Shown here one piece after another: positions 1 to 29,361 of a DNA stretch of 29,361 bases. The notes under the pieces are model-generated. The model worked only from the letters and a program-made list of their open reading frames with translations. It did no database searches and was not told the DNA's origin. The stretch lies in the IMG/VR virus record IMGVR_UViG_3300001352_000055, positions 1 through 29,361 of that record; one strand, written 5' to 3'. How positions within the stretch are numbered: the stretch's first letter is position 1; each line of letters opens with the position of its first letter. The DNA is from a virus. A program made the translations under genes and the position numbers.

Positions 1-76
1 TGTTGCGATGGCAGGGTACCGATGCTGATGCGTCCACCTCTCGAACAATTACGGAAGGACTTACGGAAAAAGCCAT
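1..76 (-). CDS. 18: Tail sheath protein gp18, N-terminal fragment (cut by window edge)
   Basis: Only the first 25 codons lie in the window. The start ATG (74-76) follows a good Shine-Dalgarno (AAGGAGAATAAT before the ATG) and an upstream late promoter at 141-148. The peptide begins MAFSVSPSVIVREVD, which fits the N-terminus of contractile tail sheath proteins (a short strand with a SPxVxVRE-type motif). Position directly downstream of gp17 is where T4 places gene 18. The sheath polymerises around the tail tube and contracts to drive it through the cell envelope. The last codons in this frame read SVPCHRN. Removing one base in the CCCTGCC stretch would instead give SVPAIAT, a more sheath-like continuation, so an indel close to the edge is possible. 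Identity rests on few residues plus position. Confidence 0.75.
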   Translation of the reverse strand, partial: MAFSVSPSVIVREVDASASVPCHRN

Positions 77-140
77 ATTATTCTCCTTTAATATTATCTA
101 ATAAAATCTTTTTTTTACTAATTTATAGTTATCACAGTTT

Positions 141-148
141 TATTTATA
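141..148 (-). promoter_or_regulatory. T4-type late promoter for tail sheath gene
   Basis: The minus strand reads TATAAATA, an exact match to the T4 late promoter -10 octamer recognised by the gp55/gp33 sigma system. It lies in the 85-base gap between the gp17 stop and the gp18 start, about 64 bases upstream of the ATG. The rest of this gap is AT-rich with no other obvious signal. Function is inferred from position and from recurrence of the same octamer in other gaps of the window. Confidence 0.65.
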
Positions 149-161
149 AAAGTTTCTATAT

Positions 162-1778
162 CTAAAAAACTCTATCAGGCCTATATTCAATCCATCCTGC
201 ATCATCTGCTAGTGGATCGCCTGTATCAATAAAGCCAAATGGCAATAATTCTTCATCAAGCTGTTCATTGGTTTTTTCTTTCAATGCCGCTAAGGTATTG
301 ATATCTGTTAATTCTCTAAAGAATCGTTGGTCAGATAACCATGCAAACAGTACTAAGGTCATTACCAAATCATCATGATGACCTGACTCTGCTTCGTAAG
401 AATTGCCTCTTTTACTAAAACGCGATAACTCCTGTATTGTGTTATAATCTTGTAATATTAACTGATTCTGCTCAATTAATAATTTCAATATTGAACAACC
501 TTTAGACTTTACACTTTTTGTTGTTCGTATTCCATGATCAGATCTCTTCCCTCCAAAATTTGATACTTGCTTCCCGGCTCGCCCGTGGTTTTCAGTAAAG
601 AGAAGATTTTCATAGCCGTAATCCATAAAGAGTATATCAGCAACTTGTTCGCCAATATCGTTAATTTCTATTAACACTGCACTCTCATTGTACATCAGCC
701 CTATTCTATATATAACGGAGGCAAAGTCTACAGGACTTATGGTATTATCCTTAAAAACACATACTTGTCTGTATGGCATCTCCGTCGTATCAATTATATT
801 AAACGCCGAATAATCAAGACCTTTACCTCTTGATACATCAACTACCATTACATAAGAACGATCTGGTTGAACAGCTTCGTACTGTGTAATGTTTTCGGCC
901 TCATGCACCGGCCTAGAAGGCGCAAGTTCTTTGAGTTTGGCACCGCTTATTAGTGTACCTGAGCTTCCTAAGAACTGACAGCAATATTCTTGTTCAAATT
1001 TTTCGTTATCAAAGTCTAAGGCTTCCATGGTTTCATCTTTCCACTTCTCGTCTCGACCTGGGACATCATACCATTGAACTTCAACAAATTCATAACCATT
1101 GGTACCTTCTTTAGCACCTTTACATGTTTTCCAAAAATGGTTTAATCCGTTTGGTGTTGATGTCATTAATAATTTTGTAGTTTTACCTGATGATATCGTT
1201 GGATATACTGAAGCAAAGAATTCATCAAAGCCTTCAATAAATGCAACCTCATCAAGGTATAGAAAGGAAATAGATTTACCACGAATGGCAGACGATGTTG
1301 TAGTACCTGCATAAATCTTACAACCATTTTCTAAAGTAATATTACCTTTATTCCATTCTTCAATACCTTGCTGAATCCATTTAGGCAACGCTTCATAGGC
1401 AAGCTGAACTCTTCCTAATACCTCTCGAGCTCCGTCACCTTTGTTTGCCAATATGGCTACAGTCTTGAATTCATTAAAGAGGATGTAGTGTAATATAACC
1501 GCTACTGCTGTTGTAGTTTTACCAGCCTGTCTTGATGTAAGTACTGCAACTCTTCTATTATCTGTAATCTTTTGTGTAATATCTTTTTGGTAATCATACA
1601 TATCCATTGGAATTAATCCATGGTCAACATGTACAATTTTAATATAATTTTCTGCAAAGTAAATTGGATCTTCAGCACACTTCATATATTCTTTAAGAAG
1701 CTCAGGAGTCCATTCTATTTGTTCTCCAATCTTTTTAAGATGGGAATTACCTAGATAACCTTTATCAAAATTATGCAT
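162..1778 (-). CDS. 17: Terminase large subunit gp17 (packaging ATPase and nuclease)
   Basis: This is the DNA-packaging motor that docks on the portal, pumps concatemeric DNA into the prohead and cuts it. The N-terminal ATPase shows Walker A SRQAGKTT (residues 82-89, Lys87), Walker B ISFLYLDEVAF (170-180, Asp176 and catalytic Glu177) and the coupling motif TSTPNG (206-211). The C-terminal RNase H-like nuclease shows the expected acidic residues: Asp314 in VVDVS, Glu371 in LIEIND, and Asp469/Asp470 in HHDD. At 538 residues it is shorter than T4 gp17 (610) but contains every core motif, so it appears functional. Its start overlaps the end of the gp16 gene by 8 bases, which suggests translational coupling; an AAGG inside gp16 may serve as ribosome binding site. 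It ends with TAG just before the gp18 promoter. Confidence 0.97.
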   Translation of the reverse strand: MHNFDKGYLGNSHLKKIGEQIEWTPELLKEYMKCAEDPIYFAENYIKIVHVDHGLIPMDMYDYQKDITQKITDNRRVAVLTSRQAGKTTTAVAVILHYILFNEFKTVAILANKGDGAREVLGRVQLAYEALPKWIQQGIEEWNKGNITLENGCKIYAGTTTSSAIRGKSISFLYLDEVAFIEGFDEFFASVYPTISSGKTTKLLMTSTPNGLNHFWKTCKGAKEGTNGYEFVEVQWYDVPGRDEKWKDETMEALDFDNEKFEQEYCCQFLGSSGTLISGAKLKELAPSRPVHEAENITQYEAVQPDRSYVMVVDVSRGKGLDYSAFNIIDTTEMPYRQVCVFKDNTISPVDFASVIYRIGLMYNESAVLIEINDIGEQVADILFMDYGYENLLFTENHGRAGKQVSNFGGKRSDHGIRTTKSVKSKGCSILKLLIEQNQLILQDYNTIQELSRFSKRGNSYEAESGHHDDLVMTLVLFAWLSDQRFFRELTDINTLAALKEKTNEQLDEELLPFGFIDTGDPLADDAGWIEYRPDRVF

Positions 1779-2238
1779 CTGTATCTTTTTCGCCTTTAAT
1801 CATCTTAAGTAAATCTGAGGTTGAGACAATTAAATTATTATTAGTAACTTGTGTTTGACTTGATTGGTCTTCTTCTTTTGCATATCTTTTCTTTGTCGAC
1901 ATTTCAACATAATCTTTGTTTGCATCAAGTAACGTTTTCATTAATGTAGAGACAACTTCAAATGCTCGAGGAGATTCGGATTGTTTTGCGATCTCTGTCA
2001 TTTCACGTACTGCATCGTCGCCAAGATTAATAATATTCTCAATGTTAGCTTTTGCTAACTCAATATCTTTTAAATTCTCGGCAGCATTCTTTTCTAAAAC
2101 AGCAGGTGGTTGTATAACAGATTCTTGAGGTAGATTTTTTAATTCATCAACCGTATCAGTTACTACTTCACCTTCTTCCGCTTCTTCTAAGGGTCTCATG
2201 TTTAGTACCTGGGCAATTTTATCATCTTTATCTTTCAT
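1771..2238 (-). CDS. 16: Terminase small subunit gp16
   Basis: This 155-residue acidic, largely helical protein is close in length to T4 gp16 (164) and lies immediately upstream of gp17, as in T4. The central region (about residues 55-120, NLKDIELAKANIENI through the helix ending in MSTKKRYA) fits the coiled-coil oligomerisation core of T4-type small terminases, which form rings and regulate gp17 nuclease and ATPase activity. The N-terminal quarter is acidic and probably disordered, and the C-terminus is polar and Lys-rich. The Shine-Dalgarno upstream of the ATG is weak, and a GATAAATA sequence lies only a few bases upstream, so the true transcript start probably lies further up. Assignment rests on size, composition and gene order more than on a diagnostic motif. 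Confidence 0.88.
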   Translation of the reverse strand: MKDKDDKIAQVLNMRPLEEAEEGEVVTDTVDELKNLPQESVIQPPAVLEKNAAENLKDIELAKANIENIINLGDDAVREMTEIAKQSESPRAFEVVSTLMKTLLDANKDYVEMSTKKRYAKEEDQSSQTQVTNNNLIVSTSDLLKMIKGEKDTDA

Positions 2239-2243
2239 ACTAT

Positions 2244-2251
2244 TATTTATC
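2244..2251 (-). promoter_or_regulatory. Late-promoter-like octamer upstream of gp16
   Basis: The minus strand reads GATAAATA, one mismatch from TATAAATA. It ends only about 6 bases before the gp16 ATG, too close for a normal leadered transcript of gp16, and it is part of a duplicated element (see 2244-2279). It may be a relic, or could drive gp17 and later genes. Confidence 0.25.
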
Positions 2252-2279
2252 CATTATCAGTCATCTTCTAATTGCCATC
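2244..2279 (-). pseudogene. Decayed copy of the cytidylyltransferase gene 3' end
   Basis: This 36-base segment matches the last codons plus downstream bases of the cytidylyltransferase gene (2606-2641, minus strand) at 29 of 36 positions. The intact copy encodes DGDWKMTEEG then stop. Here the same frame reads DGN, stop (TGG to TAG), KMTDNG, stop, followed by the same GATAAATA. The two copies flank the lipoprotein gene as direct repeats. This looks like a remnant of a duplication or of recombination that introduced the lipoprotein gene. The remainder of the 2239-2300 gap holds only a small GCCGGC palindrome. Confidence 0.5.
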
Positions 2280-2300
2280 CCTGGCCGGCTAACTCCTAAA

Positions 2301-2504
2301 CTATTTCGCTTCTTGTTTGTCTACACCAGCTTTATCAGCAACAGTTTTAATTGAACCGGACACTACGTCCAAAGTTCCAGTAGTCACTGCCGCGACATCT
2401 GAGGCTACTCCACCTACAATACCTTTAGATCCATCAATAACTGAATCTACAGTAGAGCAACCTGCTAAAGCGATAAACATGATAGCAATAAATGATGCTT
2501 TCAT
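2301..2504 (-). CDS. Small phage lipoprotein
   Basis: This 67-residue protein has a classic lipoprotein signal: a Lys at position 2, a hydrophobic stretch (FIAIMFIALA) and a lipobox LAGC with Cys16 as the predicted lipidation site, followed by Ser and Thr. The residue after Cys is not Asp, which favours outer-membrane sorting in Gram-negative hosts. The mature part is about 52 residues, rich in Gly, Val, Ala, Ser and Asp with a V/I-spaced pattern, and lacks the Pro-rich character of many outer-membrane spanins. A strong AGGAG precedes the ATG. It sits between gp15/cytidylyltransferase and gp16, where T4 has no gene, and is bracketed by imperfect direct repeats. Possible roles are superinfection exclusion or lysis; its overall look also resembles entericidin-like peptides. 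Function is not determined. Confidence 0.8.
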   Translation of the reverse strand: MKASFIAIMFIALAGCSTVDSVIDGSKGIVGGVASDVAAVTTGTLDVVSGSIKTVADKAGVDKQEAK

Positions 2505-2529
2505 ATTATTCTCCTATCTGTAATTCCGA

Positions 2530-2578
2530 AAGTGGTTCCCTAAGATACCGTCATCCACCTCTGCCGCCCGTACCACTT
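2530..2578 (-). other. Inverted repeat in the lipoprotein gene leader
   Basis: On the minus strand the 104-base gap upstream of the lipoprotein gene contains AAGTGGT paired with ACCACTT about 35 bases apart (plus positions 2572-2578 and 2530-2536). The loop is G-rich and noticeably more GC-rich than the surroundings. A 15-codon open frame starting MRIKWYG also runs through it. This could be a structured 5' leader. No known RNA family is recognised. Confidence 0.35.
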
Positions 2579-2605
2579 GATACGCATAGCCAAATCCCTT
2601 TTATG

Positions 2606-2613
2606 TATTTATC
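2606..2613 (-). promoter_or_regulatory. Late-promoter-like octamer upstream of lipoprotein gene
   Basis: The minus strand reads GATAAATA, overlapping the stop codon of the cytidylyltransferase gene and lying about 100 bases upstream of the lipoprotein ATG. One mismatch to the late promoter consensus. The same octamer is duplicated at 2244-2251 within a longer repeat. Confidence 0.35.
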
Positions 2614-3055
2614 CTTCTTCCGTCATTTTCCAATCGCCATCTTTATTTACCCAAGCACAACTCTTTCTTAAACTCGATGTGCTAAAACGATGGTCTCGCT
2701 TATTAAAGAATAATTCAACATCTCTCTTGCGACAAATATCTTTGCCTGTAAATTCCTTATCTCTATATTCTTCGCCTAGAATACGAACGTGAATTGTATA
2801 TAATTCTAATATATCTTCAAGATCTCTTTCTGTTGAATAAGGAATAATTTCATCAACATAACTTACTGCTTTAAGTTGAGTATATCTCTCAACAATAGTT
2901 TGGATAGGTTTATTCTTTTCTTTAGGTCGGTCAATAGCAGGATCCATTTGTAATCCTACCATTAAATAATCACATTGAGATTTTGCTTCTCTCAACATTT
3001 GAATATGCCCGGAGTGAAGCAAGTCAAAGCTGCTACATGTAAATCCAATTCTCAT
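2609..3055 (-). CDS. Cytidylyltransferase-like nucleotidyltransferase
   Basis: This 148-residue protein belongs to the HxGH nucleotidyltransferase superfamily of TagD/glycerol-3-phosphate cytidylyltransferase type. The CTP-binding HSGH signature is at His14-His17 in SSFDLLHSGH, and the second signature RFSTSSLR (123-130) fits the RxSTTxxxxR nucleotide-binding loop. A conserved W-rich C-terminus (DWKMTEEG) closes it. Such enzymes transfer CMP from CTP to an alcohol phosphate, making activated CDP-alcohols. The substrate cannot be read from sequence. It lies between gp15 and gp16 with its own AAGGA ribosome site and a 14-base gap from gp15, so it is probably co-transcribed with the neck genes. 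T4 lacks a gene here. A second, fused nucleotidyltransferase is encoded at 9440-10192. Confidence 0.88.
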   Translation of the reverse strand: MRIGFTCSSFDLLHSGHIQMLREAKSQCDYLMVGLQMDPAIDRPKEKNKPIQTIVERYTQLKAVSYVDEIIPYSTERDLEDILELYTIHVRILGEEYRDKEFTGKDICRKRDVELFFNKRDHRFSTSSLRKSCAWVNKDGDWKMTEEG

Positions 3056-3069
3056 AATAATAATTCCTT

Positions 3070-3927
3070 TTAACTGGGTTCAGTATCAGATGATGTTCCT
3101 ATGTAAGCCCAGTTGTCGTCAAACTCAATCAAACTATAATCTATTGTTTGTGTTATATCGGAGGTTGCTACATTATTTGCTGTAGAACCTGGTTGTCCTG
3201 TTTGATATACTTCAAACTCTGTATCAGCTGCTGTATCAGTTGCCAATCTTGCGTCAACAAATTTAATAACTGCCTTATCCTTCTCAGGTCCAAAGAACCA
3301 ACCTTTCATTGTAAAGTTAAGTGTATATAATATACTTCGTCTTGTTGTAAAAGCTTCTTCGTATAAATCTTCAGAAGTAACATCATTTAATATGAGAGGG
3401 ATATCTATTGCTTCTAATCCTGAAATAAGATTCACTGTACTCGTAAATTCAGGATTAAAGAATGGCAAGATTTGTTCTAAACATTTAACCGCATCTTCAT
3501 TATATTTTGCCATGATGTATAAACTGAATCCCATATTATATGGAGTTCCTGAATATACAAATCTTCTTCCACCGTTTTCTACGTCTACTGCTACCTTTCT
3601 TATTTTTCTTGTAGGTGAAACTTTTCTTTCAGCATCATATGTAAAACTTGTTAATTCAAAAGCCATACGAGGCAATGTCATTGCGAACGGTTGTCCTGCA
3701 GTTGGCTTTCCAAACGCGTCTTGTGTTGCTCCGCCCTGTAAGGTAGGATCTTGGTCAAGTCTTGCGAGTATCTTTTGATATGGTCCGTAAGATATAGGTA
3801 CTATCTGCCTCTGATTTAAAGTACCATCAGTAGTTGTTCTTCTAACTTCTAACTGATTAAAATATGTACCAAACAAAGCAACATATTTGCGAATCGTAGA
3901 ATTGTAAAAATAGTTTGCTATTGCCAT
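3070..3927 (-). CDS. 15: Tail completion / sheath stabiliser protein gp15
   Basis: This 285-residue protein is close in length to T4 gp15 (272) and sits between gp14 and gp16/17/18 as in T4. The N-terminus MAIANYFYNSTIRKYVALFG, followed by a basic RR segment, is typical of the marine T4-like gp15 family. gp15 caps the tail tube and sheath as a hexameric ring and connects the tail to the neck. The start ATG shares one base with the stop codon of gp14 (TAATG), indicating translational coupling. The C-terminal 30 residues are acidic and probably flexible. No truncation is evident. Confidence 0.93.
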   Translation of the reverse strand: MAIANYFYNSTIRKYVALFGTYFNQLEVRRTTTDGTLNQRQIVPISYGPYQKILARLDQDPTLQGGATQDAFGKPTAGQPFAMTLPRMAFELTSFTYDAERKVSPTRKIRKVAVDVENGGRRFVYSGTPYNMGFSLYIMAKYNEDAVKCLEQILPFFNPEFTSTVNLISGLEAIDIPLILNDVTSEDLYEEAFTTRRSILYTLNFTMKGWFFGPEKDKAVIKFVDARLATDTAADTEFEVYQTGQPGSTANNVATSDITQTIDYSLIEFDDNWAYIGTSSDTEPS

Positions 3928-4616
3928 TAGGTATCACTTATTGATATGTTTTCGCTAAACGGATCTACTTCTGAGAAATCAATAATACCATCTGCTTCAA
4001 TTTCAAAGTCGAGGTTGCTTGCGTTATCATCTGTTGAAGCCAATGCAGTAAGTGTTGCGTTATTTGCATCAACTATAATATCTGTGTTATAAGCAGCAAA
4101 GTAATTATCGATGTTAGCTCGACCAGTATTGAATCTTTGGTTTGCATATTCGATTAATTCACATTGCATATCATATACTTGAGTTTGTCCCATTTGATAA
4201 AATATGCTTTCATGTTCAACATATTTAATTTCAAACATCTTTTCATTTAGTGGGAAGTATATTAAATCGCCTTCTCTTGGACGAGTAAGTTCAACAACTT
4301 CTCGAGTCACGTGTCTTTCAAATGTTCTGTTGGCAACTGTAAGTGTTAATGTATCTCTTATTTGTAAACCAAACTTAGATAGGAAATCGCCTTCTCCTTC
4401 AAAACCTTCCATGCTTTTAACATAAGTTTCAAATTCAAAAGTTTCGTTATATTCTGGAAAGTCGTCTTCATTAAAAATGATATCACGACCTTTAATTGCT
4501 CTGCTAATATAAATTACATCAACACCATACTGCTTAATAGATTCTATTACCAAATCATCAATCAGTGACTGCTCTTGAACTTGAGAGTAATTATTAAAGA
4601 AAGTATTCGTGGCCAT
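3927..4616 (-). CDS. 14: Neck protein gp14
   Basis: This 229-residue protein (T4 gp14: 256) begins MATNTFFNNYSQVQEQ and contains the FEFETYVKSMEGFEGEGDFLSKFG region I recognise from gp14 of marine T4-like phages (quoted in parts: FETYVKSMEGFEGEG, about residues 62-76). gp14 forms the lower neck ring together with gp13, to which the tail binds after packaging. It starts 3 bases after the gp13 stop and ends overlapping the gp15 start, forming a tight gp13-gp14-gp15 operon. The C-terminal 50 residues are acidic (DADNNATLTAL onward) and less conserved in look. Confidence 0.92.
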   Translation of the reverse strand: MATNTFFNNYSQVQEQSLIDDLVIESIKQYGVDVIYISRAIKGRDIIFNEDDFPEYNETFEFETYVKSMEGFEGEGDFLSKFGLQIRDTLTLTVANRTFERHVTREVVELTRPREGDLIYFPLNEKMFEIKYVEHESIFYQMGQTQVYDMQCELIEYANQRFNTGRANIDNYFAAYNTDIIVDANNATLTALASTDDNASNLDFEIEADGIIDFSEVDPFSENISISDT

Positions 4617-4619
4617 TAC

Positions 4620-5363
4620 TTATCCGATATAATTGTACTGAAGAGGTTGTAGTTCGCCGATTGCTTCTTCTTCCATCAATCGTCTTTCTTCCTTTGCATC
4701 AGATAGTATTTGCTCTCCGTTAAATGCAACTCCACCTACAAGTTGCATGCCTGTAAATTTAGTTAGGTTTGAACCCCATTGTTCTTTGACTAAAGTAGCA
4801 GCATAATTCTGTAACCAACGATCAGACCATACATCACTGTAAGTATCACCGTCAATAACATCATACGCTTCAATAATAATATATTCACCGACAGGCATTG
4901 TATCCATTCCTGCATCTATGTGTAATCTATTTACATGTTTATTATAACGAATCATTGGTTTGCCAACAAGCATCTCTTGTAAGAATTCTAAATGTTGCAT
5001 TGACATATAATAATTTGTGATATTATAACCAGTAATATCTTCAAGATTATTTAAAACAAATTGATACTGAACATTAAAGATTCCACCACCTGTAGAAATA
5101 CTTGATTGCATATTAAAAATACCAGAAATACCAAGTATCGTTGTAGGTAGTGCTATATAACCATTATCTTTATCAGTTTGAGTAATCTGATGTTTCATAT
5201 AAACAAGCTGACTTCCGTTGTAATGATAATCTCTCCAGAAATCTATAGCTTCATCAAGACGATCATCGATTTGTTCATCTGACACATTAATATCAATGAC
5301 AGGTGCACCCAGCTTGCGGAGTACCCAGTCCTTGAATTGTTGTCTTGTTGTCGGTTGTGCCAT
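4620..5363 (-). CDS. 13: Neck protein gp13
   Basis: This 247-residue protein starts MAQPTTRQQFKDWVLRKLG and continues with DEQIDDRLDEAIDFWRDYHY (about residues 29-48), a segment typical of gp13 of T4-like phages of marine bacteria. T4 gp13 is longer (309). It contributes to the connector ring that seals the filled head below the portal. It is the first of the coupled gp13-14-15 set. A late-promoter-like AATAAATA lies about 25 bases upstream (5388-5395), and an AGAG serves as a weak ribosome site. The gene follows the adhesin-like block, marking the border between the variable and conserved regions. Confidence 0.92.
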   Translation of the reverse strand: MAQPTTRQQFKDWVLRKLGAPVIDINVSDEQIDDRLDEAIDFWRDYHYNGSQLVYMKHQITQTDKDNGYIALPTTILGISGIFNMQSSISTGGGIFNVQYQFVLNNLEDITGYNITNYYMSMQHLEFLQEMLVGKPMIRYNKHVNRLHIDAGMDTMPVGEYIIIEAYDVIDGDTYSDVWSDRWLQNYAATLVKEQWGSNLTKFTGMQLVGGVAFNGEQILSDAKEERRLMEEEAIGELQPLQYNYIG

Positions 5364-5387
5364 TGTCTTAATCTCTTTTGTTTATAT

Positions 5388-5395
5388 TATTTATT
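5388..5395 (-). promoter_or_regulatory. Candidate late promoter for gp13-gp14-gp15
   Basis: The minus strand reads AATAAATA, one mismatch from TATAAATA, in the 41-base gap between the upstream adhesin-like gene and gp13. Spacing to the ATG (about 25 bases) fits a short leader. Function inferred. Confidence 0.4.
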
Positions 5396-5404
5396 CGGTA
5401 TACT

Positions 5405-6346
5405 CTATAAAGATATAACCGTAGTTGCCGAAAAACGAAAGTCTTTTACCTTTGTGTCACTTACACCACTTGCTCTTGCCCATAATTCTATAGATCCTGT
5501 AAATATGTAAGTGGCATTTCCAGAAGAACTACTTGCGATGTTTGGAACTTGATTTATTACTACAGGTATGCCGGTACTTAAATTACTTGTTATCCACCCA
5601 GTGTCATAACTATTAACTGCATCAACGTTACTACCATTCATGGTTCGTAGAGGAGCAATGTTACCTGCTTGAGCACTTGCTGTGTCAACAGTCATTTTCA
5701 TTTTTATGCCTGTAATAGTTCCACTTGTAGTATTATTTCCATACACCCATAATCCTGGATTGCTTTGAGTTAATCCATAATATACAGTATTTGTGGTTGT
5801 GCTAAACTGAGAACCTTTTGTGTATGTTAATCCATCAGAGCCGGTCACAGACGATTGTCCAAAATATATTAAAGCCGTAAAGACAAGAACGCTATTCCAT
5901 CTAACATCTAATCTTGTTTCTGGTATTCCTTCACCATCAATATAGTCTGTCTCTCTCCATTCGTAAGAACCTACAGAACCACTGTTGGCTGTCTCAGTTC
6001 CAGTTTGGTCGTTATATGTTGTTTGCGCATTACTTGTTGAGTTAGGTCCTCTTGCGTAAGCATAGTCAAAACGAGTAGCACCAGAACCAGTTCCAGTTGC
6101 TTGACTATCATCAGTAGCAATTAATCTTAATCCTTGAGTGCCGCTAACATAATATTTTAAACCGAATCTTGTCTTGGCATTAGCTGAAGAACCACCATTA
6201 ACAACTTGGTTATGAACAAATCCTGATCCTTCGTTTAAGTCTGCTACAAGGTTTGTTATTACATTACTAGTAATACCTGCACTACCACCGCCAGTTCCAC
6301 CGGTATCTGTTGTGCCTGCTATTGTATTAAATGTATGACTTGGCAT
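5405..6346 (-). CDS. Putative virion adhesin/structural protein, Gly/Ser/Thr-rich
   Basis: This 313-residue protein has no family I can name with confidence. The N-terminus is low complexity (TDTGGTGGGSAGITS, residues 13-27), and the body is Gly, Ser, Thr and Asn-rich with regularly spaced aromatics, the composition of beta-rich fibre or adhesin domains. Its last 30 residues (IELWARASGVSDTKVKDFRF) match IECWARKSGYEDTKVATWRF in the neighbouring Hint-bearing protein, placed directly before that protein's Hint domain. The two genes therefore share a C-terminal module, and this one lacks the Hint extension. No signal peptide is present, as expected for a cytoplasmically assembled virion protein. 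AAGGA precedes the ATG, 12 bases after the upstream gene. Role as host-recognition or decoration protein is inference. Confidence 0.7.
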   Translation of the reverse strand: MPSHTFNTIAGTTDTGGTGGGSAGITSNVITNLVADLNEGSGFVHNQVVNGGSSANAKTRFGLKYYVSGTQGLRLIATDDSQATGTGSGATRFDYAYARGPNSTSNAQTTYNDQTGTETANSGSVGSYEWRETDYIDGEGIPETRLDVRWNSVLVFTALIYFGQSSVTGSDGLTYTKGSQFSTTTNTVYYGLTQSNPGLWVYGNNTTSGTITGIKMKMTVDTASAQAGNIAPLRTMNGSNVDAVNSYDTGWITSNLSTGIPVVINQVPNIASSSSGNATYIFTGSIELWARASGVSDTKVKDFRFSATTVISL

Positions 6347-6358
6347 CTTTTATTTCCT

Positions 6359-7783
6359 TTACTTATTATGAACAACGTGTCCATTAACAATATATGTACT
6401 GTCTCCACCAACAGTCAGTGTATATACATCCTTAATCTGTTCTGGTGATTTATCAATTGAAGTTACTTCTTCATCATAATATTCATTTGTTTCAGAATTA
6501 TATTTCTTCAATATATCTCCTACCGCAAGTTGTGTTAAATCAAGGTTTGGATAATCTAAGGTTTCAGTATTTTCTCCAAGACATTTCCAACCATCAGTTG
6601 TTAAGAATGGGTGAGTACTTGAAACAAACATATCACTTCCGTTTATAGAATAATAATAATCTCTTAATTTGAAAGTTCTAAATCCTTCAATTTCTTTATG
6701 TAAACCATCTTGACCAATAACGTAATGAACTTCGTCATCTTCTTTGTTTGAGTATTGATCGTAAGCTGAATCCAACGTCATAATGCTTACTGTATTTGTA
6801 TCAACATTCCATCTATATAAATTAGCTGACCCAATGAAACACCCAGACCCAGATGCTTGTGCATTGGCTTCAAATCTCCATGTAGCAACTTTAGTATCTT
6901 CATATCCTGACTTTCGAGCCCAACATTCGATAATTTCAATATCTGTTTCATTATCAGTACCAGCAACTGGACCATAAGCAGCTGCTGTTGCCGCTGCTGA
7001 AACGGACGCGCCTGATGATGTGCTTGCCGTAACATATCCTGTATCTGTTATAATAGTACCGCCCGTAGTCTTAAGAACACATCGAGTTGTGTCTGGTGTT
7101 ACTGAGTTTTCTTCCCATATTGTTGTTGATTGGCCACTCGTTCTTGAAACAAATGCGCCAGTTGATTGAGTGTAATACCCAAGAGGATCTCCACCAGTTC
7201 CAGTTGGAGTAAATCTGATTTCTGAACCACCGCCTGATCTTGCGCGATAATAAATATTACAAGAGGAAGTAGAAGTAATTGGATCATTTACACCAAAATT
7301 CCCGCTGTAATGATTATCCGATTCTCCGGTAAGGAGTGTGCCACCTTCTCGAGCAACAATACTTGTAGCTCCTGGCCAACCGTTTAGAGAACCTCCACCG
7401 TTGGCAGTATATCCAAAAGCAACTGCTCTTATTTCAGATGCGGATATTACAGTAAAACACAAGTGCCATCTTTGATAACCTGACCATGTTGGTGTTGTTC
7501 CGTCGGCCCAGTTTATATTGCTAGAAAAAGTTGGTGTATGATTTGAAGTACTAAGATCTAATAACATTTGTGCAGATTTTCCAGCCGCCGCAGCCGTTTC
7601 AGTAAAAGTAGTATCAGCTGATAATATACAATTCATAAACGGAGTTGAAAAATTTATGTTATCATTAGTAGAAGATATTGCATAAGCACCCGCATGAGTT
7701 TTAATTCTTCCTACATTACCAACGATATTTTCCAATACTCTTTGATTGTCAATAACTGACGTGCCTGCTATATTAATCGACAT
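6359..7783 (-). CDS. Adhesin-like virion protein with C-terminal Hint (intein-like) domain
   Basis: This 474-residue protein has three parts. Residues 1-20 (MSINIAGTSVIDNQRVLENI) match the leader of two neighbouring proteins. Residues 21-312 are Gly/Ser/Thr-rich beta-type sequence and include TPTWSGYQRWHL (97-108) and IECWARKSGYEDTKV (285-299), modules also found in neighbours. Residues 315-474 are a Hedgehog/intein-like Hint domain: Cys315 after SG, a block-B-like SSTHPF (His391), and a block-F/G-like ending VYTLTVGGDSTYIVNGHVVHNK (453-474, quoted in sense; key residues His472, Asn473). The protein stops one residue after the Asn, so there is no C-terminal extein and no Cys/Ser/Thr at +1. 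Self-cleavage at Cys315, or crosslinking through a thioester, is plausible rather than splicing. The start follows a GGAG, 2 bases after a tiny upstream gene. Family role in the virion is inferred. Confidence 0.75.
   Translation of the reverse strand: MSINIAGTSVIDNQRVLENIVGNVGRIKTHAGAYAISSTNDNINFSTPFMNCILSADTTFTETAAAAGKSAQMLLDLSTSNHTPTFSSNINWADGTTPTWSGYQRWHLCFTVISASEIRAVAFGYTANGGGSLNGWPGATSIVAREGGTLLTGESDNHYSGNFGVNDPITSTSSCNIYYRARSGGGSEIRFTPTGTGGDPLGYYTQSTGAFVSRTSGQSTTIWEENSVTPDTTRCVLKTTGGTIITDTGYVTASTSSGASVSAAATAAAYGPVAGTDNETDIEIIECWARKSGYEDTKVATWRFEANAQASGSGCFIGSANLYRWNVDTNTVSIMTLDSAYDQYSNKEDDEVHYVIGQDGLHKEIEGFRTFKLRDYYYSINGSDMFVSSTHPFLTTDGWKCLGENTETLDYPNLDLTQLAVGDILKKYNSETNEYYDEEVTSIDKSPEQIKDVYTLTVGGDSTYIVNGHVVHNK
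6362..6841 (-). other. Hint domain coding segment (residues 315-474)
   Basis: The segment begins at the predicted nucleophile Cys315 (codon at 6839-6841) and ends at the last sense codon. Visible Hint features are the N-terminal Cys in GSGCF, the TH-containing block B (SSTHPFLTTDGW, 388-399), the VGDILKKY turn (421-428) common before the C-terminal blocks, and the terminal His-Asn (472-473). There is no room for a homing endonuclease: 160 residues matches mini-intein or bacterial intein-like (BIL) domains. Confidence 0.78.
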
Positions 7784-7785
7784 TA

Positions 7786-7941
7786 TTAATCTCCAGTTAA
7801 CCTATTAGTAGCTGCTATCAGCTCAGCCAAATTATCTTCTTCATTATCGTGTTCTGGATATTGAATCCATTCTTCCCATACATTGCCATCAGCGTCTTCT
7901 CTTTCGATTTTTGATGTTTTAAATAATCCTGTTAAAGCCAT
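7786..7941 (-). CDS. Small acidic protein of unknown function (51 aa)
   Basis: An ATG at 7939-7941 preceded by GGGGAG opens a 51-codon frame starting MALTGLFKTSKIEREDADG and ending LIAATNRLTGD before TAA. It fills the gap between two adhesin-like genes with a 3-base gap upstream and 2 bases to the next ATG, the same tight packing as its neighbours, and reads cleanly. It is acidic (many Asp and Glu in residues 13-37), with a VWEEWIQYPEHDNEED centre and a short C-terminal helix. I do not recognise a family. The context suggests a minor virion or chaperone-like accessory of the adjacent adhesins. Confidence 0.7.
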   Translation of the reverse strand: MALTGLFKTSKIEREDADGNVWEEWIQYPEHDNEEDNLAELIAATNRLTGD

Positions 7942-7944
7942 TTC

Positions 7945-8373
7945 TTATGCTCCCCAACTTGTTGCGGTAACTGAATGAACAGTAGAATCCCAAGATGTTA
8001 TAACAATAATCCAGTATCTTGCAGTTGTCCAATCAGGTTCTGAATCATTTTCAAAAAGCCAAGTTTTACCACCGCCAAATGTTAAATCGTGCAAGTCAGT
8101 TGATCCGTCAACTAAATATGTAAATTGATCACCGCCTGTAGTACCAGTTATTCCAGTAATTATTACATCACTACCACTTAATGTTAAAAACTCTTGAGTT
8201 TCTGCGGCCATAGATTGGGCAAGATTTGCTGTACCTTGAGTTCTTGTTGCGTAACCTGGTTGAACATTATCGTATTCACCATTAACTCCAGTAAGATTTT
8301 TAAACTGCATACCAGTTAAAGCACCACTAGTCGTTCTATCTATTACTGTTGTTCCGCCTATTTTAATTGCCAT
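7945..8373 (-). CDS. Small adhesin-like virion protein (142 aa)
   Basis: The protein opens with MAIKIGGTTVIDRTTSGAL, the same leader as the 337- and 474-residue neighbours (IAGTTVID type). Its C-terminal part, DWTTARYWIIVITSWDS (about residues 114-130), corresponds to TPTWSSDRYWTISGVIWPDG in the 337-residue protein and TPTWSGYQRWHLCF in the Hint-bearing protein. It therefore looks like a minimal version of a shared fold, leader plus one beta-domain. AGGAG lies upstream of the ATG, and the gap to the preceding gene is only 4 bases. Probable virion component; exact role unknown. No signal peptide or membrane segment. Confidence 0.7.
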   Translation of the reverse strand: MAIKIGGTTVIDRTTSGALTGMQFKNLTGVNGEYDNVQPGYATRTQGTANLAQSMAAETQEFLTLSGSDVIITGITGTTGGDQFTYLVDGSTDLHDLTFGGGKTWLFENDSEPDWTTARYWIIVITSWDSTVHSVTATSWGA

Positions 8374-8377
8374 ATAA

Positions 8378-9391
8378 TTAAACTCCTGGGTTCACTCCGG
8401 CCGTTGGTCCGTAATTACAAAACACACTTAATGGACCTACGTTAGCCGTCGAATAAAATGTACCTTCATTACACACAATCTTAATTCTAAAATCTGGATC
8501 TGAAGAGTTAAAGTTTGCAGTAGTATGAGAATCATTTCCTGAGCTTGAATCTACTTCTGCAGACCAGCCAAAGAACACCTGCGATGAAGCACAATTATAA
8601 TAAGTTCCTGCTGCCAAGCCGTCATCTGTTGGCAAAGGGCCATAACTGTGACCCGAATTACTTCCGCAATTAGATCCTGAACAGTTCTGAGTGCCAGGGT
8701 TATATTGAACTTCTACTGATGATATTCCAGTTAATCCTGTATAGTTTGCATATGTAGTATACTGAGTAGATCCGTTTCTCGAATCACCTGAACCATAAGT
8801 TACATTAACTCTATTATTTGCTGCACTATGAAGAAACGACATCCAGGCTGCAGCCCAAGGAGTACCTGATCCAAAAGAACTTGCTAGGTTATCCCATTGA
8901 TTACCAAGACCACCTAAAAAATTTGAAAACGAGGATGATGGAGCCGACACTGCATCAAAAGGTACCGCTGTACATCTTGCTACACCATCAGGCCATATTA
9001 CACCACTGATTGTCCAATATCTATCGCTTGACCAAGTAGGTGTTGATGTAAATGAAAATTGAGAAATAAAGGTTGGGGTATACCCAGCGGATGCACGATC
9101 TAAATATATGGTAAAATGACTACCGATTTGACCTGCACTAAAAGCTCCAGCAGGAGCTACAGAAAACTGCAAGTTTTGAGTCATCGCGAAACTAAATGCA
9201 GCATAACCTTGAGTAGATGCTGTACCGCTGTCTGCATCTCCTATTGGTATTGCACCACTAGATGGAATTGTTATTACATCCGGATGAAAATCCGTAAAGT
9301 TAACATCTTCAAAAAATGTTTCATCACCATTGGAAGTGCCAATAACTCTTGAATCGTCAATTACCGTTGTGCCGGCTAGTTTAATCGCCAT
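8378..9391 (-). CDS. Adhesin-like virion protein (337 aa)
   Basis: First gene of the adhesin-like block, with a perfect late promoter 39 bases upstream (9431-9438) and a strong GGAGG ribosome site. The leader MAIKLAGTTVIDDSRVIG is shared with two downstream genes. A central beta-domain contains YTPTF and TPTWSSDRYWTISGVIW (about residues 107-133), paralogous to neighbours. The distal half is Ser/Gly/Asn-rich with a cysteine cluster (NCSGSNCGSNSGHSYG, about 236-251) and ends in GPTAGVNPGV. Composition and context (next to neck genes, in a fibre region) suggest a virion-surface or host-binding protein. No enzymatic motif seen. No named family can be supported. Confidence 0.7.
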   Translation of the reverse strand: MAIKLAGTTVIDDSRVIGTSNGDETFFEDVNFTDFHPDVITIPSSGAIPIGDADSGTASTQGYAAFSFAMTQNLQFSVAPAGAFSAGQIGSHFTIYLDRASAGYTPTFISQFSFTSTPTWSSDRYWTISGVIWPDGVARCTAVPFDAVSAPSSSFSNFLGGLGNQWDNLASSFGSGTPWAAAWMSFLHSAANNRVNVTYGSGDSRNGSTQYTTYANYTGLTGISSVEVQYNPGTQNCSGSNCGSNSGHSYGPLPTDDGLAAGTYYNCASSQVFFGWSAEVDSSSGNDSHTTANFNSSDPDFRIKIVCNEGTFYSTANVGPLSVFCNYGPTAGVNPGV

Positions 9392-9430
9392 CTTCGTCCT
9401 CCAGACTATTAGCGTTTTAAGTATATAGTT

Positions 9431-9438
9431 TATTTATA
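9431..9438 (-). promoter_or_regulatory. T4-type late promoter for the adhesin-like block
   Basis: The minus strand reads TATAAATA, an exact late-promoter octamer, in the 48-base gap between the sugar-enzyme cassette and the 337-residue adhesin-like gene, 39 bases before its ATG. It separates two transcription units that are otherwise contiguous. Confidence 0.65.
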
Positions 9439-9439
9439 C

Positions 9440-10192
9440 TTAGTCTCTTCTTTCAATATCAGATTCTTCGAGTTTGTCTCCAAGCCATACTTCAATTACT
9501 TTAGCGGTTTCGGTACCAACATTTGTTGCTCTATGCCAAACATTCTTTGGAATGTCAACACTTTGCCCTTCCCAATAGATACGAGATTCTGTTCTGTTCA
9601 TACCATGATCAAGTTCCATTAATATAGAACCTTTTACAACATGCCAATGTTCAGATCTGTGTTTATGTTTTTGGTCGCTTAGTGATTGTCCTGCATCAAA
9701 ACTTAGTTCTTTAACTCGCCAAGATCCGTTAGAATCTAATATTTTATATGTACCCCATTTACGCTGAGTCGTAGGTTGAGACCATTCTTTTAATATCCAA
9801 CTTGATGAATTCTTTTTATCTTCTCCACCAACTCCAAACTCAAACTGAATACCTTCTACTGCCATCTCAGGGATGTTGTCTGATGTTCTATCACCACCAT
9901 TAACAAATATAATGGTATCGTGTGGATACAACAATTTAACTTGTTCTAAGCAATGTATCGCGCTTCCATCAGAATCATCAAAATCAATAACTGCATCAAC
10001 ACATGCTAATGCCTTAACGATTGCTGCTCTTTCTTTCCAAGGCATAAATGCTCTACCTTTCTTTCGTATTAACCATTCGTCAGAATTAACTCCAACGACA
10101 AGGTTAGTACCAGAAAGTGAAGCATCTTTTAAATATTCAATATGTCCTGAATGAATTGGATCAAAACCACCTGTCGCAACTACAGTAATCAT
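9440..10192 (-). CDS. Nucleotidyltransferase-cupin fusion (HldE/TagD-like plus ManC/AlgA-like cupin)
   Basis: Two domains are visible in 250 residues. Residues 1-137 form an HxGH nucleotidyltransferase: GGFDPIHSGH (8-17), VNSDEWLIRKKG (35-46), KERAAIV (53-59), NGGDR (98-102) and SSSWIL (129-134). Together these resemble the adenylyltransferase domain of HldE/RfaE more than TagD. Residues 144-250 form a cupin very like the C-terminal domain of GDP-mannose pyrophosphorylase/type II mannose-6-phosphate isomerase: RKWGTYKIL (144-152), metal-binding HKHRSEHWHVVKG (176-188; His176, His178, Glu181) and His220 in IPKNVWHRATN. The pyrophosphorylase domain that normally precedes this cupin is replaced by the nucleotidyltransferase. 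It probably makes and isomerises an activated sugar. The ATG overlaps the upstream stop (ATGA), implying coupling. Substrate unknown. Confidence 0.88.
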   Translation of the reverse strand: MITVVATGGFDPIHSGHIEYLKDASLSGTNLVVGVNSDEWLIRKKGRAFMPWKERAAIVKALACVDAVIDFDDSDGSAIHCLEQVKLLYPHDTIIFVNGGDRTSDNIPEMAVEGIQFEFGVGGEDKKNSSSWILKEWSQPTTQRKWGTYKILDSNGSWRVKELSFDAGQSLSDQKHKHRSEHWHVVKGSILMELDHGMNRTESRIYWEGQSVDIPKNVWHRATNVGTETAKVIEVWLGDKLEESDIERRD

Positions 10193-11457
10193 TTGAGCGG
10201 ATCCATGAAATAATCAAATACAAAATTAGTATCTTTAGTTGCTAACATTTCTTTTGGAATATCAACTACATCAGGGTGGTAATACCAATCTTCATAAGGA
10301 TAACCATCAGCGTGGAATCCAACATTTGGAACTGCACAAACATATCCATGTTCTTCTAATATCTTTTTGGCAGCATACTTTTTATCTGTACTTAAACGAT
10401 ACGAATCATGTTCAAAAGTAATTATACCAAACTTGAATTTATCCAAAGGCATTTTTTCTAATACCGAGATTGATAATTCATCACAATCAATTTGTAAATA
10501 ATCTATTATTGGATCCATGCAATGTTTGTAAAATAAATCTTCGTAATTTATTTCAGTTGCATCAGCACAAATTACAGTATTGTTTCTTGCTTGTCTAAAT
10601 TCATAACACAAGGCTTCAGAGTTATCTACTGAAATACCTTTCCAACCAAACTCCTCTTCAAGCAATGCTGTATTATTATGAACATGCGGATCTCCTGAAC
10701 CAATCTCTAAATAAGAACCATTCTTTTTACCTCTATATGCAGATAAGACAAACATATCTTGAAAATGTTTAGAGTGATTTACATGAATCTTTTCTATACC
10801 AGGAAATAAGAATTTATATCTTTCAAAATCTTCTTGAGTATATGGTATAATGTCAGGATAGAAATTCCAATCCAATGCCAACTGAACTTTTTCTCTAAGA
10901 TGTTCTGGTAATTTACGTTTATGTTTTAAATTAAAGAATAATTGTTTTCCATCTTGTTGAGCAGTAATAGACCATTTAGCCAAAGCTTGAAAATATTCTA
11001 AATCTATTTTTCCTGGAAATCCTAATTCTTCATTAGGAACAATATCTTCAATATCTAACGCCAAGTTGGCGTGTAATAAACAACTTTTCCATTTCTTCAT
11101 CTTTTCGTAAACAGCACATAAAAGATAATGCGCCTCAGGTCTTTTTGGCATTAACGCCGCAGCGTCAAGTAATGCTCCTTCCGTTGTAAAGTTTCTATCT
11201 CTTTGCCTATCATAACATCGAGCAATACCAATTAATGATTTATATTGAAGGTTAGTATCTTTAGAAATATCAGCAGTCTTTAAATATAAAGATACTGCCA
11301 TTGCACCATTTTCTATTTTATCATAACACTGGGCCAAATTATAAATCTTTACTGGATTCTTTGGATCCATGATATGAGTTGTAAGTACATCTTGTAAATT
11401 CTTTTTATCATTTACATCAACAACATCACTCTCTGTAATGTATCTTTTAATCTTCAT
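10189..11457 (-). CDS. TPR-FkbM-type methyltransferase
   Basis: The N-terminal part (about residues 36-136) has TPR-like helical repeats: VKIYNLAQCYDKIENGAMAV, YKSLIGIARCYDRQRD and AHYLLCAVYEKMKKWKSC each with the spaced small/aromatic pattern of TPRs. The C-terminal part (about 230-395) is a SAM-dependent methyltransferase of the FkbM (Methyltransf_21) type: glycine motif YLEIGSGDP (249-257), acidic end of strand 2 in SVDNS (276-280), the family-typical DYLQIDCDE (319-327, the usual YLKIDVEG) and TFEHDSYR (347-354). FkbM enzymes O-methylate sugars or similar hydroxyls; the TPR part may bind a protein or glycan partner. GGAGAGG inside the last codons of the upstream gene is its ribosome site, and it overlaps the next gene by 4 bases. 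Target is unknown; a surface glycan is inferred. Confidence 0.87.
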   Translation of the reverse strand: MKIKRYITESDVVDVNDKKNLQDVLTTHIMDPKNPVKIYNLAQCYDKIENGAMAVSLYLKTADISKDTNLQYKSLIGIARCYDRQRDRNFTTEGALLDAAALMPKRPEAHYLLCAVYEKMKKWKSCLLHANLALDIEDIVPNEELGFPGKIDLEYFQALAKWSITAQQDGKQLFFNLKHKRKLPEHLREKVQLALDWNFYPDIIPYTQEDFERYKFLFPGIEKIHVNHSKHFQDMFVLSAYRGKKNGSYLEIGSGDPHVHNNTALLEEEFGWKGISVDNSEALCYEFRQARNNTVICADATEINYEDLFYKHCMDPIIDYLQIDCDELSISVLEKMPLDKFKFGIITFEHDSYRLSTDKKYAAKKILEEHGYVCAVPNVGFHADGYPYEDWYYHPDVVDIPKEMLATKDTNFVFDYFMDPLK

Positions 11458-11459
11458 TA

Positions 11460-12503
11460 TTAACCTCTCCTCACAAAATCAAAGAATAATTCTTCAGGCA
11501 TTTTTAATAAGAATGTACCATTGTCTTGATAACCAAAAGCAATAATTACATTACCATCTAAGAATACCATACCAGTCGCAAACTCAATATTATATTCAAG
11601 ACCTGTCGTAGGATCTTTTTGAGTACCTAAGAAATGGAAGTCCTTTGTAAAATGTTCTAATTTCCAATCTTTATCCCATACAATTACTCTATGATTGTAA
11701 TGACCATCTTTACGTCCAAACGCGTCTTTCTTTAAATCAACTTCATGAGTTAAACACATGTGTCGACCTTCGCCAATTGGATGTACTTGAGTACCACCTC
11801 TTAAATCTCTCCAAAGACCACGTTCAGTACCAACCTTTTCTTCGGTTAAATGAACCGTCTCAGTTGTACCTTTATCAATGTCAAATTTTACAAGTTCAGT
11901 AGGATTAGTCCATTTAACAAAATGCCATGGCATATCAACAACTGGCATCCAATTCTTTTCACAATATGTTGCATCATCTCCTGGAGCAGGAATGGGAAAA
12001 CGAGCAACTTCTTTCCATTGACCTTCAATATATTCTAATTCTTGAAGCTCCATTCTACCTCTACCTTTATCGTCATAACAATCTCGACGTACTCCGCAAA
12101 GGAATAAACGGCCTTCCCAATTAAAGAGACGACCGTCTTCAAGACCAATAAAGTTCCATGTAGGTTTAGTATCAAGTTCTGTTGTATCAATCCTTTGAGC
12201 ATGGATAATTTCTAAATCACCATTTAGCTCACACATAACATTATATGTTGTTAACGTAATATCGTTTTCAGGATGGATGTATTGAAGAGGACCCCAGACG
12301 TGAGGCCAATGTTTTCCTTCGGAATGATAAAGAGTATAATTAACATGGCGGACATTCAAAAGAATCCTTCCTTCATGTAGAAAGATGGAAGGATTCATAA
12401 TCCCTGTCTCGCCGGTTAACTCTTTGGGTAGTGTAATTGGGTGGATGCTTCCGCCACGTTTCAGTGCATAGTGCACCAATCCGTGATGCCGTAAATCATG
12501 CAT
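11460..12503 (-). CDS. Five-bladed beta-propeller, GH43/GH130-like glycan-active protein
   Basis: This 347-residue protein shows the repeating blade pattern of glycosidase-type five-bladed propellers: MNPSIFLHEGRILLNVR (36-52), FIGLEDGRLFNWEGRLFLCG (118-137), CEKNWMPV (181-188), LRGGTQVHPIGEGRHMCLTHE (234-254) and a late EYNIEFATGMVFLDGN. The LEDGR, EKNWMP and GGT elements occupy the places of EDPR, KNWxPF and GGTP in GH130 mannoside phosphorylases and the related GT108 mannosyltransferases. Asp123 in LEDGR would be the catalytic-acid position. The expected phosphate-binding residues cannot be confirmed by eye, so hydrolase, phosphorylase and transferase remain open. It heads the three-gene sugar cassette with a GGAG site 5 bases before the ATG and a promoter-like AATAAATA upstream. 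No signal peptide, so it acts in the cytoplasm or on the virion. Confidence 0.72.
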   Translation of the reverse strand: MHDLRHHGLVHYALKRGGSIHPITLPKELTGETGIMNPSIFLHEGRILLNVRHVNYTLYHSEGKHWPHVWGPLQYIHPENDITLTTYNVMCELNGDLEIIHAQRIDTTELDTKPTWNFIGLEDGRLFNWEGRLFLCGVRRDCYDDKGRGRMELQELEYIEGQWKEVARFPIPAPGDDATYCEKNWMPVVDMPWHFVKWTNPTELVKFDIDKGTTETVHLTEEKVGTERGLWRDLRGGTQVHPIGEGRHMCLTHEVDLKKDAFGRKDGHYNHRVIVWDKDWKLEHFTKDFHFLGTQKDPTTGLEYNIEFATGMVFLDGNVIIAFGYQDNGTFLLKMPEELFFDFVRRG

Positions 12504-12531
12504 GTTGACTCCATAATGTAGATCAAAATTT

Positions 12532-12539
12532 TATTTATT
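12532..12539 (-). promoter_or_regulatory. Candidate late promoter for the sugar-enzyme cassette
   Basis: The minus strand reads AATAAATA, one mismatch from TATAAATA, 28 bases before the ATG of the propeller gene and just after the stop of the preceding small gene. Spacing matches the other candidate late promoters. Confidence 0.4.
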
Positions 12540-12542
12540 CAT

Positions 12543-12872
12543 TTAAGACCAAGGAATTGCTTTCTCAGTAGTCCCTTGTTTTGCTATCTTTTGTTGAATA
12601 GTGGTATCGTAAGATGCTATTAGATCAGCAGATAATCCTGCTTCTAACCATTCTATAACCTTTGCTTCTGTTAAACTAGAAAAGGCAACGAAATCGGACT
12701 CAGCAACACTACTAGCGGTCTGTGTATGATAGCCAACAATACTTGCTGCTTTATCTCCGTCGATACCTTTTCTTCTCCATTGTATTTTAACAACAGAATC
12801 TGTTAACGTAGCTCCGTCACCATTGACTTCGTCTTTGGTTTCAAAGTTAACTATTTCCCAAGAATAAGTCAT
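12543..12872 (-). CDS. Small virion-associated family protein, paralogue 2 (109 aa)
   Basis: The protein has the layout of a small family common near fibre genes of marine T4-like phages (annotated as DUF7936-type, from memory): N-terminal YSWEIVNFETKDEVNG, a central strand VVKIQWRRKGIDGDKAAS (about 27-44), then FSSLTEAKVIEWLEAGL (about 64-80) and a terminal AIPWS. The 143-residue neighbour has the same blocks in the same order (TWSITGLKKRDQVNAEGATL; VQTYWKVVGVDGDG; FDDLTENTVVGWVQ; AAMPW), so the pair arose by tandem duplication. The gap between them is 11 bases. Function unknown. No enzymatic motif. Confidence 0.75.
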   Translation of the reverse strand: MTYSWEIVNFETKDEVNGDGATLTDSVVKIQWRRKGIDGDKAASIVGYHTQTASSVAESDFVAFSSLTEAKVIEWLEAGLSADLIASYDTTIQQKIAKQGTTEKAIPWS

Positions 12873-12883
12873 TGTTTAAGACC

Positions 12884-13315
12884 TTATTCTGGAGCTGCAG
12901 GATCTTCACCAGGTTCTGAATCTGGTTCCGCAGCAGCTAAAGGTGATACTTCATCTTCGGGTGCCCAAGGCATCGCTGCATCAGCAACTAGTTCGTCGTC
13001 AATCTTCTTAGCGACAATTCCTGAAATATGATCAGCATATCCCTGGTCAGAATTTACAACGTTTTGAACCCAACCAACAACTGTGTTTTCAGTTAGATCG
13101 TCAAATGCTGTAAAAGAACCAGCAGGAACGTTTTCAGCAGTAAAAGGTGTAGCTCCTGAGAACTCTCCTTCGTTACCATCGCCGTCTACTCCAACAACTT
13201 TCCAATATGTTTGAACAATAGCTCCGGTTAATGTCGCGCCTTCAGCATTTACTTGGTCTCTTTTCTTCAAACCAGTAATACTCCAAGTCCACGTATAATC
13301 TGTACTTAGTGCCAT
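12884..13315 (-). CDS. Small virion-associated family protein, paralogue 1 (143 aa)
   Basis: First gene after the giant fibre, with its own perfect late promoter (13353-13360) and an ACGGAGAAAAAAA ribosome site. The first 115 residues are paralogous to the next gene: YTWTWSITGLKKRDQVNAEG, a central TYWKVVGVDGDGNEG, FDDLTENTVVGWVQNVV and MPW. It differs by an extra acidic Pro/Ala/Glu tail of about 28 residues (EDEVSPLAAAEPDSEPGEDP), probably disordered. Related small proteins recur beside fibre genes in marine T4-like phages, but their role is not established to my knowledge. The family assignment (DUF7936-like) is by pattern recall. Confidence 0.75.
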   Translation of the reverse strand: MALSTDYTWTWSITGLKKRDQVNAEGATLTGAIVQTYWKVVGVDGDGNEGEFSGATPFTAENVPAGSFTAFDDLTENTVVGWVQNVVNSDQGYADHISGIVAKKIDDELVADAAMPWAPEDEVSPLAAAEPDSEPGEDPAAPE

Positions 13316-13352
13316 TTTTTTTCTCCGTAATTAATAACTTATGTTATATTTC

Positions 13353-13360
13353 TATTTATA
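13353..13360 (-). promoter_or_regulatory. T4-type late promoter after the giant fibre gene
   Basis: The minus strand reads TATAAATA, exact consensus, 37 bases before the ATG of the 143-residue protein and 20 bases after the terminator hairpin. The terminator-then-promoter order defines a clean transcription unit boundary. Confidence 0.7.
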
Positions 13361-13380
13361 CATTGTTTGTATTATATCAA

Positions 13381-13406
13381 AAACTAGTTCATATGTCAAC
13401 TAGTTT
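13381..13406 (-). terminator. Rho-independent terminator at the end of the giant fibre gene
   Basis: A perfect 9-base inverted repeat (AAACTAGTT and AACTAGTTT, 8-base loop) overlaps the TAA stop codon. On the minus strand the 3' arm runs into a short T tract (TTTTTGAT). The stem is AT-rich, so it may be only partly efficient. Confidence 0.6.
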
Positions 13407-16400
13407 ATGACAACTTTTTTACCAACTCTGAAACCATGTCTTTAAGATCGCTGATTTCTTGTTGCTGTTTATTTATAATGGTTTGCTGCTCTTTAATTGC
13501 TTCAATTGTTAGAGCAACCATTCTACCATATTCTACCGTCTTGTAATTCTTACCTGATTTTGAAGTACCTAACAATTCTGCTTGAGAAAGTTCGCCTTCG
13601 ACATATTCAGTATCAGGATTACCTTGATGTAAATCAAACGGTGCAGGCATAACAAGCTGAGGTAATACTTTTTCAACTTCTTGAGCAAGAACACCAACAT
13701 CATTGTATTTCTGTTCAGGATGGAATCCTGCTTCACCTGCCTCATCAGTCCAATCAAAAGTAACACCTCTTAATGTACATAATTTTTCAAGTGCATTTTC
13801 AATTGGCTTAATGTTTGTTTTTAATCTTTCATCAGATGAATAAGCAATAACATTATATCTTGCTCTTAAATTACCACCAAGCTGACAGTCATTATTTACC
13901 ATACTCAATGTCATTGGCCAGTAACCATTATAGGTTGACCAAGAAGTAGTATTATTACTTCGACCACTCAATACGTAAAATACGTTAGAGTTCTGGTGAA
14001 CCATTGAGGTATAATGGTTCACATCTCTCATGTATAGAGTAGGTGAACTACCTTGAATAATAATCTGATTACCAGGAACATTAATTTGGTAAAGATTTGA
14101 AGTACTTGCTGGGTCAACATAGTAGCCTGTGTTGTTTCTGTCATAGAACAACGTAGCACGCATATCATCTCTACATACAATTCTAGGACCGATAGCAGCT
14201 CTCCACGATCCGTTGTTGATAATCAACATACCGTGGTCACTTAACTGATTAGCTCCACCTAACGAACCTGCGTTTGGATGCGACCATGCAATACCATACA
14301 TATTTGCAGCTGAAGTACCAGCAGAGTTCGGTCTATAGGAAGAACCCATTGCGAATACACACTGTAATCTTGTAGAAGTATAAGTACCAGTTACACCAAC
14401 ACCGTAGTTTAAGAATGTATGATATCCATTTTGTTGTGAAGTACTCCAATAAGAAGTACTTGCTGGATTCATATAGTATCCAGTGTTATTTGAATCGTAG
14501 TAAATACCGGCATACATAGCGCCGCCATTACCATTGTTAACATCCAACATTGGAATAGTACGCCAAGATCTCCAAGTAGGCCATGAACTTCTGAATCGTA
14601 AGTTCTCAATTGGTCCACCAACCATCTGCCAACCATAACCAGAAGTATTACTATTTCTATAATGGAATGCCTGTGTACCAACCCAATGAGATGTACCTGA
14701 TGGCTGGTTGGGTGGACTAGACCAAGAATCAATAAAGCCTGAACCCCAAGTACTAACAACGTTCATGTCGACTCGACTCCAACCCATAGCACCAGTCCAA
14801 TAGTTGGTATCACTTGTTCTCTGAGCTCTTGATCTGTAGAATTCACCAGAGTTTCTTGTATGACCAGGCAGATTCATATGAGCCATTGTTCTATTACTTA
14901 CACCTTCAAATCGCGTTGATCTTAGAGATGCGCCATCGAAGTAGTAAGCAGTATTATTTCTATCGTAATAGATATAAGCTCGAGCATCGTTCATATATGA
15001 TACGCCGAACTGTTCAGTACTTGTACTTCCTGGACTTATTCTAAAGGCCCAGCCACCACCGCTGTGTAATAGACCAAAACCACCACTATCGTAATATAAG
15101 TAACCACGACGATTCCCAGATGCACCCTGAGAACCGTTATATCCAGAGTATATAATCAATCCACCAGAACCACTTGCACCATCTAAGTGCCAATAAGTTG
15201 AACCTGGGCTGTAGAAGTGACGGCCTGTTGCTTGGTTATATAAACCTTGGCCTGCATTATAGTTTCTGAACCAATTATAGTTATAAAGATTGCCAACTGT
15301 CGTTGTATTAAATCTTGAATCACCAGAACCTGAACCGAAGTAATAAGCAGTGTTATTTCTGTCGTAGAAGATATTAGCTCTTACATCATTCATATACGAA
15401 GTAGAGGCAAAGTTACCATAATAAGCAGTATCATCTCTATCATAGTAAATGTTAGCTTGAACTGAACCATTTACAAAAGTGGTTCCACCTACATACCATT
15501 GTAAGTATAGGTTATTGCCTGAACGAGAATCTAAGTGTAAGTTACCGTTTGTAGTCGCAACCGAAGCTTCGTTATTATATCGACCATTTGTACCAACAGC
15601 AAGGTATCTACCCCAACTTGGGTTAGGTCCGTGTAATGCACCACCTCTAATTCTTAAAGCAGCATTAGAAGTTGAATTAGGATCTAAGTAATAACCGGTA
15701 TCATTATTGTCATAGAAGATTGGTGCACGAGCTGAAGCAGAGTGGAATGAGTTACCACTGTTATCTATTCGTAACGACCAACTACCACCACTATTTAAGA
15801 AACCAATTTCATTTGAGTTGGTAGCATATACATAACCACGAGCATTATTGCCTGAAGTTGTAAATAGAATCTGCGAAGTACTACTTGTTGAATACAATCT
15901 GAATCTTGAAGATGAATCAGAGTACCAATGCATTGCTGTTGCTTGGTTATATAAACCTTCACCGGAGTTATCGTTACGGAACCAGTTTCTTGCATAAACC
16001 TCATTAGCACGAACAGACACATTAAAATTAGAAGCACCATCTGGATCTACATAAAACCCAGTATTATTCCTATCATACATAATAGGAGTATCAAATCTTG
16101 ATGCAACTAATACCTGTCCATTACCACGAATGATTTGGTTCCAAGTTCCACTTGTACCACCATCTCTGAATGATATATCTTCATTACCTGATGTAGCAAT
16201 GATTAAGTGGGCATCGTTCTCTTCACGTGATTGAATATAACCACGAACATTACCTGATTGAGTTCTTAACGAAATTGTACCGTAGTTACCAATTGTAAGG
16301 TTTTGTAATATTGAAGTACTTGCCGGGTCAGTATAGAAACCTGTATTATTAATATCGTAGAATATCGGTGAACGAAGACTGTTATAGTTATAGAAATCTG

Positions 16401-19400
16401 TGGAAGATGTTGCTACCTGTCTCCAACCTGGACTATAACCACCACCTTGGTTATTGTAAATATAAACAGCTCCACCACCATTACCAGTCGTTGGACGAAT
16501 AACTAATGTTGTATAATAAGAACCGTCATGCCAGGTTGCTAAAGAAGATCCTGCCATTTCAATTGAAGTAATACCTGTATTTACATCAGAGTTACCAGCG
16601 TATGACCATGGAACCTTTTGAGCAGTAAAGCCTTGTGATAAAGCTTCGTTATCTCCTAAGTCACCAATAAAGTTAGCGGTTGAAGTACCGTTATTAAAGT
16701 ATCCTGTACTCCATCTGAACCTACCGAAGTTATCAGGTAAGTAACCATTTAAAGATTCGTTAATCGTTAGTCTTCTTAATACTGAAGTTCCATTAGGATC
16801 TACACGATAAGTTGTATCGTTATAGTCATAGAAGATTGGGGCTCTGAAATCATAGAAGGCGTAGAAGATACGGTTAGTATCTAATCTTGCTGCCTCGACT
16901 TGACCAGGCGCATACATTCTTGTTCTTCGACCAGAATAATAGTTGAGGTATATATCATTACTATTCTGCGCATCAATATGGAGGTTACCACCAAGATAAA
17001 TTCTACCATTGCCATTTACTGATTCAATCGTTACACCATTTTCAACTCTAAGGTTATTAACTCTGGTATCACGGAATCTTGCATCACCTTGGCTTGAACC
17101 AAAGTAATAAGCTGTATTTTCACGTTCATAGAATATGTTAGCTCTTACATCATTCATATATGAAGTAGAAGCAAAGTCACCGTAGTATGAAGCGTTATTT
17201 AAATCGTAATAGCGTGGTGAACGCATATGTCGAGAACCACGGAATACTTCTGTTGCTAATTCAGCATTCTCTGCAACACCATCACCGTATAATACAAACG
17301 TTGCACCAGTACCATCAGGGTTATTATCAGTTACTCTTATCTCTGCATCAAACGCTGTAGTTACGAATCCTAATCTATTCCCACGAAGTACCATTGTACT
17401 AAACTGAGATGTACCATTAGGATTTGCATAATAACTTGTATCATTTGAATCGTAGAAGATTGGGGCTCTCCAATCCTGAGAACCTGTACCACCAACACCA
17501 TGTAATCTACCGTCATTGGCAATATAAGATTTATCAGAACCATCTTGTCTGAACTGAACAATTCTATTTGAGTTTCCGTTAGATACAATGTACCAACGGT
17601 TACTGTGCATTTGAATCTTACCTACACCACTACCTGGATTTCCTGTCCAGTTTGAGTTGCCGTTTGAACGAATATCAGAACTTGTAATCTCAATCGCACC
17701 TGCACCACCATCGAAGTTAACATCTCCAACAAATTGCATTGTGTTAAATCTTGAATTACTTGCTGGGTTTGCGTAGTAATTAGTATCGTTTGAATCGTAG
17801 AAGATTGGAGCTCTTAACGAGTTAGCAGCTTGTAAGTAATTACCAACAGTGATATAATTACTTGAATACATTGACATAGAAGTATAACGAGTACCTGATG
17901 TATTCGTATTATAGAATACTGTATGACCATCTCGTTCAAACCTCATGTAGGCCTGACCACCAATTGTATTAGGTCTACCTAAGTAATATTGGTTTGTATT
18001 TGCATTAAGATTATTATCAACGTTATAACCAAAACCTGCGCCTTCCCACGTTCTTCCTGGTTCTGATACCCAAGCTTGTAATGCCCATTCTCCTGTACCA
18101 TTGCCGTTTTGAGGAGCATTTAGAGCTAATCTTATTGCCGTATTACCGTGATCACCAGTTACATCTAATCTCTTACCTGCGGCTCTATAACCAATACCTA
18201 ATTGCCACATACGACCGTTAGAGTTTGGATCCAAGTAGTAAGAAGTATCATTTCTATCGTACATTAACGTAGGACGAATATCACCTACGAATTCAGATCT
18301 GCCTGCGTATGTTCTTTGTTGCCAATCATTAACTCGGCGAGTTTCTAATCTATCAGAGTATCCTAAGATTGAAGTAGCAGGTGCACCTGCGGTTCCTGTA
18401 GCACTGAATGCAATTACTGAAACACCGTTGGATGCGTTAAATAGTCGAATGTTTTCGTTATAACTATTAACCTCATTACCATCATTAATCCAAATAGATG
18501 GGTTTTGAATCACACCACGAACATTTACCGAAGTACCTGTTGAAGCAGGATCTATATAATATGCAGTATTACCACGATCTCTAAATATATTTGCATCAAT
18601 AACATCAGCAGTAATATCATCAACTGTTAAGTCACCTGTAATAAACGCATTACCATCAACATTAAGTTGATCTGATACTCTTAAATCATCAACTAATAAA
18701 TTAGATTCAGCATTACGTCTCTTCAACATAATACCGCCGTACTCTCTTAAAGCACCGCCTGAGTTATAGTTAAGTAATATTCTTATTCTTACGTAATGTA
18801 CACCACCACCATCAGACCCATTATATGGAGTATGAGATGTTGGCATTGTTGTATGATTTCTTAATGTTTCCCAAGAAGTACTTGTTCTGTTTGAACCACC
18901 AACTACGAAATATGTTGTACCTGTATTACCTGCGATTGGTTTCTTATCTTTATCGAATCTCTCAACACCGTAGTATAATAAACCACCTGAGCCTGAAATA
19001 AGTCGAGTTGAAATTTCACCGTAAATATCTTCACCAGGACTAACAGGAATATAGTTTGAATAGAAGTTTCTGTATGCAGATGTTCTTAATACATAACCAC
19101 CCGCGAAAGGACCGTCACCTTTAACATATTCACTCGTAGTTCCTGTAAGGTTATTCTCATTGTCATCAATGTTTTGTATTACCCTTGCTTCCATATATGG
19201 AGTCATATCGAATAAAACAAGATCTGCTCCACCTGAACCATATGCTGGATTCAATGATATATTTTCGTTACCACCACTTAGTGCAAAGTTACCTGCAGAA
19301 ACAGTTCCTTGGAAGTATGCATTACCGTCATCGAGATCAATACTTGCTCTTACATTACCTGAACCTACAAATACATATTCATTAGGATTACTTGAACCAA

Positions 19401-22400
19401 AGTGTTGATATGCAGCACCATTATTACCTGCCCAGAATGTACCCCAGTTACCAGCAGTGTTCCAAATCCAATGCGAATAATCTTGAGCTTCAATTACCTT
19501 GTTTGTATCACCATTACCTGATGTATCAAAACCTTGACGGTAGATTCTACCGTTAGTCATCAATCCGCGGCTTGTATTACCTGCAGCTGGATTTAAGTAA
19601 TAAGTAGTATCATTTGAATCATAATAGATTGGTGCTCGCATTTGATTATTTGCGAGGAAGTAACCATTTGCTGTTTCAGCCTGTTGGGTTCCGTTATAGT
19701 ATAAAAGAGTTCCGGCGTTTCTATACCACTGTTGACTCCATTCGTTATCGGTATCATTGTAAATACCAACACGTTCTGGTCCATTTGACATTAAGACCCA
19801 TTGGCCTGCGATAGAATAACCAGCCCAACCAGATTTATAACCGCCAACTTCCATTGAACCGTAATTACCAGAAGCAGCATCGGCATAATATGTAGTTGCA
19901 TGGTTAAAGTAATAACGCAATGCTTGTACTGCGTTTAATCTTGTAGTACTTGCAGCGTCAACATAATAACCAGTATTACCACTATCATAATAGATAGGCG
20001 AACGAAGTTGATTCTGTCCAAGGAAGTAACCATTTTCAGCACTTCCCTGTTGTGAACCGTTATAGTACATGGCAGTTACACCACCATTCTCGCCTCTAAA
20101 TAACCAATGATTATTTACATCGTTATAGATACCACTAGTGTTCGCGTTGTTGTGCATAAATACAACACGATCATTAATAGAGAAGCCTTCGTATCCACTT
20201 CGTCCTGTACCAGAAACCGTTAATGAACCAAACGTACCATTAGGTGATCTTAATATAACACCATCTTCGAGTTTGATTGTTGCTAATCTTGATTCACCAG
20301 CAGGATCTGCAAAGTAAGCAGTATTGTTTGTATCAATAAACTTATCTGCGTAGAAGTCGTTACCTGTACCTGGGTTAACATTATATAATGGGAAGTCAAC
20401 AAAATTAGAATAGGCAGTGCCTGAGTTCCAAGTTTGTTGCCACAGTCTCATTCCAAGACCAGACTTTTTAACCATTAATAAGTTATCAGAACCACCAGAA
20501 GAATCAGTGTAAGATCTAAAGTGTAAGTAATCAGCCCAAGGTGCAGTATTGTTATTATTCCAAGATGTGAAACCGAATCTTAATCTTCCTGCAGTATCTT
20601 CATTTGGTTCAATAATACGGTTATCTCTAGACTTCAGATAATTTGCATATCCTGAAACACCTGGAGCTTGAATCTCATTCGTTACTGTTAGGTTAACAAA
20701 ATCACCTGAAGTAATATATGAATTGCCCCAACGATAAGCGGGTAAACCTAAATTACCTTGAGCATTAACTCTTGGTATTACCGTTGCACCAACAGTACCA
20801 TTACTTTCACCGAATACATAATGAGTTGAAGCTTCAGACGAATCAAATACCATTGCCAAGCCAGCACCAGTGGTAACTGAGTTATCAGCGTGCCAAACTT
20901 TAATAGATGCTTGTTGTTTTCCACTTAATCCGGCTAATTCACCAGATTGGTCGGTCATTGTAATACCGACACCGCCGCCATTAGTAGGCTTTTGTAATTC
21001 TATTCCTGAACCGTAAACTTCAAGCTTGTTTCTAAATCTTATCCTGCCATTGTTAATTTGGCCTCTAATAATACCGCCAGTTGTAAGTTCAATCTGGTCA
21101 GCGGCCGGGAATCCAATATAGGTATTTGTGTCACCACGATGTCTTACCCAATCATCAATATCTACTGTGTTAAATTGTGAGTCACCATCTGGGTCAGCAT
21201 AATAAGCAGTATTCTGATATGAATAGAATACATTACCGTAATATGCACCTGTTGTGTAAATATGCTTATTATTTCTAGAACGGAGATATGTACCATCGGT
21301 CATGTACCAACCGCCACCCCAACCGAATCCTAATTCTTCATCTTTAAGGAATGTTGCTGTACCACGACCAATTACAATAGCATCATCACTACCTGCTAAT
21401 TGAATTGAACCGCCGACGTGTAATCTGTTTGTTGTAAGTGCTCCGCCAACAACTGGAGTATTATCACCTACTGTATATGTTGGTGCTGAAGAATTCGCAA
21501 TCATAACATTTACGTTATCATCAACAATTAATGCTTCAGTATATCCTGAATTCCAGAATCCCCAAGTTGTTCCTGATTTTAATACTTGATATAAGTTGCC
21601 TGAACTATCACCACGAATAGAACCACCGTCTACTCCGTCATGATAAAAGTGAATATATCTTTGACCGTTTCCTGCTGGGTTAGCAGATGAATCAATAAGA
21701 TTCATATATTGTAATGCGTATCCACCAGAAACATTACCACTTATTGCGATTGAAGGATTACTTGTAGATCCGTTTCCGTCTCCGTAACCCATTAAGGCAA
21801 TACCACCATTACCTGTCGTATCAGCCCATCTTGAATTGTTTGCGATGTTTTCTATTCTTACCGCACCAGCAAAGGTTGCCGCTAATGTTGTATCACCGGG
21901 ATGTACAAAATAACCTGTAGCATTTCTATCAACAAATCTATCTGCTTGAACATCACCTTGAACAATAACAGGGTGAGAGAATGTTGAGTTAGCATCCGTA
22001 ATATTTAATCTTTCAACACCGCCTGTGACAAACGTTTGACTATCTGCAGCATCAAAACCAAAGTAATTATTTGTATCACCACGATGACGAATATAAGTAT
22101 CAATATCAATTTGTGCCATCTGAGAAGTAGATGCAAAGTTACCATAATAATTTGTGTTATTTGAATCGTAGAAGATAGGTGAACGCATTTGATTATTTGC
22201 TAATACATAAGTATCATTAACTAATAATCTTTGAGCATTACCTGTGACAACTTCAAAACTGTTTGCGCCGTTGAAGTTTAAATATGTATCAGTATCACCG
22301 TCGTGGAATATAGTACCAACAAGACCAATACCAGACATTCTTGAATTGCCTGCTGGATTAACATAGTATGTTGCGTTATTTAAATCGTAGAAAGTACCTG

Positions 22401-24672
22401 CATATACATTCGGGAAAATTGCATCAACAGTACCTGTGATATTCGTTGCATTGATTTCAAATCTTTCAACTGCGGCTGTGGTAAAGATAATGTTATCGTT
22501 AGAATCAAAACCTAAGAATGTATTTGTATCACCGTTATGTTGAATGTAATCATCAATACCAATACGATTCATTACTGATGTTGAATTAGGATCTGCATAA
22601 TAAGCATTGTTATCAGCATCTAGGAATCTTGAAGCAGCAAGGTCACCAGTGAATGTACCATTGACTGCTGTAATATCTCCACTTACATCGAGATCACCAG
22701 TAATATTAACACCGGTATTTAATACCTCAACTCTTGTAGTACCGCCTGTATCAATCTTAACGTTATCAGTAGCAAAATTAATCTTGGTATCAGTATCGTT
22801 ATTATGAACAATTGCATCGTTAACATAAAGATTAGGTACATATGTATCAAGGTTAGATAAGACTCTTGAATTATTAATATCTAATCTTGTAGTACCACCA
22901 GTGTTTAATTTTATCTGGTCAGTAGTAAAGTTTAGTTTTGTATTTGTATCACCGTTATGGAATAAATCATCATCTATTCCAACGTCGTTTAATGTTGAAG
23001 TACCATGAGGATTAAGAACGTATGAATTATTATCTACATCTATAAATGACTTACCGTATACATCTTCAGCAGCTCTAACATTACCGGCAGTTGCTGTGAC
23101 ATCTCCTGTCGTTGCCGTAACACCTGTTCCACCAGTTACTGTTGTTCCTGCTGATACCGAAGTACCTGCGGTTACTGTTGTTCCTGCTGCGACTGAACCT
23201 GATGGCGCTGCGATGTTTCCTGCTGAGGCTGTTATATCACCGGCAGTTGCTGTTATGTCATCACCAGCAATAACATCATCGCCTGCGACTACATCACCTG
23301 CAGTTGCCGTAACATTTCCTGTTGTTGCTGTTACGCCTGTTCCACCAGTTACTGTTGTTCCTGCCGCAACTGAAGTACCTGCGGTTACTGATGTTCCTGC
23401 CGAAACTGAACCAGCGGTTGCACTGATATTACCTGCAGTTGCTGTTATGTCTTGACCGGCTGTAACATCGTTATCTGCTAATACATCTCTTCCTGCATCA
23501 ACATCTCTATCAACATTCCAGTCACCGTCAGTATCTGAACTTGCATTCCAACCAGAGTTATCATTTTTTAAGAAACCTATTGTACCATTGTTTCCGTATA
23601 ATACTCTGTCTTGACCTGAAGTGGCAAAGTTTATTTGAGCAGCGCCATTACCATCACCAACAGTAATATCACCTTCTATTGTAATATTACCAGTTGCAGT
23701 ATCATCTGCGTCTGAACGTAAGAATTGAGCAGCTTCTAAACCGTCTACAGTATCAGCATCAAATCCATTTCCTGAACCTTCATCTGCTGTTGTAATAACT
23801 CTACCAAGAACTGCATTATTAACTTCTAACTGCCAATAGTCTTGGGATTCATTCCATACAAGTTTAGGATTTGCTAATGTACCACGCTCAACTTCAATAC
23901 CTGCATTCTCTGAAGGAGCAGATCCTGTATAGTTGGCATTAAGTGTAATAATATTATCGGATAATAATATCTCTTCGGTATTTACATAAGTAGTATTACC
24001 TGAAACTGTTAGATCACCACCAATTGTTAAACTACCTGCTACTTGAGCATTTGCTTGTGCATCAAGTAAAGCTTTAATAACTGCTTGACCATCAATCGTA
24101 ATGTTTGTATCAATTTGTGCAGAACCAGTAACATCAATATCTTGACTGAAGAATATATTACCTGCAGCAGTATCGTCAACATCTGACCTTAAGAATTGAC
24201 TTGCTTCTAAACCATCAACAGTATCTGCATCAAGATTATTACCTGAACCTTCGTCTGCAGTTGTAAGTATACGATTACCTTCAATCGTCGTTGTGGCAAG
24301 ACCTGTGAAATCAACGCCTGTAGATGTAAAGGCTGCTATTTCAGTTCCTGCGTAATTAATAACAATACCAGCAGTACCATCATAAAAACTAATGGAGTTA
24401 TCTTGCTGAGGATTTGTTATTTTATAATCGCCCGCAGAAATATTGCGAATCTGGAGTGAATCAGAATCACCTTCAAATTGAGCGATAATAGTAGATGCGG
24501 AATGCCCACCAGAATTGGTGACCTTTAGGGTTGGCGTACCCTGCACAGCTTGTGTTAGAACGGAATCACCGGTGACCTGGAGTTTTTCTCCTGTATCAGT
24601 AGTGGATCCAATGACAGCGTTTTCGGGCGTCAAGAGACCGTTCTTTACTATAAACTTTTTATCATTTGCCAT
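13405..24672 (-). CDS. Giant modular tail fibre/adhesin with C-terminal S74 chaperone (3755 aa)
   Basis: The start chosen is ATG at 24670-24672 (MANDKKFIVKNGLLTPENAV), 10 bases after GGGGAG; the in-frame GTG three codons earlier sits directly on that site and is unlikely. Order of regions: a leader with T-G-N beta-structure modules (1-385, with a module shared with the 1115-residue neighbour at about 221-307); a V/I-T short-repeat zone (about 388-537); then about 24 fibre repeats of YD-N-T-YY-DP type (about 541-3527) interspersed with beta domains; and an S74 intramolecular chaperone (3610-3755) with catalytic pair Ser3613 and Lys3618 in SDERLK, ending in a coiled coil. S74 domains trimerise fibres and then cleave themselves off just before that Ser. 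It is preceded by a late promoter and ends at a terminator. At 11.3 kb it is far longer than T4 gp34 or gp37. A trimeric host-recognition fibre is inferred. Confidence 0.9.
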   Translation of the reverse strand: MANDKKFIVKNGLLTPENAVIGSTTDTGEKLQVTGDSVLTQAVQGTPTLKVTNSGGHSASTIIAQFEGDSDSLQIRNISAGDYKITNPQQDNSISFYDGTAGIVINYAGTEIAAFTSTGVDFTGLATTTIEGNRILTTADEGSGNNLDADTVDGLEASQFLRSDVDDTAAGNIFFSQDIDVTGSAQIDTNITIDGQAVIKALLDAQANAQVAGSLTIGGDLTVSGNTTYVNTEEILLSDNIITLNANYTGSAPSENAGIEVERGTLANPKLVWNESQDYWQLEVNNAVLGRVITTADEGSGNGFDADTVDGLEAAQFLRSDADDTATGNITIEGDITVGDGNGAAQINFATSGQDRVLYGNNGTIGFLKNDNSGWNASSDTDGDWNVDRDVDAGRDVLADNDVTAGQDITATAGNISATAGSVSAGTSVTAGTSVAAGTTVTGGTGVTATTGNVTATAGDVVAGDDVIAGDDITATAGDITASAGNIAAPSGSVAAGTTVTAGTSVSAGTTVTGGTGVTATTGDVTATAGNVRAAEDVYGKSFIDVDNNSYVLNPHGTSTLNDVGIDDDLFHNGDTNTKLNFTTDQIKLNTGGTTRLDINNSRVLSNLDTYVPNLYVNDAIVHNNDTDTKINFATDNVKIDTGGTTRVEVLNTGVNITGDLDVSGDITAVNGTFTGDLAASRFLDADNNAYYADPNSTSVMNRIGIDDYIQHNGDTNTFLGFDSNDNIIFTTAAVERFEINATNITGTVDAIFPNVYAGTFYDLNNATYYVNPAGNSRMSGIGLVGTIFHDGDTDTYLNFNGANSFEVVTGNAQRLLVNDTYVLANNQMRSPIFYDSNNTNYYGNFASTSQMAQIDIDTYIRHRGDTNNYFGFDAADSQTFVTGGVERLNITDANSTFSHPVIVQGDVQADRFVDRNATGYFVHPGDTTLAATFAGAVRIENIANNSRWADTTGNGGIALMGYGDGNGSTSNPSIAISGNVSGGYALQYMNLIDSSANPAGNGQRYIHFYHDGVDGGSIRGDSSGNLYQVLKSGTTWGFWNSGYTEALIVDDNVNVMIANSSAPTYTVGDNTPVVGGALTTNRLHVGGSIQLAGSDDAIVIGRGTATFLKDEELGFGWGGGWYMTDGTYLRSRNNKHIYTTGAYYGNVFYSYQNTAYYADPDGDSQFNTVDIDDWVRHRGDTNTYIGFPAADQIELTTGGIIRGQINNGRIRFRNKLEVYGSGIELQKPTNGGGVGITMTDQSGELAGLSGKQQASIKVWHADNSVTTGAGLAMVFDSSEASTHYVFGESNGTVGATVIPRVNAQGNLGLPAYRWGNSYITSGDFVNLTVTNEIQAPGVSGYANYLKSRDNRIIEPNEDTAGRLRFGFTSWNNNNTAPWADYLHFRSYTDSSGGSDNLLMVKKSGLGMRLWQQTWNSGTAYSNFVDFPLYNVNPGTGNDFYADKFIDTNNTAYFADPAGESRLATIKLEDGVILRSPNGTFGSLTVSGTGRSGYEGFSINDRVVFMHNNANTSGIYNDVNNHWLFRGENGGVTAMYYNGSQQGSAENGYFLGQNQLRSPIYYDSGNTGYYVDAASTTRLNAVQALRYYFNHATTYYADAASGNYGSMEVGGYKSGWAGYSIAGQWVLMSNGPERVGIYNDTDNEWSQQWYRNAGTLLYYNGTQQAETANGYFLANNQMRAPIYYDSNDTTYYLNPAAGNTSRGLMTNGRIYRQGFDTSGNGDTNKVIEAQDYSHWIWNTAGNWGTFWAGNNGAAYQHFGSSNPNEYVFVGSGNVRASIDLDDGNAYFQGTVSAGNFALSGGNENISLNPAYGSGGADLVLFDMTPYMEARVIQNIDDNENNLTGTTSEYVKGDGPFAGGYVLRTSAYRNFYSNYIPVSPGEDIYGEISTRLISGSGGLLYYGVERFDKDKKPIAGNTGTTYFVVGGSNRTSTSWETLRNHTTMPTSHTPYNGSDGGGVHYVRIRILLNYNSGGALREYGGIMLKRRNAESNLLVDDLRVSDQLNVDGNAFITGDLTVDDITADVIDANIFRDRGNTAYYIDPASTGTSVNVRGVIQNPSIWINDGNEVNSYNENIRLFNASNGVSVIAFSATGTAGAPATSILGYSDRLETRRVNDWQQRTYAGRSEFVGDIRPTLMYDRNDTSYYLDPNSNGRMWQLGIGYRAAGKRLDVTGDHGNTAIRLALNAPQNGNGTGEWALQAWVSEPGRTWEGAGFGYNVDNNLNANTNQYYLGRPNTIGGQAYMRFERDGHTVFYNTNTSGTRYTSMSMYSSNYITVGNYLQAANSLRAPIFYDSNDTNYYANPASNSRFNTMQFVGDVNFDGGAGAIEITSSDIRSNGNSNWTGNPGSGVGKIQMHSNRWYIVSNGNSNRIVQFRQDGSDKSYIANDGRLHGVGGTGSQDWRAPIFYDSNDTSYYANPNGTSQFSTMVLRGNRLGFVTTAFDAEIRVTDNNPDGTGATFVLYGDGVAENAELATEVFRGSRHMRSPRYYDLNNASYYGDFASTSYMNDVRANIFYERENTAYYFGSSQGDARFRDTRVNNLRVENGVTIESVNGNGRIYLGGNLHIDAQNSNDIYLNYYSGRRTRMYAPGQVEAARLDTNRIFYAFYDFRAPIFYDYNDTTYRVDPNGTSVLRRLTINESLNGYLPDNFGRFRWSTGYFNNGTSTANFIGDLGDNEALSQGFTAQKVPWSYAGNSDVNTGITSIEMAGSSLATWHDGSYYTTLVIRPTTGNGGGAVYIYNNQGGGYSPGWRQVATSSTDFYNYNSLRSPIFYDINNTGFYTDPASTSILQNLTIGNYGTISLRTQSGNVRGYIQSREENDAHLIIATSGNEDISFRDGGTSGTWNQIIRGNGQVLVASRFDTPIMYDRNNTGFYVDPDGASNFNVSVRANEVYARNWFRNDNSGEGLYNQATAMHWYSDSSSRFRLYSTSSTSQILFTTSGNNARGYVYATNSNEIGFLNSGGSWSLRIDNSGNSFHSASARAPIFYDNNDTGYYLDPNSTSNAALRIRGGALHGPNPSWGRYLAVGTNGRYNNEASVATTNGNLHLDSRSGNNLYLQWYVGGTTFVNGSVQANIYYDRDDTAYYGNFASTSYMNDVRANIFYDRNNTAYYFGSGSGDSRFNTTTVGNLYNYNWFRNYNAGQGLYNQATGRHFYSPGSTYWHLDGASGSGGLIIYSGYNGSQGASGNRRGYLYYDSGGFGLLHSGGGWAFRISPGSTSTEQFGVSYMNDARAYIYYDRNNTAYYFDGASLRSTRFEGVSNRTMAHMNLPGHTRNSGEFYRSRAQRTSDTNYWTGAMGWSRVDMNVVSTWGSGFIDSWSSPPNQPSGTSHWVGTQAFHYRNSNTSGYGWQMVGGPIENLRFRSSWPTWRSWRTIPMLDVNNGNGGAMYAGIYYDSNNTGYYMNPASTSYWSTSQQNGYHTFLNYGVGVTGTYTSTRLQCVFAMGSSYRPNSAGTSAANMYGIAWSHPNAGSLGGANQLSDHGMLIINNGSWRAAIGPRIVCRDDMRATLFYDRNNTGYYVDPASTSNLYQINVPGNQIIIQGSSPTLYMRDVNHYTSMVHQNSNVFYVLSGRSNNTTSWSTYNGYWPMTLSMVNNDCQLGGNLRARYNVIAYSSDERLKTNIKPIENALEKLCTLRGVTFDWTDEAGEAGFHPEQKYNDVGVLAQEVEKVLPQLVMPAPFDLHQGNPDTEYVEGELSQAELLGTSKSGKNYKTVEYGRMVALTIEAIKEQQTIINKQQQEISDLKDMVSELVKKLS
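13408..13845 (-). other. Peptidase_S74-type intramolecular chaperone domain (residues 3610-3755)
   Basis: The block AYSSDERLKTNIKPI (3610-3624) is the hallmark start of the endosialidase-type C-terminal chaperone, with the Ser (codon 13834-13836) and Lys five residues later that catalyse release. YNDVGVLAQEVEKVLPQLV and YKTVEYGRMVALTIEAI (within 3655-3728) are further conserved elements. The final EQQTIINKQQQEISDLKDM stretch is a coiled coil. Confidence 0.92.
14090..23050 (-). repeat. About 24 dispersed fibre repeats inside the giant gene
   Basis: Copies of a roughly 27-residue motif, such as IFYDSNDTNYYANPASNS and LFYDRNNTGYYVDPASTS, recur throughout. Spacing is irregular, with intervening beta-domains of variable length. 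Near-identical blocks occur, for example STSYMNDVRANIFY at about 15,360-15,420 and 17,130-17,190, and GLYNQAT at about 15,230 and 15,945. Two or three divergent copies also occur in the gene at 28117-29361. Confidence 0.85.
23060..23510 (-). repeat. V/I-initiated 6-7 residue repeat zone with an internal 112-base duplication
   Basis: The frame encodes about 20 consecutive units of six or seven residues each starting with V or I, such as VTAGTS, VAAGTT, VTGGTG, VTATTGN and VIAGDD. Within it, 23088-23199 and 23301-23412 are direct repeats of 112 bases offset by 213 bases (71 codons), so part of the array was duplicated as a block in frame. The periodicity suggests a beta-helix or beta-roll rod. 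Antisense open frames here are by-products of the repeat. Confidence 0.75.
23752..24012 (-). repeat. Module shared between giant fibre and 1115-aa protein
   Basis: This segment encodes LTVSGNTTYVNTEEILLSDN, IITLNAN, a GIEVERG stretch, VWNESQDYW and RVITTADEGSGNGFDAD. It closely matches 27521-27777 in the neighbouring gene (NLTVSGNTTYVNTETIQLSDN, NAGLEIERG, QWNEANDYW, RIITTGDEGAGNGFDAD), including runs of identical bases. This is a paralogous or recombined structural module. Confidence 0.75.
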
Positions 24673-24722
24673 TCGGTTCACTCTCCCCAGATAGGCGGTT
24701 TTTATTAATCAACGTATACCTT

Positions 24723-24730
24723 TATTTATA
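24723..24730 (-). promoter_or_regulatory. T4-type late promoter for the giant fibre gene
   Basis: The minus strand reads TATAAATA, exact consensus, 50 bases before the ATG at 24672 and just after the stop codon of the 1115-residue gene. Confidence 0.65.
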
Positions 24731-24732
24731 AG

Positions 24733-27700
24733 TTAACTCTCAGTGTATGTGGCAAATACGGTGAATGTTGTACTTGTAGCAGAGGCAGGAGTACATCTTA
24801 ATCTCGATAATCCTGAAGAAGCATCTAGCTCATAAGTAGCAAGTTCAACATTTGATGTTATTCTTCCAAATTCTGTTCCTAAGAAATCGGTTCCTGTATC
24901 AATTGCCAAGATTTTAGTTACATCAACATCAGATCCTGATTTCGCAGTGATAATATATTCAACACTTTTAAATTGACCTTGTGCATATTGGTCAACACTT
25001 ATTTGAGTTGTTGCCGTTGTCGTTGTTTCTTTTGTTGTTATTCGTCCATGTTCAAAATTTAGATTGCCGTCAAGACTAACATTATTTGTAGCAGTAAGAT
25101 TAGGAACCGTCAAGTTCCCTGTCATTGTATCTCCATCTACATTAACATATCTTGCATCGGCAATTGCGATTGTTAATACCGCAAGATTACCTTTCGTAAA
25201 TCCTACAACATGACCAAACTCATCGAAGTCCATACTCTCAATAACTTCGGCATTTGGTAGATCCAACACGCCAGTATTCGCAACACTTGAAGTATCACCA
25301 TGAGTTAGTGTAACATCTCCACTGAGTGCTCCACCACCTGCTAATCCAGTTCCACCTAACACACTTTGTGTTTTATCAACCTTAAGAGCTAAAGCAGTAT
25401 CAACTTCTGTTTCTGTATAATAACGGTTATCTAATTGACCAGCATCTAATTCTGTTTCTGTGTAATAACGATTATCAAGTTGGCCTGCATCAAGTTCTGT
25501 TTCAGTATAATATCTTGTGTCGAGTTGACCTGCATCAAGTTCGGTTTCAGTATAGTATCTGTTATCGAGCTGACCGGCATCTAATTCTGATTCTGTATAA
25601 TAACGATCATCAAAATCAACTTGATCTAAACCAGTCACATGACCGTAAGTATCAAGAACTACATCTTGTATTACCTGACCGCCACTTCCTAATACACTTG
25701 CTTGTGAAGAAGTATCGGCGTGGTTAATAGTAATTGAACTATTGGCAGTTTGGTTAAGTGTAAATGTACCACCACCATCAATTGCATTTCCTGCACTGAT
25801 AGTAATTGTTGAATTGTTAATATTGTTCGCAGCAGATGCAGAAGCTGAATTAATAATATCTATGGCATGCTGACCATCAAGTAGATCTGCATCAAGGCCT
25901 GACGTTGTTCCATCAACTGTTTTAATAGCAGTTAATATTTCTGCTGCTGTTTGGTCAGCCGTAGCGTTTGATTCAATCGTATCTAATTTTGTACCATCCG
26001 CTGAAACGTCACGACCATCAACCGTACCAGAAATTGTAATATTACCTGTGACATCAAGTTCACCGAATTCATGAATGTTGGCAAGAAAGTAAGTACCGTC
26101 TCCAGCTTCTAAACTTAATGTTGTATTTGCGTTATGCCATGTAAGATCTTCAATACCACGAATTGTGTTTGTGGCTGCGGCAGTAATACGACCATCTTCA
26201 TCAATTGTAATAGCAGGGATTGCCGTTGCACTACCATAAGATCCTGCCGTAACCGCGGTATTAGCAAGCTCTGTCGCAATTGATATTGTTCCATTGCCTA
26301 AGTCTGTAAGTGTTGTAGTACCTGTACCAGTGACCTTACCGGTTAACGCAACATCAATCTGTGGATCTGGTAAATTTGTTTGATTTGTGAAATCAGTATA
26401 ATAAGTACCTTCTTGTCCATCTAATAAATCAGCATCCAATCCTGATGTTGTTCCATCAACTGTTTTAATTGCTGTAAGTATTTCGGATGCAGTTTGATCT
26501 GCAGTTGCTCCTGACTCTATACCATCAAGCTTTGTTCCATCAGCATCAATATCACGACCATCGACAGTTCCTGTGACTGTAATATTACCTGTGACATCAA
26601 TTCCTGCACCGAAGTCAACGTTAGCATCAAAGGCAGATATAATGGTGTTGTAAGAAGAACCATCACCTGTATTGATTTGGAATGTGTTGTTTGCGTTATA
26701 CCATTGGGTACTTCCAATGCCTGCTACAGAGGCTGTGGAGACCGCAGTAAGACGACCATCAGCAGCAACAGTAATAATTGGAATAGAGGTTGCACCACCG
26801 TAACTTGCAGCGGTAACACCTGACGCAGCAATATCAGCGGTTAATGTACCACTTGCTAAATCCGTTAATGTGACTGAACCTGTGACATCGCCGGCAAGAG
26901 TAATTGTTGGGTCAGGTAAATTTGTTTGATTTGTAAAGTCAGTATAAAAAGAACTGTTTGCACCATCAAGTAGATCAGCATCTAATCCTGAGTATTCACC
27001 GTCAACTGTTTTAAGAGAAGTTAATATTTCTGCAGCAGTAGGGTTAACTTGAGCACCGGCTTCAATTGCATCAAGCTTTGTTCCATCTGCTAATATATCA
27101 CGACCATCTACTGTTCCTGTGACCGTTATATCACCAGTAACACCTAGACCTGTAAATTGATTAATAACAGTATTAAATGTACTGCCATCAACAGTTGAAA
27201 TTTGGAATGTATTATTTGCTACGTACCAATCAGTATCAGAAACACCTGCGACCGATACATCAGCAGCTGCAGTGATTCGACCATCTTCGTCAACTGTGAA
27301 TGTTGGTATAAGAGAAGCTGAACCATAAGAACCGGCGGTAACTGCTGTATTCGCAAGTTCCGTTGTAATGGCAATTGTACCATCGGCAAGATCTGTTAAA
27401 GTGGTCATCCCTGACCCAGTAACTTTTCCTGTAAGGTTTACATCTATTGTCGGGTCGGGTTTATTGGTCGCATTTGTAAAATCTAAATAATGCGTGCCTT
27501 CCTGACCGTCCAATAAATCTGCGTCAAATCCATTCCCTGCGCCTTCATCACCAGTAGTAATGATTCTTCCAACTGTTCCACCCGAAGCAATTTCCCAATA
27601 ATCATTTGCTTCATTCCATTGTAGAACTACATTTGCGTCGTCGCCTCTTTCAATCTCGAGGCCTGCATTTTGTGTGGCTGAACCTGTATGATTCGCATTA

Positions 27701-28080
27701 AGAGTAATAATATTATCGGATAACTGAATTGTTTCCGTATTGACATATGTGGTATTACCTGATACAGTAAGATTACCTGATACGACAAGATTACCATCAA
27801 AGGTATCATCTTCATCGGATCTTAAAAATTGTGTTGAATTAAGTCCGTCTAATAAATCTGCATCAAGGCCTGAGCCTGCTCCGTCAACTGTTTTAATTAA
27901 AGTAAGTAAGTCATTTGGATCGGCACTAAACTCAACGATGGATTCTGTTACACCGTCGTTTTGTTTAATGTAGATTTTACCGTCGGCTGTGTTAATCGCA
28001 AGTTCACCTAACGACAACTGAGCTGTAGTCGGAACTCTACCTGCTACGGCACTTCTTCTTAACTTAATTAATGTTGACAT
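24733..28080 (-). CDS. Repeat-built tail fibre/structural protein (1115 aa)
   Basis: The N-terminus MSTLIKLRRSAVAGRVPTTA, continuing LSLGELAINTADGKIYIKQ, is the leader found on many marine phage fibre proteins and resembles the N-terminal domain of the Bordetella phage tropism determinant. It is followed by the module shared with the giant fibre, then three tandem units of about 180 residues (each containing LPDP or KPDP, AGSYG or a variant, DGR, VDGRD, DGTKLD and GLDADLLDG), then a YYTETELDAGQLDNR tandem array. It ends in a C-terminal beta-domain (SVEYIITAKSGSDVDVTKIL through VFATYTES) that I recognise from cyanophage structural proteins. No enzymatic motif. A GGGA ribosome site precedes the ATG. 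No late promoter octamer is seen in its 36-base upstream gap, so it is probably co-transcribed with the gene to its right. A virion-surface fibre or baseplate-proximal protein is inferred. Confidence 0.85.
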   Translation of the reverse strand: MSTLIKLRRSAVAGRVPTTAQLSLGELAINTADGKIYIKQNDGVTESIVEFSADPNDLLTLIKTVDGAGSGLDADLLDGLNSTQFLRSDEDDTFDGNLVVSGNLTVSGNTTYVNTETIQLSDNIITLNANHTGSATQNAGLEIERGDDANVVLQWNEANDYWEIASGGTVGRIITTGDEGAGNGFDADLLDGQEGTHYLDFTNATNKPDPTIDVNLTGKVTGSGMTTLTDLADGTIAITTELANTAVTAGSYGSASLIPTFTVDEDGRITAAADVSVAGVSDTDWYVANNTFQISTVDGSTFNTVINQFTGLGVTGDITVTGTVDGRDILADGTKLDAIEAGAQVNPTAAEILTSLKTVDGEYSGLDADLLDGANSSFYTDFTNQTNLPDPTITLAGDVTGSVTLTDLASGTLTADIAASGVTAASYGGATSIPIITVAADGRLTAVSTASVAGIGSTQWYNANNTFQINTGDGSSYNTIISAFDANVDFGAGIDVTGNITVTGTVDGRDIDADGTKLDGIESGATADQTASEILTAIKTVDGTTSGLDADLLDGQEGTYYTDFTNQTNLPDPQIDVALTGKVTGTGTTTLTDLGNGTISIATELANTAVTAGSYGSATAIPAITIDEDGRITAAATNTIRGIEDLTWHNANTTLSLEAGDGTYFLANIHEFGELDVTGNITISGTVDGRDVSADGTKLDTIESNATADQTAAEILTAIKTVDGTTSGLDADLLDGQHAIDIINSASASAANNINNSTITISAGNAIDGGGTFTLNQTANSSITINHADTSSQASVLGSGGQVIQDVVLDTYGHVTGLDQVDFDDRYYTESELDAGQLDNRYYTETELDAGQLDTRYYTETELDAGQLDNRYYTETELDAGQLDNRYYTETEVDTALALKVDKTQSVLGGTGLAGGGALSGDVTLTHGDTSSVANTGVLDLPNAEVIESMDFDEFGHVVGFTKGNLAVLTIAIADARYVNVDGDTMTGNLTVPNLTATNNVSLDGNLNFEHGRITTKETTTTATTQISVDQYAQGQFKSVEYIITAKSGSDVDVTKILAIDTGTDFLGTEFGRITSNVELATYELDASSGLSRLRCTPASATSTTFTVFATYTES
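25419..25598 (-). repeat. 45-base tandem repeat (four full units plus flanking partials)
   Basis: Units begin at 25419, 25464, 25509 and 25554, with a partial unit from 25599 and a divergent one before 25419. Each encodes YYTETELDAGQLDNR or a near variant. The YYT-TEL pattern is a recurrent coiled or beta-coil element of phage fibres. The array stays in frame and the copies differ mainly at synonymous positions. Confidence 0.9.
25862..27488 (-). repeat. Three tandem units of about 540 bases (about 180 residues)
   Basis: Unit boundaries taken at the DFTNQTNLPDP-type motif lie near 27488, 26945 and 26400, with the last unit ending near 25862. All three carry NTF- or NTT-type strands, TVDGRD, ADGTKLD, TAAEIL or TASEIL, KTVDG and SGLDADLLDG in the same order. 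The last two units share KTVDGTTSGLDADLLDGQ. Confidence 0.85.
27521..27777 (-). repeat. Shared module, copy in the 1115-aa protein
   Basis: Counterpart of 23752-24012 in the giant fibre; see that entry. It lies near the N-terminus (about residues 102-187), directly before the three large tandem units. Confidence 0.75.
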
Positions 28081-28116
28081 ATATATGTCCCTATATCATT
28101 ACCTATAAAGGCGATA

Positions 28117-29361
28117 TTAAAAGGTTCCTCCATCTAATGTTGTGACAGTTACGTCACCGCTTGCCACAGTAAAGTTTGCGGTATTAAACGAAGCAACACC
28201 AATATTGGTATCTGTTGCCAATTCACCAGCAATTAATATCTGATTATTGCTGACTGTTGTATTAATACCTTCGCCTGCGGCGAAAGCGATTGTCTCACCT
28301 AATTGAACTACATCGGTAGTTCCGGTCTCTGCTGATATATTAATACCACCAGTTGTTAGGTTTCCAATCGTAGTATCTAAAAATTGTTTATTAACTGCAT
28401 CTAAACTATTGACAGGATCTAACAAACCTGTTATAATAGAGTTATCAACACTAATACTACTACTGAATGAAGATAATGTTAATCCACCAGCTGTTGTTGT
28501 TAAAGCATTGTTCGCAAGAACAGTATTAGTTCCAACTACAACTGATGTATCTGTATTGATATTTATTAGTCGAGTATCAAAACCCGCAGGGTTTAGCTTA
28601 TATGTATTATTATCCGAATCAATAAATGATTTAGAATAAATGTCTCCATCTGTTACATACCAACTATCATTTGATTTATCAAAGTAAGTACCAAAGTTAA
28701 ACGAATTACTTAAGAAACCAATCTGTGTACCCAAAGCGTAGAAATACATATTTCCACCATTGGTACCCATAATGATTTGGGAATTACCTTGCTGATAACC
28801 AATATGCATATTTTTAAATCGAGAAGTACCCGACGGATCAGCATAGAATGATAAGTTATCTTTACTTACAAATTTTGTTGCTCTTAAATCACCGTTAGAT
28901 GTATCACCGCCTTCTGCGTTAATATATCTGCCATCTAAGTCAGCATAATCAAATGTTGTTAAGATAGAAACGTTAGAGTTATTCTGAACAGTGCCACTAC
29001 CTGAAACAGCTCCTGTTAACGCAACATCAAATGGATTCGTATAGAAGTTTAATTTCTGATTTGGATTATCAGCAATAACTTGAATACCATTCTCAACGTT
29101 ATTTCTAACCGCATCTTCAAGAACACCGTAAATAGAAGGTACGAAGTCAACAACCGCATTGGATGATACTGATAAAGGAATATTAACAATAGAACGAACA
29201 CGTCCGTAAATATCAAACTCAAAGTTTGGTACCGTTCCTTCAACACCAGCTTCTCTTAATCCTACGAACGAATCCCATACAGTATCCAAGGCAAAGGCAG
29301 TAACATTATTACCTGAGTCGTAACTTTCAATTGTAAGACCTGTTCCAACTTCAAGACTTGG
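28117..29361 (-). CDS. Tail fibre-like structural protein, N-terminus beyond the window
   Basis: The frame is open to the right edge of the window: bases 29290-29361 encode PSLEVGTGLTIESYDSGNN and continue without a stop. The TTG at 29289 is therefore not a credible start, and the 415 visible codons (414 residues plus stop) are a C-terminal part. Visible content: KFVSKDNLSFYADPSGTSRF (fibre repeat, about 155-175 of the visible part), YFDKSNDSWYVTDG and SFIDSDNNTYKLNPAG (further repeats), then a beta-rich region ending GVASFNTANFTVASGDVTVT and TLDGGTF. The GVASF-F-V-SG-V ending is one I associate with marine phage fibre genes. It lies 36 bases upstream of the 1115-residue gene and shares repeats with the giant fibre. 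A structural fibre role is inferred. Confidence 0.8.
   Translation of the reverse strand, partial: PSLEVGTGLTIESYDSGNNVTAFALDTVWDSFVGLREAGVEGTVPNFEFDIYGRVRSIVNIPLSVSSNAVVDFVPSIYGVLEDAVRNNVENGIQVIADNPNQKLNFYTNPFDVALTGAVSGSGTVQNNSNVSILTTFDYADLDGRYINAEGGDTSNGDLRATKFVSKDNLSFYADPSGTSRFKNMHIGYQQGNSQIIMGTNGGNMYFYALGTQIGFLSNSFNFGTYFDKSNDSWYVTDGDIYSKSFIDSDNNTYKLNPAGFDTRLININTDTSVVVGTNTVLANNALTTTAGGLTLSSFSSSISVDNSIITGLLDPVNSLDAVNKQFLDTTIGNLTTGGINISAETGTTDVVQLGETIAFAAGEGINTTVSNNQILIAGELATDTNIGVASFNTANFTVASGDVTVTTLDGGTF

What the first reader, a model, noticed from the sequence alone, without database searches (positions are those of the whole stretch)
6362..6841. C-terminal Hint (intein-like) domain on a phage adhesin-like protein
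Residues 315-474 of the 474-residue protein carry Hint features (Cys315, THPF with His391, terminal His472-Asn473) and the chain ends one residue later in Lys. There is no C-extein, so ordinary splicing is impossible. The likely chemistry is N-terminal thioester formation followed by hydrolysis or attack by an external nucleophile, which could trim the adhesin or attach it covalently to another virion or host-surface molecule. The neighbouring 313-residue protein ends at exactly the module that precedes Cys315, so the cleaved form would resemble its neighbour. A self-processing adhesin in a T4-like tail locus is the best candidate here for an undescribed mechanism.
Basis: partly seen in the sequence, partly recalled or inferred. 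Interest (0 to 1): 0.75.

Follow-up and report, generated by a model that had tools for sequence, protein, structure and literature searches.

The report
Self-processing Hint domain on phage adhesin
A phage tail adhesin from a metagenome ends in a genuine intein-type (Hint) domain that stops exactly one lysine after its catalytic His-Asn. The same Hint-plus-one-lysine ending recurs on several different tail proteins of uncultured phages, which suggests a built-in chemistry for trimming or covalently capping phage tail parts that no paper I could search describes.

Summary
Confirmed and extended. Residues 315-474 of the 474-aa adhesin (window 6362-6841, minus strand) are a real Hint domain. AlphaFold2 gives pLDDT 90.9, and the best solved match is the Tetrahymena BIL2 intein-like domain (Z 18.2, 2.1 A over 139 residues). 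Cys315, Ser388-x-x-His391, Thr463, His472 and Asn473 are in place.

Searches blind to the +1 residue show that this Hint clade ends in His-Asn-Lys-stop on at least six kinds of tail protein. In the first such scan 28 of 31 loci read HN-K-stop and 3 read HN-Cys. In a pooled profile search all 27 non-redundant terminal copies did so; ten internal copies also have Lys +1 and one has Arg. True inteins in the same searches have Cys/Ser/Thr. The Lys travels with the Hint: Hint-less homologues lack it. Codons vary silently, and the domain is under purifying selection (dN/dS 0.14-0.34).

Best reading: an active autoprocessing domain that forms a thioester at Cys315, with Asn473-Lys474 also cleaved or ligated. 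Precedent: BIL2 makes isopeptide bonds to lysine. No activity is shown; the lysine's role is inferred. New variant of a known kind.

The parts
6359..7783 (-). 474-aa adhesin ORF with C-terminal Hint
   Evidence: relatives with the same architecture
6842..7783 (-). residues 1-314: all-beta adhesin part with N-terminal motif M[AS]I[KN]IxGTxVID shared with neighbouring ORFs; ends in a module (ECWARKSGYEDTKVATWRFEANAQASGSG) that closes Hint-less paralogues too
6362..6841 (-). residues 315-474: Hint domain plus one-residue C-flank
6839..6841 (-). Cys315, predicted thioester nucleophile (Hint residue 1), invariant in 30 of 30 relatives
6611..6622 (-). block B: Ser388-Ser-Thr-His391 ([ST]xxH in all 30 relatives)
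6395..6397 (-). Thr463 of the block-F 'DTY' motif, nearly invariant
6365..6370 (-). His472-Asn473, block G (Asn cyclisation residues), invariant
6362..6364 (-). Lys474, +1 residue and last residue of the protein; +1 Lys characteristic of this Hint clade
5405..6346 (-). 313-aa Hint-less adhesin directly downstream (12-base gap); same closing module as residues 286-314 of the Hint adhesin
4620..5363 (-). head-tail adaptor (phrog_211, Ad2), conserved downstream neighbour
3927..4616 (-). T4-type neck protein (PF11649, phrog_460)

Best explanation
The 160-residue tail end of this adhesin is an autoprocessing Hint domain close in sequence and fold to bacterial intein-like (BIL) domains, and it works after translation on the adhesin's own C-terminus. 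Likely steps: (1) N-to-S acyl shift at Cys315, helped by Ser388/His391, puts the adhesin's C-terminal ...Gly-Ser-Gly on a thioester; (2) an amine or water resolves the thioester and frees the adhesin from the Hint; (3) Asn473 cyclises and breaks the Asn473-Lys474 bond. Because the +1 residue is a fixed single Lys, I favour the thioester being taken over by that Lys, by its side chain or its freed alpha-amine. The mature adhesin would then end ...GSG-Lys and the 159-residue Hint would be lost; simple hydrolysis and transfer to another protein's lysine remain possible. The module is C1...His-Asn-Lys and has been put on the C-termini of several different tail-tip and baseplate proteins. Shown: the fold, the catalytic residues, the fixed HN-K-stop ending, purifying selection, and that Lys comes with the Hint and not with the carrier. 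Inferred: that any reaction occurs, its products, and the role of Lys. My confidence is 0.6 that the domain is an active processing domain, and about 0.3 that Lys474 itself ends up on the adhesin.
For: Hint fold at pLDDT 90.9, with solved BIL2 (6y75), mini-inteins, CthBIL (2lwy) and hedgehog Hint as matches, Z 18 to 15. Profile matches to BIL chains 6tmm/6y75/2lwy at E about 1e-9. In a 30-row alignment down to 25% identity the only invariant columns are C, F, H, G, W, H, N, K: block-A Cys, block-B His, block-G His-Asn and +1 Lys, plus F, G and W. A DNA scan of 2.9 million viral contigs specified nothing after HN: 28 of 31 loci read HN-K-stop, 3 read HN-Cys. A slightly wider scan of about 85,000 prokaryote genomes gave 11 inteins with Ser/Cys +1 and one HN-K-stop, which is a phage adhesin contig. 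An HMM built without the Lys column: 27 of 27 non-redundant terminal copies have K-stop, 10 internal copies have K, 1 has R; copies scoring under 80 bits have C/S/T/A. Internal copies in DUF4815/VrlC tail proteins read HN-K-(GG)DP[LV][AG][QE]TF, while three Hint-less cultured homologues read ..GWW/GWY/QWR-DP[LI]AQSF, so Lys belongs to the Hint. Silent variation of the H, N, K and stop codons, and Hint dN/dS 0.14-0.34. BIL2 of Tetrahymena, the best structural match, is reported to make an isopeptide bond to a lysine epsilon-amine (PMC8616854), and BIL domains lacking a nucleophilic +1 mostly cleave but are reported to ligate in some cases (titles and summaries cited in PMC7664689 and PMC5874633).
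Against: No cleavage, splicing or conjugation was observed; everything is sequence and predicted structure. The terminal copies form one clade (bootstrap 92 / SH-aLRT 90), so 27 of 27 is conservation in one lineage and not 27 independent events. One internal copy has Arg +1. Lys474 might be kept for charge or simply as a leaving group. One review says A-type BIL domains cannot ligate their flanks (PMC7765530).
Confidence: 0.6

Rival explanations
1. Intermolecular conjugation: the Cys315 thioester is handed to a lysine (or other amine) of another virion protein or of the host surface, tethering the adhesin covalently, as Tetrahymena BIL2 hands a ubiquitin-like domain to lysines of other proteins.
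For: BIL2 is the closest solved fold and is described as a dispensing platform that makes isopeptide bonds (PMC8616854). In all nine loci examined, the window included, the Hint adhesin is followed within 20 bases by a Hint-less adhesin or fibre gene, a possible partner. Carriers are tail-tip and baseplate proteins.
Against: Nothing in the sequence identifies an acceptor. The fixed His-Asn-Lys end would not be needed for pure transfer; hedgehog Hint domains transfer without it (general knowledge).
Confidence: 0.17
2. Simple trimming: thioester hydrolysis plus Asn cyclisation remove the Hint and the Lys, and the domain serves as a removable C-terminal cap or folding aid, functionally like the self-cleaved C-terminal chaperone domains of phage fibres.
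For: Hint-less paralogues end at the same place, so the trimmed form is a natural end. A C-terminal intramolecular chaperone is known on the T5 fibre pb1 (abstract of PMC4690869, listed).
Against: Does not explain why the +1 residue is Lys in terminal and internal copies alike.
Confidence: 0.25
3. A mobile, now functionless intein relic or cassette that spreads between tail genes with its stop codon; the domain is tolerated, not used.
For: One clade on many carriers; no endonuclease needed for spread by recombination; appended to complete carriers such as gpI (phrog_32 matched to 200/203).
Against: Catalytic residues are kept at identities down to 25% and dN/dS is well below 1; Lys is kept although any residue would do; relics normally lose residues.
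Confidence: 0.1
4. An ordinary intein or polymorphic-toxin HINT whose C-extein or toxin was lost by truncation or misassembly.
For: Same superfamily; PT-HINT profile matches 10 of 30 relatives.
Against: 27 of 27 terminal copies stop at the same place in independently assembled contigs; downstream genes are intact tail or neck genes. The +1 is Lys, not Cys/Ser/Thr. In polymorphic toxins the HINT lies just before a toxin domain (PMC3482391); there is none here.
Confidence: 0.03

Closest known systems
Tetrahymena thermophila BIL2 (BUBL1 polyubiquitin locus; PDB 6y75, 6tmm)
   Same: Best structural and profile match (Z 18.2; E about 1e-9); Cys1 and terminal His-Asn; lysine chemistry reported (PMC8616854)
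   Different: Lies between ubiquitin-like domains; here the Hint ends a phage adhesin and the only C-flank is one Lys
A-type bacterial intein-like (BIL) domains, e.g. CthBIL (PDB 2lwy)
   Same: Hint fold, terminal His-Asn, +1 not required to be Cys/Ser/Thr, in variable surface-type proteins
   Different: BILs are described as inserted in variable regions; here +1 is fixed as Lys and is usually the last residue
Class 1 inteins
   Same: Fold, Cys1, block B [ST]xxH, block G HN
   Different: No Cys/Ser/Thr +1, no C-extein in terminal copies, placed at carrier ends instead of inside conserved sites
Hedgehog Hog/Hint
   Same: C-terminal Hint acting on the N-terminal part (Z 14.8 to 1at0)
   Different: Hog lacks the His-Asn end and has a sterol-recognition region (general knowledge); neither applies here
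Pretoxin HINT (PF07591) of polymorphic toxins, including phage tail-fibre stalks
   Same: Hint on long surface proteins
   Different: Those release a C-terminal toxin; no cargo follows here
Uncultured Caudovirales 'Hint domain containing protein' entries (BFVD A0A6J5KSY2, A0A6J5M6E1)
   Same: Closest viral predicted structures; Hint domains in uncultured phage proteins are already annotated
   Different: Annotation only; their +1 residue was not visible to me and I found no study of them

Membership tests
Hint (hedgehog/intein) superfamily | Horseshoe all-beta Hint fold | tested here: met
   pLDDT 90.9; 6y75 Z 18.2, 84 chains with Z>=8
Hint (hedgehog/intein) superfamily | Block A Cys/Ser1 and block B TxxH | tested here: met
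   Cys315; Ser388-x-x-His391; [ST]xxH in 30 of 30
Intein (class 1) | C-terminal His-Asn | tested here: met
   His472-Asn473, invariant
Intein (class 1) | Cys/Ser/Thr at +1 and a C-extein | tested here: not met
   Lys474 then stop
A-type BIL | His-Asn end with +1 not required to be Cys/Ser/Thr | tested here: met
   HN-K
A-type BIL | Inserted in a variable region, flanked by protein on both sides | tested here: not met
   Terminal copies have one residue after HN; only internal relatives (L109, L125, L117, L030, L032, L033) have a C-flank
A-type BIL | Demonstrated N- and/or C-cleavage or alternative splicing | not testable with these tools
   needs protein chemistry
B-type BIL | No His-Asn at the C-terminus | tested here: not met
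   HN present
C-type BIL (Bdellovibrio) | PPS-1 domain in the protein | not tested
   no model at hand; known to me only from PMC9185962
BUBL (ciliate BIL-ubiquitin) | Ubiquitin-like domain with RGG before Cys1 | tested here: not met
   preceded by an adhesin module ending ASGSG
Hedgehog Hog | Sterol-recognition region after the Hint | tested here: not met
   protein ends at residue 474
Polymorphic-toxin HINT | C-terminal toxin domain after the HINT | tested here: not met
   no residues after Lys474

The most novel reading that the evidence does not exclude
A class of Hint domains uses a +1 lysine as built-in nucleophile: the thioester passes to the Lys amine, Asn cyclises, and the carrier is released with its C-terminus capped by, or in internal copies joined through, that lysine, possibly by an isopeptide bond. 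Phages have moved this 'Hint-Lys' cassette onto many tail-tip proteins, and one giant tail protein carries five Hints, some of them separated by a single Lys.
Probability: 0.27. Interest if true: 0.85.

Novelty: new variant of a known kind. Interest (0 to 1): 0.6.

Why it matters
If active, this would be an intein-type self-processing domain used as a normal maturation step of phage tails, with lysine where textbook inteins have Cys, Ser or Thr. It would link phage assembly to lysine-directed protein ligation otherwise reported for a ciliate ubiquitin-like locus, give a compact (about 160-residue) C-terminal tag that may trim, cap or conjugate the protein before it, and make the question of how a Hint ligates without a canonical +1 nucleophile directly testable with one short gene.

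Tried and rejected
Searching cultured phages for the adhesin or its Hint gave nothing. A relative's Hint found only distant inteins and Hints in TerL, portal, tape-measure and other proteins; four of these matches (H1, H2, H5, H21) were read and carry +1 Ala, Ser or Thr, the Ala one being of toxin type (HNAEC). A second query found Achromobacter phage 2-1, whose tail-fibre-like Hint has no HN end. PHROGs has no family for the adhesin. I tested whether Lys belongs to the carrier: three Hint-less VrlC homologues have Trp/Tyr/Arg there, not Lys. I tested whether HNK-stop is a split gene whose second half follows: the VrlC carriers do have the C-part as a separate ORF, but it is split elsewhere and starts with a plain Met, with no intein half or N-terminal nucleophile, and gpI or adhesin carriers are complete, so trans-splicing is not supported. 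A nucleotide-level cause for HNK-stop was rejected because the codons vary silently. Widening the search with the 21-row alignment failed and was replaced by a 5-row one. A bacterial phylum search failed on its argument and was not repeated. Literature searches found no study of C-terminal Hint domains on phage tail proteins; the library lacks most subscription papers, so this is not proof of absence. The full-length adhesin model (pTM 0.48) is too weak to name the N-terminal fold.

Full report
What was checked. The window is a 29-kb virus record from IMG/VR. The ORF at 6359-7783 (-) encodes 474 residues ending ...TYIVNGHVVHNK-stop. A single-sequence Pfam search gives Intein_splicing (PF14890) at E 9.8e-6, below that family's curated score, and phmmer against PDB gives DnaB mini-inteins at E 6e-4. 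This alone would be suggestive, so I gathered relatives.

Relatives. Three viral-contig searches and one DNA-pattern scan brought in about a hundred loci. A 30-row alignment of the domain, down to 25% identity to the window copy, has eight invariant columns: the block-A Cys-Phe, the block-B His, Gly-Trp, and His-Asn-Lys at the end. All rows have [ST]xxH in block B. The profile of this alignment hits solved BIL domains 6tmm/6y75 and 2lwy and mini-inteins at E about 1e-9. AlphaFold2 with this alignment gives pLDDT 90.9 and pTM 0.85; Foldseek and VIA-align place it with BIL2 of the Tetrahymena BUBL1 locus (Z 18.2, rmsd 2.1 A over 139 residues), mini-inteins (Z 17), CthBIL (Z 15.6) and hedgehog (Z 14.8). 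The Hint assignment is therefore firm.

The lysine. I tested this without bias. A DNA pattern for the residues T-Y/F-I/V-V-D/N-x-aromatic-x-V-H-N, with nothing specified after HN, was scanned over the whole viral collection: 31 loci, of which 28 read K-stop directly after HN and 3 read Cys and continue. A slightly wider pattern over about 85,000 prokaryote genomes gave 12 loci: 11 inteins with Ser or Cys +1, and one HN-K-stop, a phage adhesin on a contig binned with a Pirellulales MAG. An HMM trained without the Lys column, run on all fetched loci, gave 50 non-redundant domains reaching HN. At 90 bits or more there are 27 terminal copies, all with Lys as +1 and as last residue; 10 internal copies with Lys; one internal copy with Arg; one with Cys. 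Below 80 bits all have Cys, Ser, Thr or Ala. The three codons vary silently (CAC/CAT 11:13, AAC/AAT 11:13, AAA/AAG 10:14) and all three stop codons occur, so conservation is at the protein level. The 26 terminal copies complete enough for a tree form one clade (92/90), so this is one lineage conserving Lys over deep divergence, not many independent gains.

Lys belongs to the Hint. Internal copies in DUF4815/VrlC-type tail proteins read HN-K-GGDPLAQTF, HN-K-GGDPVAQTF and HN-K-DPVGETF; a Cys +1 version at the same site reads HN-C-GGDPIAQSF. Three of the 1,494 cultured phage records that matched this region were read: they have no Hint there and read ..GWW-DPLAQSF..GWY-DPLAQSF..QWR-DPIAQSF. One protein (L032) has five Hints, in part separated by a single Lys..LIVHN-K-CFIAGTE....LVHN-K-CFIAGTR...

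Carriers. Terminal Hint-Lys is found on: the adhesin family of the window; lambda gpI-like tail assembly proteins (phrog_32, matched to position 200 of 203 before the Hint); a phrog_2048 tail protein (to 376 of 390); the N-part of DUF4815/phrog_358 proteins; a Baseplate_wedge (PF23786) protein; a Phage-tail_3 protein; and others without a match. For gpI, phrog_2048 and the adhesins the carrier is complete before the Hint. Most records have a single copy; the 169-kb record has one.

Adhesin locus. In eight related loci the Hint adhesin is followed within 20 bases by a Hint-less adhesin or fibre gene (313 to 1,476 aa), then by the 247-aa-type head-tail adaptor and, where the locus reaches that far, the neck gene. 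Hint-less paralogues end with the same '..GYxDTxxxxFxxxAxA..' type of module that precedes Cys315, so removal of the Hint would leave a natural adhesin end. Within the adhesin family the Hint has dN/dS 0.14-0.34, no weaker constraint than the adhesin part, 0.24-0.52.

How it most likely works. Conserved Cys1, block-B Ser/Thr and His, and His-Asn imply thioester formation and Asn cyclisation (established Hint chemistry). Asn cyclisation needs a residue after Asn; the clade supplies exactly one, always Lys in terminal copies. In the closest solved relative, BIL2, the reported product is an isopeptide bond to a lysine epsilon-amine, and BIL2 is described as handing its N-terminal partner to other proteins (PMC8616854). 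BIL domains without a nucleophilic +1 mostly cleave, and reviews differ on how well they ligate. The simplest model that uses all conserved features is that Lys resolves the thioester and the adhesin is released with a terminal Lys, while the Hint is discarded. Hydrolytic trimming and transfer to another lysine are the main rivals. None of these reactions has been observed.

Known or new. Hint domains in uncultured phage proteins are already annotated in databases ('Hint domain containing protein', uncultured Caudovirales), and HINT on tail-fibre stalks is known in polymorphic toxins, where a toxin follows (PMC3482391). I found no description of a terminal Hint with a fixed single Lys in the literature held here. 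I class it as a new variant of the BIL/Hint kind. It is not a class 1 intein (no Cys/Ser/Thr +1), not a Hog domain, not a BUBL protein; it resembles A-type BIL domains but terminal copies lack a C-terminal flank beyond the Lys.

Noticed in passing
L032:1297-8499 (+), protein P0002: A 2,400-aa DUF4815-type tail protein with five Hint domains in tandem, some separated by a single Lys (..LVHN-K-CFIAGT..); L033 has two (HN-R-C and HN-K-GGDPLAQTF). An unusual architecture.
   Followed up: partly
L079, L081, L130, L047 (Hint end 6432 or equivalent): The DUF4815/VrlC-type protein is split in two ORFs: an N-part ending in Hint-K-stop and, 33-38 bases later, an 800-aa C-part that begins anew with MTVSSST/MPASATT.
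   Followed up: partly
L049 and L059: Cys +1 Hints in the same kind of giant tail protein as Lys +1 Hints, suggesting canonical inteins and Lys-type Hints share an insertion region.
   Followed up: partly
window 9440-10192 (-) and 2609-3055 (-): Nucleotidyltransferase-like genes inside the tail/neck locus, one fused to a mannose-6-phosphate isomerase/cupin domain; both are kept at the same places in related loci.
   Followed up: no
window 7945-8373, 8378-9391 and 6359-7783 (-): Three adjacent ORFs share the N-terminal motif M[AS]I[KN][IL]xGTxVID, repeated in many adhesin genes of related loci; possibly a common virion-attachment motif.
   Followed up: partly
L073: Contig binned in a Pirellulales MAG carries the HN-K-stop adhesin; probably a phage contig misplaced in, or infecting, that genome.
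   Followed up: no
L022:8924-9550: 208-aa ORF downstream of a Hint-K carrier contains '..LQPGGACFIEAPTPSP..', which looks like the first residues of a Hint (CFI) followed by a Pro/Thr-rich tail; possible Hint remnant.
   Followed up: partly
window 13405-24681 (-): 3,758-aa giant ORF in the tail locus, no Hint by profile search; not analysed further.
   Followed up: no
L065:4083-5525 (Achromobacter phage 2-1): Tail-fibre-like protein of a cultured phage with a Hint start (NCDCNCSCFPAGTMVLMADG) near its C-terminus but no terminal His-Asn; a hedgehog-like end and a culturable comparison.
   Followed up: partly
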